A stretch of DNA of 64,000 nucleotides, taken from Cyanobacteria bacterium GSL.Bin1. Lineage in GTDB: Bacteria; Cyanobacteriota; Cyanobacteriia; Cyanobacteriales; Rubidibacteraceae. The notes beneath the pieces were generated by a model. The model was not told the DNA's origin and searched no databases. It was given only the letters and a program-made list of their open reading frames with translations. Made by a program: the position numbers and the translations under genes. The stretch is taken from NCBI GenBank assembly GCA_009909085.1, contig JAAANX010000036.1:1-64000 (forward strand). Reading direction: 5' to 3'. Shown here piece by piece: positions 1 through 64,000 of this stretch; within the stretch, counting starts at the first letter, position 1, and every line of letters begins with the position of its first letter.

Positions 1-880
1 TCTGGGTGTTGATGTTCTGGCACTTGCGATAGGTATTGGCACAAAAACCTTTGTGCAACCTTCCACCTTTGCCCATCGTTTGAGATGCCCGCCTAGAAAC
101 GGACTTGAGACGTTTGTCTCGACGGTCTATGTCTCTTCCCGGGTGAATGAATTCACGATGGATTACAGTACCGTCGAAGGTCACGACTGTCACCGTTGCT
201 GTGGTATTGATCCCCAGGTCAACGGCAACAACATTCTCATCTGGCTTCGGCTTCGGAGGAACACAGTGAAAAGGAACCGAAAGATGACAGGCTTTGCTGT
301 TGAAGATGAGGGATGGCGACAACATCTTATTGCCGGGTACTTGATGGCGTTCCCGAAGTCCACTAATCTGAACCGTTGTCCAGATCCAGTCAGACCCAGT
401 AAACACCTTGAGCTCAACCGTATCATAGCCCTGCCACTTGTAGCACTGGCCTTGATAGAGTGCAGGATAGCAGCCCGCATCGGTATTGAGCGTAGGCGGC
501 TTGGCATCCCGCCGTTTACGGGAGAGACCACTTTGCCAATCTCGATACCGTGTCATGTAACTACTAACCTGCCCGATCGCAAAACTGATTGCAGATCTGC
601 GATAGTAACTGGGGAATTTGTGAAAGACTCGATTGAGCTGCGGGTACTTGACAATGGGTCGCTTCGCCGTCGAATGCATCAACCGCTCTACGGCGGGGAT
701 CTGCTCGTCAGGTGACAGAATCCCTAACTCTAGCCAGTGCGTCAAGATAATGCCGACCAAATATCTGCACACCCGACGATAGACATTTACCGTTTCACCA
801 AACAGATGGCGCTGTTCAGCACTCGGGTTTAATGTCCATTTGTCAGTACGGATGATTTGGGAAGGCTTTTTGACTTTCAT
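1..880 (-). CDS. tnpB: TnpB, IS200/IS605-family RuvC-like nuclease (3' part outside window)
   Basis: Reading the minus strand from the ATG at 880 gives an uninterrupted frame of 293 codons that leaves the window at base 1. The N-terminal region is basic (MKVKKPSQIIRTDKW) and a RuvC-I type segment VVAVDLGINTTATV lies at about residues 217-230, with D221 as the candidate first catalytic Asp. TnpB is the RNA-guided nuclease of IS605-type elements; the remaining RuvC motifs, the zinc finger and any omega-RNA would lie left of the window. It starts 53 bp from the divergent tnpA, the usual IS605 arrangement. Family assignment is firm; intactness cannot be judged. Confidence 0.85.
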   Translation of the reverse strand, partial: MKVKKPSQIIRTDKWTLNPSAEQRHLFGETVNVYRRVCRYLVGIILTHWLELGILSPDEQIPAVERLMHSTAKRPIVKYPQLNRVFHKFPSYYRRSAISFAIGQVSSYMTRYRDWQSGLSRKRRDAKPPTLNTDAGCYPALYQGQCYKWQGYDTVELKVFTGSDWIWTTVQISGLRERHQVPGNKMLSPSLIFNSKACHLSVPFHCVPPKPKPDENVVAVDLGINTTATVTVVTFDGTVIHREFIHPGRDIDRRDKRLKSVSRRASQTMGKGGRLHKGFCANTYRKCQNINTQ

Positions 881-933
881 GCTCCTATACTACCATAGTG
901 ACAGTAAAAGGTCTTGGCTCAAAGTCTTGGTAA

Positions 934-1353
934 ATGGCAAACAAACTCAGGTCGTTTTCTCATAGTGTCGCGCTCCTGAAGGTGCATCTTGTCTTTGTCA
1001 CGAAGTACCGGCATCCCGTCATAACTGACGAAATAGAGGCTGACATTAAGGCTTTGGCTGAAAGCATCTGCGCGAAAAACGACTGCATTTTAGAGGATGC
1101 AAAAGCAGATTTAGGCGCAAAAGACCACATTCATCTATTGATTGACCTGGCGCCAAAGGTGTCAGTGTCCCAACTGTGTAATACCCTCAAAACCGTTACC
1201 AGTCGAGAGATTCGCAGGCGTTACGCCCACCAGCTAAAACCGTATTACTGGAAGCCTGTTTTCTGGAAACGTGGATTTAGCGCCATCTCTTGCGGTGGTG
1301 CTCCCTTATCGATCCTGAAACAGTACATTGAACATCAGGGCTATGACGATTGA
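934..1353 (+). CDS. tnpA: TnpA, IS200/IS605-family Y1 (HUH) transposase
   Basis: A 139-aa protein, normal length for the Y1 single-strand transposases that cut and join at hairpins in the element ends. The HUH metal-binding motif is HIH at residues 65-67 (KDHIHLLIDL), and the catalytic tyrosine candidate is Y131 in LKQYIEHQ. The characteristic opening VHLVFVTKYRHPV is at residues 17-29. It is divergent from tnpB and followed 18 bp downstream by a strong hairpin that could be the element end it recognises. The frame is intact, so the element may still be mobile, subject to tnpB being complete outside the window. Confidence 0.92.
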   Translation: MANKLRSFSHSVALLKVHLVFVTKYRHPVITDEIEADIKALAESICAKNDCILEDAKADLGAKDHIHLLIDLAPKVSVSQLCNTLKTVTSREIRRRYAHQLKPYYWKPVFWKRGFSAISCGGAPLSILKQYIEHQGYDD

Positions 1354-1371
1354 CACCCTGCCGCTCCTTAA

Positions 1372-1395
1372 CCCCCACCTCGGGGCAGGTGGGGG
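1372..1395 (+). repeat. Hairpin at the likely end of the IS605-type element
   Basis: CCCCCACCT pairs perfectly with AGGTGGGGG around a 6-nt loop, 18 bp after the tnpA stop. IS200/IS605 elements carry subterminal imperfect palindromes recognised by TnpA, so this is the best candidate for that end. It has no T-tract, so a simple terminator is less likely. Confidence 0.6.
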
Positions 1396-1464
1396 AATGC
1401 GTCGCTATTTTCGTTCAAAGCTAGAAAAGCGCAATTTGGTTTGAATCATTTTACCGATCAATTG

Positions 1465-1881
1465 CTAAGCATTACTCTTTTTTTCTCGACGACAGCCAAT
1501 GGGATAGGGGGAATGATAGGTTTGCTCTCGTTTACCAAACCATTGATAACGATGATCACGAATTTGATCGTAGGCGCGATCGCCGAAAGCTTTTAAGCCG
1601 GGGATTTGTCGGTAGAGGGCAACTAATCCTTCAGTAAAGGGAATTTGACGAGCAATTTCTTCTGCCGCTTCACTGCCTTGCCAACGTTGGTCTGGGTTTT
1701 GGGCATCGATCAAAATCATCCCCAATTCACAATCTTTTGCAGTGATGTGGAAGCGCTTCAGGGTAGCTTCGTCTTGCATCGGAAGATAATCAAATTGCGC
1801 TCCTTGATCCAACTTTTCTAGTTGTTGCACCAAGGAAACACAAAGATTGCAATTGCCGTCGTAAATGACGTGGTACTTCAT
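1465..1881 (-). CDS. DCC (DUF393) family thiol-disulfide oxidoreductase-like protein
   Basis: A 138-aa protein opening with YDGNCNLC, the D-x2-C-x2-C signature (D8, C11, C14) that names the DCC family. The fold is thioredoxin-like and a redox role is presumed for the family, but substrates are unknown. It lies 6 bp after plsY on the same strand and so is probably the last gene of a pgsA-plsY-DCC transcription unit. The association with phospholipid synthesis is positional only. Confidence 0.8.
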   Translation of the reverse strand: MKYHVIYDGNCNLCVSLVQQLEKLDQGAQFDYLPMQDEATLKRFHITAKDCELGMILIDAQNPDQRWQGSEAAEEIARQIPFTEGLVALYRQIPGLKAFGDRAYDQIRDHRYQWFGKREQTYHSPYPIGCRREKKSNA

Positions 1882-1887
1882 TTTGAG

Positions 1888-2535
1888 TTAATGGGAGACT
1901 TTTTGTCCAATTTTTGGTTCGGTTCCCGCCAGAATCCGCTCCACATTGCCACGGTGTCGCCAAAAAACATAGAGGGCGGCACAAACGGCAAAGATCATGT
2001 AAGGAAGCGGTTCGCCAAAGCTAATCATCAAGATATTAATCGCGATCGCGCTGACTAAGGAACTTAAGGAGACCATGCGGGAGGCAGCTAAAGTCACGCC
2101 AAAGGCAGCAACCCCTGCTAAAGCGACACCCGGTGTCATCATCAATAAGGTTCCTAAACTCGTTGCGACTGATTTGCCCCCGGTAAAGTTCAACCACACC
2201 GACTTGCTATGACCGAACACTGCCGCTAACGCAGCGAAAATAATCAGCCAAGCGATTGAGTTTTCTGAGAGAGACAGGGCGGGGACCTGCGCTACACTAA
2301 TCTTAACAATTCCCACGGCGATGGCGCCTTTAAGTAAATCAACCAATAACACCGCAACCGCTGCTTTTGTACCTAAAACCCTTAAGACATTCGTTGCCCC
2401 TGTCGAACCGGAACCATACTCGCGAATATCAATCTTTTGCAGCCAGGAACCCGCTAAAAAGCCAGTGGGAATTGACCCTAACAAGTACGCGGTTAGGAGC
2501 AAGACAACATTAATGAAAACTAAATTTGACATCAT
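1888..2535 (-). CDS. plsY: Glycerol-3-phosphate acyltransferase PlsY
   Basis: A 215-aa integral membrane protein that acylates glycerol-3-phosphate from acyl-phosphate, the first step of phospholipid synthesis. Diagnostic PlsY motifs are visible: LLGSIPTGFLAG near residues 18-29 and YGSGSTGATNVLRVLG near 40-55, followed by several hydrophobic segments. Length matches the family. Two adjacent ATG codons (2535 and 2532) are possible starts, and no strong Shine-Dalgarno decides between them. It sits between pgsA and a DCC protein on the same strand, so two phospholipid enzymes are probably co-transcribed. Confidence 0.95.
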   Translation of the reverse strand: MMSNLVFINVVLLLTAYLLGSIPTGFLAGSWLQKIDIREYGSGSTGATNVLRVLGTKAAVAVLLVDLLKGAIAVGIVKISVAQVPALSLSENSIAWLIIFAALAAVFGHSKSVWLNFTGGKSVATSLGTLLMMTPGVALAGVAAFGVTLAASRMVSLSSLVSAIAINILMISFGEPLPYMIFAVCAALYVFWRHRGNVERILAGTEPKIGQKVSH

Positions 2536-2598
2536 TTGATTGCAACCTATAATTTTTTATTTTTAGCGATCAACACGGAAATTAAATCTAAAAAAACA

Positions 2599-3159
2599 CT
2601 AATAAATCCCCGTCTCGCCTTCTTTTTGAGGACGAGACAAAAGAGGAATGACCAGATAAGTCAAGCCAGAAATTAGTGTGAGGAAGACAGCCAGCCAAAA
2701 TAAGACCTGAGCAAAAGTGAGCCAATTGGTATCAGTAATCGGAGCAATTAATGCCGCGATCGCGATGATTTGGCAAACGGTTTTTACTTTTCCGAGGCGG
2801 TTGGCACCGGGGATATCTTGACCGGCAAGATTGGGATTCACTCGCCATCCCGCGATCGCGAGTTCCCGTCCTAAAATCAAGAACACGCCCCAACTCGGAA
2901 TTGTCCCCCACTCAACTAATATCAAAAGTGGCGCAAAAATCAAGAGCTTATCCACTAATGGATCTAAAAATTTTCCTAAATCGGTAACTTGGTCTAATTG
3001 ACGCGCTAAATAACCATCGAGCCAATCGGTTGCTGCGACCAGTAAAAAAACGCCTAAGCCCAGCCAGTGGGAAGTAGCAGTGGGCTGAGCAAGAAAATAA
3101 AAAATAAACGGAATCCCCAAAAGACGAGATACCGTGATTTGTGTGGGAAGATTAAGCAT
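2599..3159 (-). CDS. pgsA: CDP-diacylglycerol-glycerol-3-phosphate phosphatidyltransferase
   Basis: A 186-aa membrane enzyme making phosphatidylglycerol phosphate from CDP-diacylglycerol, on the route to the phosphatidylglycerol needed in thylakoids. The full CDP-alcohol phosphotransferase motif D-x2-DG-x2-AR-x8-G-x3-D-x3-D is present at D45, D48, G49, A52, R53, G62, D66 and D70. Several membrane segments and the family length agree. It is the first gene of the minus-strand group with plsY, 63 bp apart. The upstream gap (3160-3345) carries one HIP1 palindrome and separates it from a divergent FMN reductase. Confidence 0.95.
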   Translation of the reverse strand: MLNLPTQITVSRLLGIPFIFYFLAQPTATSHWLGLGVFLLVAATDWLDGYLARQLDQVTDLGKFLDPLVDKLLIFAPLLILVEWGTIPSWGVFLILGRELAIAGWRVNPNLAGQDIPGANRLGKVKTVCQIIAIAALIAPITDTNWLTFAQVLFWLAVFLTLISGLTYLVIPLLSRPQKEGETGIY

Positions 3160-3345
3160 GAATGAAAACCTACCATCTCAGCCTCCCGATAGGCAAATGG
3201 CATCTCCCAAGATTGATGTAGAGAAAATGAGTTCCCTGTTTAAATTTTAAAAGAAAACGCGATCGCGATGGTGCTCCTCTTCGCAATTCAAAACGAGAGA
3301 GAGAACCACGGTAGAATCGTATAAACTTAAACCCGCAAGCAGCAG

Positions 3346-3888
3346 ATGAGTTATTTAATTATTGGCGCAAGTCTGAACCCAGATAGCCACAGCCAAGTCT
3401 TAGCCGAACAAGCGCAACAACTCTTACAAGCCCGTGGGAAAGAAGCCCAGTGGCTTGACCTTAGAGAAATTCGTCTCCCTATGTGTGATGGCAGTAGGGC
3501 TTATGGCGATCCGGTTCTTCCTCCCCTCAGTCAAGCGGTTGCAGAAGCCGAAGGTATTTTAGTTGCAACGCCGATTTACAACTACGATGTCAATGCTGCG
3601 ATTAAAAACTTTTTGGAATTGACCGGTAAGTCTTGGCAAGAGAAAACCGTGGGCTTTCTTTGCGCTGCCGGTGGACAGGGGAGTTATATGTCAGTAATCC
3701 CCTTTGCCAATAGTTTGATGTTAGACTTTCGTTGCTTGATTATTCCCCGTTTTGTTTATGCCACAGGGGATGCGTTTTTAGAAGGCAGATTAGTGGATGA
3801 AACGATTAAAACTCGCTTAGCTGAGTTAGTAGATCGTCTTGTGGAAGTCACCACTGCCTTAAACGGGCAAACCGCCAATGTCTCTTAG
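3346..3888 (+). CDS. NAD(P)H-dependent FMN reductase family protein
   Basis: A 180-aa flavodoxin-fold protein of the NADPH-dependent FMN reductase family. The N-terminal phosphate-binding segment is IIGASLNPDSHSQ, and the family signature ATPIYNYDVNAAIKNFLE lies near residues 85-102. Such enzymes reduce FMN or small quinones; the actual substrate is unknown. Its 3' end overlaps the convergent oxidoreductase gene by 30 bp, an uncommon but plausible tail-to-tail overlap. Confidence 0.85.
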   Translation: MSYLIIGASLNPDSHSQVLAEQAQQLLQARGKEAQWLDLREIRLPMCDGSRAYGDPVLPPLSQAVAEAEGILVATPIYNYDVNAAIKNFLELTGKSWQEKTVGFLCAAGGQGSYMSVIPFANSLMLDFRCLIIPRFVYATGDAFLEGRLVDETIKTRLAELVDRLVEVTTALNGQTANVS

Positions 3889-5403
3889 GAATTGCAGGTG
3901 CTGGTCAACCGAAGCCACCGTATTCGCTGTGATCGCGCCACTGGCGGCAACGGCGGGTAAGCCAATCCCTGGAAATGTAGAATCGCCACAGCACAGTAAG
4001 CCATCCCACGGGGTGTTGGCACCGGGAAAAAGACCATTTTCGGCATTAATGGCTGGTCCATAAGTGCCGCGATGCCGTCTTAGAAAGCGTTCATGGGTGA
4101 GGGGGGTTCCGATTAAAGTGACCTCAGCGCGATCGCGCACCTCAGGAATGGCTCGGGCAATGGCATCCCACAACACTTGCGAGCGTTCTTCCTTCAGTTT
4201 TTGGTAAGTGTCACTGCGCCGATCTAACCCTTCCCATAGCGAGTAGGGTTCACTTGCCGGGGTATAAGCATGAATGACGTGCTTGCCCGCCGGTGCCAAA
4301 TTAGGATCGAGTAGGGAAGGGATTGAGACCAAAACCACGTTTTGCTCTGCTGTTACTCCTTTTTCCCAATCGTTAACCACAATATGATGACAGGGCAAAT
4401 CCTCGGGTAAATCCGTGCCATCTATTCCTAAGTGCAAGTGCATAAAGCTGGGGCATTGCGGCAACGATTGCTTTTCTTGACGAAACGTTTGGGGAATTTT
4501 TTCTGAGGGCAGCAGTTTCAAGGTATCCCAAATCGAAGCATTAGAAATAACTGCCTTGGTTGCTCGCAGTTCTTCCCCACTTTTGAGGCGAACGCCCACA
4601 GCCCGCTTGCCAGAGAGTAAAATTGCTTCGACAGTTGTCCCTAAACGCAACGTCCCGCCGTATTTTTCTAAGCCTCGCACCAACGCTTGTACTAAAGCAT
4701 CACTTCCACCCAAAGGATAATCCAACTGAACATTCGGGCGATACCAATCGGCAAACATAAACGCCATTTCTGCGGCACTGGTGCCATTTGCCGGTAAGCC
4801 CGACAGGAGATAACAGAGTAAATCCAGCCAGTTTTTTAAGAAGGGGTCACTAATGGCGCGATCGCGCAACCGTTCAAATGCGCCCATTAATTGCAAAGTT
4901 TGACCGCCTTGTTGCATCAACTTCGGCACAAAAGGCAGTAGCGTCCGCACAATCCCCCAATCCGCTCGCACTGCGGTTGGCGGGAGGGCAACCGCAGCAC
5001 TGGCTAAAGGTGCCATTAGGGTTTGCAAGTTTCGCCACTCCCTCACTGCTTGCTCACCCCGCAACTCCTTTAAGACATCACAGAATTGGTCTGCCCCAAC
5101 GGCAGTATTAAAGTTGCCTTCCGGTAGCCAACACCCCCAAGTATCGTATTGCACACAGGGTACTTTCTCATCAATGGCATCGAGCACTTGACGCAGCGGA
5201 TTGGGAGAAGGAGTTGATAAACCCGAATAGAGAGAAGGACCTGAATCAAAATAATATCCCTGACGTTCAAAGCTGTGAGCTGCCCCACCAGGGATGGTAT
5301 GACTTTCACAAACCGTGACCTGAAAGCCATAACGAGCCAGCAAAGCGGCTGCACTCAAGCCACCCATTCCACTGCCAATTACAATTACATCTACCTCTGC
5401 CAT
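3859..5403 (-). CDS. CrtH/phytoene-desaturase-like FAD oxidoreductase
   Basis: A 514-aa FAD-dependent enzyme of the phytoene desaturase/carotenoid isomerase superfamily. The N-terminal dinucleotide-binding fold reads VIVIGSGMGGLSAAALLARY (residues 6-25), followed by the superfamily segment IPGGAAHSF, and the C-terminal FAD-contact motif CGDSTFPGIGLPAVAASG lies near residue 475. The middle sequence differs from what I recall of classical CrtH, so it may act on a different polyprenoid or quinone. No signal peptide is seen. It overlaps the convergent FMN reductase by 30 bp. Confidence 0.8.
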   Translation of the reverse strand: MAEVDVIVIGSGMGGLSAAALLARYGFQVTVCESHTIPGGAAHSFERQGYYFDSGPSLYSGLSTPSPNPLRQVLDAIDEKVPCVQYDTWGCWLPEGNFNTAVGADQFCDVLKELRGEQAVREWRNLQTLMAPLASAAVALPPTAVRADWGIVRTLLPFVPKLMQQGGQTLQLMGAFERLRDRAISDPFLKNWLDLLCYLLSGLPANGTSAAEMAFMFADWYRPNVQLDYPLGGSDALVQALVRGLEKYGGTLRLGTTVEAILLSGKRAVGVRLKSGEELRATKAVISNASIWDTLKLLPSEKIPQTFRQEKQSLPQCPSFMHLHLGIDGTDLPEDLPCHHIVVNDWEKGVTAEQNVVLVSIPSLLDPNLAPAGKHVIHAYTPASEPYSLWEGLDRRSDTYQKLKEERSQVLWDAIARAIPEVRDRAEVTLIGTPLTHERFLRRHRGTYGPAINAENGLFPGANTPWDGLLCCGDSTFPGIGLPAVAASGAITANTVASVDQHLQFLRDIGGLPV

Positions 5404-5457
5404 TCCTGTTTTTCCTGTTTGAACCCGTTTCTTCTCAATGGTGCCAAACCCGATAAA

Positions 5458-5481
5458 AAAAGGGGAAATTAATCCCCTTTT
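5458..5481 (-). terminator. Rho-independent terminator after the SLH-domain gene
   Basis: AAAAGGGG and CCCCTTTT form an 8-bp stem with an 8-nt loop. On the minus strand the stem runs into a run of T, 20 bp after the stop of the DUF3747/SLH gene. Confidence 0.75.
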
Positions 5482-5500
5482 CAGAAGCAGGAGGTGTAAT

Positions 5501-6664
5501 TTAGTTCTCCAGAGTTAAAGTATCTGTCCCTTTCACACAATCCAACATTCTTACAGTTGCCGCAGCAGCATAGTTCCTCTGTGCCGGTTGATCGGGCGCA
5601 AAATTCGTTCCCGTCTCATTTAAAGGAGAGGCAACGCCACAATAGGCAGACATTTCAGTGACTAAATTGGCAGACCAATGATTACTAATATCGCTGAAAT
5701 CCAGTGCATTCTGTGTATTTGGCAGTTCTCCCACTTCGCCCAATTGGTTACGAGCATATTTTGCTACTTTATTCTCTACTGCAATCAATTCAGCGCGAGT
5801 CACCGGTTGCGTGGGACGAAAGGTTCCATCAGGATACCCAGTGACAATATCGTTTTCTTTCGCCCATTGGATTTTTGCTGCACTCCAACGCTCGCCATCC
5901 ACATCAGGATAAGGAGAAGCATTTACTTGCTCTGGAAGCATTAGATTCAATTCCGGAATTGCTCTTAAGGCTTCAATGGCAATGGAAACCAGTTGCTCCC
6001 GGGTTAGTTCTGCTTCGGGGCGGAAAGTATTATCTTCTTTGAAACCAGAAACAAAACCAATATTAACAGCAGTGGCAATTTCATTACGATACGTATCATT
6101 AGCAATATCCCCAAAGGGCAACTCCATCCCCGTGGTCTTGGCTAAATAAACGTGACCGAGCGTTTTCTCCTCATAAGTGCGTTTGGCAAAATCCCATTCC
6201 GAGCCCAATTGAATCTTCAAGTAGCCATCAGCCATTCCATTGGTTCGTCCGACAATAATTTCTTCACCCTGATTGTTACGAGGGGTTCCCACTAAAAGGA
6301 GTTCATTATCTCGCTCAACAATTCGTAGGAGATAATCTAAACCATAATCTTGTCCGTCAACGCGGATGGAATAACCATTGCTATCTGTCGCGCGCCCACA
6401 AATCCCTGTAAAATCAAACTCTCGCAAGAGCGGATCAATCACAACTGGATTTGAACCACTCTCACGCCAACACGCTCGTTGGTCAGATTTTTGTTCCAAG
6501 ATCAAGAGGTTATAGTTACCTTCGCCAAAAGGCTCAGCAACGGCAACATAATCCTCTTGTGGCACTTCTTTGGCACCAAAATTTTGCGCATTACTGCCTT
6601 GAACGCTCAATAGTGTTATCAGAGCGGTTACTGTTGTTAAAGCTGTAAATTGTGTCCAACGCAT
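5501..6664 (-). CDS. Secreted DUF3747 protein with S-layer homology domains
   Basis: A 387-aa exported protein. Residues 1-26 form a signal peptide ending SNA/Q. A cyanobacterial DUF3747-like region follows to about residue 175 (AVAEPFGEGNYNLLILEQ, with cysteine pairs). Three SLH-type repeats then follow: one with GFKEDNTFRPEAELTREQ, one with GYPDGTFRPTQPVTRAE and a degenerate third with NFAPDQPAQRNY. SLH repeats bind peptidoglycan-linked polymers, so the protein is probably at the cell envelope. It lies downstream of the EPS export operon but is separated from it by 199 bp with a stem-loop, and has its own terminator. Confidence 0.85.
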   Translation of the reverse strand: MRWTQFTALTTVTALITLLSVQGSNAQNFGAKEVPQEDYVAVAEPFGEGNYNLLILEQKSDQRACWRESGSNPVVIDPLLREFDFTGICGRATDSNGYSIRVDGQDYGLDYLLRIVERDNELLLVGTPRNNQGEEIIVGRTNGMADGYLKIQLGSEWDFAKRTYEEKTLGHVYLAKTTGMELPFGDIANDTYRNEIATAVNIGFVSGFKEDNTFRPEAELTREQLVSIAIEALRAIPELNLMLPEQVNASPYPDVDGERWSAAKIQWAKENDIVTGYPDGTFRPTQPVTRAELIAVENKVAKYARNQLGEVGELPNTQNALDFSDISNHWSANLVTEMSAYCGVASPLNETGTNFAPDQPAQRNYAAAATVRMLDCVKGTDTLTLEN

Positions 6665-6777
6665 AGGTGTGTGCTAATTCGGATAAATTGAGGAAATTCA
6701 TTCAGTGAAATTAACTGTGTCTTCCTCTTAACCTGCTTGATGATTTGAGGAAGGTACTGATTGTTCCTTAGTTTTGA

Positions 6778-6817
6778 GAAAATCATTGCTATGTCTTTGT
6801 CCATAACAATGATTTTC
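6778..6817. repeat. 11-bp stem-loop between the SLBB gene and the SLH gene
   Basis: GAAAATCATTG (6778-6788) and CAATGATTTTC (6807-6817) are perfect inverted repeats around an 18-nt loop, 47 bp after the SLBB-gene stop on the minus strand. It may act as a weak terminator or a processing site; the pairing is AT-rich and there is no long T-tract. Confidence 0.4.
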
Positions 6818-6863
6818 TGCGGAACAAGTGGCAATTGGGCTTTAGTTTTACTCTGAGTGATGA

Positions 6864-8522
6864 TTAATCATTATCAAAGAAAATTTCAAAGAAGCGAATC
6901 CCTTGGAAAATCCGAGATACGGGTTCAAGAAATAGGCCCACTGTATCGGAAATTGAAGCCACAGTTGACCGTTCTACGACAATGACATCATTATTCCTGA
7001 GGGCAGGATTCGTCTCTGCATCGAGACTGCCGGTTCCTTGATCAAGATCAATTTCAATTTCCCTTTTCGTGACAGTACCGTTGGGGTTCAAACGAACCAG
7101 TTCAACCTCTCCTTTATCGGCACGGTTGTTAAAGCCGCCTGCTGCCAAAATGGCTTGATTAAGGGGAGTATTCGGGGGCAATTCTAAGGTTCCTGTGCTT
7201 TCTGCTTCTCCAATCACGCTGACTCGAATGGTTTCGGGAGAGAAACTGGAAGAGGCTAAATCTTGGACTTCTGTGGGATTGATGTCTTGAGCACGGGGAA
7301 CCACTACTGTATCTCCGGGCTGCAATAGAAGATCTTGACTGATATCTCCATTTTGGAGTAATGTCCATAAATTAGCAGAAAGGCGTTTAGTCCCCTGACG
7401 AGTGATCCGTTCCACTTCAACATTGCGAATATCAGAGAGGTTGGTAATGCCACCGGCTGCTTCAATAGCTTGCGTTATGGTTGGTGGATTTCCCAAGATG
7501 TCTTGTGTGACTTGGCTTGATACATCATAGGTCCCGGGGCGATTGACTTCCCCGACGACAGCGACTTCCACAACTTGGTCTCCGGGCGCGATCGAGCTTT
7601 GAGCAAGCGCTCGCGTTTCCTGAGGCTTATTTTCAGAAAGTGTGGGTACCACAATTCGATCGCCATCGCGTAGCGTGACATCTTGAACAAGTTCTCCGTC
7701 TTGAACAAGTTTCCAGAGATTAACATTGAGCACATACTCTTCTCCGCCAAAAAAGCGATGTAGCTTGACTTGTCGCACATTAGCCGCACGAGTAATCCCG
7801 CCTGCTTCTTCAAGTGCCGTGGTAATGGGCGGAAACCCTTGAACGTTGTTATCGCCAGCAGTCCTTAAAGTATAAGAGCCGGGCTGGTTGACTTCTCCCG
7901 CGATCGCGATGCGGACGGGACGGGGCTGTACTAACGCCACAGAAACAATCGGACGCTGTAGAATTCTGGAATAGCGTTGTATAATCAAGTTATTCGCTTG
8001 AGGAATCGTCAAGCCCTCGACATTAATCGTACCAACAACGGGCAAACTAATTGCTCCGTCAACCGTAATGCGATAGTCTCCACTATATTCAGGAACATTA
8101 AAAATATTAATATTAACGACATCTCCTGATCCTAAAGTATAAGGCGTTTCTTCATAACGAACGGGAGTTTCAGCTTCTTGAGCAACGGGAGAAGTGCCAT
8201 TGGGTTGAACGGGAGCAGACTCCGCTCCGGGAACGAGAGAAGTACCATTGGATTGAACGGGAGTAGACTCCGCTCCGGGAACGAGAGAAGCACCATTGGG
8301 TTGAACGGGAGCAGACTCCGCTTCTTGAGTGGGTGGTTGCAATTTTGAAGGAAGCTGTGCTTGGGCAGATATTCCTGACCATAAATATCCCCCAATAGGG
8401 ATTAATGTACTGAAAGCAACCATTAACCATCGATCATGAATCTTATAGCGGCAATCAGAGTGATTTTCTTGTTGCCTGAAAGCTGGATTAGGTTGCGTGG
8501 TAGCCCTTAAATCTTTTTCCAT
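6864..8522 (-). CDS. Polysaccharide export protein with SLBB domains (Wza-like)
   Basis: A 552-aa protein of the outer-membrane polysaccharide export family. After a hydrophobic export segment (about residues 32-55) comes a low-complexity linker made of three 16-residue units (68-115). The Poly_export domain then starts at TPYTLGSGDVVNINIFNVPEY (residue 126 on), followed by three SLBB-type repeats recognisable by GEVNQPGSYTL, GEVNRPGTYDV and GEAESTGTLEL. The family forms the channel through which EPS leaves the cell. It is the last gene of a minus-strand GT4-wzc-wza operon and lies 53 bp after wzc. The cyanobacterial form is longer than Wza of Escherichia coli (about 380 aa). Confidence 0.9.
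   Translation of the reverse strand: MEKDLRATTQPNPAFRQQENHSDCRYKIHDRWLMVAFSTLIPIGGYLWSGISAQAQLPSKLQPPTQEAESAPVQPNGASLVPGAESTPVQSNGTSLVPGAESAPVQPNGTSPVAQEAETPVRYEETPYTLGSGDVVNINIFNVPEYSGDYRITVDGAISLPVVGTINVEGLTIPQANNLIIQRYSRILQRPIVSVALVQPRPVRIAIAGEVNQPGSYTLRTAGDNNVQGFPPITTALEEAGGITRAANVRQVKLHRFFGGEEYVLNVNLWKLVQDGELVQDVTLRDGDRIVVPTLSENKPQETRALAQSSIAPGDQVVEVAVVGEVNRPGTYDVSSQVTQDILGNPPTITQAIEAAGGITNLSDIRNVEVERITRQGTKRLSANLWTLLQNGDISQDLLLQPGDTVVVPRAQDINPTEVQDLASSSFSPETIRVSVIGEAESTGTLELPPNTPLNQAILAAGGFNNRADKGEVELVRLNPNGTVTKREIEIDLDQGTGSLDAETNPALRNNDVIVVERSTVASISDTVGLFLEPVSRIFQGIRFFEIFFDND
8178..8321. repeat. Three tandem 48-bp units inside the SLBB gene
   Basis: Three in-frame 48-bp copies encode AESAPVQPNGASLVPG-like units (residues 68-115) with few differences. 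They form a proline-rich linker between the export segment and the Poly_export domain. The high DNA identity points to recent slippage or unequal exchange. Confidence 0.9.
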
Positions 8523-8575
8523 CAGTTTCCAGTAATTTGCGTAGATTTGACAATTGACTTTCTAAGTAGACTATT

Positions 8576-11011
8576 CTACGTCGTTTCTTGTTTCTCAGAG
8601 GAAGAATTACCATTCCTGTTAGTGGCAGCGAGAGAGCGTTGAGAAGAAGCCGACCCAGCATAATAATTGTGATAATAGGAATAGTAATAATAGTATTCTC
8701 CCATACTTCTCTGTTGACATGCATTCGGTACGAGTCCTAAGACGTTTGTTCTTGACAAACGTAGGGTGTCCATAACGTCTCTAAAAAGACTGCGATCAAT
8801 AACACCTAATCCAACGACCATAATTAAACCACTGGTTAGGGGGGCGAGTAATTTCGCATCGGCAATTCCACCTAAAGGAGGAGTATCATAAATTACTAAA
8901 TCAAATGAATTTTCCCAATTTTGAGCAAGTTCTTGCATTCTCTCGGAAGCAAGCAGACAATTTGTATCCGGAGGGGTCGGTCCAGAAGTGAGAAGATAGA
9001 GATTATCATCAATCGGGGATTCTTGCATGGTCTCTTCCAGACTTAAGCCAGCGGAAATCACATTAGATAACCCATATTGATTGGGAATTTCAAAGGTTTG
9101 ATGCAGTCGGGGGCGACGCATATCGGCATCGACTAACAACACACGCTTGCCCACTGCTGCTGCTGCTCGGGCTAAATTTAAGGCGACTGTGGATTTCCCT
9201 TCTCCAGGAACACAAGAACTAACAATCAAGGATTTGACCGGGTGATCCGGCTTGAGAAAGGAAAGATTGGTATGTAGGGTTTTAAAGGCTTCTGTAAAGG
9301 CAAAGAATACCGTTCCTGTAATCAGGGGTTTTTGCTCTTTTCCTTCTACAGAATTTAATCTCGGTTTCGTCTCTGCTTCCGTCTCTGAGTTATCATCAAC
9401 AGAGCTAAGACCATTGTCTTGCTCTCCTTCCTGTTTTTGTAGTGCTTTGACAAAGGGAATCACCGCTAAAATAGGGAGACCGGTTTTCTCTTTCACTTCC
9501 TCCACACTATGGAATTTATTATCGATTTTCTCCGCTAAATACGCCGCCCCAGCACCCGCTAACAGGCCGGCAATTGCCCCTAAAATCAGACCGCGACCTT
9601 TACCGGCTATGGGTTCAGTGGGGAGGTTTGGTGGTTCTAAGGTTGACCAAGGTAGCGTTTTTCCTACAGCCTGAATTTGCAACTGCTCTCGGCGACTAAT
9701 CAGGCGTTCCATGTTAGTTTTGGCAATCTCTAACCTCTGCACCATACTTTCATATTCTTTAGCCAGGTTAGCCAAGTTATTCAAATTATTCCGCACTTCT
9801 ACTTCTGCTTCTTCCAGTGCCGCTTCACGGACTCTTAAGACACGAAGTTGATTAGTAGCGGTAATTAAATCTTGAGTTAAAGACAGTCGAACCGGGTTTG
9901 GGGCACTTACTTGCGAGTTAATTTTTTCACTGACTTCCTCTTGACCTAATATGGCCAAAGCTTCTTGGCGTAGTAATTCTAAAAGTCTTTGTTTTTGTTG
10001 CTGTAGGGTTTGGATCTGGGGGCTATCTTCTCTAAAACGCCCAAGCTCGATCGCGATTTGGGTTTCAATTTCTTTTAATTGGTTGAGAAGTTCTTGGTAG
10101 CGCGGGGCTTCACTGAGCGCCACTGTTGTCATTGCCTCATCTAACCCTAATCCCAGCTGCTGTAGTAAACTTTCTCGTAAAGAGATATTTTCTGAAATCG
10201 CCACTTCTGTGTCTTGTTGGCGCTCTTCCAAATTACTCATTTTTTCTGATAAGAGAGTGCCTCGCTCAACGGGGTCAATAATATTGTTCTGGTTCCGAAA
10301 TTGTTGAATTTCAATTTGAATAGAATCCACTTTTTCCTGCAATTCTGGCAGTTGTTCTTCAATCAACTGTAAAACTCTCTGCTCCCCTGATCTCTGCTGC
10401 TCTTGAGAGTAGCCAATATATTCTTCAGCAATGAATCCAGTCACAGCACTTGCCATTTCAGGATCTCCAGATTCGTAACTCACTTCTATAATTTTTGTTT
10501 CTCCCAAGCGTTGTATCGTTAAGTTTCTAATTAAACCTTCGTAAGTGAGTGTTGGATAGTCCTCTTTTAATTGTCTATATATCGGTTGCATTGTCTGAGA
10601 ACTTTTTAAGACTTGGATTTGTGTCGGATAATCCAGCCCTGAGCTTTGCGATGATAAAGATGCTCGAATGGATTCATTGCTTTCCCCAAGCTGTTCACTT
10701 AATTGCTGATACGTTTCGTCGCCAGCAATGGGTTCGACTAAGAGTTGGAAACTACTGCGATATCGAGGGGGTTGGGTTAAGGTCTTTGTCCATATTGCTC
10801 CCGTCACAGTCACTGAAACAATCAAAATTAACCAAACCCGACGCCTAATGATTGCTACTATCTGTCGATAATTGAAGGAATCTTCATCTGTCGGGTTCAA
10901 TATCTCTGGAGGAGAGGTGGTAGCACTCAAGGAGCTTGCTGTAGAAGAAGGCGCATTTGCCAGGGGATACGATTGGTCTGAAGATGCCATATTACTTTGT
11001 CCTGGAGTCAA
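8576..11011 (-). CDS. Polysaccharide co-polymerase with tyrosine autokinase domain (Wzc-like)
   Basis: An 811-aa BY-kinase. A Wzz-type chain-length domain is bounded by membrane segments near residues 58-76 and 475-496, with long coiled-coil stretches between. The cytoplasmic kinase follows: Walker A CVPGEGKST with K606, Walker A' LLVDADMRRPR, and Walker B DLVIYDTPP. The tail carries nine tyrosines within twelve residues (773-784), the usual autophosphorylation cluster. Cycles of phosphorylation of this tail control polymer length and export. It lies between the GT4 gene (66 bp upstream) and wza. All catalytic motifs are intact, unlike its paralogue at 16.9 kb. Confidence 0.93.
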   Translation of the reverse strand: MTPGQSNMASSDQSYPLANAPSSTASSLSATTSPPEILNPTDEDSFNYRQIVAIIRRRVWLILIVSVTVTGAIWTKTLTQPPRYRSSFQLLVEPIAGDETYQQLSEQLGESNESIRASLSSQSSGLDYPTQIQVLKSSQTMQPIYRQLKEDYPTLTYEGLIRNLTIQRLGETKIIEVSYESGDPEMASAVTGFIAEEYIGYSQEQQRSGEQRVLQLIEEQLPELQEKVDSIQIEIQQFRNQNNIIDPVERGTLLSEKMSNLEERQQDTEVAISENISLRESLLQQLGLGLDEAMTTVALSEAPRYQELLNQLKEIETQIAIELGRFREDSPQIQTLQQQKQRLLELLRQEALAILGQEEVSEKINSQVSAPNPVRLSLTQDLITATNQLRVLRVREAALEEAEVEVRNNLNNLANLAKEYESMVQRLEIAKTNMERLISRREQLQIQAVGKTLPWSTLEPPNLPTEPIAGKGRGLILGAIAGLLAGAGAAYLAEKIDNKFHSVEEVKEKTGLPILAVIPFVKALQKQEGEQDNGLSSVDDNSETEAETKPRLNSVEGKEQKPLITGTVFFAFTEAFKTLHTNLSFLKPDHPVKSLIVSSCVPGEGKSTVALNLARAAAAVGKRVLLVDADMRRPRLHQTFEIPNQYGLSNVISAGLSLEETMQESPIDDNLYLLTSGPTPPDTNCLLASERMQELAQNWENSFDLVIYDTPPLGGIADAKLLAPLTSGLIMVVGLGVIDRSLFRDVMDTLRLSRTNVLGLVPNACQQRSMGEYYYYYSYYHNYYAGSASSQRSLAATNRNGNSSSEKQETT

Positions 11012-11077
11012 TAAAGTTAGAGTAGAAAAATTGTTTGGATTTGATTTTGCTTTCCCATCAATCAGTTTGGAGCAAGT

Positions 11078-12340
11078 TTAACTAAGCTGTTGAGTTTTTA
11101 CTTGCTCTAAGCAATTATTAGTCGGTAAATCGAGTAAGACTTCTGCATACTGCTGAGCAATAACTTGGGGAGTAAAATATTTTTTTAGATAACGACGACC
11201 CGCTTGACCCATTGTTTCTGCTGTTTTAGGATGTGCAGCTAAAAAGCGAATATATTCAGCTAATCCTTGACTATCTCCATTGACAAAACTTTGGCCGCAA
11301 CCTGCTTCTTTAATTAATTGCTTAAGGTAAGACTGCTCTTCACAAATGGCAGCTATTGCTCGACCTGCGCTCAACATCCCATAAAGCTTGCTTGGAGCCA
11401 CTAAACCTTCCATTCCTTCACTGATTGTCACCAAAGAAAGGTCGCAAGCAGTTAGAGAATTGGGCAAATTTGTTTTCGGCTGAAACGGTAAAAATAGACA
11501 ATTTTTTAAACCCCATTCTTGAATCATTCGAGCATAACAATTGTCGTACTTGACACCACCGCCAATAAATACAAATTGAACCGGATCTTTCCTTAACTCC
11601 CAGGCTGTTGCCATAATCGTTTCCATATCATGACAACGTCCCATATTTCCAGAGTAGAGAATCGTGAATGGTTTAACTAAGTTATGTTCAATCGCAAAAG
11701 GATTTTCAGTTTTTGGTTTTGGGATTATGTACTCGGGGTCGCACCAACTATGAATAACAGTAATTTTATGAGCAAGATCAGGATTTTTAGAAATAATACG
11801 CTGTTTCATGGTTGGACTCAGGACAATAATTGCTTTGGCTTGGTCCCAGATTTTTAAGTTAAGCCAATTCCAGAATTGAGCTAGCCAGTGTTTTTCGGAC
11901 AGGACATTGAGCTGAATAGCAATATCAGGATAAAGATCGTAAAGTAAGCAAACATACGGAAGATTAAAAATAAGTTTTGCGAAGTAACCGATTAATAAAA
12001 GATAGGGTGGTTCTGTTGTTAAAAGTAATGTTTCTCCACGGTAATCAGGTTTCAGCAGTCTTAAGGCAGAATAGAAACAGAATAGTAAGCCATTCATAAT
12101 ACGTCCGCGAAGCCACTTTGGAAAAATTCGGGAAGTTAGGGATCGCCGGATCGTAAGAAATTTCTGCTTTTCTCTACGAGGAGCAATTGGTTGTTTTCCA
12201 TTACCATAAGCCGGTTGACCAGTAATAATTTTGACTGTTATATCTTGGAAAGTTAGCTGTTGAGCTAACTCTTCAATTAATTGTCCGGTAGCAGCGTGAT
12301 CGGGTGGATAGAATTGAGTGATAATTGATAATTTAGTCAT
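11078..12340 (-). CDS. Glycosyltransferase family 4 (WbuB-like)
   Basis: A 420-aa GT-B fold transferase. It opens with LSIITQFYPPDHAATGQLIEEL, the acceptor-side motif typical of WbuB-type enzymes, and the donor-site region near residue 320 reads EGLVAPSKLYGMLSAGRAIAA. A membrane-associating hydrophobic stretch LLLIGYFAKLIFNLPYVCLL is present. It is the first gene of the minus-strand EPS operon with wzc and wza. Donor and acceptor sugars cannot be predicted. Confidence 0.88.
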   Translation of the reverse strand: MTKLSIITQFYPPDHAATGQLIEELAQQLTFQDITVKIITGQPAYGNGKQPIAPRREKQKFLTIRRSLTSRIFPKWLRGRIMNGLLFCFYSALRLLKPDYRGETLLLTTEPPYLLLIGYFAKLIFNLPYVCLLYDLYPDIAIQLNVLSEKHWLAQFWNWLNLKIWDQAKAIIVLSPTMKQRIISKNPDLAHKITVIHSWCDPEYIIPKPKTENPFAIEHNLVKPFTILYSGNMGRCHDMETIMATAWELRKDPVQFVFIGGGVKYDNCYARMIQEWGLKNCLFLPFQPKTNLPNSLTACDLSLVTISEGMEGLVAPSKLYGMLSAGRAIAAICEEQSYLKQLIKEAGCGQSFVNGDSQGLAEYIRFLAAHPKTAETMGQAGRRYLKKYFTPQVIAQQYAEVLLDLPTNNCLEQVKTQQLS

Positions 12341-12378
12341 TCTTTTCTAGATCGCTATAAACTATTCAGCTTTATTTT

Positions 12379-12396
12379 AATCAAATGAATTTGATT
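12379..12396. promoter_or_regulatory. Palindrome upstream of the EPS export operon
   Basis: AATCAAAT-GA-ATTTGATT is a perfect 8+8 palindrome centred about 48 bp upstream of the start of the first gene (12340) of the GT4-wzc-wza operon. Position and symmetry suit an operator. In AT-rich DNA it could also arise by chance. Confidence 0.3.
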
Positions 12397-12530
12397 AGTT
12401 TGTAATCTATTAAACTCTAAAAAACAGCTTTCTTTTGCCCAAAAAAACTACGTGATACTATTTATTTTTTAAATTATGATTAAACCATTTAAGTATTTTC
12501 TTGGGGAGCATTTCACTGTTTGAGGATAGC

Positions 12531-13137
12531 TCAAACAGATAATAACCCATTGAGGTAGGCACAGCGATGAACAAGGACTTGGGGTACGTTTTCACACTTC
12601 CTTTGTGCTCCGGAGATTTTAGTGCGACGGTCCACTTGTTTAACAGCAGACTCAACCGCACCAGATCCAATTGAGCAAATCTGTTCAGCTTGATGGTCCT
12701 CGTAGTTGATAATGCGATCACGATGCTGATGCAAGATAACGGCAAAAGTTTTGTGCTGGTTTACGTTTCTAATCAGAAAATCAAGCTTTGGCAACATCAT
12801 TTTCATCGTTAATATTAGCACTCACCCGTAAACAGCAAATTTTTAAATACGGACTCAGTTGACTGTTAGTAGGAACTTCCAATTGCTGCGCTTGTTGGCT
12901 TGTTATTGGCAATTCTCCCAAAATACTTTTCATTCGTTGTTGATACCCTCTACTTGTGTCTGTAACCCTTTCCATAAAAAAACCTACTTCTGGCATGATA
13001 CACTTCTGTATTTGATTCCTCAATGCTTCTTTAATCACTACAATATTAATCACTTTTTGCTGGTGATGTATCTTCATATAGGGTGTTGGCGATTGCCTGT
13101 ATCTGTTCTTGAAGAGCTTGCTGTTTTTCTGGAGTCA
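12531..13137 (-). pseudogene. ISKra4-family transposase, internally deleted remnant
   Basis: The minus strand from 13137 starts MTPEKQQALQEQIQAIANTLYEDT, then a frame change leads to SPYLKICCLRVSAN, both characteristic of the N-terminus of ISKra4 transposases. Near 12,780-12,820 the frame changes again and jumps directly to the C-terminal end (ICSIGSGAVESAVKQ to HRCAYLNGLLSV). The central catalytic part, several hundred codons, is missing. A second C-terminal remnant lies at 16193-16399 in the opposite orientation. Confidence 0.8.
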
Positions 13138-13505
13138 TTGTTTGGTAAGTCAACTCGTCTATTATTTATCCTGCCCGATTTTTAACGTCTTTGCAAAAAA
13201 CTGAGATGCTCCCTTTTCTTGCACGTAAGATTTTACATTAATTATTATTGAATTCCAATATAAGATAGCAAAAATCAGTTAAATTACTTGAGTTTTTTAT
13301 TCCGTAATTTTCTTGATTATTGAATATCTATTTCACTCAAATTAAGCTTATTTTACGTAAGATTACAGTTTTAAGGTTGTAATTGATTTTTAAGTCAATA
13401 CCAAGATCGTACTGAATCAACCATAAAATTCAAACGGCGATTGAGCAACAGATGAAGAGTCTTGGTTGGTGGATCTATGTGACTAAACACTAAAAACCGA
13501 CTTGA

Positions 13506-13700
13506 TCTCTGTTTCAGGCGGTAACGGTCGATCAACAAGAGTATTTAATTGAGCAGGGCTTTAGACGACTGAAAGGATAACCCCTCTCGGTGCAACCGAT
13601 GTTTCTACAACGTGAAGATTCAAATCAAAGTCTGATTCGGTTAAAGCGCGATCGCGCTTTTTTTTTAGCAAGCCCTACTGATCTTTTGGTCAAGTAGCTT
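13506..13700 (+). pseudogene. C-terminal remnant of an IS4/IS1634-like transposase
   Basis: The plus strand reads VDQQEYLIEQGFRRLKG, then an in-frame TAA at 13578, then PLSVQPMFLQRED and a degraded tail. The E-x-GF-x-RLKG-x-PLS-x-x-P-x-x-LQRED pattern is what I know from the C-terminus of DDE transposases of this group. Only about 60 codons remain, with an internal stop. The tail overlaps the palindrome AAAGCGCGATCGCGCTTT (13643-13660) followed by T residues, which might act as a terminator. The rest of 13138-13777 shows no gene. Confidence 0.6.
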
Positions 13701-13777
13701 CAAAAAAATTGGGATGTATTTGTCTCTTAAAAAGCGAGTTTTGACTATTTTCTAGTTTAAAATTCGTTTAAGTTCCT

Positions 13778-14197
13778 CTATTTCGTATAAGACAGGATTA
13801 CAATTCCAGCTAAACATAACAAAATTCCAATAATCTTACTAAAACTAATGGTTTCATTGAGGAATAAAAACGCTAAAATTGTTGTCACAATAGGGTATAA
13901 ACTGGTTATCACTACGACTTTTGAAGCTTCCCCTTGACCAATTGCGCTAAAGAATAAAAGTGTGCCAATACTGGCAAAAATACCGACTGAAATCCCCAGA
14001 TAAGTCCATCCGTTTTGCCACTGAAATGAAAAAGAATTACGATAAGTCAAAATATAGAGGGGAATACCAAGAGCAGATCCCATTAAAGAATAAATGAGTA
14101 AACTCGGTGCATTCAATTCTGAACTCAAGAACTTTGAGAGAAATCCCCACACCCCATAAAAAAATAAACAAATTAAACTTAAAGTTAACCAAGACAT
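13778..14197 (-). CDS. Small EamA/DMT-superfamily transporter
   Basis: A 139-aa protein with about five hydrophobic segments corresponding to a single EamA half-unit. It contains LLIYSLMGSALGIPLYI and the C-terminal FLFLNETISFSKIIGILLCLAG, the typical end of a DMT half. Two such halves normally form a carrier, so this protein probably dimerises. Substrate is unknown. It starts 12 bp after the DppC-type permease gene on the same strand. Both lie inside a block bounded by transposon remnants. Confidence 0.75.
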   Translation of the reverse strand: MSWLTLSLICLFFYGVWGFLSKFLSSELNAPSLLIYSLMGSALGIPLYILTYRNSFSFQWQNGWTYLGISVGIFASIGTLLFFSAIGQGEASKVVVITSLYPIVTTILAFLFLNETISFSKIIGILLCLAGIVILSYTK

Positions 14198-14209
14198 AAT
14201 TTTTTACGC

Positions 14210-15085
14210 TTAAATTTCTTCACGAGGATCGAAAATTTCGCTCAGCCCCTCTCCTAATAGAGAGAACCCTGAAACCATGAGTGTCATGGCTAACCCCGGG
14301 AAGAAAGTAGTCCACCAAATTCCTGTGGGCAGTGCATCGAGGGCTTGGCGAAGAGCATAACCCCATTCGGGTACATTTTCTGGTAAACCTAGACCTAAAA
14401 AGCCTAATCCACCTAAGATGAGGATAGCATCAGCTGCATTGAGGGTGAATAACACGGGAACACTTTGAATGACATTAAAAAAGAGATAACGGGACAAAAC
14501 ATGACTGGGAGTAGCCCCCATAGCTCTCGCTGCTTCGATGAAGAGTTCGGTTTTGACGCTGGTGGTGTGGTTACGAACCACACGGTAGTATTGGGGAATA
14601 TAAGAAATGCTCACCGCGATCGCGGCATTAAAAACACCTCTGCCCACCACAAAAGCCAAAGTGACTGATAACAATAATCCCGGCAGCGTATAAATTGTAT
14701 CCATCAAAAAGAGTAAGGCGCGATCTAGGCGTCCGCCCAAATATCCACTAATCATGCCAAGCGGCACTCCCAGAATCAAACTGATTGCAGTAGCAATAAC
14801 GACAACCTGTAAGGCAGCACGGGTTCCAAAAAGCGTACGCGATAAAACATCATAGCCTTGGCGAGTTGTGCCAAACCAATACTCAGCATTGGGTGCTTGA
14901 TGAATGGGATTACTCAGCGATTCAGTGGGATTAGTCAGCCAACCCCAACTTGCCCAGGTTGGGGCAAAAATGGCAACTGTGACAAAAAATAGCGTCAGCA
15001 ATAAGCCTAGGGCGAGTAGGATCCGAGAAACGCTTGGACGCAAAAAGAGGGGAATTTGTGGGCGGATACGACTTTTACTGACCAT
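14210..15085 (-). CDS. ABC transporter permease, DppC/OppC family
   Basis: A 291-aa inner-membrane permease of peptide/nickel-type ABC importers. The EAA loop that contacts the ATPase reads EAARAMGATPSHVLSRYLFFN (about residues 182-202). The family opening with a cytoplasmic tail, a first membrane segment at about 22-44 and GTTRQGYDVLSRTLFG (periplasmic region) is present. The C-terminal WWTTFFPGLAMTLMVSGFSLLGEGL segment is typical. No DppB, ATPase or binding-protein gene is adjacent, so it must pair with subunits encoded elsewhere, common in cyanobacteria, or be an orphan. Confidence 0.9.
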   Translation of the reverse strand: MVSKSRIRPQIPLFLRPSVSRILLALGLLLTLFFVTVAIFAPTWASWGWLTNPTESLSNPIHQAPNAEYWFGTTRQGYDVLSRTLFGTRAALQVVVIATAISLILGVPLGMISGYLGGRLDRALLFLMDTIYTLPGLLLSVTLAFVVGRGVFNAAIAVSISYIPQYYRVVRNHTTSVKTELFIEAARAMGATPSHVLSRYLFFNVIQSVPVLFTLNAADAILILGGLGFLGLGLPENVPEWGYALRQALDALPTGIWWTTFFPGLAMTLMVSGFSLLGEGLSEIFDPREEI

Positions 15086-15449
15086 CCAGAAATTAAATTG
15101 GTTAAGGGTTACAAGGTGAAACTCTCAGTACAGGACAAAAAATGAAAAGAGGGGTTGCCAAGTGAGACAGGAAACGGGTTTCATGGAAAGTTATCAGACC
15201 TAATCCACAAAACCTTATGAAACAGATTAACTTACTTCGTAAAACATTGAAACCATATTGGGCTGGCATGGTGCTAGACTCAAGGAATGAACCCGAACGC
15301 GTGCCTACGGCGCGGGCTTTCGCCCTACGGTTTCACAAGCCTTGAGCGTTGCTCAGTTTCTTGGCTCTCTTCCTGATTGCTCTATTAAGAGTGACTCGTT
15401 CCCCGGAATTCAATTCCGGGGCTTGCGAGTCACCGTTGGTGAAAACCAT
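15086..15449. other. Gene-free stretch with palindromic sequence
   Basis: No coding frame is convincing. It contains GTGCCTACGGCGCGGGCTTT-type sequence near 15300-15330, often seen at cyanobacterial mobile-element ends, and a compound palindrome at 15391-15433 (separate entry). It probably represents remains of an insertion element upstream of the DppC gene. Confidence 0.4.
15391..15433. repeat. Compound palindrome (two nested inverted repeats)
   Basis: An outer pair GTGACTCG/CGAGTCAC encloses an inner perfect pair CCCCGGAATT/AATTCCGGGG with a single-base loop. Together they give 18 paired bases interrupted by small bulges (TT and CTTG). It resembles the subterminal hairpins of IS605-type or REP-like elements, but no transposase of that type is adjacent. 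Confidence 0.65.
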
Positions 15450-15530
15450 TAGACATCTCCAGAAATGAGGATTTGGCAACGGACTGGCAAGGTTTTCAGC
15501 TTTGTTTTTGGGCTTTATTGGAGATGTCTA
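15450..15530. mobile_element. 81-bp MITE-like element with 12-bp terminal inverted repeats
   Basis: TAGACATCTCCA (15450-15461) and TGGAGATGTCTA (15519-15530) are perfect 12-bp inverted repeats at the ends of an 81-bp non-coding segment. It abuts the stop of the truncated transposase frame at 15531, so it may be the terminal part of the same element or a separate MITE inserted there. Confidence 0.5.
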
Positions 15531-15968
15531 TTAACTTAACTGAGGTCGCCACTGGATTCCGAAATACCGCACAGCTGTACTGCCTTGCCAGCGGAGATGA
15601 TAATATCCTTTTCCCAACAAGTCCATTCCCGCTTTGGCTCGCCATCGGGCGATGGTGGAACTATCCAAAGCATTGATTTCCCGTTTCTTTTGACCGATGC
15701 ACACTGGTTCAACTGGCAGGTTTTCCAGACACCATTCCAAACTTCGATCGAACAATCCATCTAATGATACTTTTCCTCTTTCCATTGCCATTTCTACTCG
15801 ATGCCATCCCCACTTGAGATGAAAGACCAAGAGTAGAACGGCACGAGCTAAACTGCCTTGAGAGTGAACTAGACGACCTGTCATCATCACAATTAAGACG
15901 ATACCGATGCAGTAGGCAGTACCTGATGGTAGCGATCGCACCAGATGATTGACTGCTGCTGCTGTCAA
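15531..15968 (-). pseudogene. Truncated DDE-type transposase (N-terminal part)
   Basis: A 145-codon minus-strand frame with a basic, hydrophobic N-terminus and the segment INALDSSTIARWRAKAGMDL, where the Asp of LDSST looks like the first residue of a DDE triad. It then degenerates and stops at RYFGIQWRPQLS, just at the boundary of the 81-bp inverted-repeat element. Two-thirds of a normal transposase is missing. Coding similarity seems to continue upstream without a clear start to about 16008 (reading GDFIQGKLISDKLVEL). The exact IS family is uncertain. Confidence 0.55.
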
Positions 15969-16192
15969 CTCAACTAACTTGTCACTAATGAGCTTACCCT
16001 GAATGAAATCACCGAATAATCACCGAATAATCACTGATTTTTTCAGGGTTTTAGTTTATACCTGAAAAGGTTCAATAAAAATTTACATTATCTATTCTTT
16101 TGCGGTTAACAATAAACCGAAGACAGTTTGAGAAGACACCAAGAGTGCACTTAAACTTTCTGAAGAATTGGGGGTAGTAGTGCCATTTTTCT

Positions 16193-16399
16193 CGTAAACA
16201 TCAACATCGGATTGTTAATTACCAGTATTATCAACAAGAACAAATCTGTTCTATCGGCTCAGGTGGTGTCGAATCAGCAATCAAGCAAATCAGTAGTCGT
16301 ATCAAAATTTCAGGAGCACAATGGAAGGAGGAAAATGTTCCTCAAGTTCTTGCCCATCGATGTGCCTACGTTAATGGACTGATTGGAGTGCAAAGGTGA
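16193..16399 (+). pseudogene. ISKra4-family transposase, C-terminal remnant
   Basis: The plus strand encodes ICSIGSGGVESAIKQISSRIK, then SGAQWKEENVPQVLAHRCAY and ends at TGA 16397-16399. This matches the C-terminal end of the ISKra4 remnant at 12.5 kb almost residue for residue, but in the opposite orientation. About 68 codons remain; nothing upstream back to 16010 continues the frame. The tandem GTGATTATTCG repeat near 16010-16035 is the only other structure nearby. Confidence 0.75.
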
Positions 16400-16529
16400 C
16401 ATGCTACCGTTCTCATGCCATTAGGGCGAACTTAACACCTCACTTGGAAACAGATACAAAGTTTAGCCTTGGTTAATCTCTGCTCCAGAGTCCTAGAACA
16501 GCCCTACCCACCACTACTATAGAATTTAG

Positions 16530-16804
16530 CTAAATCAAGTCAATTAAAGCATCATATTTGGGAGAACTCTCTTGATTAACATATTCTAAAGCCCCCCCCA
16601 ACTTCCCCATTTACTAGGGGACTTGATATCAGAAAAATGCACGAAGAGGTCTTCTCCCAACTGGTGCCATTGTGTCAAATACTCCCGATAAATCTCCCCC
16701 ATTCTCGGGTCGCGATTAGCCTCGATAAACAGATTCGTAATCGCTTGATTGTTTTCAATACCCCCTCGGCTCACTAAATGCTGACCGCCCTCATAAGCCA
16801 GCAT
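16530..16804 (-). pseudogene. 3' fragment of a paralogue of the glycosidase-like gene at 27.5 kb
   Basis: Residues LAYEGGQHLVSRGGIEN, then FIEANRDPRMGEIYREYL and SKWGSWG match the C-terminal 90 residues of the intact 566-aa protein at 27539-29239 with few changes. In this copy a run of C (G on the coding strand) at about 16591-16599 is one base out of frame: reading one G fewer restores ALEYVNQESSPKYDALIDLI and a stop at 16530. The 5' five-sixths of the gene is absent. It is therefore a decayed duplicate lying just upstream of the second wzc-like gene. Confidence 0.88.
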
Positions 16805-16858
16805 TAGTTTGGTTACGTAATTTTTTTAGTAAGCCCCATCTAGTAGAACTTAAAATTT

Positions 16859-19120
16859 ATGAACAAGCATTTACAAGCATCTCAACCTAATAATTTTGAA
16901 GACTTACAAGAAGTAAAGTTAGAACAACCAAACTGGCTACCTTACTTAAGAACGCTACGGCGAAAAGCTTTATTAATTTTTGGTATAGCAGGATTAACTA
17001 CTTTTGCCGTTTTCTTAAATACCTTACGACAACCCCTTAGTTATGGGGGTGATTTTCGGTTGCTTATCGAACCGTTAACTTCAACTGATAAACTGACAGA
17101 TCCTTCAACGATTACCCGAACTGAGGGAATCCCTAATGAAGATTTATTAAGTGTAGATTATCCTACACAGGTAGCAATTTTAAAAGGTGAAGGAATGTTA
17201 CTCAGCATTGCTAAAGAAATTCAAGCGGGAAATCCTGAAGCTAATATTAATAAGCTAATAAAAAAACTAGAGGAAAACCTCTCCGTCCAACGTGTCGGTG
17301 ATACCCGTAGAGATGAAACTAAAATTATAGAGGTGGCTTATACAGATGTAGAGCCAGAACTAACCAAGCAAGTTTTAGAAGTAACCGCTCAGAAATTTAT
17401 CAGCTATAGCGCTGAAGAACAACAGAAAAGAATTGATGCTGGGGTTCAATTTATTGATGAACAACTGTCTCAGCTGCAAAAGGAGCTATCTACACTCCAG
17501 GTGCAACAAAAGCAACTCCAGCAGGAGTATCAGTTAATTGAACCTAATGCCAGAGGTCAAGAATTATTTTCTCAAGTTCATCAGTTAACGCAACAACAAC
17601 GAGAAGTTGCTAGTCAATTTAGAGAATTGAATGCACTTCAGAATAGGCTGCAGAAAAGATTAAATCTAACACCGAGTGAGGCTTTAGTCGCTTTAGCTTT
17701 GAATCAGGATCCTAACCGTGTTGCTTTATTAGAAAAGCTCCAAGAAATTGAAAGAGAGATTGCTATCACTTCAGCGCGCTTTAGATCCAACACTCCGGTC
17801 TTACAAGAATTCAAAGAGCAGCAACAAAATCTGATTGACTTACTTAATCAAAAAACACAGCAACTTTTAGATCAAATTTCAATTCCTGTAGACAGTAATT
17901 CTCCAGCTTTAGAATATCAAGACCCCACTCGTCTTAATCAGATCCAACAACTAGTAGATACTACAAATCAAATTGAGGAATTGAGATCGCGCTATCAGTC
18001 TTTAACAGCAAGTAAAGAAAAGGTAGCTGAGCAAGCAGATCAGTTTCCCGAAATTGCAAGCCAGTATAGAGAAGTAGAGGAACAAATTGGACTGACCAAC
18101 CAAATTGTTAATCGACTCAAGAGCCAGAGAGAAATACTGCGTTTGGAAATTTCTCAAAATAAGATGCCATGGGAGCTCGTGAGCGAGCCTCAAATTAACC
18201 GAGACGTTAATGGTGATCCTGAAGCCACTGCAACCGATAGAAACAAACAACTTTTAGCAGGGATAGTAGGAGGAATGCTTCTCGGCTCAATAGTAGCACT
18301 TCTAGTTGAGAAACGCCGCGATGTTTTTTATGACTCAGAAGATATTCCAGATAAAGTTTCAGTACCACTTTTAGAAACGATTCCTTTTGTAGGGGAAAAA
18401 TTTAAGGGGTCTTATCCCCAAAAATCAATACCATTTGTCAATGCTATTGAGTCTTTATATACTAAACTTTGTTTAACCTATACTAATCCTTCCATTCAAT
18501 CTCTAGTCGTGGCATCTGTGGAACCGAATGAAAATCAATCTATAGTTGCTTTTAACCTAGCGCAAGTAGCTGCTGCTATGGGAAATCAAGTGATTCTAAT
18601 TGATGCTGATTCTCAAGACTCCCAATTTCGTCATCCATTAAACATAGATGATAAGGGAGACTCGGAGCATAGTTTAAGAAAAGATAGTAACTCGGGAGAA
18701 GTTATCCGAAGTTCACAAGTGGATAACCTATCTGTTTTGACTTTAGGTGTTTCTTTACGTAAGACTGGTAAAAGGCTTTGGTCGAATCAAATAAAACAAC
18801 TGATGAAGGCTTGGCAAGAAAAATATGACCTTGTGATATATAATGGTCCTCCTTTATCCCAATCTACGGATATTAATTTTCTTGCTGCTCATACGGATGG
18901 AATCATGTTAGTTTCAGAAATTAACAAATCTAAATGTTCTCTGGTAGAAAAAAGCATCAAACAACTCAATGATTATAATTTGAATGTTTTAGGAGTCGTT
19001 GCTATTAAACAGGCTTTAAAACAAAAAAACAGTTCAAATCACAATGTATCAGAAAAATATATCATTGATGAATTTCGCAATCCCTATAACAGTGATTTAT
19101 ATGACAGATTTTTTGACTAA
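16859..19120 (+). CDS. Wzc-like polysaccharide co-polymerase with degenerate kinase domain
   Basis: A 753-aa protein with the architecture of Wzc: Wzz-type domain with membrane segments near residues 37-54 and 460-480, coiled coils between, and a C-terminal BY-kinase fold. The catalytic motifs are broken. Walker A is VEPNENQSI (554-562) instead of CVPGEGKST, with Q560 in place of the Lys. Walker B is DLVIYNGPP (657-665) instead of DLVIYDTPP. The Walker A' ILIDAD survives. The C-terminal tyrosine cluster is missing (YDRFFD end). It probably cannot bind or transfer phosphate but may still set chain length or pair with the active Wzc at 8.6-11 kb. First gene of the plus-strand EPS island. Confidence 0.88.
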   Translation: MNKHLQASQPNNFEDLQEVKLEQPNWLPYLRTLRRKALLIFGIAGLTTFAVFLNTLRQPLSYGGDFRLLIEPLTSTDKLTDPSTITRTEGIPNEDLLSVDYPTQVAILKGEGMLLSIAKEIQAGNPEANINKLIKKLEENLSVQRVGDTRRDETKIIEVAYTDVEPELTKQVLEVTAQKFISYSAEEQQKRIDAGVQFIDEQLSQLQKELSTLQVQQKQLQQEYQLIEPNARGQELFSQVHQLTQQQREVASQFRELNALQNRLQKRLNLTPSEALVALALNQDPNRVALLEKLQEIEREIAITSARFRSNTPVLQEFKEQQQNLIDLLNQKTQQLLDQISIPVDSNSPALEYQDPTRLNQIQQLVDTTNQIEELRSRYQSLTASKEKVAEQADQFPEIASQYREVEEQIGLTNQIVNRLKSQREILRLEISQNKMPWELVSEPQINRDVNGDPEATATDRNKQLLAGIVGGMLLGSIVALLVEKRRDVFYDSEDIPDKVSVPLLETIPFVGEKFKGSYPQKSIPFVNAIESLYTKLCLTYTNPSIQSLVVASVEPNENQSIVAFNLAQVAAAMGNQVILIDADSQDSQFRHPLNIDDKGDSEHSLRKDSNSGEVIRSSQVDNLSVLTLGVSLRKTGKRLWSNQIKQLMKAWQEKYDLVIYNGPPLSQSTDINFLAAHTDGIMLVSEINKSKCSLVEKSIKQLNDYNLNVLGVVAIKQALKQKNSSNHNVSEKYIIDEFRNPYNSDLYDRFFD

Positions 19121-19401
19121 AAAGTAAACTAATCAAAAGAAGAGCCTACGGATTTAGAAATTTTTTTTTGCTAATTTTCAAATTAAATGCTTTCTCAATT
19201 GGTATTTTACGAGTTGATTTAACATACTCAGTTTGGTATGACCAGAGTGTAACCAGCTTACTCAATATACTCTCTGACCATCTGTTGATCTGGTACACTT
19301 TGTTGGCTTTGAGCTTAACTCACGAGGCACCTTAGCTATTGATGAAAAACTCTTGCTTGGCTCTTAATCAAAATTAATACTTGAGAACTTGGAAGCACTT
19401 A

Positions 19402-20523
19402 ATGGAAACCTGTAAAATTCTAAATATTAATATATACAATACTTCCCTAAAAGAATTATTAAAAAAAATTAAGAAAGGCGGATTTGTCGTCACTCCTAAT
19501 CTTGATCATATGGTAAAGCTACAAAAAGACGTTGATTTTTTTGTAGCATATAGTAATGCCGATTATGTGATTTGTGACAGCAAAATTCTACAATGGACTT
19601 CTTGGTTTTTAGGTAATAAAATCCAAGAAAAAATATCTGGCTCTGATTTTTTTCCTCAATTTTATGACTATTACAAGCATGATAAAAGTATACAAATTTT
19701 TTTGTTAGGAGGTTCTAAAGGAATAGCCGATCTAGCTAGGCAAAACATTAATCATAAAGTGGGCAGAGAAATAGTAGTTGGATCCTATTCCCCATCTTTC
19801 AGTTTTGCAAGTAATGAAAGGGAATCAAAAAAAATCGTTAAACTAATTAATGAATCTAAGGCAACCGTTTTAGCTGTAGGCGTAGGAGCTCCTAAGCAGG
19901 AAAAATGGATTAACAAATATAGGAATGAATTGAAAAATATTAAAATTTTTCTAGCTATTGGAGCCACCATTGATTTTGAAGCTAAACGTTTTAAAAGAGC
20001 ACCTAAATGGATGAGTGATAGAGGACTGGAATGGTTATATCGACTATTGTGTGATCCTAAGCGATTGTGGAAAAGATATTTGGTAGAAAGCCTTCCTTTC
20101 TTTTGGTTAATTTTACAGCAAAAGCTCAATTTTTATCAATACAAAGAACCGATTTGGCTTATTTTACAGAAAGCTGATTTGCTCTCACAAGAGCAAGTAA
20201 ATTATATACTCAGTTTACAAAGGGAGAATAGTACACTTTGTTTTAGCGAAATTGTTATACAGAACGGATGGCTCAAAGCAGAAACTATTAATTTTTTTAC
20301 TCGTGAATTCGATCAATTAGCTAGTCAGCCAAAAAGAAAAACAATCGAACAACTTTGTAGAGCTGCATCTCTATTAAATGAGCAGCAGATTGCTGAGATT
20401 TTAAAAGATCAAGAAAGTACAAATTTAAAATTTAAGGAAATAGCTATAAATAAAAATTGGCTAACTCCAAAGACCATAGAGTTTTTACTAAATTATTGCA
20501 TTCCTAATCCTTCTCAAAAGTAA
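19402..20523 (+). CDS. WecG/TagA/CpsF-family glycosyltransferase with tandem C-terminal repeat domain
   Basis: A 373-aa protein. Residues 1-245 are a GT26 transferase: TPNLDHMVKLQ near 31-41 and the signature GVGAPKQEKW at 160-169. Such enzymes add ManNAc/ManNAcA-type or other sugars to a lipid-linked primer. Two repeats of about 46-50 residues follow (about 254-299 and 317-367), each of the form LL-x-x-QQI/V-x-x-IL-x-x-Q, then F-x-EI, GWL and T-I-x-F, reminiscent of cyanobacterial MshEN-like modules. The ATG at 19402 is preferred because GGAAG precedes it by 8 nt; a TTG at 19381 would add seven residues. It lies 2 bp upstream of wzx. Confidence 0.85.
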   Translation: METCKILNINIYNTSLKELLKKIKKGGFVVTPNLDHMVKLQKDVDFFVAYSNADYVICDSKILQWTSWFLGNKIQEKISGSDFFPQFYDYYKHDKSIQIFLLGGSKGIADLARQNINHKVGREIVVGSYSPSFSFASNERESKKIVKLINESKATVLAVGVGAPKQEKWINKYRNELKNIKIFLAIGATIDFEAKRFKRAPKWMSDRGLEWLYRLLCDPKRLWKRYLVESLPFFWLILQQKLNFYQYKEPIWLILQKADLLSQEQVNYILSLQRENSTLCFSEIVIQNGWLKAETINFFTREFDQLASQPKRKTIEQLCRAASLLNEQQIAEILKDQESTNLKFKEIAINKNWLTPKTIEFLLNYCIPNPSQK

Positions 20524-20525
20524 AT

Positions 20526-21890
20526 ATGCCATCAACTGCGACAAAGAAGCTTGCCATTCAAGGTGCTGCTTGGACCGTATTTGGATATGGCTTCAGCCAA
20601 GGGCTAAGATTAGTTAGTAACTTAGTTCTAACGCGCTTGCTAGTCCCTGAGCTATTTGGGCTAATGGCTTTGGTGAATACCTTTATTACTGGTCTCAACT
20701 TATTTTCTGATGTTGGAATTGGTCCAAGTATTATTCAAAACAAACGCGGCGAAGATCCAGACTTTTATAATACTGCTTGGACAATACAGTTAATAAGAGG
20801 CTTTGGGCTGTGGCTTTGTTGCTTTCTTATTGCTTGGCCAGTTGCTCAATTTTATAATGATCTTCGATTAATTTGGTTACTTCCTACTGTTGGCTTAACA
20901 ACAGTTATTGCTGGCTTTAACTCTACGGCTATATTCACCCTTAATCGCCGAATTGCACTCGGTAAATTAACAAAATTTGAGTTAAAAGTACAAGTGCTTG
21001 GAATGATAGTAATGATTATTTGGGCAGCTATTCATCCGAGTATCTGGGCATTGATCATAGGTAATTTTGTTACTAGTATTCTAAAAATGATCTGGAGCCA
21101 CAGATTAGTTCCAGAAAAAACTAATTTTTTGGCTTGGAATCAAGAGGCTGTTAATGAACTTATTGTCTTTGGGAAATGGATATTTGTATCAACAGCCATG
21201 ACGTTTTTAGCTTCTCAAACTGATCGATTGCTTCTAGGAAAACTCCTATCACTAGAGATGTTAGGTATTTATACTATTGCTTTTCTATTTGCAGATATGC
21301 CGCGCCAGATCATTCAAAAAGTAAGCAATAAAGTAATTTTTCCAGTAGTTTCTCAAATGACTAATCTCCCTCGCTCGAGCCTTCGCCGTAAATTGTTGCA
21401 AGAGCGAACTTTAATCCTGATTGGGTTTGCCATTTTCTTAAGCATTTTAATTAGCTTTGGCGATTGGTTGATCATAGCTTTGTATGATGAAAGATATGCT
21501 CAAGGTGCTTGGATGTTGCCAATTCTTGCATTAGGTATTTGGCCACGTTTACTATCGGTAACAATTAATCCAGTACTCTTTGCTATTGGTAATCCTAGAT
21601 ATATAGCTTTCGGCAACTTTTTTAAGTTTATATATATGATAATTGGATTGCCCTTAGGATTTTCTATAATAGGAGTTTTAGGAGTTGTAATTGTAATAGC
21701 ATTAAATGATCTTCCTTTTTATGGAGTAGTTACCTATGGTCTTTGGAAAGAAAACTTATCACCTTTATTGCAGGATATTCAGGCAAGTATACTGCTTATT
21801 GGATTACTTTCTCTAATTTTATTTAGTCGCATTAGTCTGGGTTATGGAATTCCTATCAACGGAATTTTACAGAATTTCTCATTTCAATGA
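20526..21890 (+). CDS. Oligosaccharide flippase, Wzx/PST type (MOP superfamily)
   Basis: A 454-aa membrane protein with about 12 hydrophobic segments. It has the family opening LAIQGAAWTVFGYGFSQGLRLVSNLVLTRLL split over the first helix, and FADMPRQIIQKVSNKVIFPVVSQM in the middle, typical of PST-type flippases. It would move lipid-linked repeat units across the plasma membrane for polymerisation. It starts 2 bp after the WecG-type gene, clearly co-transcribed. A single Wzx in the window serves both EPS blocks as far as can be seen. Confidence 0.9.
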   Translation: MPSTATKKLAIQGAAWTVFGYGFSQGLRLVSNLVLTRLLVPELFGLMALVNTFITGLNLFSDVGIGPSIIQNKRGEDPDFYNTAWTIQLIRGFGLWLCCFLIAWPVAQFYNDLRLIWLLPTVGLTTVIAGFNSTAIFTLNRRIALGKLTKFELKVQVLGMIVMIIWAAIHPSIWALIIGNFVTSILKMIWSHRLVPEKTNFLAWNQEAVNELIVFGKWIFVSTAMTFLASQTDRLLLGKLLSLEMLGIYTIAFLFADMPRQIIQKVSNKVIFPVVSQMTNLPRSSLRRKLLQERTLILIGFAIFLSILISFGDWLIIALYDERYAQGAWMLPILALGIWPRLLSVTINPVLFAIGNPRYIAFGNFFKFIYMIIGLPLGFSIIGVLGVVIVIALNDLPFYGVVTYGLWKENLSPLLQDIQASILLIGLLSLILFSRISLGYGIPINGILQNFSFQ

Positions 21891-22018
21891 GATACAAAAT
21901 AAAGCCTGAAGCTAATGATAAGCCCATGTAGTATTTTTAATGATTAGTCTTTAATAATTGAATTTCCGTAAAGTGATAACAACTATTCTCACAATTTTAA
22001 AGTACAAGGTTTTTCTAA

Positions 22019-22879
22019 ATGTCTTCACCAGTAGACTTGCTCTTCATCACCTGGAATCGTCGAGAATATGTGGAGAGAACACTTTCAAACATCTTGAAAG
22101 ATCCATCAGATTTTCGACTTTATTGCTGGGATAATGGTTCTAAGGATGGAACAGCAGACCTAATTGCCTCAATTAGTGATACACGTGTAGCTAAACGGCA
22201 TTTCAATCCAAAGAATGTTGGACAGTTTGAACCATGTATGTGGTTTTTTGAAACAGCGACAAGCGACGTAGTTGGCAAAGTTGATGATGATATACTCCTT
22301 CCCCCAGGTTGGACCGAAAAAATTGCACCTATGATTCGCAAACAACCTAATTTTGGTATGCTCGGTTGCTGGATCTTCATGCCAGAAGATTGGGACGAAA
22401 ATCTAGCACAGCAAAACATAGTTGAACTTTCTGGCGAACGGGTGTTTCGAACGATCACTATTCAAGGACAATCTTTTTTAGCTCGAAAAGAATACCTGCT
22501 GCGCTACAAACTTAGTCAACCGAGAGGGCATAGTATTCCTATTAATCGCCCAGCTATGACCTTTGACGGTTTAATTAACGGTTATCCTGTTCCGTTATTA
22601 TACGCCCATAACATGGATGACCCACGATCACCCCTGAATCTCAAAACAAAATCTGGTGCTCTCGGAACAGAGGCAGCACTGACTGCTCGTAGCCGCGGTT
22701 TTCAATCAGCAGAAGATTATGCGAAATGGATTGCGGCAGATGCTCGCCGTCGTCAACAAGAACCTTTTGACAAACAACTAAAACAATTCAAGCTAGTAAG
22801 AGATAAAAGTTTGATAGGAAGAATCAAACGGAAACTTTTACCAATTCAAAACTTGATTGACAAGATAGTAGGATTCTAA
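22019..22879 (+). CDS. Glycosyltransferase family 2
   Basis: A 286-aa GT-A protein. The N-terminus LLFITWNRREYVERTL and DNGSKDGT (about residues 39-46) form the nucleotide-binding half, and KVDDDILLPPGW (about 89-100) carries the DxD-like metal site. There is no membrane segment. It probably extends the EPS repeat unit on the cytoplasmic face. It is separated by 128 bp from wzx and 71 bp from the Wzy-like gene. Sugar specificity is unknown. Confidence 0.87.
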   Translation: MSSPVDLLFITWNRREYVERTLSNILKDPSDFRLYCWDNGSKDGTADLIASISDTRVAKRHFNPKNVGQFEPCMWFFETATSDVVGKVDDDILLPPGWTEKIAPMIRKQPNFGMLGCWIFMPEDWDENLAQQNIVELSGERVFRTITIQGQSFLARKEYLLRYKLSQPRGHSIPINRPAMTFDGLINGYPVPLLYAHNMDDPRSPLNLKTKSGALGTEAALTARSRGFQSAEDYAKWIAADARRRQQEPFDKQLKQFKLVRDKSLIGRIKRKLLPIQNLIDKIVGF

Positions 22880-22950
22880 AGCAAATCTTTATATATAGTA
22901 AATTTAGTATCTCATCTAGTTGCCTATATTCTTATTTTTTTAGAAAAGCT

Positions 22951-24360
22951 ATGAGTTTTTTAGTATCCATAGTTATGTTTGGCTGGATTCCATTCATCAT
23001 ATATATTTTTAGGTATTTTGGCCCTCAACAAGCAGTGGTTAGTTGTTTCATAGGAGCTTGGCTGTTTCTCCCAGAGGCAAGCTTCCCTATACAGGGGCTT
23101 CCAGACTATACCAAAATATCAGCAACCTGCTATGGCATATTGTTAGCTACTCTTACCTCCTATGGAAAGCCTTTTCGCTTATTTCGATCAGGTTTTCGAT
23201 GGGGTTGGTTCGATTTAGTGTTAATTGTTCCTGCTGCCTTAATTTACTATGCAAAACATCTTCGTTCATTTCGATTGAGTTGGTTTGATTTACCAATGTT
23301 GATTTGGTGTCTGTGCCCTTTTGCTTCTTCAATAGCTAATGGTCTTGGTTGGTACGATGGCTTATCAGCTTCACTCGCACAAACTATATTTTGGGGAGGA
23401 CCTTATTTTTTGGGGCGCTTTTACCTTAACAGCTTAGCTGGACTAAAACGACTAGCCATTGGTATTTTTTGGGGTGGTCTCATTTATGTTCCATTATGCT
23501 TGTATGAAGTCCGGATGAGTCCACAGTTACATAATTTGATTTATGGTTACCATCCTCACTCATTTGCTCAAACAATGCGCTACGGAGGATTTAGACCAAC
23601 AGTATTCATGCAGCATGGGTTAATGGTTGGAATGTGGATAATGGCAGCCACATTAGTAGGAATTTGGCTTTGGAAAACTGGAGTTCTTAGACAACTATGG
23701 GGCATTCCAATGCCTTATCTTGTAATAACTTTAATCATCACCCTGATTTTAGTTAAATCTACTGGAGCCTACGTCTATATGTTAGCTGGATTAGTTATTT
23801 TATTTATAGCTCGTTGGTTTCGGACTGCAGTGATGTTGCTACTGTTAACGGCTAGCATATTGTTCTACCTATACTTAGGGTCAAGCGGTAACTTAAATGG
23901 CGATCGCGTCGTTTCTTGGGCAGCTACAATTTTTAATGAAGACCGAGCCGGCTCTTTAGAATTCAGGATTGACAATGAAGAAATACTTGCAGAGAAAGCA
24001 CGTCAGCAACCAATTTTTGGTTGGGGAGGATGGGGGCGATCAAGAGTATATGAAGAAAACTGGGCAGGAGAACTGGTAGATATTACAACTACTGATAGCC
24101 TTTGGATTATTACCTTTGGAGAACATGGCTATGTTGGTCTAATCAGTTTAACAACATCAATGCTATTGCCTGTTGTTGGATTTTGCTGCCTGCGTTATCC
24201 AGCAAAATATTGGTCTCACCGCCAAGTAGCACCAGCAGCAGTACTCGCTGTAGTAGTCGTTTTGTACATGCTTGACTGTACCTTGAATGCCATGATTAAT
24301 CCAGTCTTTATACTTGCCTGTGGCGGTATATCCGGGCTAGTACAACAAGAAAAAAATTAG
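22951..24360 (+). CDS. O-antigen polymerase/ligase-like membrane protein (Wzy-type)
   Basis: A 469-aa protein with about eleven hydrophobic segments and one long extracytoplasmic loop (NGDRVVSWAATIFNEDRAGS and the following stretch with FRIDNEEILAEKARQQPIFGWGGWGR), the layout of O-antigen ligases and Wzy polymerases. The FGWG-x-GR motif is common in this group. Position between a GT2 and a sulfotransferase in a cluster with Wzx makes the polymerase role likely. Contains the only exact HIP1 site (23900) between 16 and 36 kb. Sequence alone cannot separate Wzy from ligase. Confidence 0.8.
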   Translation: MSFLVSIVMFGWIPFIIYIFRYFGPQQAVVSCFIGAWLFLPEASFPIQGLPDYTKISATCYGILLATLTSYGKPFRLFRSGFRWGWFDLVLIVPAALIYYAKHLRSFRLSWFDLPMLIWCLCPFASSIANGLGWYDGLSASLAQTIFWGGPYFLGRFYLNSLAGLKRLAIGIFWGGLIYVPLCLYEVRMSPQLHNLIYGYHPHSFAQTMRYGGFRPTVFMQHGLMVGMWIMAATLVGIWLWKTGVLRQLWGIPMPYLVITLIITLILVKSTGAYVYMLAGLVILFIARWFRTAVMLLLLTASILFYLYLGSSGNLNGDRVVSWAATIFNEDRAGSLEFRIDNEEILAEKARQQPIFGWGGWGRSRVYEENWAGELVDITTTDSLWIITFGEHGYVGLISLTTSMLLPVVGFCCLRYPAKYWSHRQVAPAAVLAVVVVLYMLDCTLNAMINPVFILACGGISGLVQQEKN

Positions 24361-24448
24361 TACAACACCACTCAAATTAAGCCAGCTAAAAGAGTAGGTA
24401 TAACAAAAATAGTCATAACGAAAATATAAGCTTAGAGATTTTTCTAAA

Positions 24449-25405
24449 GTGGAAGCACATACCCCTTTAATCACTCAACCCATTTTTCTCGTTGGAGCTG
24501 AGCGTTCAGGCACCACAGTTTTAAGACTCATGCTTGATCACCATCCTCAACTTGCTTGGTGTAACGAATTTGAGTATGTAGTTGATCGGATAACTGCCAG
24601 TAATGGTTGGCCAGAACTTGAAGAGTATTACAAATGGTTAGAAACTCATCGGATCTTTCAAGCGACTGGTTTTACCATTGACCGTTCTTTAAACTACCCT
24701 CAATTAGTTAACAGTTTTTTATGTCAAAAGCGGGAGGCCAGAGGAAAATCTCTTGTTGGTGCTACAGTTCACCGTCATTTTGACCAATTGTTGAAAATTT
24801 GGCCTGATGCTCGATTCATCCATTTAATCCGTGATGGCAGAGATGTAGCTCGTTCTTGCATTCCTATGGGTTGGGCAGGGAATGTTTGGACAGGAGCTGA
24901 GCGTTGGCTCAAAGCAGAGTCTTTGTGGACACAACTCTGTCAAAAACTTCCAGCAGAGCAGCAAATTGAGATCACTTATGAAGACTTGATTTCCAATCCG
25001 ATTAATAACCTAACGCGTCTGTGTGAATTTATCGGTATCCCCTTTGATTTAGCAATGCTGAGTTATCCTCAGAAAACTAGTTATGATTTCCCTAATCCAA
25101 ACTTAATTTGCCAGTGGAAATCCAAAATGTCAAAGCGGGAAATTCAGTTGGTTGAATCTCGGATTTCAACTATGTTACTTGAGCGCGGATATCAACTAAG
25201 TGGACTACCACTGCTAACGATTACTTCTACAATGGAGCGAAGACTCAACCGACAAGATTGGTGGTTCCGCGTATGGTTTCGAGTCCAAAAATTTGGTCTG
25301 TTACTGTTTTTATCAGATTACTTTTCGCGAAAATTTGGACTGATACATTGGCAGAAGCGGATTCAACTACAACTTAACGAAATTGTAAAAGCTCATCTTA
25401 AGTAA
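24449..25405 (+). CDS. Sulfotransferase family protein
   Basis: A 318-aa PAPS-dependent sulfotransferase. The 5'-phosphosulfate loop is VGAERSGTTVLRLML (residues 15-29) and the 3'-phosphate site RFIHLIRDGRDVARSC begins at residue 122. GTG at 24449 is the only start that keeps the P-loop; no clear Shine-Dalgarno precedes it. Lying among glycosyltransferases, it is expected to sulfate a sugar of the EPS unit, though the acceptor is unknown. The next GT2 gene follows after 5 bp. Confidence 0.88.
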   Translation: MEAHTPLITQPIFLVGAERSGTTVLRLMLDHHPQLAWCNEFEYVVDRITASNGWPELEEYYKWLETHRIFQATGFTIDRSLNYPQLVNSFLCQKREARGKSLVGATVHRHFDQLLKIWPDARFIHLIRDGRDVARSCIPMGWAGNVWTGAERWLKAESLWTQLCQKLPAEQQIEITYEDLISNPINNLTRLCEFIGIPFDLAMLSYPQKTSYDFPNPNLICQWKSKMSKREIQLVESRISTMLLERGYQLSGLPLLTITSTMERRLNRQDWWFRVWFRVQKFGLLLFLSDYFSRKFGLIHWQKRIQLQLNEIVKAHLK

Positions 25406-25410
25406 ATTTT

Positions 25411-26373
25411 ATGCATCTTGCGATAATTATTCTCAACTATCGCACGCCAACCCTTGTCATTGAATGCTTATCTGCTCTTCAAAATCAAGTTGAGGCAGAT
25501 AAGCATTCTGTCATAGTAGTTGATAATGCCTCTGGGGATGGCTCAGTGACACAAATTGAAAGGGCAATTACTACAAATAACTGGAGACCATGGGTACAAG
25601 TTTTACCATCCCCTATCAATGGCGGATTTTCAGCAGGCAATAATTTTGGGATTGAAGCTGTTGTTGCAGATGCTTACTTACTCTTAAATAGCGATACAGT
25701 TGTTCAGGCTGGGGCGATTAAAGCATTATTGAATGCTTTGAGAACACATCCAGAGGCTGGCATAATCAGTCCACGTTTAGAGTGGTCCGATGGTACTCCA
25801 CAAATTAGCTGTTTTCGTTATCATTCCCCAGTTAGCGAGTTAATTGCCTCTGCTGCAACTGGACCAATTACTAAACTCCTTAAATTTTATGATGTGCCCA
25901 TTCCAGTATCTGACGAACCTATAGAACCGGAGTGGACGAGCTTTGCTTGTGTCCTAATTCGGCGTGCAGTAATCGATCAAGTTGGCTTGATGGATGAGGG
26001 ATATTTTATGTATTTTGATGATATTGATTATTGTCGCAGAACGAGAGATGCTGGGTGGAAAATTCTCCATTGGCCTGAAGCCCATGTCGTACATCTCCGC
26101 GGCGGAAGTGGATCGGTAAAGACTGACGTTGCATCTTGCAAACGTCCTCCAACCTACCTTTATCAATCGCGCTCAAGGTACTTTACAAAATTTTACGGTT
26201 CAATTGGACTATTAACTGCTAACTTGTTTTGGCTTGCCGGTCGAAGTATTTCGCTGGTGCGAGAGCTAGTTAATCATAAGCAGCCTCATATTTGTGAATT
26301 TGCAGCGCGCGATATTTGGATAAATTGGTTGGAATCCTCGAAACCGTCTTTTATTTCTCGGAGAAATGATTAA
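25411..26373 (+). CDS. Glycosyltransferase family 2, rhamnosyltransferase-like
   Basis: A 320-aa GT-A protein. The start LAIIILNYRTPTLVIECL, the segment VVDNASGDGS (about residues 36-45) and LLNSDTVVQAGAI (about 90-102, D-site) are typical of WbbL/rhamnosyltransferase-like GT2s. YFMYFDDIDYCRRTRDAGW near residue 196 is the conserved ED/DD region. Five-bp gaps on both sides place it in one transcription unit with the two sulfotransferases. Confidence 0.9.
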   Translation: MHLAIIILNYRTPTLVIECLSALQNQVEADKHSVIVVDNASGDGSVTQIERAITTNNWRPWVQVLPSPINGGFSAGNNFGIEAVVADAYLLLNSDTVVQAGAIKALLNALRTHPEAGIISPRLEWSDGTPQISCFRYHSPVSELIASAATGPITKLLKFYDVPIPVSDEPIEPEWTSFACVLIRRAVIDQVGLMDEGYFMYFDDIDYCRRTRDAGWKILHWPEAHVVHLRGGSGSVKTDVASCKRPPTYLYQSRSRYFTKFYGSIGLLTANLFWLAGRSISLVRELVNHKQPHICEFAARDIWINWLESSKPSFISRRND

Positions 26374-26378
26374 TAGCA

Positions 26379-27251
26379 ATGAACAATTGTCCCGATTTTA
26401 TTATTATCGGTGCCATGAAATGTGGTACCAGCACACTGCATGAGCAACTTGCTCTACAACCTAGTATTTTTATGAGTACGCTGAAAGAACCCAACTTTTT
26501 CAGCGACGACCAAGAGTATTATCGAGGAATAGAGTGGTATTTAGCACACTTTCAGCAAGCTAGAGCTAACGAATTATGTGGTGAATCCAGTACACACTAT
26601 ACCAAATTACCAACTTATCCCCACACCGTTGAACGCATTTGCCAGCACCTGTCAGGAGTAAAATTTATCTATATAATACGCCACCCAATTGATAGACTAG
26701 TGTCCCACTATATTCATGAATGGACGCAAAAAGTGATTTCAGTAGAGATTAATCAAGCTGTTAATCAGCACCGTGAACTGATTGATTATAGCTGCTATAG
26801 TATGCAGTTAAAGCCTTATTTTGAGACTTTTGGACAACAATCAGTTTTACCCGTTTTTTTTGAAAGGCTTCTCACTCATAAACAAGAGGAATTGGAAAGA
26901 ATTTGCCGCTTTATCGGTTATAAAGGTCAACCGATTTGGAATAGAGAACTGGATGCTCAAAATGTTTCAAATGAGCGGATGCGCAAGAGTTGGTGGAGGG
27001 ACTTTTTAGTTGAAGTGCCTGGACTCAGAGAAATTCGACGTACATTTATTCCTAAAAGCTGGCGCAATTCGATTAGACGCTTATGGATGATCAAAAAAAA
27101 ACCAGAACTTGAGCTCAAACAAATAGAGTATCTACAAGAAGTTTTTGATAGAGACTTATCTATACTAAGTTCTTGGCTGGGGACTTCACTTTGTTGCGAA
27201 AACTTTAAAGCCAAAACTCAGTCTCAATCTTTAGATTGGTTAGAACGCTGA
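26379..27251 (+). CDS. Sulfotransferase domain protein (second)
   Basis: A 290-aa sulfotransferase of a different subgroup from the 24.4-kb gene. It has the loop IIGAMKCGTSTLHEQL (residues 9-24), the KEPNFF segment after it and the 3'-phosphate motif YIIRHPIDRLVSHY (residues 98-111). It resembles heparan-sulfate/NodH-like enzymes that act on carbohydrates. Two distinct sulfotransferases separated by one GT2 suggest sulfation at two positions. The downstream gap of 287 bp holds a MITE-like element. Confidence 0.9.
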   Translation: MNNCPDFIIIGAMKCGTSTLHEQLALQPSIFMSTLKEPNFFSDDQEYYRGIEWYLAHFQQARANELCGESSTHYTKLPTYPHTVERICQHLSGVKFIYIIRHPIDRLVSHYIHEWTQKVISVEINQAVNQHRELIDYSCYSMQLKPYFETFGQQSVLPVFFERLLTHKQEELERICRFIGYKGQPIWNRELDAQNVSNERMRKSWWRDFLVEVPGLREIRRTFIPKSWRNSIRRLWMIKKKPELELKQIEYLQEVFDRDLSILSSWLGTSLCCENFKAKTQSQSLDWLER

Positions 27252-27406
27252 AATCCATATTGGTTCTTAATCTGAGCTATCAATTAGAGTACTCAGAAAT
27301 TTAGACACCAAAGTAAAGTTATTCTAATTAATAGGAAAATAGTATGGATGAAAGATATTTACTGAAAGTTCTTAATACATCGATGTTTACGGAGAGTGAC
27401 AGAACA

Positions 27407-27507
27407 GGGTTATAGCACTCAGAAATTATTCATGAGAGGAAGCCACCTTTGACACAACAAGTATAGAAAATTGGGCTCTCACATCTGACTTTTGATTGCT
27501 ATAACCC
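27407..27507. mobile_element. 101-bp MITE-like element with 11-bp terminal inverted repeats
   Basis: GGGTTATAGCA (27407-27417) and TGCTATAACCC (27497-27507) are perfect inverted repeats bounding a non-coding segment in the gap before the glycosidase-like gene. The size and end symmetry fit a miniature transposable element. A partial internal echo, ACTCAGAAATT, also occurs just outside it near 27292. No obvious target duplication is seen. Confidence 0.5.
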
Positions 27508-27538
27508 ATCTGATCTTTAGAAATTAGCTCTAAAAAAA

Positions 27539-29239
27539 ATGATTAAACTCAGAAGATTATTTTTAATCTTTACGGTAGCATTATCTTTGGTTTTAATCGC
27601 GTCCTTTTTAACTAAAGGATTTAATTCCTTTCAAACAACAGTCAAACAGGATATTGACAATAAAATTTATTTATCTTCTCAAAGCAAAGTTGAAACGAAT
27701 ATTGGAACTAATCTGAATAGTATCAACGACTGGTCAAGCCAACTGCCATTTCGCGACGGGTTTCACTCCTCCCGCCCTTGGCTGCCTCAAAAATCCGGCG
27801 TCTGGAATACCAATGAATCCGACCAACTTGACCTCGATGCCAACGGTTGGGTTAAGTCCCTTCCCTCCCCAAAAGACAGCACTGAATATACTTACGTGGG
27901 AACTCTGCTCTTCCGCGAGCTCGAAGGCAACTATCCCGGAGGAGAATATGTTGTTCTTTATGAAGGGGAAGGAACAATTGAATATGACTTTGATGCCACT
28001 CGCGTCCCTGCCGCCTCTAGTCCCGGTCGCGATGTCATTAGGGTCAATCCCTCTAACTCAGGCATTTATTTGAAAATTACTGAGACCGACCCTAACCAAA
28101 CTGGCAACTATCTGCGCCAAATTCGTGTGCTCCCTGTCACTTCTGAAAACAGTGACCCCAGCGCCCTGTTTAATCCTACCTTCATCGAAAAAATTCAACC
28201 CTTTGCCGCTTTTCGCTTCATGGACTGGATGAAAACCAATAACTCAACTCAAAAAGAGTGGAGTCACCGACCCACCTTAGAAGATGCGACCTGGTCCCAA
28301 GCGGGAGCTCCAGTTGAAATTATGGTGGAGTTAGCCAACCGCACTGACAGCGACCCCTGGTTTACTATCCCTCATCAAGCCACTGACGAATACGTCATTA
28401 ATTTTGCCAGCTATGTGCGAGACCATCTTGACCCAGACTTAAAGGTCTATGTCGAGTATTCCAACGAAGTGTGGAACTCTCAATTTGAACAGGCTCAGTG
28501 GGTGCAAAAACAAGCTCAACAAGAATGGGGAGAAGGAGGCTACGGCAAGGGACTGGAGTGGTTTGGCAAACGAACCACTGAAATCACTCGCCTGTGGGAT
28601 GAAGTTTTTGGGCCAGAGAAAGAGCGCGTGATTGGCGTGATGGGAGCGCAAGCGGCTAACCCTTGGACAGCACAAAAGGCTCTGAATTATCAGGCTTGGG
28701 CAGAATCTCCTCTGAGCCACGCTGAGTATGGAATTGATGCCATTGCCATTGCGCCTTATTTTGGCAGTTTAGGGAAACCTGCTCATGAAACAGTGGTAGA
28801 AAGTTGGACCACTGAAGCCGATGGCGGTCTGAGCAAGCTGTTTGATGAGCTGAGTCAAGGGGGGATTCTGCCGGATGGCCCCCCTGGTGGGGCCTTGCAA
28901 CAGGCTTACCAAAATATGCAAAATTATGTGGAACTGGCTGAGCAAGAGCAGTTGCAATTGCTCGCTTATGAGGGAGGTCAGCATTTAGTAGGTCGCGGTG
29001 GGGTCGAAAATAATACAGCGGTTACGAAGCTGTTTATTGAGGCGAATCGCGACCCGAGAATGGGAGAGCTTTATCGGGAGTATTTGAGTCAATGGCAGGA
29101 GTTGGGGGGGGGATTATTTGTCAATTTCTCTGACATTGGTCAAGCGAGCAAGTGGGGCAGTTGGGGTGTTTTGGAATATGTCAATCAAGAGAGTTCTCCT
29201 AAATATGATGCTTTGATTGACTTGATTCATTCTCGGTAG
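27539..29239 (+). CDS. Membrane-anchored glycoside-hydrolase-like protein
   Basis: A 566-aa protein with an N-terminal signal anchor (about residues 5-25) and an extracytoplasmic body, annotated in relatives, as far as I recall, as cellulose-binding or hypothetical. It resembles clan-A TIM-barrel glycosidases: YVEYSNEVWN has an Asn-Glu pair (N309-E310) where such enzymes carry the acid/base, and AYEGGQHL (E478) could supply the nucleophile. It may trim or process the EPS during export, a role like that of glycosidases in other EPS operons. A decayed 3' copy sits at 16.5-16.8 kb. GC is higher than in the neighbouring genes. Family number and substrate cannot be assigned. Confidence 0.7.
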   Translation: MIKLRRLFLIFTVALSLVLIASFLTKGFNSFQTTVKQDIDNKIYLSSQSKVETNIGTNLNSINDWSSQLPFRDGFHSSRPWLPQKSGVWNTNESDQLDLDANGWVKSLPSPKDSTEYTYVGTLLFRELEGNYPGGEYVVLYEGEGTIEYDFDATRVPAASSPGRDVIRVNPSNSGIYLKITETDPNQTGNYLRQIRVLPVTSENSDPSALFNPTFIEKIQPFAAFRFMDWMKTNNSTQKEWSHRPTLEDATWSQAGAPVEIMVELANRTDSDPWFTIPHQATDEYVINFASYVRDHLDPDLKVYVEYSNEVWNSQFEQAQWVQKQAQQEWGEGGYGKGLEWFGKRTTEITRLWDEVFGPEKERVIGVMGAQAANPWTAQKALNYQAWAESPLSHAEYGIDAIAIAPYFGSLGKPAHETVVESWTTEADGGLSKLFDELSQGGILPDGPPGGALQQAYQNMQNYVELAEQEQLQLLAYEGGQHLVGRGGVENNTAVTKLFIEANRDPRMGELYREYLSQWQELGGGLFVNFSDIGQASKWGSWGVLEYVNQESSPKYDALIDLIHSR

Positions 29240-29453
29240 TGCTGAGTAATGCTAAACAAGTCATGATGCATCATTGTAATCCACAAAATACCAAATTGTA
29301 CCAATGTAATTTTCCAACGATATTGAAATGGATTTCTCTGCCAATTCTAAGCTAATTGATCTTTTGAGTGATTCCCTATATGTAAGAACTTACTCGAACG
29401 AAGTCGCTAGGGTGTCCGCCTGACGATTAGGCTTGATCTTTATCAGTATCAGC

Positions 29454-32400
29454 TCAAATAACTGTATCTGTACCAATGAAGATATTATCTACTGCCTGAA
29501 GTTCGTTGTCTGTAACTCCAGACGTAAACAAACGTACGGCAATGAATTCGTACCCATGACCAAAGTCAATACTATTTTGAATTGTTGTCCAATCAAATTC
29601 CGCAGTGGCAAGGTTTCCTGAATCAAAGAGAGTTATGGATTCGAAAGGCATAGTGTTGCTAATGTTATCGGGAGAATTAGTACTCCAGTTACTGAGCTCA
29701 AATCTACCATTAACACCATATATTTGCATACGAAGTGTATTGCTAGAGCCCAGATTTTTGGCATCAAAGCTAAGGCTTTGTACTCCACGCGTTACTAATT
29801 GATCGTGGATGACCTGGACTAGTCCTCCTGCACCATGATTGTCAGCATAAACCAAACCAGTTACACTATCATGATTCCACTTACGACCACCAGAAAAGTA
29901 CCAGCCCCTATTATACCATTGAGTTGTACCCGAATTAGATTTAACTGAAGAAGTAAAATCTCCATTAACGAGAGCATTAGGAAACGGGCTATCCTCAACA
30001 TCAATTAATTGATTGGTTGTGGCAGTATTTCCTTGAGTGTCTGTCACTTTCAAAGTAACCGAATATGTACCAGCAGAATCATAGACATAGGTCATATATC
30101 GTCCGAATCCGTCCAATATACCATCGCTATTAACGTCCCAAGCAAAGGATGCAATGGTATTATCTCCCGCACTAGAAGGAGTATTAGGAAGATCTGACCA
30201 AGTTAGAGAGTAGTCTGAGTCATAAGACTGACTAGCGTCAAAAAGGACAGCATAGCCTCCCACGGATTGGGTCGTGAATTGAGCTACTGGAGGATTATCT
30301 GCTAGAGGTACATCAAACTTTGGATTTCCCTGAAGATCAAAATAAGGAGTGATAGGGACTACCTCTGTTCCAGGGCTAAGAGGATCAGCGCTGGCTCGAT
30401 TGCTTACACGACCAGAAGCTGCAACTAGGTGTTGATTATTGTTTTTGAACACTCCATTGATCAATTGACTATGACCAAAAGGTGATTCAGTATCATAACC
30501 CTGCATAGAATTTTGAGGAACTGTAGCGCCAAAGTCAAACCCTTCAATATGTACATTGTTGTAAATAACACTGCGAGCATTTTTGTCTGAGTAAATACCT
30601 ATCCCTTGTGGGCTAGATATATCTGCTCCATCGCGCAAGACTGGATTTTGTATATTTCCAATAATGAGGGCATCCTTGAGAGTTGTATAAGAAGCATAGG
30701 AGATCTGAACTCCCGTCTCACGAATTCCCCAAATGTACGAATCTTCAATCAGGCTTTGCTTGTTATGGTCTATACTAAACTGGTCAGTTCCCCAATCATC
30801 ACGAGTAACTCCTCTAACTTCGATACCACTATCAGCGTTATAAACTGTATTTTTGCGGAAGTCGTGAATAGGAACTTTCCAGGAGCCAATCATATCAGCA
30901 TTGCCAGCAATATGTTGTAACTCTGCAGGAAGGTTAGCAACCGGTACATCTGGAGGAGTAAAACCATCATTCGTTCCATAGATAATGATTCCGGCATCCT
31001 TCATTCCTGTTGTAATGTTATCCTCAAAAGCTGTTGCTGCATAGCTAGTACCGATCCAGAAGCCTATACCTGAATCACCAAAGTCTCTTTCTCCGTTTCT
31101 ATTTCCTCCAAGTAAGTCAGCCGTCGGATCAGTTTCAGCCCCAGTTCCTTTGATAGCTATGTTACGACGGAAGCTAGCTTGTTCGTTGCCATCTTCTGTA
31201 ACATAATGCGCGCCAAGAACATCAAAGGAAACATTATCTTCTACTTTCGCACGACTTCCATGTACAACATATCCCCAACCAGGGCTACCCCATACAGCGT
31301 TTCCAGTAATACTAGCTGAATTTAGATCGTTAGCATCATGATCAAAAACTTTATGTAAATGAATTGAGTACCGTCCCTGTGGATTTGTCCCTGTTCCTGG
31401 AATTAAATTCCCTTGATCATCAAAGCGAGGGTTGTCCCGATAGAGATCTTTGTTAGTGCGTCCCAAATCATAAAAGCCAGTATTATGAATCTCAGTATTA
31501 TGATCCATAAACATTATGTGCCCCCTTTGACCAATAGGAACACTATCTCCACCTTCTGTGGAAAAACTAATATTGCGATCAAGGTTGGCAACATAAAGAT
31601 CTAAATCGAAACCGTCTGGAGTGACATGATCGAAGCGTAGCGCATTACCTTCAACATCATTATGAGAAAAGGTAATTTTGTTCCCATCTATAGAAGAGAT
31701 AGTTAATACTTCATCTTGGGTAATACTATTATCTTGATGGGAACCAGTATTATCCCATTGAGTTCCAGTGACAACAATTTTATCTCCAACCTGCCAGCTA
31801 CTGGGAACTGATTCAGAGAAAACTAATTTTGTGGCACCGGCTTTATGGTCACCGGCTAAAGTGAGATAAGGTGTTTTTTCAGTCCCCCAGATATCTACTT
31901 GAGCTCCATGTTCAGTTACTAAACCACGGCTTAACTGTTTAGAATCCCAGTTTCGATCTATAGCACCCTTTCCTGGATCGACTGGTGCAAAAATAATCTG
32001 AGTCTGCGAACCCGCTTGAACAGGAGTAGCTTCGGTACCAATTTCTAAAGTTCCAGTGGAAGAAACTGCTATAAAATCAACAATCAGCTTTGTATCCTTA
32101 TGTTGAGTAAAGCCAAGCTTGCCATCTATTCTGATCGTCTTAATCCGAGCGTCACTTTTTTGATCATAAGTAACTTCAACGCCTTGCTCAATCAAGACAT
32201 TAGCATCAGAAACCGGTACCTCTCCACCTTGCCATGTTTGAGGGTCAAACCAAGAACCATTATTAACGGCAATATGGGTAACAGCACTGTGGGGGACGAG
32301 GGATAAGACATCTGAATTTCCGTGATCAGTAGTGCTATCAGTTATAGTATCAGTAGTGGCGTCAGAGTCAGCAACCGTTACTGTCAAATTATCCCAACGA

Positions 32401-33323
32401 TAAAGCTCATCCCTAGCGGTAGTCTTCGTTTCTATTAAAATCTGGAAACTGTTGCCCCTAAGTCCCTCTGCCTTGAGAGTTTCTACCTGACCACTGTTAA
32501 ACATCCCTTGATAGTTAACAATGTTTACTTTATTTTCATCAAGTAAATAAGAAACACTTAAGGAATCAGTGTAGCTTCCTGAAGATTCTAAACCTCCTTC
32601 TCCCTGAATATCAAGGGAAAAATTAATGCTAGAAACGGAAGAAATATCAATGACTTCTGATTGCCAAACAGTTAAACCATCAGTGTTTTGGCTAATGAAA
32701 GCCTTATTTTGAACTTCAAAGATTGGATTATTAGTTTGGGATATATCTATACCCCAAGCTGTTGTCCCAGTATCAACAGTTGTACCATTTGCTAAGCTGT
32801 CGAAATTTTCTTGCCAAAAAAAGGGTGTACTTGACTCACCTGAGATTGTGCTAATATTACCAGTAACAGAGAGATTATCCCACAGATAAGCCTCGTCCCC
32901 ACCTGTCGTCTTCGTGCGGATAAACAGTTGTAGCGTTTCACCCTTGAGTCCCTCTGTTCCGACCATCTCTACATTACCACTATTAGATATGCCATTGTAG
33001 CGAGTGAGAGAAATTTCTTGACCATCAAGGAGATAGGAAACTTCTAGAAAATCAGCATAAGTTCCCGTTGCTTCTAGGTCTCCCTGTCCCCAAATGTCCA
33101 GAGAAAAACTAGCAACACCTACTGAAGAAATATCTATTTTATCAGATCGCCAAAGAGCAACTCGGTCTGTATTTCGAGCAATAAACTTTTGCTCTTGCAC
33201 TTCAAAAATAGGAGTTTGAGTTTTAGATATATCTACACTCCAAGCTGTATCTCCCTCATCCAGTATGGTTCCAGGTAGTAAATCATCAAATGTTTCTTCC
33301 CATAGCCAAGTTTTAGAAGTCAT
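29454..33323 (-). CDS. Giant G8-domain / beta-helix / PKD protein
   Basis: A 1289-aa protein from the ATG at 33323; a TTG at 33338 would add five residues. Domains in order: two homologous carbohydrate-binding-like modules (about 1-155 and 160-315, each with WDNL(S/T)VT at the end); a G8 domain (about 347-470, NNGSWFDPQTWQGGEVP); a right-handed beta-helix with GRYSIHLHKVF near 650, the His-containing segment seen in CEMIP/TMEM2-like proteins; a PKD domain (about 1010-1115); and a C-terminal module of about 170 residues. No signal peptide or RTX repeats are seen. Probably extracellular and acting on or binding polysaccharide. It is opposite in orientation to the surrounding EPS genes. Confidence 0.8.
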   Translation of the reverse strand: MTSKTWLWEETFDDLLPGTILDEGDTAWSVDISKTQTPIFEVQEQKFIARNTDRVALWRSDKIDISSVGVASFSLDIWGQGDLEATGTYADFLEVSYLLDGQEISLTRYNGISNSGNVEMVGTEGLKGETLQLFIRTKTTGGDEAYLWDNLSVTGNISTISGESSTPFFWQENFDSLANGTTVDTGTTAWGIDISQTNNPIFEVQNKAFISQNTDGLTVWQSEVIDISSVSSINFSLDIQGEGGLESSGSYTDSLSVSYLLDENKVNIVNYQGMFNSGQVETLKAEGLRGNSFQILIETKTTARDELYRWDNLTVTVADSDATTDTITDSTTDHGNSDVLSLVPHSAVTHIAVNNGSWFDPQTWQGGEVPVSDANVLIEQGVEVTYDQKSDARIKTIRIDGKLGFTQHKDTKLIVDFIAVSSTGTLEIGTEATPVQAGSQTQIIFAPVDPGKGAIDRNWDSKQLSRGLVTEHGAQVDIWGTEKTPYLTLAGDHKAGATKLVFSESVPSSWQVGDKIVVTGTQWDNTGSHQDNSITQDEVLTISSIDGNKITFSHNDVEGNALRFDHVTPDGFDLDLYVANLDRNISFSTEGGDSVPIGQRGHIMFMDHNTEIHNTGFYDLGRTNKDLYRDNPRFDDQGNLIPGTGTNPQGRYSIHLHKVFDHDANDLNSASITGNAVWGSPGWGYVVHGSRAKVEDNVSFDVLGAHYVTEDGNEQASFRRNIAIKGTGAETDPTADLLGGNRNGERDFGDSGIGFWIGTSYAATAFEDNITTGMKDAGIIIYGTNDGFTPPDVPVANLPAELQHIAGNADMIGSWKVPIHDFRKNTVYNADSGIEVRGVTRDDWGTDQFSIDHNKQSLIEDSYIWGIRETGVQISYASYTTLKDALIIGNIQNPVLRDGADISSPQGIGIYSDKNARSVIYNNVHIEGFDFGATVPQNSMQGYDTESPFGHSQLINGVFKNNNQHLVAASGRVSNRASADPLSPGTEVVPITPYFDLQGNPKFDVPLADNPPVAQFTTQSVGGYAVLFDASQSYDSDYSLTWSDLPNTPSSAGDNTIASFAWDVNSDGILDGFGRYMTYVYDSAGTYSVTLKVTDTQGNTATTNQLIDVEDSPFPNALVNGDFTSSVKSNSGTTQWYNRGWYFSGGRKWNHDSVTGLVYADNHGAGGLVQVIHDQLVTRGVQSLSFDAKNLGSSNTLRMQIYGVNGRFELSNWSTNSPDNISNTMPFESITLFDSGNLATAEFDWTTIQNSIDFGHGYEFIAVRLFTSGVTDNELQAVDNIFIGTDTVI

Positions 33324-33755
33324 TTTTTCTTTCAACAAGAATAGCTTTATATTTTCTTTATTATTAATAAATAAACAATAATCTATTTTTTTTAAACAGT
33401 AACAATACTACAAAACTAAAAACTTAAAATGTAAACAATATCAATATTTTCTCTGAAAGTATTTAAAATAAAATACACTTAAATACTTTAACAAAATACA
33501 CGTAAATAATTTTTGGGAATGATTTGGAAAAGAATGAATTGAAGAATAAGTAAAACTCTTTATAACTTAGAGTTCAAGATACGGTGTTTATAGGAGTTAA
33601 CAAAGCAAAAAGTAGTCACCAGAAGATATTATCCAGTAAATGGGAAAACGATGTCAAAAAATAAAAAGAAGTTTATCAGACCTTAGAAAATACTGAGTAT
33701 GCTAAGTATTTATCTTAGAGGTTGTATTATTTAATTATTAAATTCGCGAAAATTT
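33324..33755. other. AT-rich divergent intergenic region
   Basis: Lies between the divergent G8-protein gene and the acetyltransferase gene, so it should hold both promoters. A direct repeat AAAATACAC occurs at 33470-33478 and 33493-33501, 23 bp apart (about two helix turns), which would suit a dimeric regulator. No coding frame is supported. Confidence 0.35.
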
Positions 33756-34247
33756 ATGAATAATTCACTAATTTCTGCTGATGAGCCAGATTGGAGTCGT
33801 GAAAAATGTCGTCGTTGGTGGGATCCCAGTCGTCAACTCCTTAAGACTATTAGAGATTACCAAAGGTGGCGAGAAAGTAACAATCCTCTAGGATACTTTT
33901 TTTGCAGTTACTGTGTCATTAAGCATCGTTTTTGGAGCCTGATCACTGGTGCTGATATTCCTTTAAACTGTCAACTGGGGGGAGGACTAATCTTGCCTCA
34001 TCCTAATGGAATCGTAATTCACCCAGAGGCTTATATCGGCTCAAATTGTCTAGTATTTCAACAAGTAACTATTGTTAAAGACGTTAAAATAGGAGCTCAT
34101 GTTCATATCGGTGCAGGAGCAAAAATTCTTTATGGTATTACCATTGGCGATTATGCCAAAGTCGGTGCTAATGCTGTAGTTTTAACTGATGTGCCTGCTG
34201 GTGCAACAGCAGTGGGTGTTCCTGCAAAAATCAAAGTAAAAAGTTAA
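33756..34247 (+). CDS. Serine-acetyltransferase-like hexapeptide-repeat protein
   Basis: A 163-aa left-handed beta-helix acetyltransferase. The hexapeptide region LGGGLILPHPNGIVIHPEAY to GVPAKI (about residues 75-160) and the acetyl-CoA pocket segment VGANAVVLTDVPAGATAVGVPAK are clear. It lacks the long N-terminal helical domain of CysE, so it is more like the short enzymes in EPS loci that acetylate sugars. Located amid glycosyltransferase genes, EPS acetylation is the likely role, by context only. Confidence 0.85.
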   Translation: MNNSLISADEPDWSREKCRRWWDPSRQLLKTIRDYQRWRESNNPLGYFFCSYCVIKHRFWSLITGADIPLNCQLGGGLILPHPNGIVIHPEAYIGSNCLVFQQVTIVKDVKIGAHVHIGAGAKILYGITIGDYAKVGANAVVLTDVPAGATAVGVPAKIKVKS

Positions 34248-34489
34248 GTTAGTTGGTTTTTTGGAGCTTTTATTTTACTGAAAGGATGGTTTAAAGAGTG
34301 TGATCTGCTTTTCAACAAGAAATTCAGTAGATGCTAATATGAGTTTGATCGTGTTATTGGCGTAATGATTTACTGTTAATGACTCTTTGCACATATTCTA
34401 ATACAAGTAGAAATTAATCCCACTGATTAGACAATTTAAATCTTGAATTAGAGAATCGTTATAATATATAATGACTTGTAAAAAAATAA
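34248..34489. other. AT-rich spacer before a decayed glycosyltransferase
   Basis: No gene is visible. The TATAATATATAATG sequence near 34460-34473 could be a relic promoter of the decayed GT4 that follows. Confidence 0.3.
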
Positions 34490-34932
34490 AAGCGGTTACT
34501 AATTATAGAACAATGTAATCCAGAATGGTTTTCTGAACCATTAGTGGGATATAATTTTTATGTCAATATTAGTAATTTTGTTGATGTTACATTAGTGACT
34601 CATGAAAGAAATAAAAAAGCTCTTGATAAAGTTAAAAACAATCAAAATTAAAAAATAATTTATATAAGCGAAAGTGTTTTTAGCAAGAAACTCTATAAAT
34701 TAGTAGATTTTTTACCTCTCAAAAAAGAATAAAGGGGTTAAAGGTAGATCCAATTTCAAGAGAATATGTAATACAGGAATTTACTAAAAATATCACCAAG
34801 CTGGTTGAAAATGATGAGTTGCGAGAAAATATGTCAGTTAAATCAATAGAAAGAGCAGAAGAATTTGAGTGGGGTGAAAAAGCGAAAAAGATCGTAAAAA
34901 AATATCAAGAAATAATTGCTGCAAAAGAATGA
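34490..34932 (+). pseudogene. Decayed GT4 glycosyltransferase (N- and C-terminal remnants)
   Basis: Frame 34490-34651 reads LLIIEQCNPEWFSEPLVGYN then VTLVTHERNKKAL, the characteristic opening of a group of GT4 enzymes. It stops at TAA. Frame 34744-34932 reads VDPISREYVIQEFTKNIT, then RERAEEFEW-like SIERAEEFEWGEKAKKI and a stop, a typical GT4 C-terminus. The 250-300 residues between, with the catalytic site, are gone, so the gene was removed by internal deletion. Only 93 bp separate the two remnants. Confidence 0.75.
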
Positions 34933-34996
34933 ATTTAGAACAAGTTTAATTAAATTAGTACTTAAAAGTTCATAATAAATTAGTTGCTGGATAGTT

Positions 34997-35977
34997 GTGA
35001 GACTTGGAATAGTTATTATTGGACGTAATGAAGGTGATCGCCTTGATCAGTGCCTGAAATCAGTTTTTAAAAAAACACCTAGCATTGTCTATGTAGACTC
35101 TGGCTCCACAGACGGTAGTGTTGAATTAGCGCAATCATTTTCAGTAGAGGTTGTTGAATTAGATTTATCTATTTCTTTCACTGCTGCCCGAGCTAGAAAT
35201 GCAGGATTTGAACAACTTCTAAAGGTATATCCTGAACTTGAATTTGTTCAATTTGTGGATGGAGACTGCGAAGTGGTTTCTGGATGGCTAGAAACGGCTA
35301 ATGAAACACTGACTAACCACCCTGAAATTGCAGTAGTTTGCGGTCGTCGCCGAGAACGCTTTCCCGATGCTTCTCTTTACAACCGCCTCTGTGATTTGGA
35401 ATGGAATACACCAGTGGGTCAAACTCAAGCTTGTGGAGGAGATGCAATGATGCGAGTTTGTGCCTATTGTAGTGTAGAAGGCTTTAACTCTCAACTGATC
35501 GCTGGCGAAGAACCCGAGTTATGTTATCGTCTACGTCAAAAGGGTTGGACGATTTGGCGGCTTGATGCAGACATGACATTACATGATGCTGCGATGACAA
35601 CCTTTAGTCAGTGGTGGAAACGAAATATTCGTGCGGGTCATGCTTATGCAGAAGTTGCTTGGTTACATGGAAAAGAACCCGAACGTTATTGGGTAAAAGA
35701 AACAATCAGTAATTGGCTTTGGGGAGGAATATTACCCGCTTTAATAGTTTTTAGCAGTTGGTGGAGTCATAGTTTAAGCTTTTTTTTATTAATTGCTTAT
35801 CCTATTTTTATTTATAAGATTTATCGCTATCAACGACAATCCAGCTCTTCTAAAATAGCTGCTTTATACGCTGTTTTTTGTGTCATTGGCAAAATCCCTA
35901 ATGCAATCGGACAGGGGAAATTTAAAATTAATCAATTTTTATCTCGATCAGCTAATCTTATTGAATATAAAGCTTAA
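34997..35977 (+). CDS. Glycosyltransferase family 2 with C-terminal membrane segments
   Basis: A 326-aa GT2. LGIVIIGRNEGDRLDQCL at residues 2-19, VYVDSGSTDGS near 31-41, VDGDCEV near 89-95 (D-site) and GEEPELCYRLRQKGW near 170 are all typical. Two hydrophobic segments near 235-275 would anchor it to the membrane. GTG at 34997 is the only start before the first motif. It is followed after 7 bp by the processive GT2, as part of a three-gene run 35-38.4 kb. Confidence 0.9.
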   Translation: MRLGIVIIGRNEGDRLDQCLKSVFKKTPSIVYVDSGSTDGSVELAQSFSVEVVELDLSISFTAARARNAGFEQLLKVYPELEFVQFVDGDCEVVSGWLETANETLTNHPEIAVVCGRRRERFPDASLYNRLCDLEWNTPVGQTQACGGDAMMRVCAYCSVEGFNSQLIAGEEPELCYRLRQKGWTIWRLDADMTLHDAAMTTFSQWWKRNIRAGHAYAEVAWLHGKEPERYWVKETISNWLWGGILPALIVFSSWWSHSLSFFLLIAYPIFIYKIYRYQRQSSSSKIAALYAVFCVIGKIPNAIGQGKFKINQFLSRSANLIEYKA

Positions 35978-35984
35978 AATTTAA

Positions 35985-37193
35985 ATGGAAACCCTTATTT
36001 ATTCGGTTACTATAGCAGAAGAATTTTTTCTATCAATTCCTATTTTTGTATTATTTGTAGAATGCCTTAGTGCGGCTTTGCCTGTTCATGGAAAAATAAA
36101 AATAAATAATTCAATAAAATTTGACGAAGATGATATTGCTATTCTCATCCCTGCTCATAATGAAGAATTATCAATTAAAACTACCGTTAATGAGCTGTTA
36201 AAAGCAGTAAAAAATCCTAAAACAATTATTTCAATTGCTGATAACTGTAATGATAACACGGCATTAATAGCTCAACAAATGGGAATTACTGTTTTAGAAC
36301 GAAATAGTTCAGAAGAACGAGGAAAAGGCTACGCTCTGGACTATGGGTTAGCTTATCTAGCGGCATCTCCCCCATCAGTAGTGATAGTGCTGGATGCAGA
36401 TTGTATTCTGTCTCCACAACATTTAAAGATTCTTGCTAAAGAAGCTACTGAAAAACAACGTCCAATTCAAGCAGTCTATTTGATGGAACAACCCTCTAGT
36501 TCAACTCCCAGAGATGCTATTTCTGGGTTTGCTTTTATGGTGAAAAATTGGGTGCGTCCAAAAGGATTAAATTACTGGCAATTACCTTGTTTGTTAACCG
36601 GGACGGGAATGGCTTTTCCTTGGTCAGTTTTACAAGGTATTTCCTTAGCAAGCGGTAATATTGTAGAGGATATGAAGTTAGGAATTGATCTTGCGATCGC
36701 GGGATACCCTCCTTTACTCGCCCCTGAAGCTAAAGTAATCGGTCGTTTACCGAGTACAAACAATGCTGCAACCACTCAAAGAACACGTTGGGAACATGGT
36801 CATCTTCAAACAATATTAGAACAGGTGCCACGACTGATCAAAGAAAGCTTGAAGCAACAACGAATTGATTTACTTGCCTTGGCATTAGAATTAGCGATTC
36901 CTCCCTTATCATTACTGGTTCTTTTATGGTTGGGAATGACAGTAATTGGAATTGTGAGTAGTGTGTACTTAGATAAGTGGTGGGGTCTAACTGTACAGTT
37001 GATGAGTGGTGGATTGTTATTTCTATCTATTTTTATTGCTTGGTATAAATTTGGGCGAAAACAAGTTTCTTTGAAAACATTACTGACCATTCCTTTATAT
37101 CTGCTTTGGAAAGTTCCTCTCTATTTTTTATTTTTGATTCGTCCCCAGAAAAAATGGGTCAAGACTGAACGAGACATTAACTTGAATCAATAA
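35985..37193 (+). CDS. Processive-type membrane glycosyltransferase family 2
   Basis: A 402-aa protein. An N-terminal membrane segment is followed by AILIPAHNEELSI (about residue 50), VLDADCILSPQHL (about 133, D-x-D site) and RTRWEHGHLQ (about 263, the Q-x-x-RW element of BcsA-like enzymes, here QRTRW). Three C-terminal membrane helices follow. The arrangement resembles cellulose/hyaluronan-type synthases, but size and context also fit a single-addition transferase. It contains an exact HIP1 site (36693), the first after 23.9 kb. Confidence 0.87.
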   Translation: METLIYSVTIAEEFFLSIPIFVLFVECLSAALPVHGKIKINNSIKFDEDDIAILIPAHNEELSIKTTVNELLKAVKNPKTIISIADNCNDNTALIAQQMGITVLERNSSEERGKGYALDYGLAYLAASPPSVVIVLDADCILSPQHLKILAKEATEKQRPIQAVYLMEQPSSSTPRDAISGFAFMVKNWVRPKGLNYWQLPCLLTGTGMAFPWSVLQGISLASGNIVEDMKLGIDLAIAGYPPLLAPEAKVIGRLPSTNNAATTQRTRWEHGHLQTILEQVPRLIKESLKQQRIDLLALALELAIPPLSLLVLLWLGMTVIGIVSSVYLDKWWGLTVQLMSGGLLFLSIFIAWYKFGRKQVSLKTLLTIPLYLLWKVPLYFLFLIRPQKKWVKTERDINLNQ

Positions 37194-37208
37194 TTTAATT
37201 TGGTAGTG

Positions 37209-38423
37209 ATGCAGATTGCATATTTAGTCAATCAATATCCAAAAGTGAGCCACAGTTTTATTCGACGGGAAATTCAAACCTTAGAAAAACTAGGCTGGGA
37301 GGTGTTACGATTTGCTGTTCGTGACTGTGCAGAAGAATTAGTTGATGCTGCCGATCAAGAAGAATTACAAAAAACTCATTATATCTTACAAGCAGGCATT
37401 ATTGTTCTCTTGAATAGTTTATTATTTGTCTTGTTCACTCGTAGTAAACGATTTATCTTTGCACTAAAAAATACTATAGCAATCGGTTGGCGCTCAGAAC
37501 GGGGTTTACTGATTCACTTGATTTATTTAACAGAAGCTTGTGTTTTGTTCCAATGGTTAAAAAATACGGAGGTAAAGTTAGTTCATTGCCATTTTGGTAC
37601 CAATTCCACTACCGTTGCCATGATGTGCTATTGGTTAGGGGGACCTAAGTATAGCTTTACAGTACATGGACCGGAAGAGTTTGACAAAGTTAGCGGGATC
37701 GCGCTGCCCACAAAAATCAAGAATGCAGCGTTTGTCATTGCAATTAGTAACTTTGGTCGTAGTCAGCTTTTTCGTTGGTGCGATCCGCAACAATGGTCTA
37801 AAATTCATGTTATTCGCTGTGGTTTATCAGATGATTTTTTAGAGCAACCTTTCATTTCAATTCCTAATCGTGAGGAAATCAGATTAATTTGTGTGGGACG
37901 CTTAACTCCTCAAAAAGGACACCTTTTACTTTTAGATGCTTTACACTACTTAATCTTGAAAGGCTACTGCTGCCAAATTACTCTAGTTGGCGATGGAGAA
38001 CTGCGCCCTGCTATCGAAAGAAAAATTAAAGACTTGAATTTACAAAAGTATGTAGAAATTACCGGGTGGGCGACAAGCACAGCCGTTCGAGAGAAAATCA
38101 TAGCATCTCATGTGATGGTTTTACCTAGTTTCGCTGAAGGATTACCTGTTGTTTTAATGGAAGCGTTAGCCTTATCTCGTCCTGTTATTAGCACCTACAT
38201 TGCAGGAATTCCCGAATTAGTCAAAGAAGGTGAATCAGGTTGGTTAGTGCCTGCAGGTTCAGTAGAAGCTTTAATTGAACGATTAGAAATGCTTTTGCAC
38301 TTTCCTTGCCATAACCAATATTTAGAAACAATGGGCAAAACAGGAGCAGCTGATGTTAAACAACTCCACTCTATTCAAAAAGAAGCAAAAAAATTAGCTA
38401 ACTTATTTAAATCTTACTATTAA
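37209..38423 (+). CDS. Glycosyltransferase family 4 (WcaL/colanic-acid-type)
   Basis: A 404-aa GT-B enzyme. The N-terminus IAYLVNQYPKVSHSFIRREI is the signature of the WcaL-like group; the donor site shows CVGRLTPQKGHLLLLDAL and FAEGLPVVLMEALALSRPVI (E-x7-E). ATG at 37209 is preferred to the upstream TTG at 37200, which would lie only 6 bp after the previous stop. It completes the 35-38.4 kb run of three transferases. Donor unknown. Confidence 0.9.
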   Translation: MQIAYLVNQYPKVSHSFIRREIQTLEKLGWEVLRFAVRDCAEELVDAADQEELQKTHYILQAGIIVLLNSLLFVLFTRSKRFIFALKNTIAIGWRSERGLLIHLIYLTEACVLFQWLKNTEVKLVHCHFGTNSTTVAMMCYWLGGPKYSFTVHGPEEFDKVSGIALPTKIKNAAFVIAISNFGRSQLFRWCDPQQWSKIHVIRCGLSDDFLEQPFISIPNREEIRLICVGRLTPQKGHLLLLDALHYLILKGYCCQITLVGDGELRPAIERKIKDLNLQKYVEITGWATSTAVREKIIASHVMVLPSFAEGLPVVLMEALALSRPVISTYIAGIPELVKEGESGWLVPAGSVEALIERLEMLLHFPCHNQYLETMGKTGAADVKQLHSIQKEAKKLANLFKSYY

Positions 38424-38817
38424 TTTATAAAAGGCTACTTTTTTATTTTTTAGCAACGACTGTAGCGAAAGTAATCCTCTTGTCAATCCCTTAAATTGAC
38501 TCCAGGCATCACTCATTATGGAGAAACTGAGCAAGACACGATTGACAAAAGCAATTGAGAATTTATATTATTTAGCTATCATCCCCTACCGCTCTTCGAC
38601 CTAAGTGAACACAAGTGGTTAAGAATAGTGTTCAGTAGCCAGAGTCAGATGTTTAAACCAAGGCATCTCACTCCCGGTGGCTTACGTAGCGTAAGCAGGT
38701 ATTTCCGAATTGCAACTAGGGAACTATAACTCCTGCCCCAGCATAATTACTTAGTTTAAACCTTGTGAAAGGAGATTTGAAACATAGCTTAAATTCATTA
38801 AAAAGAGAAGGGAGATA
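38424..38817. other. Gene-free stretch with several small hairpins
   Basis: No coding frame is supported. Inverted repeats: GTCAAT/ATTGAC near 38489-38507, TGAACAC/GTGTTCA near 38604-38634, and the perfect GCTTACG-TAG-CGTAAGC at 38680-38696. Two copies of the palindrome GTTTAAAC lie at 38651 and 38754. It may be the relic of a small mobile element. The last bases hold the ribosome-binding site GGGAG, 6-7 nt before the ATG at 38818. Confidence 0.4.
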
Positions 38818-39969
38818 ATGAGCGAAATTTTGCCGATCCATTTGGGGATCCTAGCAGCAGGAAATCCCGAGGACATACGGACTTGGTCAGGTGTTCCTCA
38901 CTTTATGACTCAAGCACTCAAAAAATACGTTAAAAAACTAACTTATCTTCCAGCCGGTTCTTTAGAGTGGTCGAAAACTGGCTGTTTTGTTCACCGATGG
39001 AGCTATCGTTTATTCAAAAAGAAGTACATACCAGGACAAATCCCTTATATTCTTGAGCATAAAGCAAGAAAAGTAGAACAGCTGATTGAGAGTCACGATA
39101 TTGATGTTTTATTAGCGATAACGATTGATCCTTTAGCCGCTCACTTACAAAACAAAGTTCCTTTAGTTCACCATTCAGATACCACATTTGCAGCCATTGC
39201 CGATTATTACCCAACCTACTCGCCAATGTGGAAATTTTGTCGAAACATGGGGAATCAGAACACAGCAGGAGCTCTAAATCACGCAAAAATTTGTACGTTT
39301 CCTTCTCAATGGGCTGCCAATTCTGCTATTGAAGACTATGGCATCAGTCCTGAGAAGATAAGAGTGATTCCCTATGGTGCTAACTTAAGTACTGCACCAT
39401 CGGTTGAAGAGATATTTAAACCCACTGATTCCAGTTCATGTCAGTTGTTATTTATTGGTAGACAATGGGAACGTAAAGGGGGTCCTATTGCCTTTGCCAC
39501 AATGCTAGAACTGATTAACCGTGGTATCGATGCTAATTTAGTGGTCGTTGGGTGCGATCCGAAAGTCACTCATGAAAAACTGACAGTAATTCCGTTTTTA
39601 AACAAGCAGATCCCCGAAGATTTAGAAAGATATATTAATCTCTGGCGACAATCTGCTTTTCTCTTGATGCCAAGTCATCAAGAAACTTTTGGCGCAATCT
39701 ATGCCGAAGCAGCAGCTAATGGCGTTCCAGTGATTGCTAAAGATACAGGTGGGGTTTCTAGCTGTGTTAAGCATGGGGTTAGCGGTTTTCTCTTAGCAGA
39801 GAGTTCCGAGATCGACGATTATGCTAACTTGATTGAGAAAATGTGGACTAACCCTCAACAATATCAGTCTCTCAAAAAGGGGGCTCGCGATCGTTATGAG
39901 AATACACTTAATTGGGATGCTTGGTCACAACAGACTGTATCAGCTATTTCTGACGTTATCTATGGATAG
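38818..39969 (+). CDS. Glycosyltransferase family 4
   Basis: A 383-aa GT-B enzyme. The donor half shows LLFIGRQWERKGG (about residues 209-221) and QETFGAIYAEAAANGVPVIA, the latter with the E-x7-E phosphate-contact motif; KIRVIPYGANL precedes. A strong Shine-Dalgarno (AAGGGAGATAATG) supports the start. The kelch gene follows after 11 bp, so the two are co-transcribed. Confidence 0.9.
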   Translation: MSEILPIHLGILAAGNPEDIRTWSGVPHFMTQALKKYVKKLTYLPAGSLEWSKTGCFVHRWSYRLFKKKYIPGQIPYILEHKARKVEQLIESHDIDVLLAITIDPLAAHLQNKVPLVHHSDTTFAAIADYYPTYSPMWKFCRNMGNQNTAGALNHAKICTFPSQWAANSAIEDYGISPEKIRVIPYGANLSTAPSVEEIFKPTDSSSCQLLFIGRQWERKGGPIAFATMLELINRGIDANLVVVGCDPKVTHEKLTVIPFLNKQIPEDLERYINLWRQSAFLLMPSHQETFGAIYAEAAANGVPVIAKDTGGVSSCVKHGVSGFLLAESSEIDDYANLIEKMWTNPQQYQSLKKGARDRYENTLNWDAWSQQTVSAISDVIYG

Positions 39970-39980
39970 TTATTTGCAAA

Positions 39981-41030
39981 ATGAAAAGTAGAGACAATCA
40001 ATTACCGTTCCAACTCGGAGCAACCTCCCCGATTGCGAGATTTGAAAGTGGGGTTGCAGTTGTCCGTAACAAAATGTTTGTTATTGGTGGACATATGGAA
40101 CCAAACTTAATTGCTACCAAATCGACTCTGGCTTATGATCCAAAGACTAATCTCTGGACAAAGTGCAAAGATGCTCCTGTAGACATCTCTCACGTGACGG
40201 CTGCTGTTGTAGATGACCGATACATCTGGTTGGTTGGCGGTTTTGTCGGACAGCATCCAGGATCTGGTGTTGCTGCCTCCTTTCGCTATGACGTCGCGGA
40301 TGATTGTTGGGAAACTGGTCCTCCCTTACCGAAGGTTCGGGCATCTGGCTGTCTGGCATTAGTGGGTCGTTACTTGCACTATTGCGGTGGCGTGGGTGGA
40401 GATCGCTCTACTAATTTTGATGACCACTGGATTTTAAATGTCGATTATCCCACCCGTTGGGAACGCCAAGCACCTATTCCCTTTGCACGTACTCATGCCG
40501 CCACATCAGTGATTGAAGATTACATTTATGCAATTGGCGGTCACTTTGGTCACGATGTTCCTGGATATCCGGGAACAATTGCGCCAAATCCTGATCTCGA
40601 TTATGTTCATCGCTTCGATCCACAAGCTGATCGCTGGGAGGAAGTTGCGCCGCTTCCAAGAAGACGGTCTCACTGTGAACCCGGTACTTTTGTGTATCAG
40701 GGCAAAATTATTTGCATTGGGGGAAGAAACAACTCACCCAATGCTAGATCGCGTTATGAAAAAACGCTTCTTGCCTATTATTTTCGCCGCGCGATCGGAA
40801 AAGTCAAACAAATTTTAGAGTCAAATTCATCCTCTAACAAACCATGGTTAGATGATGTTATTGCTTATGATCCCAAGCGCGATCGTTGGGAGGATCTTGG
40901 TAAATTGCCACAGGCACTCTATGCACCTGCTGCTTCAGTAATAGACCGCGACATTATTATTACCAACGGTGGCACAGAAGGTTGGCAAAAGCCTTCAGAT
41001 AAAACCTTACGGCTTGAATTACCGCTGTAG
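39981..41030 (+). CDS. Kelch-repeat beta-propeller protein
   Basis: A 349-aa protein made of about six kelch blades. Each has a GG doublet and a spaced Y-D-P / W pair, for example VIGGHMEPN then YDPKTNLWTK, WLVGGFVG then RYDVADDCWETG, and IGGHFGHD then RFDPQADRWEEVAPL. No signal peptide is visible, so it is probably cytoplasmic. Kelch propellers bind partners or, in galactose-oxidase relatives, act on sugars; the copper-site tyrosine/cysteine arrangement of galactose oxidase was not recognised. Co-transcribed with the GT4 at 38.8 kb, it may be an accessory factor of that transferase. Confidence 0.88.
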   Translation: MKSRDNQLPFQLGATSPIARFESGVAVVRNKMFVIGGHMEPNLIATKSTLAYDPKTNLWTKCKDAPVDISHVTAAVVDDRYIWLVGGFVGQHPGSGVAASFRYDVADDCWETGPPLPKVRASGCLALVGRYLHYCGGVGGDRSTNFDDHWILNVDYPTRWERQAPIPFARTHAATSVIEDYIYAIGGHFGHDVPGYPGTIAPNPDLDYVHRFDPQADRWEEVAPLPRRRSHCEPGTFVYQGKIICIGGRNNSPNARSRYEKTLLAYYFRRAIGKVKQILESNSSSNKPWLDDVIAYDPKRDRWEDLGKLPQALYAPAASVIDRDIIITNGGTEGWQKPSDKTLRLELPL

Positions 41031-41081
41031 ATTAAATGGTACGCTGCTGGTGGAATAAAATTAGCGATGATGATCCTAATT

Positions 41082-42206
41082 TCATTTCTCTCCAACTGGC
41101 TTCCCAGCAAGATCTCTTTGAAAATCAAGCTTTTCTAGCTCTTTTTCAAGTGTTTTAGGATAGGGTAAAGATAAAAGATCAAGCATACGGGCAATGCGAG
41201 AACGCCAGTCATGATAGGCAAGAGCATAAGAATAATTACGGCGATGAGCAGCTTGAAGCCGCTCTTGATCAGCAAGTAAAGCTTCTAGAAAGGGAACAAC
41301 CGCCTCAGCTTCGTCAGGAATCTCTATCGTTACATCTTCCCAAAATAGTAATTCTTCTGCTTCCGGACAACTTGGTTTTTGACCAACTACCATGCATCCT
41401 GCGGCTAAACATTCAGACCAACGCGTGGGGAGAAAAGAAAAGGGAATCTCTCGCTGTCGGCTTACTTTCATTGGATCATAAGCCAGAGCAATGGTGCTAC
41501 GAGTAAGAAGATTCCAGAAAAATTTACTATGGGCATAGAAATCATTGATGGCTTTGATTTCCATATGGTCAGTATGATAAAAAATTCTTGGAGACTGGAA
41601 ATCGTTAAAAGCATTAACTAATACTTGAGTGTGTTCCTTTTTCTGACGACCATAACCAATAACATCAATAAAGCGCTCAGTATTTTGAGAACCCAATTTG
41701 AGAACATCACAACCGACGGGAATAACTGAGACCGGTATATTGTATAGTTGTTTATATGTTTCTTGATCTCCTGATGCCGATATAAACAGATGATTAAGAG
41801 ATGAGATCGCTCGGTCATGCCAGGATATTTTTCGTTTCCAACTACTTTTTGAGCGTTCGCTTAGTGGAATAATCGCATCAAAAATATAAGCGATGATCAA
41901 ATCAAACTGTGATTTTATGTTGCCAATACTTTCCAGAATTCTTCCCACTTCGCCAATCGATAACATCACCAGAATGAGAACTTGTTCTTCACCATTTTTT
42001 TTTAAAGGAATTTCTGTTTTTAGCGAAGACTTAAATTGATTTTTACTTATAAATAATTTAGAGATACTTTTGAGAGATCCTTCGATTTTCGGTAGCACTA
42101 GTGTTCCTTCTAAAGAATGGCACAAAACATCTTCAAATTCAACGAGACATCGCTGAGCAGGAATTTTAGTAATAGAGCGTAAGCTAAAAATGTAATAATT
42201 AGGCAA
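41082..42206 (-). CDS. Glycosyltransferase-like protein (GT-B, CgeB/GT1-like)
   Basis: A 374-aa protein. The C-terminal half contains FSFLPTRWSECLAAGCMVVG and the CPEAEELLFWEDV segment, a layout of GT-B enzymes with an E in the donor site (SECLAAG). The N-terminal half is divergent and contains no obvious acceptor-site glycine loop. It is the only minus-strand transferase on the right flank of the EPS island and converges with the kelch gene, 51 bp apart. Sugar and acceptor unknown. Confidence 0.75.
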   Translation of the reverse strand: MPNYYIFSLRSITKIPAQRCLVEFEDVLCHSLEGTLVLPKIEGSLKSISKLFISKNQFKSSLKTEIPLKKNGEEQVLILVMLSIGEVGRILESIGNIKSQFDLIIAYIFDAIIPLSERSKSSWKRKISWHDRAISSLNHLFISASGDQETYKQLYNIPVSVIPVGCDVLKLGSQNTERFIDVIGYGRQKKEHTQVLVNAFNDFQSPRIFYHTDHMEIKAINDFYAHSKFFWNLLTRSTIALAYDPMKVSRQREIPFSFLPTRWSECLAAGCMVVGQKPSCPEAEELLFWEDVTIEIPDEAEAVVPFLEALLADQERLQAAHRRNYSYALAYHDWRSRIARMLDLLSLPYPKTLEKELEKLDFQRDLAGKPVGEK

Positions 42207-42334
42207 TTTCTAGTTCCCCTATGAACAGTAAATTGATTAAAATTTTAAAGTATAAAATTGCTTTTCTAATCAATCTTAATAGACTCGCAAGAAGGAAAGT
42301 TGATCACCAACCCTCAACGGAGTTGACGACCTTC

Positions 42335-43561
42335 TCAGGACTCTAGATAAATTAGCTTTGAATTCGTAAAGATGTCATGCTGGTGATTGAGATCTTTAGA
42401 ATTAAAAAAAGGGTTGAAGAGGTTTCCCCGATTAATCTGCTTGTAAATTTGGAGGGCTCGGGTTTCCGGCAATTCTACATCAGCGAAACTAAGCATTTGA
42501 CCCGGATCAATCACCGTTTTAACAGTAGCATCTTCTAGCAAGCACAATGGCAGATGATTTGGATGTTCAGCAATGCTCACTGCCTCACCCCGGACATCAA
42601 AACTACCTAATCCACGAGCGATATATTCTCCAGGTAAGAGTTTCCGCTTGGCTATTGCAGCAACATTATATTTTGGAGCTGGGGAATTGGTGAGCAAAGG
42701 GGAAGTCCCAGCAAAAACTTCAGTGATGGTGCGTGGTACTTCAAGATAACATAAATGAAAGGGCTTAAGGAAAACATAGGCAGATCCCTCTCTAGTTCGC
42801 AACTTAGCAAAGGGACCATAATCACCTTGTCTATCCGCTTCTCTACTTTCTGCTAGGATAAAAACTCCTGGTGGTGAATCTTGATAAAGAACATAATCGC
42901 TCAAGGGTTGAGCAAACTTCTGGGCTTTACTTACTAATTCATCACTCTCTTCTAAAGAAGATAAAGTCAAGCCTAGCATGCCATCACAAGCTATTGCTGC
43001 TCCTAAGCCATTTGCAACCAATGCTTGTTCTATTTGCAGCTTTGAGCCATCAGTAAAGGAAACTGTCTGATCCAATCGCAATCCTTGTTTTTTTGACCAA
43101 TATTCCATTTCTTGACGAGAGGGATTAAGGTTGAGAAATCCTTTAATGTTTCCATATACTAAAGGATTAAATCCTGCAGAACGAACTTCACGATTGAGTT
43201 GAGCCAAACAGCCAGGTTGGTCGCCATGAGCTTCTGTTATGTAACCGAGAGTTGCCAAATAACTACCAGTAGTCAGCTGTAATTCAGAGTTCATCGTCAC
43301 TACTGGTAAACCTTCTTCTAAGACCTTTTCGAGAACCGCTGTTGCATAAATTACATCTCCCGAGCCTTCAACTACTAGGTCGCTATTCGCAATGAGCTCA
43401 TCAACCTCATGTGTTAAACGTTCTTGAGGAAAATTTTTGAGTGTTTCTTTGGGACGACGAGTTAGAATCTTAGACACGGACCAATCAGTTGATTGTTCCA
43501 AAAGACGAAATATGCCAGTGGCAATGAACCCTGTTCCAATGATTCCAATTTTTTTACCCAT
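42335..43561 (-). CDS. NAD(P)-binding oxidoreductase with SAF domain
   Basis: A 408-aa protein. Residues 1-140 are a Rossmann domain (GIIGTGFIATGIFRLL at 5-20, then VEGSGDVIYATAVLEKVL). A homoserine-dehydrogenase-like middle part is followed by a C-terminal SAF-type region (AIAKRKLLPGEYIARGLGSFDVRG then LLEDATVKTVIDPGQMLSFADVEL), a fold shared with sialic-acid synthases and altronate dehydratases. Proteins of this kind occur next to EPS/LPS genes, where a role in an unusual acidic sugar has been suspected. The reaction is unknown. The 128-bp gap before the glycosyltransferase shows no terminator. Confidence 0.75.
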   Translation of the reverse strand: MGKKIGIIGTGFIATGIFRLLEQSTDWSVSKILTRRPKETLKNFPQERLTHEVDELIANSDLVVEGSGDVIYATAVLEKVLEEGLPVVTMNSELQLTTGSYLATLGYITEAHGDQPGCLAQLNREVRSAGFNPLVYGNIKGFLNLNPSRQEMEYWSKKQGLRLDQTVSFTDGSKLQIEQALVANGLGAAIACDGMLGLTLSSLEESDELVSKAQKFAQPLSDYVLYQDSPPGVFILAESREADRQGDYGPFAKLRTREGSAYVFLKPFHLCYLEVPRTITEVFAGTSPLLTNSPAPKYNVAAIAKRKLLPGEYIARGLGSFDVRGEAVSIAEHPNHLPLCLLEDATVKTVIDPGQMLSFADVELPETRALQIYKQINRGNLFNPFFNSKDLNHQHDIFTNSKLIYLES

Positions 43562-43953
43562 TATTATTTATTAGCTTATCCTTACCTAACCCAATGAACA
43601 GAGTAATCATCGTATAGGATTCACCACTGACCATACGACGGTTGAAAAGCCTTAATTAGTCTCGAATGACGAGAAAAACTTAAGTATTTTCTACCTTGCG
43701 GTACTCCTCATATTGGGGAAATAACTTAATTATACAGCCTAGTGTCTGTTTTGATCAGACAATGTTTGTTAATTAACATACATTATTTAAGTGTACGGAC
43801 TAAGAGAATGTTTTAGATACTCTCTGATCACTCGTGTTTTACCATTTTGAGGTGCGATCACTGTGTGCCAGGAGCGGAAATCTGAGATACTGATTGGATG
43901 AACCAATCAAGCAAGACCTTTCTTAAGCTGAGGCGATGGAATCCGTGCTAGGG
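43562..43953. other. Intergenic region with two small inverted repeats
   Basis: No gene is visible. TGTCTG/CAGACA (43744-43761) and GATTGG/CCAATC (43892-43908) can form short hairpins. The second is placed to end the antiporter transcript (stop at 43954), but it lacks a T-tract on that strand. Confidence 0.3.
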
Positions 43954-45600
43954 TTAGTTTTGGTCTTGTAGTACATCTGGTAATAATAAAGGCGGCGGAT
44001 CGCTCAAGAAGCCACTCTGGACAAACGCAGAATAGATCCCTGTTTCCATTGCAATTAGTTCTCGTTTGAGTTGCTCGTTTGCCACTTTCTTCAGGGAAGG
44101 ATTTTTCTTGGCATAATCTTCAATTTCTTGTTCAAGCCGTTTCAACTCCTCTTGTACACAATCCCGATATTTATAGAAACGTGGATCAACTTCCCAACGT
44201 TGGGTCATTTCTTCCTCGTTGAGATGAGTCAGAATTTGTTTGAGGGCAACGGTGCGGGCAATGAGTTCAAGATACTTTTCTTGCAGGTGTTCTTCATATA
44301 AAAATCCGAGTTGTTTGAGCAACCATTTACTACTTAAGCCTTGCACTAAAAGGGTAAATAAAACGACACCAAAGACAACAGCTTCTAGGGTTTGACTTTG
44401 CACTAAAACAATGGGAACACTTAAGGCAAGCGCGATTGAAATCGACCCTCGTAACCCCGACCACCATAAAACCGTTTGTTCAGCGAAACTGATATTACTA
44501 TACTCGAATTTATTACCGAAATAGCTAGTGCCATAAATCGCGATCGCGCGCATCGCAACAACCGTCACAATTGCAATGCCAATGGGATATATATTGGCAC
44601 CAAGGTTACTAAAATTAATTTTGTCACCAATGAGTAAGAAAACAATCGAATTCACTAAAAAGGCAACAAATGCTAAGAACTCAGAAAGCACTTGTTTTTT
44701 ATGAGGATTCATTTCTGAAACACCGAAAGTGCCTAGAATCAAGCCAGTGACAATTACAGCAACTACTCCGGAACCACCGAGTTCTTCTGTGAATAAATAG
44801 GTTCCATATGAGGCAACAAGGAGTAATGAACGTCCTAAAAATCTTAAATCAGAGCGGTGAATCAGATAAGAAAAAATCAGTCCAATAATCCCACCCATAA
44901 TTAAACCGATGCCGGCTAAAGTCCCAACATTTTTGAGCAAAGCAATCAGATCAACTTGGGTGAAATCTAAATCGGTTGGTAAATCCATTAGTAAGACAAA
45001 TACCCCGATCGCGATGGCAACATTAAACAAATTTTCTCCGTCTGTTAAAGCAACTAAACGTTGATTGACCCCTAATCTGCCAAATAAAGCCGTAATGGGA
45101 GCTGGGGCAGTTGCTGATAAGCTTGCTCCGGCTAAAAGAGCAATTAAAGGAGAAATATTCGTGAAGCTAGTCAGGGTAATTGTGACCCCGGTAATCGTGA
45201 GGAAAACCCCAATGACTGCACAAAGAAAAACGATATTAATATCATGTTTAACGAGTGACCAATTCAAATCTAGGGCTGTTTTCAATAACAAGGGAGGGAG
45301 AAAAATAAACAGCGTTACTTCAGGAGGAACATTAATTAAGCGCACATCCAGTAAGGCTAAAATCAACCCCACAATCACCAAAAGAAGTGTATAAGGAATA
45401 TCGCGGAAACGTGGGAAAGAACGAGATAAAGTTGCGACGGCCAACGAAACAGATAAAACTAGTAGAAACTGCTTTAAATGTTCCTGTAAGGGAGCTTCGC
45501 CCACTACATTTTCGAGTGCCATAATATCAGGATGGAGTTGAGGAGTAAGAACGGGAATTGAAAAAATGAAAAATAACAATTGACAATTCAGAATTGGCAA
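43954..45600 (-). CDS. CPA1-family cation/proton antiporter homologue lacking both key aspartates
   Basis: A 548-aa protein with about 12 membrane segments and a C-terminal coiled-coil tail (430-540), as in cyanobacterial NhaP/NhaS-type exchangers. The family motif T-D-P reads SATAPAPI with A165 in place of the aspartate, and the ND motif reads GENLFNVAIAIGVF with V194 in place of the aspartate. The two lost residues are 29 apart, the spacing of the ion-binding pair in the family. The Glu of the GEN segment is kept. Either ion binding is changed or transport is lost. No frameshift or other decay is seen. Confidence 0.85.
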   Translation of the reverse strand: MPILNCQLLFFIFSIPVLTPQLHPDIMALENVVGEAPLQEHLKQFLLVLSVSLAVATLSRSFPRFRDIPYTLLLVIVGLILALLDVRLINVPPEVTLFIFLPPLLLKTALDLNWSLVKHDINIVFLCAVIGVFLTITGVTITLTSFTNISPLIALLAGASLSATAPAPITALFGRLGVNQRLVALTDGENLFNVAIAIGVFVLLMDLPTDLDFTQVDLIALLKNVGTLAGIGLIMGGIIGLIFSYLIHRSDLRFLGRSLLLVASYGTYLFTEELGGSGVVAVIVTGLILGTFGVSEMNPHKKQVLSEFLAFVAFLVNSIVFLLIGDKINFSNLGANIYPIGIAIVTVVAMRAIAIYGTSYFGNKFEYSNISFAEQTVLWWSGLRGSISIALALSVPIVLVQSQTLEAVVFGVVLFTLLVQGLSSKWLLKQLGFLYEEHLQEKYLELIARTVALKQILTHLNEEEMTQRWEVDPRFYKYRDCVQEELKRLEQEIEDYAKKNPSLKKVANEQLKRELIAMETGIYSAFVQSGFLSDPPPLLLPDVLQDQN

Positions 45601-45975
45601 TTGGTTAAAATTAAGGGGAAATAAACATCATTTTATGTGATGCTTAAATGATTCATCCCTTAAACATTTTTTTAGTGGAGGTTAAGCTTTTACGGTAGAT
45701 TTTCAGTTAGAACTCAACGTTTAAGGACGGTTTGGTCTCCAACTGAACCAGTCATTTGTTCCCTCTTTCGCTAGCATAAAACAAGAGCTGCGCTCTGTCA
45801 CCTAACAAAAGAGAGAATAAGAGGGAGAGTCAAAATCATTTCGATCAGCCTCTCACTACTATTAGAACAATATTAAAACAAATTTTACGAATTTTGAAAA
45901 AAACTTTTTGCCAAACGACTCAATAATAATCACAGTATGATTACTTAAACTCAACTGAGATGATAAAGATTACAA
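45601..45975. other. Intergenic region, divergent promoters expected
   Basis: Lies between the antiporter homologue (minus) and the RimB-RimK cluster (plus), so both promoters should be here. The only structure noted is a short perfect hairpin GAGC-TGC-GCTC near 45787. No coding frame is supported. Confidence 0.3.
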
Positions 45976-46428
45976 ATGAGTTTATACAGACAACTCCCCT
46001 TAATTGGTTGGCGTGAAGTGATTGCTCTCCCCCAACTTAACATTCCAAAAATTAAAGCCAAAATTGATACGGGCGCGCGCTCTTCTGCCTTGCATGCCTA
46101 CGCGATCGAGCATTACGATCAGCAAGGACAAGCGATGATCCGATTTTGGGTACATCCTTATCAAAACAACACTCAATTGAGCATCGAAGCAGAAGCGAAA
46201 CTACTGGAAATGCGAGAGGTCCGTAACTCCGGTGGGGTTGCCCAATTACGTCCTGTCGTTGAGACCGTAGTAGAATTGGGCGAGAGGAAATGGTCAATTG
46301 AATTGACCTTAACCAATCGAGATGTCATGGGTTTTCGGATGCTTTTAGGTCGTCAAGCTGTACGAAATCAGTTTTTTGTTGATCCAGGACAGTCTTATCT
46401 GCAAAGTCAAGCCATAGAAAAAAGATGA
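45976..46428 (+). CDS. RimB-type retropepsin-like zinc-protease-family protein
   Basis: A 150-aa protein of the Zn_protease/RimB family (DUF785). The aspartic-protease-like D-T-G triplet occurs in [15 protein letters not shown] (D31), followed by the FWVHP segment and [16 protein letters not shown] near the C-terminus. In other bacteria such proteins trim or antagonise ATP-grasp ligases of the RimK type. It overlaps rimK by 4 bp (ATGA), so the two are translationally coupled, and an aspartoacylase-family gene follows. Confidence 0.85.
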
Positions 46429-47330
46429 AAATAGCAATTCTGTCACAAGATGGGTCTCTTTACTCCACACGCCGACTCAAAGAAGCAGCGGCGCAACGAG
46501 ACCATGACGTGCAGGTCATTAATTATCTTCGCTGCTACATGAATATTACTTCCCATAAACCAAGCGTTGTGTATCAAGGAAAACCATTAGAAGAATATGA
46601 TGCAGTTATTCCCAGAATTGGCGCGTCTAGAACCTTCTATGGCACAGCAGTGGTTCGACAATTTGAATTAATGGGAGTGTTTAGTGCCAATGAATCCCAA
46701 GCCATTTCGCGATCGCGCGATAAACTGCGTTGTTTACAAATTCTGGCCCGGGAAGGGATTGGATTACCCGTAACCGGGTTTGCTCATGCTACCCAAGATA
46801 TTGATGGCTTAATTGAAACGGTTGGTGGTGCCCCCCTCGTGATTAAACTCCTAGAAGGAACTCAAGGGATTGGGGTTGTGCTTGCCGAAACTCATCAAGC
46901 CGCAAAATCAGTGATCGAAGCATTCCGGGGTTTAGAGGCCAATATTTTAGTCCAAGAATATATTAAAGAAGCCAAAGGGGCTGATGTTCGCTGCTTTGTC
47001 GTTGGTGGAAAAGTCATTGCAGCGATGAAGCGTCAAGGGGCAGAAGGGGAATTTCGCTCCAATCTCCATCGTGGGGGCAAAGCAGAGAAAGTCAAACTGA
47101 CCCCAGAAGAACGGAGTACAGCCGTGCGTTCAGTGAAAGCGATGGGGCTGCGAGTGGCGGGGGTTGATTTGTTACGTTCCAATCATGGTCCGGTTGTCAT
47201 GGAAATCAACTCTTCCCCCGGCTTAGAAGGGATTGAAAATGCTACTGGGATTGATGTTGCCGGAAAGATCATCGAATTTATCCAAAAAAATGCTGTTCCC
47301 AATAAACTCAGCGATCGCATTCCCTATTAA
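46425..47330 (+). CDS. rimK: RimK-like ATP-grasp alpha-L-glutamate ligase
   Basis: A 301-aa ATP-grasp enzyme. Diagnostic segments are [22 protein letters not shown] (N-domain), then [16 protein letters not shown] (phosphate loop), [20 protein letters not shown] and [14 protein letters not shown] (metal site E/N). RimK adds glutamates to the C-terminus of ribosomal protein S6; close homologues make poly-glutamate or beta-citryl-glutamate, so the acceptor is uncertain here. It sits in a three-gene set with RimB and an aspartoacylase-like deacylase. Confidence 0.9.
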
Positions 47331-47352
47331 ACAGTTATCAGTTAGTGACTCC

Positions 47353-47387
47353 CTAATGACCAATGACCAATGACTAATGACTAACTA
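47353..47387. repeat. Heptanucleotide short tandem repeat (STRR-like)
   Basis: CTAATGA-CCAATGA-CCAATGA-CTAATGA-CTAACTA, five heptamers in the gap between rimK and the aspartoacylase-like gene. The reverse complement of the unit (TCATTAG/TCATTGG) forms a second array at 49500-49539. Confidence 0.9.
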
Positions 47388-47390
47388 AGA

Positions 47391-48341
47391 ATGACCGATA
47401 TCAAAATTGTTGGGGAAACCATTACTCCAGGTAAACGTTGTGAACTGGAAATTCCAGTGGCACGGTTGATTACACACACCCTGCTTTCTCTCCCGGTGAC
47501 AATTTTACATGGGGTAGAACCGGGACCTTGCTTGTGGTTGAGTGCAGCGATTCATGGGGATGAGGTTAATGGGGTAGAGATTATCCGTCAAGTCTTAGAA
47601 CAAGTGAACCCCCAAACCTTACGGGGAACCCTGATTGCAGTTCCCATTGTCAATGTCTTTGGTTTTTTGGAACAATCGCGCTATCTACCGGATCGCCGCG
47701 ATCTCAATCGCTGCTTTCCGGGTTCTCCTGAAGGATCTCTGGCCTCTCGTTTAGCTCATTTATTTATGCGGGAAATTGTGAGTCGCTGTACCCATGGCAT
47801 TGATTTACACACAGCTTCGGATCATCGCACCAATTTCCCCCAAATTCGTGCCAACCTGAAAGATCCAGAGACTTACCGTTGTGCCAAAGCCTTTGGTGCG
47901 CCAGTCATGATTCATGCCACAACTCGCGATGGTTCCTTACGACAAGCTGCAGCGAAAAAAGGAATTCCGATTCTATTGTATGAAGGGGGAGAAGCGTTAC
48001 GGTTTGATCCTGAAGCGATTCGTGTGGGTACGAACGGTATTCTTGGCGTGATGAATATTTTAGGAATGACCCAATTTTCTCCGGTAACTGCTTTTACTGC
48101 TGTGGAAATTGAAAAAACGAAGTGGGTGCGTGCTTCTCGCGGGGGCATTTTACGTTTACAAGTCCGTCTGGGCGAGTCAGTGCTGAAAAAACAGATTCTC
48201 GCGACAATCGCCAACCCTTTTGGCAAGCAGGGCGTGAAAGTGCGCTCTCCTGTAGCCGGATTAGTGATTGGACAGACCCAAAATCCCTTAGTCAATCAGG
48301 GGGATGGCATCATTCATTTAGCAGCCAATCCTTCTGAGTAA
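47391..48341 (+). CDS. Succinylglutamate desuccinylase / aspartoacylase family protein
   Basis: A 316-aa M14-type zinc amidohydrolase. Metal ligands are in LSAAIHGDEVNGVEI (H-x-x-E near residues 54-57) and HGIDLHTASDHRTNFPQIR. The C-terminal extension (about 230-316, with VRASRGGILRLQVRLGESV) is the barrel-sandwich/HlyD-like half seen in AstE-like proteins. Next to RimK and RimB it could remove an acyl or glutamyl group formed by the ligase. The substrate is not predictable. ATG at 47391 follows the STRR array; no clear Shine-Dalgarno. Confidence 0.88.
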   Translation: MTDIKIVGETITPGKRCELEIPVARLITHTLLSLPVTILHGVEPGPCLWLSAAIHGDEVNGVEIIRQVLEQVNPQTLRGTLIAVPIVNVFGFLEQSRYLPDRRDLNRCFPGSPEGSLASRLAHLFMREIVSRCTHGIDLHTASDHRTNFPQIRANLKDPETYRCAKAFGAPVMIHATTRDGSLRQAAAKKGIPILLYEGGEALRFDPEAIRVGTNGILGVMNILGMTQFSPVTAFTAVEIEKTKWVRASRGGILRLQVRLGESVLKKQILATIANPFGKQGVKVRSPVAGLVIGQTQNPLVNQGDGIIHLAANPSE

Positions 48342-48484
48342 TGAGAGAGGGTGATTGAGTGACAAAGTAGCAGGATGAAAAGGCAATTCAACCTCATCTA
48401 TAATCTTGTTTTCCTGGACTCCCCTTCTCCCACTCACCCCCTCTCAATTATTGTGAGTATGTAATCGCAACCAGAGGGTGATGC

Positions 48485-48757
48485 TTAAAGGGCACCGGCA
48501 TTGGCTAAGCCTAAAATCACTCCTGCCCCTAAGACATGACCAAAACTGAGGGTTGCTAATAATTCAGGAACGCCAAACCCTTCTAGAATGGCTGGTTTGG
48601 GGAAAGGAAGTTCTGGACCGCCCCCATAGTTTTGAATGGCAAAACGACCAATCGCTATACTAAAAACATTACAAATAATCATAACCATTGCAACGGAAGG
48701 ACCCCAAGCAATTGTTGCCGGTGTGGTAGATTGAACAGCAGCCAGTAAAGTTAACAT
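48485..48757 (-). CDS. psaK: Photosystem I subunit X (PsaK)
   Basis: A 90-aa protein with two membrane helices (VAMVMIICNVFSIAIGRFAI and ATLSFGHVLGAGVILGLANA). The NVFSIAIGRFAIQNYG turn is the signature of PsaK, a peripheral antenna subunit of photosystem I in the thylakoid membrane. The N-terminal MLTLLAAVQSTTPATIAW matches a cleavable leader. GGAGG lies 13 nt before the ATG. It is convergent with the aspartoacylase-family gene and divergent from trpF. Confidence 0.95.
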   Translation of the reverse strand: MLTLLAAVQSTTPATIAWGPSVAMVMIICNVFSIAIGRFAIQNYGGGPELPFPKPAILEGFGVPELLATLSFGHVLGAGVILGLANAGAL

Positions 48758-48795
48758 CAGTTATCTTTTTTTCCTCCAAGCTATAGACTAAAGGC

Positions 48796-48801
48796 ATTAT
48801 A
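48796..48801 (-). promoter_or_regulatory. Candidate -10 element of psaK
   Basis: TATAAT on the minus strand, 38 bp upstream of the psaK start codon, would give a leader of about 30 nt. A convincing -35 hexamer at the expected spacing is missing (a TTGCAT lies only 13 bp upstream), and no HLR1 direct repeats were recognised. Confidence 0.4.
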
Positions 48802-48878
48802 AGAAGATTTCTAAATGCAACTCTAATTTTTCTTGCCGAAGTAACGATCTATTTACACTAATTCATATTTCTGAACAA

Positions 48879-49520
48879 ATGCGAGTCAAAATTTGCGGGA
48901 TTACGAATTTAGAACAAGGACGCGCGATCGCGCAACTTGGGGCAACGGATCTCGGGTTTATTTGTGTGCCAAAATCTCCCCGCTACCTCTCTCCCGAAAA
49001 AATCGCTACCATTATCCCTTATCTTCCCTCACCAACCACGACAATTGGTGTCTTTGCCAATACTGAACTCGCAGAAATTTGTTCAGTCGTTGAACAAACT
49101 CACTTTACGACTATCCAACTCCACGGGAAAGAATCCCCTGCTTTTTGTCAACAACTCCGTTCTCAACTTCCGCATATTGAAATCATTAAAGCGATTGCAG
49201 TTAAAACACCAGACTCTTTAGCACTAACAAAAGATTATTCGTACTTTGTTGATTCCTTTCTCCTCGATGCCTATGCCCCCCAACAGTTAGGTGGAACGGG
49301 AAAATCGTTTAATTGGGATTATCTGCAAAACTTTGACCCGCCCCGTCCTTGGTTTCTCGCGGGTGGACTCACTCCCCATAATATTCAACAAGCCCTGAGT
49401 GTTGCTCAACCAGACGGTATTGATCTTTCCAGCGGCGTGGAGAATTTACCGGGCGATAAAAATCTAGAGTTAGTCGCTGAATTATTCCAGAGATTGCAGT
49501 CATTAGTCATTAGTCATTAG
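48879..49520 (+). CDS. trpF: Phosphoribosylanthranilate isomerase
   Basis: A 213-aa TIM-barrel enzyme of tryptophan synthesis (Amadori rearrangement of PRA to CdRP). The catalytic Cys lies in VKICGIT (C6), and the segments LGFICVPKSPRY, LDAYAPQQLGGTGKSFNW and GIDLSSGVE carry the phosphate- and substrate-binding residues. Length fits. The last codons (SLVISH and stop) fall in the heptanucleotide repeat array, so the repeat provides the C-terminus and stop codon. Confidence 0.95.
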   Translation: MRVKICGITNLEQGRAIAQLGATDLGFICVPKSPRYLSPEKIATIIPYLPSPTTTIGVFANTELAEICSVVEQTHFTTIQLHGKESPAFCQQLRSQLPHIEIIKAIAVKTPDSLALTKDYSYFVDSFLLDAYAPQQLGGTGKSFNWDYLQNFDPPRPWFLAGGLTPHNIQQALSVAQPDGIDLSSGVENLPGDKNLELVAELFQRLQSLVISH

Positions 49521-49539
49521 TCATTGGTCATTGGTCATT
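49500..49539. repeat. Heptanucleotide short tandem repeat overlapping the trpF end
   Basis: TCATTAG three times, TCATTGG twice, then TCATT: 5.7 heptamers. The array overlaps the last seven codons of trpF and continues towards glyA. It is the reverse complement of the unit at 47353-47387. Confidence 0.9.
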
Positions 49540-49569
49540 CTCTTTATCCTTCTGGGTCAATTTGTCGTT

Positions 49570-49627
49570 TTTGCTACATTCGCTGTAACATATCAGTGAA
49601 AAGTGGGAATCACGTTAAAGTAGCAAA
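49570..49627 (+). promoter_or_regulatory. Possible structured leader of glyA
   Basis: TTTGCTAC (49570-49577) and GTAGCAAA (49620-49627) form an 8-bp inverted repeat around 42 nt, ending 32 bp upstream of the glyA start. No known riboswitch consensus (glycine, SAM, THF) was recognised. Confidence 0.25.
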
Positions 49628-49659
49628 GTAGAGAACTACACAATAGGACTCAAAGAACA

Positions 49660-50943
49660 GTGACGCAAACAAATTTAGATTTTCTTCTCCAAACCGACCC
49701 GACCGTCTCGGGTATGATGCAGAAAGAATTGCAACGACAAAGAGAACACCTCGAACTAATTGCCAGTGAAAACTTTACCTCTCCTGCTGTTATGGCAGCC
49801 CAGGGGTCTGTTCTCACCAATAAATATGCTGAAGGACTGCCCAAAAAGCGTTACTATGGCGGGTGTGAATTTATTGATCAAATTGAACAACTTGCTATTG
49901 ACCGGGCAAAAGAACTATTTGGTGCCGCTAGTGCCAATGTTCAGCCTCACTCCGGCGCGCAAGCAAACTTTGCCGTTTTTCTAACCCTACTCAACCCCGG
50001 CGATAAAATCATGGGGATGGACTTATCTCACGGGGGACACCTGACTCATGGTTCCCCTGTGAATGTTTCCGGGAAATGGTTTGAAGCGATTCATTATGGA
50101 GTGAGTCAAGAAACCGAACAACTCGACTATGACCACATTTTAGAAGTCGCCCGCCAAGAGCGTCCAAAATTAATTATCTGTGGCTACTCAGCTTACCCGC
50201 GGATTATTAATTTTGAAAAATTCCGCGCGATCGCGGATGAAGTAGGGGCTTATCTCTTAGCCGATATCGCTCATATTGCCGGTTTAGTTGCTAGTGGTCA
50301 TCATCCGAACCCCATCCCTCACTGTGATGTTGTTACCACAACCACTCACAAAACCCTTCGTGGTCCTCGTGGTGGTTTAATTCTGACGCGCGATCCTGAA
50401 TTAGGCAAAAAATTAAACAAATCGGTATTTCCGGGGACGCAAGGGGGGCCATTAGAGCACGTTATTGCTGGGAAAGCAGTAGCATTTGGTGAAGCCCTCA
50501 AACCGGAATTTAAAGCTTATTCCGGACAAGTGATTGCCAATGCCCAAGCGATGGCAGAACAATTACAAAAGCGAGGCTTAAAAATTGTTTCTGGCGGTAC
50601 AGACAATCATCTCCTGCTGGTGGATCTGCGCTCAGTCAACCTCACTGGAAAACAAGCGGACCAATTAGTCAGTGACGTCAACATCACAGCTAACAAAAAT
50701 ACCGTTCCCTTTGACCCCGAATCTCCTTTTGTTACCAGTGGCTTGCGCCTCGGTTCTCCAGCAATGACGACACGCGGTCTCGGAACAGAAGAATTTGCTG
50801 AGATTGCCAATATCATCGCTGATCGTTTACAAAACCCTGAAGATGAACAAGTGAAACAAGCTTGTACTCAACGGGTAGCAGCTTTGTGTGAGCGATTCCC
50901 GCTCTATCCCCATTTAAAGGCACCTGTTCCGGCAATGGTCTAG
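49660..50943 (+). CDS. glyA: Serine hydroxymethyltransferase
   Basis: A 427-aa PLP enzyme interconverting serine and glycine with tetrahydrofolate, important for one-carbon supply and, in phototrophs, for photorespiratory glycine. The PLP-lysine motif [13 protein letters not shown] has K231; [18 protein letters not shown] and [11 protein letters not shown] are the usual N-terminal segments. Start is GTG at 49660, preceded by AGGA about 12 nt upstream. It stands alone, with 71 bp to the next coding frame downstream. Confidence 0.97.
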
Positions 50944-51026
50944 TGAGCCAGTAAATCCACGAGCTTGTTATCTATTGCTCAGCAGTGTCATTATTATAGA
51001 CGTGTCCATGGTAAGTGGAGAAAATA

Positions 51027-52082
51027 ATGCCTGCTGAGTTATACTACCTTTTGGCTTTCGGACTCGGAACAGCATTTGTTATTGCAACGACTCCCGTCGT
51101 GAAAACAATTGGCCTAGCGACAGGACAAGTCGATCAACCAGATGCACGAAAAATTCACAAAACCCCCATTGTTCGCATTGGGGGCATTAGTATTTTTGTT
51201 GCTATTTTGGGGACAGCCCTGATTCTCTACTTTTCTCAAGGGTTCGCATTCTTAACCCCGCAACAACTGCAAGACCTAATTCGCATTGTTTTTGGAGGCT
51301 GTGCCTTTTTTTTAATGGGATTAGCGGACGATATTTGGAATTTATCTCCCTTCAAACGATTGGGACTGCAATTTCTTGTCATCGGAGGTTTGTGGTGGCA
51401 AGGTTTAACCATTGATTTAACCTTTTTACCTTGGGAAAATGTCCTACTCATTAATCCGTTGAGTTTTGTGATTACTTTCCTTTGGTTAGCAGGAGTTGCC
51501 AATGCGATCAATTGGCTTGATGGTATGGATGGCTTAGCCGCAGGCGTGACCGGGATTATTGCTTTGGGGATTGTATTTGTCGCTCTGGAAAATGGCAGTA
51601 ATGGCGTGGCGCTTCTCATGGCAATTGTAGCGGGAAGCGCGATCGCGTTTTTATGGTATAACTTTCATCCGGCAACAATTTTTATGGGAGATAGCGGCTC
51701 GAATTGCCTGGGGTTTCTCCTAGCTGGGGGGAGTTTAGTCGGAATTGCTAACGAACCTGGCTTGGGCAATACCCTCGCACCGTTTGTTTTCTTAGCGGTT
51801 CCCATTGGGGATATGTTGATTGTGATTAATGCTCGCTTGCGCAACGGTCAATCTCCGTTTTTTGCTGACAAAATTCATATCCATCATCGCCTCCTCGCTA
51901 AGGGACTTTCCCAAACCATGACCGCCTTATTGGTTTATAGTGTGACCCTATGGACAGGAACGATTGGGTTAGTTTGCTGTGGCATTGAGCAACCGTGGAT
52001 TTACTTTATTCCCGCTACGATATTACTGTTAGTCATGATTTGGCAAGTGCAACCCAGCCGTAAGATAGAAGAAAAGGAATGA
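51027..52082 (+). CDS. MraY/WecA-family sugar-1-phosphate transferase
   Basis: A 351-aa polytopic membrane protein (about 10 helices) that transfers a sugar-1-phosphate to undecaprenyl phosphate. Family segments are VDQPDARKIHKTPIVRIGG, LADDIWNLSPFKRLGLQ, WLDGMDGLAAG and FMGDSGSNCLGF, plus KIHIHHRLLAKGLSQ, the HIHH site of WecA/TagO. The ATG at 51027 is preferred to GTG 51015 because GGAG lies 9 nt upstream of the ATG. The stop overlaps the start of cinA by 4 bp. It could supply lipid-linked GlcNAc for envelope polymers; the WbaP-like transferase at 57.7 kb is the other candidate initiator. Confidence 0.92.
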   Translation: MPAELYYLLAFGLGTAFVIATTPVVKTIGLATGQVDQPDARKIHKTPIVRIGGISIFVAILGTALILYFSQGFAFLTPQQLQDLIRIVFGGCAFFLMGLADDIWNLSPFKRLGLQFLVIGGLWWQGLTIDLTFLPWENVLLINPLSFVITFLWLAGVANAINWLDGMDGLAAGVTGIIALGIVFVALENGSNGVALLMAIVAGSAIAFLWYNFHPATIFMGDSGSNCLGFLLAGGSLVGIANEPGLGNTLAPFVFLAVPIGDMLIVINARLRNGQSPFFADKIHIHHRLLAKGLSQTMTALLVYSVTLWTGTIGLVCCGIEQPWIYFIPATILLLVMIWQVQPSRKIEEKE

Positions 52083-53344
52083 TGAGCGCGGAAATTATTT
52101 GTGTGGGAACCGAACTCCTGTTAGGAGATATTTTAAACAGTAATACTCAATATTTAGGACGACAATTAGCCGATCTGGGAATTCCTCATTACTTCCAGAC
52201 GGTGGTTGGCGATAACCCAGAACGGATTAAACAGGTCTTGAAAATCGCCAGTGATCGCGCCCAAATTTTAATATTTACAGGGGGGTTAGGACCGACCCCC
52301 GATGATCTCACCACGGAAACCATTGCCAGTTTTTTTGCAACGCCCCTTGAAGAAAGACCGGAGTTAATTACAGATATTGAAGCCAAATTTACCAAACGGG
52401 GGCGCAAAATGTCTCCCAGCAACCGGAAACAAGCCCTGATGCCAGTGGGAGCAAAAGTGCTTCCCAATCCCATGGGCAGTGCCGCGGGGATGATTTGGCA
52501 ACCGCGCGAAAATTTAACCCTGATGACCTTTCCCGGTGTTCCTTCCGAAATGCGACGGATGTGGGAAGAAACGGCTGTTCCCTTCCTAAAAGCACAAGGT
52601 TGGGGTGCCAATGTCATTTTGAGTCGCACCTTGCGGTTTTGGGGGATTGGCGAATCCAATTTAGCGGAAAAAGTCAGTGCCTATTTGGAGATGGAAAACC
52701 CTACTGTTGCCCCTTATGCCTCCAAAGGAGAAGTTCGCCTGCGCATTTCTGCTCGTGCCGAATCTCAAGATAGCGCGATCGCGCTCATTCAACCCATTGC
52801 AGAACAAATTCAAGCGACCGCTGGACTGGATTATTTTGGTGCCGATGAGGAGACATTAGCCAGTGTAGTGGGGAAACTTCTCCTCACAGCCAAACAAACC
52901 GTTGCGGTTGCCGAATCTTGTACCGGTGGCGGTTTAGGAGCAATGTTCACCTCAGTTGCGGGCAGTTCGGGTTATTTTCTCGGTGGTACGGTTGCCTACA
53001 GCAATGAAATCAAACAGGCTTTACTAGGGGTGAAAGCAGAGTCCTTAAATCAAGAAGGGGCAGTCAGTGGAACGGTTGCGCAGCAGATGGCATTAGGGGT
53101 GAAAAAGCAGTTTCACAGTGATTGGGGCTTAAGTATTACGGGGATTGCGGGACCCGGGGGTGGTACTGCCGAAAAACCAGTGGGATTAGTGTATGTTGGC
53201 ATTGCCAGTCCCGATCAAACCACGGATCAGCTAGAATTACGGCTAGGAGAACAACGCTTACGAGAGACCATTCGTCATATCAGTGCGTGTCATGCTCTCG
53301 ACCAATTACGACGCAAATTGTTGTTAGCCAACGAATCAGGATGA
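52079..53344 (+). CDS. cinA: CinA-family nicotinamide-nucleotide amidohydrolase
   Basis: A 421-aa protein of two domains: an N-terminal MoCF-type domain (EIICVGTELLLGDILNSN, then TGGLGPTPDDLTTETI) and a C-terminal CinA amidohydrolase domain (AESCTGGGLGAMFTSVAGSS, then GIAGPGGGTAEKPVGLVYVG). It hydrolyses NMN in the salvage of NAD and has an ADP-ribose pyrophosphatase activity in some bacteria. The ATG overlaps the upstream stop by 4 bp, and its own stop overlaps the next small gene by 4 bp. Confidence 0.95.
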   Translation: MMSAEIICVGTELLLGDILNSNTQYLGRQLADLGIPHYFQTVVGDNPERIKQVLKIASDRAQILIFTGGLGPTPDDLTTETIASFFATPLEERPELITDIEAKFTKRGRKMSPSNRKQALMPVGAKVLPNPMGSAAGMIWQPRENLTLMTFPGVPSEMRRMWEETAVPFLKAQGWGANVILSRTLRFWGIGESNLAEKVSAYLEMENPTVAPYASKGEVRLRISARAESQDSAIALIQPIAEQIQATAGLDYFGADEETLASVVGKLLLTAKQTVAVAESCTGGGLGAMFTSVAGSSGYFLGGTVAYSNEIKQALLGVKAESLNQEGAVSGTVAQQMALGVKKQFHSDWGLSITGIAGPGGGTAEKPVGLVYVGIASPDQTTDQLELRLGEQRLRETIRHISACHALDQLRRKLLLANESG

Positions 53345-53604
53345 TGGAAGCCTTTAGCCCCGTTCCCCCCAAATGGACCAATGATGCCGTTCATTCCCTC
53401 GACTTTTATTGTCCCCATTGCGGAAACGAACCCAGAAAAGCCCAACGGGTGTGGATTAACCGTCGGGCACCAGTCATTGGGGATAACTATGAACGCAAAT
53501 GGCAAGAATTCTATCAATGCGACTGTGGAGAAGCCTGGTGGGCATGGAGTAATGATCGTCCCCCATCTGAACTCGCGCAACGGGATAATTCTGTCGAAGA
53601 CTAA
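53341..53604 (+). CDS. Small zinc-ribbon-like protein coupled to cinA
   Basis: An 87-aa protein (start MMEAFSPV) with CPHCG at residues 24-28 and CDCG near 62-65, a possible zinc-binding pair. It is rich in Trp near the end (EAWWAWSNDRPP) and has no membrane segment. The start ATG (53341) overlaps the cinA stop by 4 bp, so translation is coupled. The longer upstream reading of the same frame, from 53122, lies inside cinA and is not used. Function unknown; it is probably specific to cyanobacteria. Confidence 0.75.
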   Translation: MMEAFSPVPPKWTNDAVHSLDFYCPHCGNEPRKAQRVWINRRAPVIGDNYERKWQEFYQCDCGEAWWAWSNDRPPSELAQRDNSVED

Positions 53605-53778
53605 CTGGAAAATCTTTCAAAGGAGTGAAGGGCAGAAGCAGTGGAAGATGTAGGGTGAAGGGGTGACTTGTGCCTAATGACATAATAACGGGCGAGGGGA
53701 TGAATAGTCACCAATTGACGAACCCTGTTGCCTATTCCCTAATAACCAAGAACGAATAACAAACGATAGGAGCGGTTT

Positions 53779-55125
53779 ATGAGTTACGATTACGATTTAT
53801 TTGTGATTGGCGGTGGTTCTGGTGGGATTGCTGCTGCCCGTCGCGCCACTGAATATGGGGCAAAAGTGGCATTAGCCGAATTTGACCGTTTAGGCGGCAC
53901 TTGTGTCAATCGAGGCTGCATTCCCAAAAAATTGATGGTCTATGCATCTCACTTTCCGCACTGGTTTGAAGATGCCAAAGATTATGGTTGGTCAGTGGGA
54001 GAAGCCTCACTCAACTGGAAAAAGATGACCACAGCAGTCAATGGGGAAGTGGATCGCCTCAATGGCGTCTATCAGCGAATGCTAGATAAAGCAAATGTTA
54101 CCGTTTATCAGGGCTATGCTCAATTTGTTGATGCCCATACCCTTGCCATTGGCGAGGAAAAAGTCACAGCCGATAAAATTTTAATTGCGGTGGGCGGGAT
54201 TCCAGAAAGAGCCGCTGTTCCTGGCATTGAACACGCGATTATCTCTGATCGTATGTTTACCTTACCCGAGCAACCGAAGCGGTTTGTGGTTCTCGGTGGG
54301 GGGTATATTGGCGTTGAATTTGCTTGTATTCTCAATGCTTTGGGTTCAGAAGTCACTCAGATTATTCGCCGTCCCTATATTCTGCGGGGCTTTGATCATG
54401 ATATTCGCGAACATCTCCAAAATAGTCTGATTGAGCAAGGGGTAAAAGTTTGGGGAAATACGAAAATTAAGGCGATTGAACAAACAAAAGATGGGTTGAA
54501 ATTAACGACAACCGGCGATCGCGCAGAAACGATCACAGCCGATGTGGTCTTAGCGGCAACCGGACGCATCCCGCGCTTAGAAAAGTTAGGATTAGATCAA
54601 ACCGGTGTTGAAGTGAAAAATGGCGCGATCGCGGTAAATAATTATAGCTGTACCACGGTTCCCAATATCTTTGCCGTTGGGGATTGTACGGATCGCATTA
54701 ATCTCACCCCTGTAGCAATTCAAGAAGGACGTGCTTTTGCCGATACCGAATTTGGCGGGAAAGATCGGATCATGAGTCACGAAAATGTGCCTTCAGCCGT
54801 ATTTACGAGCCCAGAAGCAGCCACAGTCGGCTTCACTGAAGGCGAAGCGAAAGAGAAATATGGTGAGGATGCCATTCAAATTTACCGAGCAAGATTTGGT
54901 TCCACCTACTTTAGTTTGACCCAGCGGAAAGAAAAAGTCATGTTGAAGCTGGTTGTGGAAAAAAGCAGTGATCGCGTTCTCGGGGCGCACATGGTGGGCG
55001 AAGCGGCTGCGGAAATTATGCAAGGGGTTGCCATTCCGATTAAAATGGGCGCAACCAAAGCTGATTTTGATGCGACGGTTGCCATTCACCCCTCGGTTGC
55101 CGAAGAATTTGTCACCATGCGTTAA
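53779..55125 (+). CDS. gor: Glutathione-disulfide reductase
   Basis: A 448-aa flavoenzyme that reduces GSSG with NADPH. The FAD site is YDLFVIGGGSGGIAAARRA (residues 5-23), the redox disulfide GGTCVNRGCIPKK has C42 and C47, the NAD(P) site is VVLGGGYIGVEFA, and the C-terminal HPSVAEEF carries the catalytic His. ATTGG-rich spacer and AGGAG precede the ATG by 7 nt. A bidirectional terminator follows at 55136-55162. The 174-bp upstream gap holds no gene. Confidence 0.95.
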   Translation: MSYDYDLFVIGGGSGGIAAARRATEYGAKVALAEFDRLGGTCVNRGCIPKKLMVYASHFPHWFEDAKDYGWSVGEASLNWKKMTTAVNGEVDRLNGVYQRMLDKANVTVYQGYAQFVDAHTLAIGEEKVTADKILIAVGGIPERAAVPGIEHAIISDRMFTLPEQPKRFVVLGGGYIGVEFACILNALGSEVTQIIRRPYILRGFDHDIREHLQNSLIEQGVKVWGNTKIKAIEQTKDGLKLTTTGDRAETITADVVLAATGRIPRLEKLGLDQTGVEVKNGAIAVNNYSCTTVPNIFAVGDCTDRINLTPVAIQEGRAFADTEFGGKDRIMSHENVPSAVFTSPEAATVGFTEGEAKEKYGEDAIQIYRARFGSTYFSLTQRKEKVMLKLVVEKSSDRVLGAHMVGEAAAEIMQGVAIPIKMGATKADFDATVAIHPSVAEEFVTMR

Positions 55126-55135
55126 CCATTCAATC

Positions 55136-55162
55136 CGTTAGGGGTAGAACTTGCCCCTAACG
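55136..55162. terminator. Bidirectional terminator between gor and the O-antigen-ligase gene
   Basis: CGTTAGGGG (55136-55144) and CCCCTAACG (55154-55162) form a perfect 9-bp stem with a 9-nt loop, located in the 31-bp gap between two convergent genes and overlapping the last codon of the minus-strand gene (55157). No long T-tract is present. Confidence 0.6.
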
Positions 55163-57673
55163 TTGTTCCACTTGCTGCAGTAATGCTTGACGTTGCGGTT
55201 GTAAGGCTAAATCTAAATCGGGAAAATAAGCAGAGGTGGGAAAAAGCGAATTCAACCAGACAACGATGGGGATATTCTCCACCACTTGGAAATAATCAGA
55301 GGGGGTTGCCCCGCCCAAATGTCGCATATTCACGCCAAATCCCAGCCGTTGCCGTCGGTACTGCCAAGTAGGCGCCTTTTGTTTCAACCAACTCTCAAAC
55401 GTCTCTGCATTCGTCATGCTCGTTAAGAGAGCCTCTAAACGTTCCTCGGGAATCATTTCTTTTCTGGCTCGAATCCAAGCTTGTTGTAAGTGTTGGGAGC
55501 GTTGTTCCGGTTGTACCCAAGCCAAGAGTAACTGCTGCGCTGGGCTGGGAGAGAGAGTTTTCTCCACACTGGCTACAGCTTCCCCGGTGCTAATTTTTAA
55601 GACCGCTTGACTCAAGGGTGAGCCATACTCTTGAAGATCTTCTTTCGCCCCTGCTAAATTGCCTTGCCACCACAAGAAGCTGCCTCGAATTTGATGGAGA
55701 TCAGTCTCCAACTCCGTAGAAAGATTATCAGAATTTAAAAGTTGACTACATTGCGCGATCGCGCTTGCCATCACCTGGGGATAAATCGGTTGCAACCCTG
55801 GTAATGTCCAAAGGGGACTCGTCATAAAAATGGGATTGCGCAAGACTTCTAAACTAAAGGCTTGTACAGCTAACTCGGTTTGATTGTGAGCCAGCAGACT
55901 TAAGCCTAAACTATAGAAAACGCCCCGTTTTGCCGGGAGTAGTTGTGCCGACTGAGCAAAGGATTGAGTCGCCTCTTGAGGATTCCCTTGCTTGAGTTGT
56001 AACCAGCCTAAGTTCGTATAACCAAATTCGCGATCGCGCGATGCTTCTAAGCCGGCTTCAAACCAATTGACGCTTTGGGCTAATAAGTCTTGATGCTGTG
56101 CTGCATTACCGGCGGTTAACGCCCTTTCTCCTAAATTCCAACCCAATTGATAAGAATAGTAAGGCTCCCAAGGAACCAGTTTATGGGCTTGGGTTAACCG
56201 TTCTACGAAGCCCTCCCAATTGGGTTCAGCTTGCGCTAAGGCACTGAAGCCTTGACTCGAAACTTGCCACCCGCGATGAATGGGAAAGAGCCAAATCAAA
56301 ACGGCAACGGTAAAGCCTAACCCCGCTAAGCCGAGTTGTGGTGCAGAAGGAAGGGTGACAAAATCTTTTTGTCGTAAAATTGACGCGATCGCGGCTAAAT
56401 AAATTACTAACGTCCCACTAATCGCAATATTATCCAACTGATAATCTGTGAGACTGACAACAACGTAACCGAACAAAGCGCAGAACAAACTCCCTGCAAT
56501 GATTAAGTCTGTGCTGTCTAATTTTGTCGCAAACCAACGCCAGACTAAGTAGCCAAATAAGACGACTGCCCCCAATTGGATCAGCACGCCCCACAAACCC
56601 AGCTCGGCAAACAGCTGTGCCGGTGTACTGTGCAACTGATAAATTAGTTGTGCTTCATATCCAGCCCAGTCTGGCAAATATTCCTGATATAACCAAGGGA
56701 CATTCCCTAAACCAACACCAGTAAATAAATCACTCTTCCCCATTTGCCAACCGGTCGTCATTGTAATCAGGCGATAAGCAAATTGTCCGCCCCCTTCTCC
56801 TGAGAATAGTGCCAACAAGAGACTCCGTAGACGATTATTGGCAAAAATAAAGAGTAAGACGACAAGGACACTGCCCAAAGCACTCAGTACTAACCAAATG
56901 CGAGGAATGGCACTGCGAAGGAGCGCGATCGCTAATGCCGTGAGGAGAACTGCCAGTAAGCCCAACCAACCACCCCGAGAACTGGTGGTGTATAAATCCA
57001 TCAAACCCAAACCAATGCCACTCCACCACAGCCAGCGTCGCCAACCGGGTTCTAAAATCGCCAGTGCTGCCAGTAAAGGGAGGGCTAAGACTAAATAACC
57101 GGCTACATAATTTTGATGCCCCAAGGGTGCCCAATTTCGTAACTCTAAAACAGATAAATCAAAACGAACGCTCGCCCCAACGGCTTCTAATTGCTCTAAA
57201 CGGTCTAATTCGGGGAAAAGGGTTTGCGTTCCCCAAAGCGTAAGGCTAATGAAGATAAAAGCGAGACTTAAATAACCTTGCCAGCGTAAGCAACGGTAAC
57301 GCCGTTCTGGATGGTCAAACCAATAGTTAAGGGTATAAAGGGCAACAATGAAACATAAACTAGCCCAGCTATACCAGCGAGCAGGATTAGGCAGTTCTGC
57401 AAAAATAGTGGTAACAATCAAGCTGGCAATGACAACTCCTACCCCGAAATCCAGGTTGTTGCCCAGTTGTGGAAAACATCTTGCTCTGAAACTGATTCCC
57501 AACCCCCACAAGACTGGACAAAGCAAACCTACTTGCCAAATCAATACCCACGGCCAAACCACCATTAAACTATGGCTATCGGGCATTAAAGTAAAGAGAG
57601 CATAAAAGCCAGCGGTTAGTAAGGCCAGAAGTTGACCACTGCTAGATTGAGACGGCGAGGAAGTGCGATTCAT
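55157..57673 (-). CDS. O-antigen ligase family protein with TPR repeats
   Basis: An 838-aa protein. The N-terminal half has about ten membrane segments with a Wzy_C/ligase loop (NYVAGYLVLALPLLAALAI and SSRGGWLGLLAVLLTALAI). The C-terminal half from about residue 470 has TPR-type helices (for example EFGYTNLGWLQLKQGNPQEA and KRGVFYSLGLSLLAHNQTEL). This layout is known from cyanobacterial IctB/O-antigen ligase relatives. It lies 6 bp after the sugar-transferase gene and is probably co-transcribed, so it may join or polymerise the glycan that the transferase starts. Confidence 0.85.
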   Translation of the reverse strand: MNRTSSPSQSSSGQLLALLTAGFYALFTLMPDSHSLMVVWPWVLIWQVGLLCPVLWGLGISFRARCFPQLGNNLDFGVGVVIASLIVTTIFAELPNPARWYSWASLCFIVALYTLNYWFDHPERRYRCLRWQGYLSLAFIFISLTLWGTQTLFPELDRLEQLEAVGASVRFDLSVLELRNWAPLGHQNYVAGYLVLALPLLAALAILEPGWRRWLWWSGIGLGLMDLYTTSSRGGWLGLLAVLLTALAIALLRSAIPRIWLVLSALGSVLVVLLFIFANNRLRSLLLALFSGEGGGQFAYRLITMTTGWQMGKSDLFTGVGLGNVPWLYQEYLPDWAGYEAQLIYQLHSTPAQLFAELGLWGVLIQLGAVVLFGYLVWRWFATKLDSTDLIIAGSLFCALFGYVVVSLTDYQLDNIAISGTLVIYLAAIASILRQKDFVTLPSAPQLGLAGLGFTVAVLIWLFPIHRGWQVSSQGFSALAQAEPNWEGFVERLTQAHKLVPWEPYYSYQLGWNLGERALTAGNAAQHQDLLAQSVNWFEAGLEASRDREFGYTNLGWLQLKQGNPQEATQSFAQSAQLLPAKRGVFYSLGLSLLAHNQTELAVQAFSLEVLRNPIFMTSPLWTLPGLQPIYPQVMASAIAQCSQLLNSDNLSTELETDLHQIRGSFLWWQGNLAGAKEDLQEYGSPLSQAVLKISTGEAVASVEKTLSPSPAQQLLLAWVQPEQRSQHLQQAWIRARKEMIPEERLEALLTSMTNAETFESWLKQKAPTWQYRRQRLGFGVNMRHLGGATPSDYFQVVENIPIVVWLNSLFPTSAYFPDLDLALQPQRQALLQQVEQR

Positions 57674-57679
57674 TTTAAT

Positions 57680-59125
57680 TTAGTACGCGCCTTTAGCCAG
57701 GAACAAGATGCGGAACGTTTCCACTAAAATTTCTAAGTCTAAGTTAAATGACCAGTTATCAATATAGTAAAGATCCAAACGCGCCACATCATTGAAATCT
57801 TCAAGATCAGACCGTCCCGAAACTTGCCACAGCCCTGTAATGCCCGGTAAGACATTATGGCGAGTATGATGCCAGTGAGTAAAGCGCTCGACATCCCGCG
57901 CTGGAAGGGGACGGGGACCGACGAGACTCATTTGACCAGCAAGGACGTTAAACAGTTGCGGAAGTTCATCCAAGCTGGTGCGACGGAGAAATTTACCAAT
58001 GGGGATAATACGCGGATCATCTTCAATTTTGAAGAGAACACCATCCGTTTTATTTTTTGCTTCGAGGGTCGGCTGTAGCGATTCGGCATTGGGAATCATG
58101 GTGCGGAATTTCCACATGGAAAATACTTTGCCGTGTAAGCCCACCCGTTCTTGACAGAAAAAGGGATTGCCCGGAGAACAAAGATAAATCGCGATCGCGA
58201 TGCCAACCAATAAGGGCAAAATGAAAAGGATGCCCAAAAAAGCGCCAATCACATCCAATCCCCGTTTGAAGCGATATTCCCAAGCCGCGAGCGTGGGGGG
58301 TTCCACTCGCAGGGTCGCCACGCCCGCAAATATTTCCGGGACTCCTCGCCGGTACAACATTTCTCGACTGGAGGGAATCAACCGCATGGGAATGCGAAAA
58401 CGCCGTAACTGCCAATACAAACTAGAAGCAAGTTCGGTTTCCGGTAAATTAGCCACTAAAACTTCTTGCGGATTCGCTTTCAGAATGTGTTTTAACAAGG
58501 TGGCATCATGCATTGTCGCAGTTTTTGCGGTGCCAACCACTTGATAATGAGAGCGTTGGTGCAAGGTATCGGATAAGCGATGAATTTGATCGGGATTACC
58601 AATAATAAAAACAGAGATCGGCGGTTGTTTGGCAGCACAGTGTTTGAGAATGAGCGTCGCGAGTAAGCGAAAGCCAATGAGGAGAAAAATGCTACTCAGC
58701 CAAGCGGTAAAAAACAGCGATCGCGGTGGATCAAGCTTGGGATCATAAAAGTAACTTAAGACTAGCGATCCTAAATAAACCGCACTGGTTATTCTGCCCA
58801 GTTGCAAATAATTTTTCCATTGGGTGGCAGACGTGTATAATCCCGCTTGAGTCAAACCGAGAATAATGATTCCAGAAAAAATCCAAAAGGGACTCGGGAT
58901 TCCCAACCATGTCCACCAAACGAGTTGCGAAGGAATCGGCGAATAAAATTGATTGAGATAACGAGCCAATTGCCACGCGATCGCGAGCGCGAGTAAATCA
59001 CTGAGGAGAAGAGTCACCATTCGCGACCAAGACCAGTCTAGTAAATTGCCAAGTGTAAACTTTTCTGGGGCACGGATATCCGATTTTTTGCGCTGGAGAT
59101 GGTTGAGCCACAGACTTTCATTCAT
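57680..59125 (-). CDS. Polyprenyl-phosphate sugar-phosphotransferase (WbaP/WcaJ-like)
   Basis: A 481-aa protein. The N-terminal part has four membrane helices and a CoA-binding-like fold (PISVFIIGNPDQIHRLSDTL). The catalytic bacterial transferase domain (about 285-481) contains RGLDVIGAFLGILFILP, then ERVGLHGKVFSMWKFRTM and RRTSLDELPQLFNVLAG then SLVGPRP, the canonical set. It would transfer the first sugar-phosphate to undecaprenyl phosphate and is the best candidate starter for the Wzx/Wzy EPS unit encoded at 16-42 kb. Convincing Shine-Dalgarno not seen. Confidence 0.93.
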   Translation of the reverse strand: MNESLWLNHLQRKKSDIRAPEKFTLGNLLDWSWSRMVTLLLSDLLALAIAWQLARYLNQFYSPIPSQLVWWTWLGIPSPFWIFSGIIILGLTQAGLYTSATQWKNYLQLGRITSAVYLGSLVLSYFYDPKLDPPRSLFFTAWLSSIFLLIGFRLLATLILKHCAAKQPPISVFIIGNPDQIHRLSDTLHQRSHYQVVGTAKTATMHDATLLKHILKANPQEVLVANLPETELASSLYWQLRRFRIPMRLIPSSREMLYRRGVPEIFAGVATLRVEPPTLAAWEYRFKRGLDVIGAFLGILFILPLLVGIAIAIYLCSPGNPFFCQERVGLHGKVFSMWKFRTMIPNAESLQPTLEAKNKTDGVLFKIEDDPRIIPIGKFLRRTSLDELPQLFNVLAGQMSLVGPRPLPARDVERFTHWHHTRHNVLPGITGLWQVSGRSDLEDFNDVARLDLYYIDNWSFNLDLEILVETFRILFLAKGAY

Positions 59126-59250
59126 TGCAAATGGGTTGACTGGGAGTCGTGCTAATCGTAAGGAACATTACTACTCATTGTTCCCAGATCACTCTTGATC
59201 AATATCAAGGCACAACTCCTTTTCCTGTTTTTCCTGCGGAGTAACCCCAA

Positions 59251-62200
59251 TTATTTTTGCTGTTGAGCAACTTCCATTTCTTCCGATGGCGGCAGTAACC
59301 GTTTAGAAGAAGGGCGAAACTTATCCGTTTCGCGCAGCCGTTGACTCAGAAAACGACAAATTTCAAGAATGATATGGGGGCGTTGACTGATCACACTGAT
59401 AAAACGGCTTTTTTCCAGCTTGAGTAGGGTACAGTCTTGCAGCGCGATCGCGCTTTCCCAATGGGGGGCTTCATCAAACAGGGACACTTCCCCAAAATAT
59501 TCCCCGACGGAGAGGTGCCGTAAATCTTGGGATTCGCCATCAAAGTCTTTCACAATGCGAACGCTACCTTCGGCAATAATATAAAGATGCGTTCCCCATT
59601 TCCCTTCGCTAAAGATGGTTTGACCCGCCAACACTTGTTGTTGTTCGAGGGCTTTGTCAATTAAAAGCAGTTCTTCCAACGATAAGTTCTTAAACAGCGC
59701 GACGTTTTTCAGCAGGAGTAAACGATTCATAAGGACATTTTGGAGAGATGGACGATGAAGGATTGGGAGAAACAGTTGTTGTGCCGTATTTTTAACCAGG
59801 GGATCCGGATCTTTCATCAAGGCAAAGGGCACGGTTGCCATGACAATTAAGGCACCAATCCGAATCCAACGATCGCGCGCTTCTAATGCCTCTAAGAGCA
59901 ATTTATACCCTTTAGACCGTAACCACGCTGGCGAGGTGCTCCGAGAAGGAGTAGGCTTGGGCTGGGGTTGACCCATTTCTTCTAAAATCGGCATCAAGGG
60001 CAGGGCAAAGCGTCGCTGGGGCAAGGTAGCAAGGACTTCTACGGCATTAGCAACTTCCCGGGGATTGGTGGAATTAAAGGCGCGACTAACCGTATTAACG
60101 GTACGGGAGTGCCCTAAGCAGGAGAGAATGTATAACACTTTCTGGACGACCCGGTTATGGTAATCGGCAATCGCGATTGCCAACGGTCGCCAGTTCGGGT
60201 CAGACTGGGGAATTTGTTTTTGCCAGGCTTGCGTTTTACTGAGTTCCCGAAAATCAGGGGCAAGATACTCTAAGAGAATTTCATTGGCTTTTTTACTGCG
60301 CACTTGGGTAATGGCAGTAATTGCGGTATTGACCACTTCTGAGTTACGAGAAGACAGGCTATCTTTTGCCAGTGCTAGTCCTTGTTCCCCATAAGTCGCT
60401 AACACTTTTGCTGCTTCTTGTCGCACCCGTGGATCGGCATCTCCTAATCCCATACCCACATTATGGAGCATTCCTTCACAACGGGTAACCCCCAAGAGAT
60501 GGAAGGCCGCTGCCCGCACTTGTGAATCAGGATGCTTTAATTCGCGAGTTGCCATTTCTGCAATCTCCACATCCCTACGATCCGCAATTTTTGCTAACGC
60601 TTCTAATCCTACTTTTTTGAGGGAAGGATTCTCATTTTTGAGAATCGGTTCCAGGAGGTACAGTAAATCACGATTTTCAGTTTTAGCAATCACTCGCGCG
60701 ATCGCGCTCGCCGCTTGTTCTTCCCAAGGCGAGTGCCAAACTTGATCACTCAGTTCTTCAATTTCACGATTGCTGGGGCTGACGGACATTTTCACTGCCA
60801 GGGCAGCTAAAAGCCGAATTTTTTGGCTTTCTTCTTGCAGCAGTTGCCGGATCTTCGGCAGGGGAATCGCTTCTTCGTTGGCAATTAAAATTTCTAAAGC
60901 AGTGGTCTTTAGGGCAACGCGATCGCTGTCCAAGAATTCTCGAAATTTTTCTAGGGCTTCGGCATCTGCATCTGCACCAAACACATCCACTACGGCTAAG
61001 CGAATTGCAGCATCATTCCCACTTTCTTCGAGTAACACTTTCACTTCTGGTAAAAATTGACTCGGTTTTCCTAAACGACGGGCTAATTCCAAGCCTTTCA
61101 CTTTCGTATAAGGATCGCCATTAATAATTAAATCTTGGATCGCTGTACTCGAACCGGGCGGGAGTTGAGTGCGGTAATTAAATTCATCTAATTCCAGCGT
61201 ATTGGAACGGATCATGCTCTCTAAGCCTTCGGCGTAGAGTTTGCCCATCGGCAGTCGCGCCAGGAGACCCACTGTCGTGAGAAGAATCGCGATCCCAGCA
61301 ATTTGCGTGGCACTGAGAAAGGCTTGTGCGACCAGTAAGGAAACACCGGCGAGGGTGAGTCCGACTGCATAGAAGATACCATCGGTCAGCGTGCGCACTC
61401 GTCCCGAAAACTCTGGGGGAATCGCATTATAGTTCAGTTGGTGAACGGGCGTTGCTAAGCCTTTATTTAAGGAATCGCCATTGATATTGAGCGCGATCGC
61501 GCTTTTGAGATCCCCACGCAGGGCAAATCCCGCTAATGCTGCGAGTGTCACCATGGGATAAGCGACATTCATTCGCGCCACTCCTAACCAGCGGAGTAAG
61601 GGACGAGTGACACAAAACAGCGTTGCAATTTGTGTGGTACTGGTAATAATGCGAACTTGTCCCAAAAAACCGGTCAATTCAGCATCTGTAAAATGACTGG
61701 CATAGGTACTAAACCAGAGAAACTCCGACATCACATAAATCAGAATGAAGAGAAAGCTGCTGCTGGCTAGGTAAAAAACGAGGGGATAGCGTTGCACTAA
61801 ATCCGGAAAGGTTTTCAATGATTCAATCAAACCCACCCGTTTGCTGGCGTAACTACTTTCAAGTCGAGGTTGCGAATTTTCTAAATAAATGACTTGCGCG
61901 ATCGCGATCCCAAAAATCAAAATGACACAAGCGAGTAACTGACGATTATTCAAATACTGTGCCAACAGCGTGGTTAACATCCCACCTAACAAAATCCCCA
62001 CCGCTTGGGCAATCCCCAAAAATGGGGCATAACGCTTATACTCCAGAGTGGTAAAGTAATCCGTGACGAGGTTGGGATAGAGAATATTGATATATAAATC
62101 AAACTGAAAAAACGCTGTAATGCTGATGCAAAAGTATAAAGGGAGCGTGTTGAAATTCAGCAGGAAACAGAAAACTGTAAAAAAAAGAATCGACCCGACA

Positions 62201-62466
62201 AGCACGTATTGAAACAAGCGCACCCGACTAAAGCGATCAATGATTTGAGAAACACCACCATAAGCCAAAGTTGAGAAAAGCCCTAGCAAAATAAAAGAAA
62301 GCGGAAGATACTCAGCACCAGCGTTACTCAGGAAAAGCGAGTTCGCAATATTCATTGCCATGATGCTATAAGTCAGCATCGTCACTGCAAGCAAGAGAAA
62401 TTGCGTGAGACGGTTCACTTTCCAAGTGGAGAGATTGAAGCGTTGTTCCACAAACGGGTTGATCAT
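59251..62466 (-). CDS. Nucleotide-transporter-like membrane protein fused to HEAT repeats and a cNMP-type domain
   Basis: A 1071-aa fusion. Residues 1-410 resemble the Npt1/TLC nucleotide transporter family (about 11-12 helices; NGDSLNKGLATPVHQLNYNA within a loop). HEAT repeats fill about 440-900 (for example AALAVKMSVSPSNREIEELS, RVRQEAAKVLATYGEQG). A CRP-like domain (930-1050) follows: GQTIFSEGKWGTHLYIIAEG then FGEVSLFDEAP. In the phosphate cassette the usual Arg (R-x-A) is replaced by E1004 (HWESA), so canonical cNMP binding is doubtful. No soluble partner is encoded adjacent. Confidence 0.82.
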   Translation of the reverse strand: MINPFVEQRFNLSTWKVNRLTQFLLLAVTMLTYSIMAMNIANSLFLSNAGAEYLPLSFILLGLFSTLAYGGVSQIIDRFSRVRLFQYVLVGSILFFTVFCFLLNFNTLPLYFCISITAFFQFDLYINILYPNLVTDYFTTLEYKRYAPFLGIAQAVGILLGGMLTTLLAQYLNNRQLLACVILIFGIAIAQVIYLENSQPRLESSYASKRVGLIESLKTFPDLVQRYPLVFYLASSSFLFILIYVMSEFLWFSTYASHFTDAELTGFLGQVRIITSTTQIATLFCVTRPLLRWLGVARMNVAYPMVTLAALAGFALRGDLKSAIALNINGDSLNKGLATPVHQLNYNAIPPEFSGRVRTLTDGIFYAVGLTLAGVSLLVAQAFLSATQIAGIAILLTTVGLLARLPMGKLYAEGLESMIRSNTLELDEFNYRTQLPPGSSTAIQDLIINGDPYTKVKGLELARRLGKPSQFLPEVKVLLEESGNDAAIRLAVVDVFGADADAEALEKFREFLDSDRVALKTTALEILIANEEAIPLPKIRQLLQEESQKIRLLAALAVKMSVSPSNREIEELSDQVWHSPWEEQAASAIARVIAKTENRDLLYLLEPILKNENPSLKKVGLEALAKIADRRDVEIAEMATRELKHPDSQVRAAAFHLLGVTRCEGMLHNVGMGLGDADPRVRQEAAKVLATYGEQGLALAKDSLSSRNSEVVNTAITAITQVRSKKANEILLEYLAPDFRELSKTQAWQKQIPQSDPNWRPLAIAIADYHNRVVQKVLYILSCLGHSRTVNTVSRAFNSTNPREVANAVEVLATLPQRRFALPLMPILEEMGQPQPKPTPSRSTSPAWLRSKGYKLLLEALEARDRWIRIGALIVMATVPFALMKDPDPLVKNTAQQLFLPILHRPSLQNVLMNRLLLLKNVALFKNLSLEELLLIDKALEQQQVLAGQTIFSEGKWGTHLYIIAEGSVRIVKDFDGESQDLRHLSVGEYFGEVSLFDEAPHWESAIALQDCTLLKLEKSRFISVISQRPHIILEICRFLSQRLRETDKFRPSSKRLLPPSEEMEVAQQQK

Positions 62467-62965
62467 TGAAGACAGATTAGGGTTGAGAGAGCGGAAAAAA
62501 GTGATTTAAGTGAGTCCATTAACTGGCATCTAGAACAGGTTAAAATTTCTTTCCTGGTCGAAGGCGCAACTATAACTTTCTCGACTTGAATTCCCATCGT
62601 AGCTTAAACGTAGCCCTTTTGCGACTTTTTTTGCAGGGAGTTTTTTACCCATTTTAGGCGTGTAACAATCAATACTTAAGCCAATCATCAATTGGTTCAA
62701 GCTAGCCTAATTGTGCAATCTCCTTTCTCCAATTCAGAAAGATTTCAAATTTGTGAAAATCACAACTAAATTTTGACAAGAGTTTTTACGATTTGTGCTC
62801 TTTCAGCTAAAGACTACTGATCTTGGTTGAAGTACTATTGACTCTTAATCGGTTGTTAAAGCCAGTTTGTTACAATCTCATAGAAAAGGAGATTTTAAGC
62901 TATAAATAATGTTCAGTGAGAACATCTCTATCTTCAATTGATATTCATAGTAAGGAGTAGCGGGT
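62467..62965. other. Intergenic region upstream of the DRTGG-domain gene
   Basis: Nearly 500 bp without a gene. TACAAT near 62873 is a candidate -10 but has no good -35 at the usual spacing. A small hairpin ATGTTC-AGTGA-GAACAT lies near 62909. The AAGGAG Shine-Dalgarno at 62952-62957 precedes the GTG start by 8 nt. This could be a long regulated leader. Confidence 0.35.
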
Positions 62966-64000
62966 GTGGCGAAAACTGCCAAGTCTTTGATTATTGCTTC
63001 AGTTGAAGCCTATAGTGGGAAGTCAGCAACTATTCTCGGGCTTGCCCACCAATTACAAAATAAACAACTGACCCTTAGCTATAGCAAGCCAGTTGGAAGT
63101 TATCTACACCAAGAAAACGCTGAGACTGTTGAGGACGATGTGCAGTTCATTGCCCAGGCTTTACAGTTACCGCCTCAACAAGTGGGAACTCCTTTAATTA
63201 ATTTATCTCATTCAGTCATTACAGAGAGAACAAAAACGCTTCAACTTGCCGATTATTCCCAAGCCCTTAAAGATCACTTTGATCGCTTCGATAGTGAACT
63301 ACGATTGATTGAAGCCCCTCCGACTCTTGCTGAAGGCAGTTTATTTAATCTTTCGACCCAGCAGATATCGGAAACCTTAAATGCTCCTATTCTACTAGTG
63401 ATTCGTTACCATTCACTACTTGTTTTGGATCAAGTTTTGGCTGCCCAGAAGCAACTTAGAGATCAATTATTAGGGGTGGTGATTAATGATGTTCCTCCAG
63501 AAGCAGAAATGGAAATTAATGATGAAGTCAAACCCTTTTTAGAAAAGCAAGGTGTACCCGTTTTTGGGATTCTTCCGCAAAGTGCTTTGTTGCACAGTGT
63601 AAGTGTTCGGGAGCTGACAAAGCAATTATCAGCAGACGTACTCTGTCGCGAAGATCGCCTGGATTTAATGGTAGAACGGCTAACTATTGGGGCGATGAAT
63701 GTGAATTCAGCCTTGAAGTATTTTCGCAAAGGGAAGAACTTAGCTGTTGTCACTGGCGGCGATCGCAGCGATTTACAATTAGCCGCTCTCGAAACTTCTG
63801 CCCATTGCTTAATCTTAACCGGTCATGTGCCACCGCAAGATTTTATTCTCTCTCGTGCCGAAACCTTAGAAGTTCCGATTCTTGCAGTTGAGTTTGATAC
63901 CCTAACTACAGTAGAAGTTGCAGAACGCACATTTAAGCAAGTTCGGATTCAAGAACCGATCAAAGTCCGATTCATCCAAGACTTAATGAGTCAACGCTTT
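62966..64000 (+). CDS. BioD-like ATPase with DRTGG domain (phosphotransacetylase N-terminal type; 3' end outside window)
   Basis: An open frame of 345 codons starting with GTG 62966 and running off the right edge. Residues 8-24 carry a P-loop-like segment IIASVEAYSGKSATILG of the dethiobiotin-synthetase fold. A DRTGG-type domain follows from about 232 (RLTIGAMNVNSALKYF and VVTGGDRSDLQLAALET), which is the N-terminal module of cyanobacterial and enterobacterial Pta-like proteins. Strong AAGGAG Shine-Dalgarno. Whether a phosphotransacetylase domain follows cannot be seen, so this could be a free DRTGG regulator or a full enzyme. Confidence 0.8.
   Translation, partial: MAKTAKSLIIASVEAYSGKSATILGLAHQLQNKQLTLSYSKPVGSYLHQENAETVEDDVQFIAQALQLPPQQVGTPLINLSHSVITERTKTLQLADYSQALKDHFDRFDSELRLIEAPPTLAEGSLFNLSTQQISETLNAPILLVIRYHSLLVLDQVLAAQKQLRDQLLGVVINDVPPEAEMEINDEVKPFLEKQGVPVFGILPQSALLHSVSVRELTKQLSADVLCREDRLDLMVERLTIGAMNVNSALKYFRKGKNLAVVTGGDRSDLQLAALETSAHCLILTGHVPPQDFILSRAETLEVPILAVEFDTLTTVEVAERTFKQVRIQEPIKVRFIQDLMSQRF

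Follow-up and report, generated by a model that had tools for sequence, protein, structure and literature searches.

The window, by which we mean the whole 64,000-nucleotide stretch of DNA that was analysed, carries two genes for PCP-2a proteins, one of which encodes a Wzc with intact kinase motifs while the other encodes P0001, in which these motifs are degenerate. The locus thus raises the question of what P0001 is: a kinase copy on its way to being lost, a dead subunit that joins its live neighbour in mixed rings, or a co-polymerase in its own right that serves a second polymer without phosphorylation.

Motifs and predicted fold of P0001

P0001 is encoded at 16859-19120 on the plus strand by a frame of 753 codons that translation showed to be open throughout, as the initial annotation had stated. 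Promoter-like sites in 16300-19500 were not in excess, with 8 found against 8.8 expected from shuffles. Hydropathy revealed two hydrophobic segments near residues 33-58 and 462-487, in keeping with the earlier description of both membrane segments as retained. The first membrane helix was placed at residues 37-55 (16967-17023, +), based on hydropathy and a helix predicted over the same residues, and the second at about residues 463-485 (18245-18313, +), where hydropathy peaks from residue 465 and a helix is predicted at 461-486. The Wzz-type part had also been described as kept; this holds insofar as the N-terminal part aligns with that of the nearby Wzc, P0002, but the Pfam Wzz model (PF02706), which matched P0002, gave no match in P0001 at E ≤ 0.001.

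Translation and alignment bore out the reported degeneration of both Walker motifs. In Walker A (VEPNENQSI, residues 554-562; 18518-18544, +) the lysine is replaced by Q560, encoded by CAA at 18536-18538, and in Walker B (DLVIYNGPP, residues 657-665; 18827-18853, +) the aspartate is replaced by N662, encoded by AAT at 18842-18844. The motif loss is wider than had been noted, as the alignment columns show that the P-loop glycine preceding the glutamine and the EX2RX2R motif (residues 528-537, NAIESLYTKL; 18440-18469, +) are gone too. The latter is the oligomerisation motif of BY-kinases, one of the elements that keep the cytoplasmic ring together in canonical members. Walker A' (ILIDAD, residues 579-584; 18593-18610, +) is present as described; in an active BY-kinase this motif is DxD followed by an arginine, and P0001 retains both aspartates with the arginine replaced (LIDADSQDS). 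The terminal tyrosine cluster is indeed missing, although the 37-residue tail does hold three scattered tyrosines, Y734, Y743 and Y748, compared with nine in the tail of P0002. Against NCBIfam TIGR01007, P0001 scored 87 bits (91.4 in a second search) and P0002 153.8, with a cut-off of 108. Since some relatives without the Walker A lysine exceed this cut-off, it is no test of activity.

An AlphaFold2 model built from 42 aligned rows had a mean pLDDT of 81.1 and a pTM of 0.47. Its individual domains are fairly reliable as predicted, whereas the arrangement between domains is uncertain, as reflected by the pTM and by an rmsd of 15-46 Å over whole chains. Model residues 487-725 matched the BY-kinase domains 3la6, 3bfv, 4jlv and 2ved with Z scores of 27.5-28.1 and an rmsd of 2.2-3.3 Å over 216-231 residues. 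The best Foldseek chains were whole Wzc, to which residues 24-720 of the model could be aligned; the PDB matches considered were BY-kinase and ParA/MinD folds. The model thus has the PCP-2a architecture of two membrane helices, long periplasmic helices and a cytoplasmic BY-kinase fold in one chain. The kinase-like domain also corresponds to the EcpK type, a BY-kinase fold without catalytic motifs or tyrosine tail, except for the retained DAD of Walker A'. P0001 is, however, not a stand-alone pseudokinase, its BY-kinase-like domain being fused to its own PCP.

The lysine-less clade and the order of motif loss

An initial scan of named genomes with P0001 as the sole query found no relative. Across the order, matches at E ≤ 1e-100 were present in 119 of 388 genomes. 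Taking 100 regions, mostly around such matches, together with earlier loci yielded 117 distinct PCP-2a proteins besides P0001 and P0002, a set collected by similarity to P0001, so that the proportions given below are not population estimates. The two genome collections used overlap, and for neighbourhoods, motif counts and dN/dS identical proteins, recognised by their last 250 residues, were counted once. A search of plasmid proteins brought up XssK (Sll5052) of Synechocystis PCC 6803, annotated there as YhjQ/BcsQ, which has glutamine for the Walker A lysine (DNESGQAS) and no tyrosine cluster.

In a tree of 102 rows computed from the columns before the kinase-like domain (16 of 118 rows having been dropped at ≥90% identity), P0001 and XssK fell into a group of 33 rows with an SH-aLRT of 100, all without the lysine (27 Gln, 6 Cys). 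A second tree used the columns outside the kinase-like domain and 68 rows hand-picked from the 102, leaving out three near-identical Cys rows, L028 and 30 of the 63 Lys rows. Here P0001 and XssK shared a 30-row clade with a support of 100/100, and every one of its rows lacks the lysine; P0002 lies outside. The conserved loss within one clade for which the initial annotation had proposed to search was therefore found, and the loss in P0001 is more than chance. Over the whole 68-row tree at least three changes between lysine and no lysine are needed. A second, smaller group lost the lysine separately; among its rows are L104, which has the lysine, and L131, whose loop alignment is doubtful. The branch of P0001 is long, at 0.9 compared with a median of 0.45. 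A further PCP type outside both trees (L276/L294, genome G327) has EGTS for EGKS in Walker A, which is another separate loss. One relative, L136, whose kinase-like part lies in another frame, was excluded from both trees and from the motif and dN/dS counts.

Among the 178 distinct proteins of both collections, 40 lack the lysine, with 30 Gln, 6 Cys and one each of Ala, Ser, Ile and Arg in its place. A tail with at least four tyrosines occurs in none of these 40, compared with 47 of the 138 proteins that keep the lysine (Fisher p 9e-7, a descriptive value as the rows are related). Where the lysine is kept and EX2RX2R is lost, 72 of 75 proteins have fewer than four tail tyrosines, and in 68 of these 75 the second Walker A' aspartate is changed to Asn, compared with 6 of 63 proteins with canonical motifs; P0001 with its DAD is an exception to this change. 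Fewer than four tail tyrosines were also counted in 19 of the 63 canonical rows. From the proteins that keep the lysine but have lost EX2RX2R, it would seem that the tyrosine tail, EX2RX2R and the second aspartate were lost first and the lysine later. Another tail-less PCP type also recurred in the sample, with a [FY]YERxRS motif, the lysine kept and 0-1 tail tyrosines (L282, L284-L289, L291, L293, L297, L301, L302, L304, L305, L308 and L314).

The downstream xss-like cluster and the neighbouring Wzc

Thirteen genes at 19381-38423 were tested against the xss cluster of Synechocystis, and nine of them match it at 46-64% identity. All nine are on the plus strand: a WecG/TagA/CpsF glycosyltransferase with a C-terminal MshEN-like part (19381-20523; 60% over 260 aa), a Wzx (20526-21890; 63% to the oligosaccharide flippase of xss), a Wzy polymerase (22951-24360; 46%), a sulfotransferase (24449-25405; 54% to one xss sulfotransferase), a GT2 glycosyltransferase (25411-26373; 64%), a further sulfotransferase (26379-27251; 61% to the other one of xss) and three glycosyltransferases (34997-38423; 58%, 47% and 53%). 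The other four had no xss match at E ≤ 1e-6; they encode a GT2 (22019), a 566-aa protein (27539), a G8-domain protein (29454) and an acyltransferase-like protein (33756). Further along, at 57680-59125, a priming sugar transferase shares 46% identity over 189 aa with its xss counterpart. The order PCP, Wzx, Wzy, sulfotransferase, GT2, sulfotransferase is identical in the window and in xss, on one strand. Because of the shared genes and their common order, we conclude that a synechan-type cluster is present in the window and that P0001 occupies the position of XssK. At 33% identity to XssK, P0001 is the least conserved part common to both clusters. XssK differs in being plasmid-borne, and P0001 in its tail with three tyrosines and in having a live Wzc and an OPX gene nearby; no OPX gene is annotated in the 42-kb stretch around XssK. 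Several xss-like genes are also shared by the loci L062, L068 and L109, all with lysine-less PCPs.

Two genes of the cluster have additional features. The C-terminal part of the WecG/TagA protein matches an MshEN-related c-di-GMP-binding domain with 35.5 bits, the cut-off being 38, and the WecG of xss is shorter (263 aa) and may be without this part. The G8-domain gene (29454-33338, −), which lies within the polysaccharide cluster, encodes a 1294-aa protein that also matches a CEMIP-like beta-helix and PKD.

Neighbours of the relatives were sought with the window's own proteins at E ≤ 1e-8, a search that misses distant ones; loci with less than 4 kb on a side were excluded and the window itself was not counted. 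Within 6 kb, an OPX homologue was found at 25 of 33 canonical loci, at 11 of 56 loci with the lysine kept and EX2RX2R lost, and at none of 29 lysine-less loci. The corresponding counts were 0/33, 23/56 and 8/29 for Wzx and 0/33, 16/56 and 9/29 for Wzy. This pattern is in keeping with PCPs that work for the cluster beside them and use a borrowed exporter, which is how the available part of PMC8205485 describes XssK and XssT, although Wzx or Wzy was recognised near only a minority of the loci. A sulfotransferase like those of the window was found within 6 kb at 4 of the 29 lysine-less loci, 6 of the 56 and none of the 33 canonical ones, and sulfation was rejected as a function common to the whole clade.

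The intact Wzc reported some 6 kb away is real. P0002 is encoded at 8576-11011 on the minus strand, 5.8 kb from P0001 and divergent from it. Domain match, alignment and tree identify it as a canonical BY-kinase with intact Walker A (CVPGEGKST), Walker B (DLVIYDTPP) and tyrosine tail; it is 29% identical to P0001 over 735 alignment positions. It adjoins an OPX exporter of the Wza type with Poly_export and SLBB domains (6864-8522, −), which could possibly be shared by P0001. The transposon debris said to separate the two genes is supported, at least as repeats: self-matches aside, 15086-16858 has 23 partial matches in other parts of this genome and 12341-13777 has 6. Two similar fragments in opposite orientation, 12531-12821 (−) and 16181-16399 (+), flank the debris between the PCP genes and look transposase-like by eye; 12531-12821 had no Pfam match. 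Upstream of P0001, 16586-16825 (−) shares about 80% DNA identity with the end of the open 566-aa gene (27539-29239, +). This gene has no Pfam match at E ≤ 0.05, and its relatives occur near several PCPs of the P0001 family.

Alternatives and the probable role of P0001 as a kinase-dead co-polymerase

If P0001 were a recently inactivated copy decaying amid transposon debris, one might expect the repeats upstream of it, its absence at E ≤ 1e-100 from all five congeners examined, its long branch and its low retention of clade-conserved kinase-like positions (18 of 26, the second lowest of 33 rows, with XssK at 20 of 28). Some extra decay of P0001 is possible, and in L136 (8451-11104) the PCP and kinase-like parts are in different frames, which may reflect decay, a split gene or an assembly error. 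The frame of P0001, however, is open over all its codons and heads an xss-like cluster of open frames, and the loss of the lysine is common to an old clade. In addition, the domain is constrained in relatives. NG86 dN/dS was computed for 35 distinct lysine-less pairs of 62-98% identity, identical proteins having been merged. In the 18 pairs with both dS values below 1.5 (12 Cys-Cys, 4 Gln-Gln, 2 mixed), dN/dS was 0.10-0.21 for the dead domain and 0.12-0.29 outside it; over all 35 pairs the dead domain gave 0.09-0.25, with dS saturated in many. A relative close enough for a direct estimate on P0001 was not found, the best match being 47% identical. The rapid decay among relatives that would speak against a maintained pseudokinase was thus not seen, L136 being the one exception to open frames, and selection appears to maintain the domain in the relatives, as had been suggested. 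Since the lysine loss belongs to the old clade and the domain is constrained there, we rejected recent decay of P0001, which is highly improbable. We also consider it very unlikely that the domain still binds nucleotide or catalyses through other residues. The aspartates of Walker A' are kept and many relatives have DGQST-like loops, but in P0001 the glycine of the loop and the aspartate of Walker B are missing as well, and in Wzc phosphorylation is lost when K540 is mutated (PMC8285477, available part).

The initial annotation had raised mixed rings of dead and live copies as one option. On such a reading, P0001 would join P0002 in hetero-octamers and modulate it, or P0002 would phosphorylate the three tail tyrosines of P0001. 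Both genes are close together in one genome, their predicted fold is common, P0001 does have three tyrosines in its tail, and 20 of 34 lysine-less genomes, that of the window included, hold at least one copy with four or more tail tyrosines. On the other hand, identity between the two proteins is just 29%, and P0001 has lost EX2RX2R and the tyrosine cluster. Furthermore, in 12 of the 34 genomes no tyrosine-tailed PCP-2a was present among the TIGR01007 matches at E ≤ 1e-15, all of which were read, a count that is blind to kinases below this limit or in assembly gaps; completeness is 90% or more for nine of these genomes (G300, G295, G265, G131, G168, G330, G312, G324 and G327). Other PCPs in the 12 genomes have 0-1 tail tyrosines and the remaining matches are MinD-like. 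Split kinases were rejected as a reading of the matches of about 270 aa, the four that were read being MinD-like in starting with GKGGVGKTT. Four genomes with a lysine-less PCP (G315, G271, G367 and G024) were left out of this comparison, G333 with three tail tyrosines is in neither count, and a copy in G203 at a contig end was unread. Around the lysine-less genes themselves, none of 36 regions of at least 9 kb, with flanks of at most about 9 kb in most, held a second PCP frame above 500 aa. Conserved dead/live pairing was therefore rejected, and given the 12 genomes without a tyrosine-tailed PCP-2a, mixed rings cannot be general. In Synechocystis, moreover, deletion of the live Wzc gene sll0923 caused no bloom defect, synechan blooms being independent of it (PMC8205485, available part). 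Mixed rings with P0002 are thus very unlikely, and the evidence favours the other option raised at the outset, in which P0001 works by itself for a second polymer.

In summary, P0001 is indeed a pseudokinase PCP and, most likely, a maintained one. The computation covers homology, predicted fold, motif loss, an old lysine-less clade, constraint on the domain in relatives and synteny with xss. We therefore attribute to P0001, with good probability, the role of an XssK-type, single-chain co-polymerase of the synechan-like sulfated exopolysaccharide pathway encoded downstream, independent of phosphorylation and with its pseudokinase domain as a putative scaffold. That P0001 itself works in this manner is inferred. 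As a scaffold in periplasm and membrane, it would bring Wzy and an OPX exporter together in the manner of Wzc, with no need to bind ATP, to phosphorylate itself or to cycle with a phosphatase; control of P0001 by phosphorylation is unlikely. With the tyrosine tail and EX2RX2R both gone, its assembly would depend on its periplasmic and membrane portions, and the retained kinase-like domain may be a structural, docking or spacing module. More speculatively, the MshEN-like part of the next gene, just below the cut-off, might provide a c-di-GMP input. For the sampled order we propose only tentatively that many PCP-2a left tyrosine phosphorylation stepwise (tyrosine tail, EX2RX2R, second Walker A' aspartate, then lysine) and that some genomes run Wzx/Wzy export without any tyrosine-tailed BY-kinase, via other inputs, perhaps c-di-GMP.

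Published systems allow several comparisons, the sources being cited from their available parts except where the main text is named. Deletion of xssK abolished the bloom and suppressed EPS (PMC8205485), whereas an earlier sll5052 (xssK) mutant in another strain, as told there, had no clear phenotype. Transfer of xssA-P with xssQ, R and T to S. elongatus PCC 7942 led to a sulfated polysaccharide not identical to synechan (PMC13125312). That this host is without Wzc is taken from PMC4594306, according to which EPS proteins beyond a few ubiquitous ones are "usually absent" in its clade; the same source ascribes canonical Walker motifs to cyanobacterial PCP-2a "in many cases". Wzc K540M (7nhr and others) is kinase-dead like P0001 and octameric in the laboratory, though in the unphosphorylated mutant the octamer is held by the tyrosine tail in the active site of the neighbour (PMC8285477), and in that case the lysine change is engineered and the tyrosine-rich tail retained, whereas P0001 has no tail cluster. 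In the model for Wzc, export requires cycling between phosphorylated monomers and unphosphorylated octamers (PMC8285477). EcpK/EpsV of Myxococcus and HfsB/HfsA of Caulobacter share the BY-kinase-like fold, but there the pseudokinase is a separate protein; EcpK, which has neither Walker motifs nor tyrosine tail, is proposed as a BY pseudokinase scaffold that serves its PCP-2 without phosphorylation (PMC12004946). PCP-2 variants of the S. meliloti SMc01795 type, like P0001, combine PCP and pseudokinase in one chain, and such single-chain proteins were previously noted in other bacteria (PMC12004946, after Cuthbertson et al.).

Pseudokinase PCPs as such are thus already known; new here are such a clade in cyanobacteria, the placement of XssK within it, the sequence in which the motifs were lost and the lack of a tyrosine-tailed partner in several genomes. 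In the open-licence literature, as far as it was available, no description of a lysine-less cyanobacterial clade or of XssK as kinase-dead was found. The available text of PMC8205485 has "Walker" and "tyrosine" once each, in the reference list, and no statement found there calls XssK kinase-dead; that of PMC6562117 does not mention sll5052, that of PMC3566033 does not mention tyrosine, kinase or motif, and the main text of PMC12004946 contains no word starting with "cyanobacteri". The finding bears on annotation, as plasmid-borne relatives are labelled tyrosine kinase, YhjQ/BcsQ or hypothetical protein. Finally, synechan is a well-studied sulfated polysaccharide of a transformable cyanobacterium, and as a naturally kinase-dead PCP is essential for it, the non-kinase role of the kinase domain can be tested directly.
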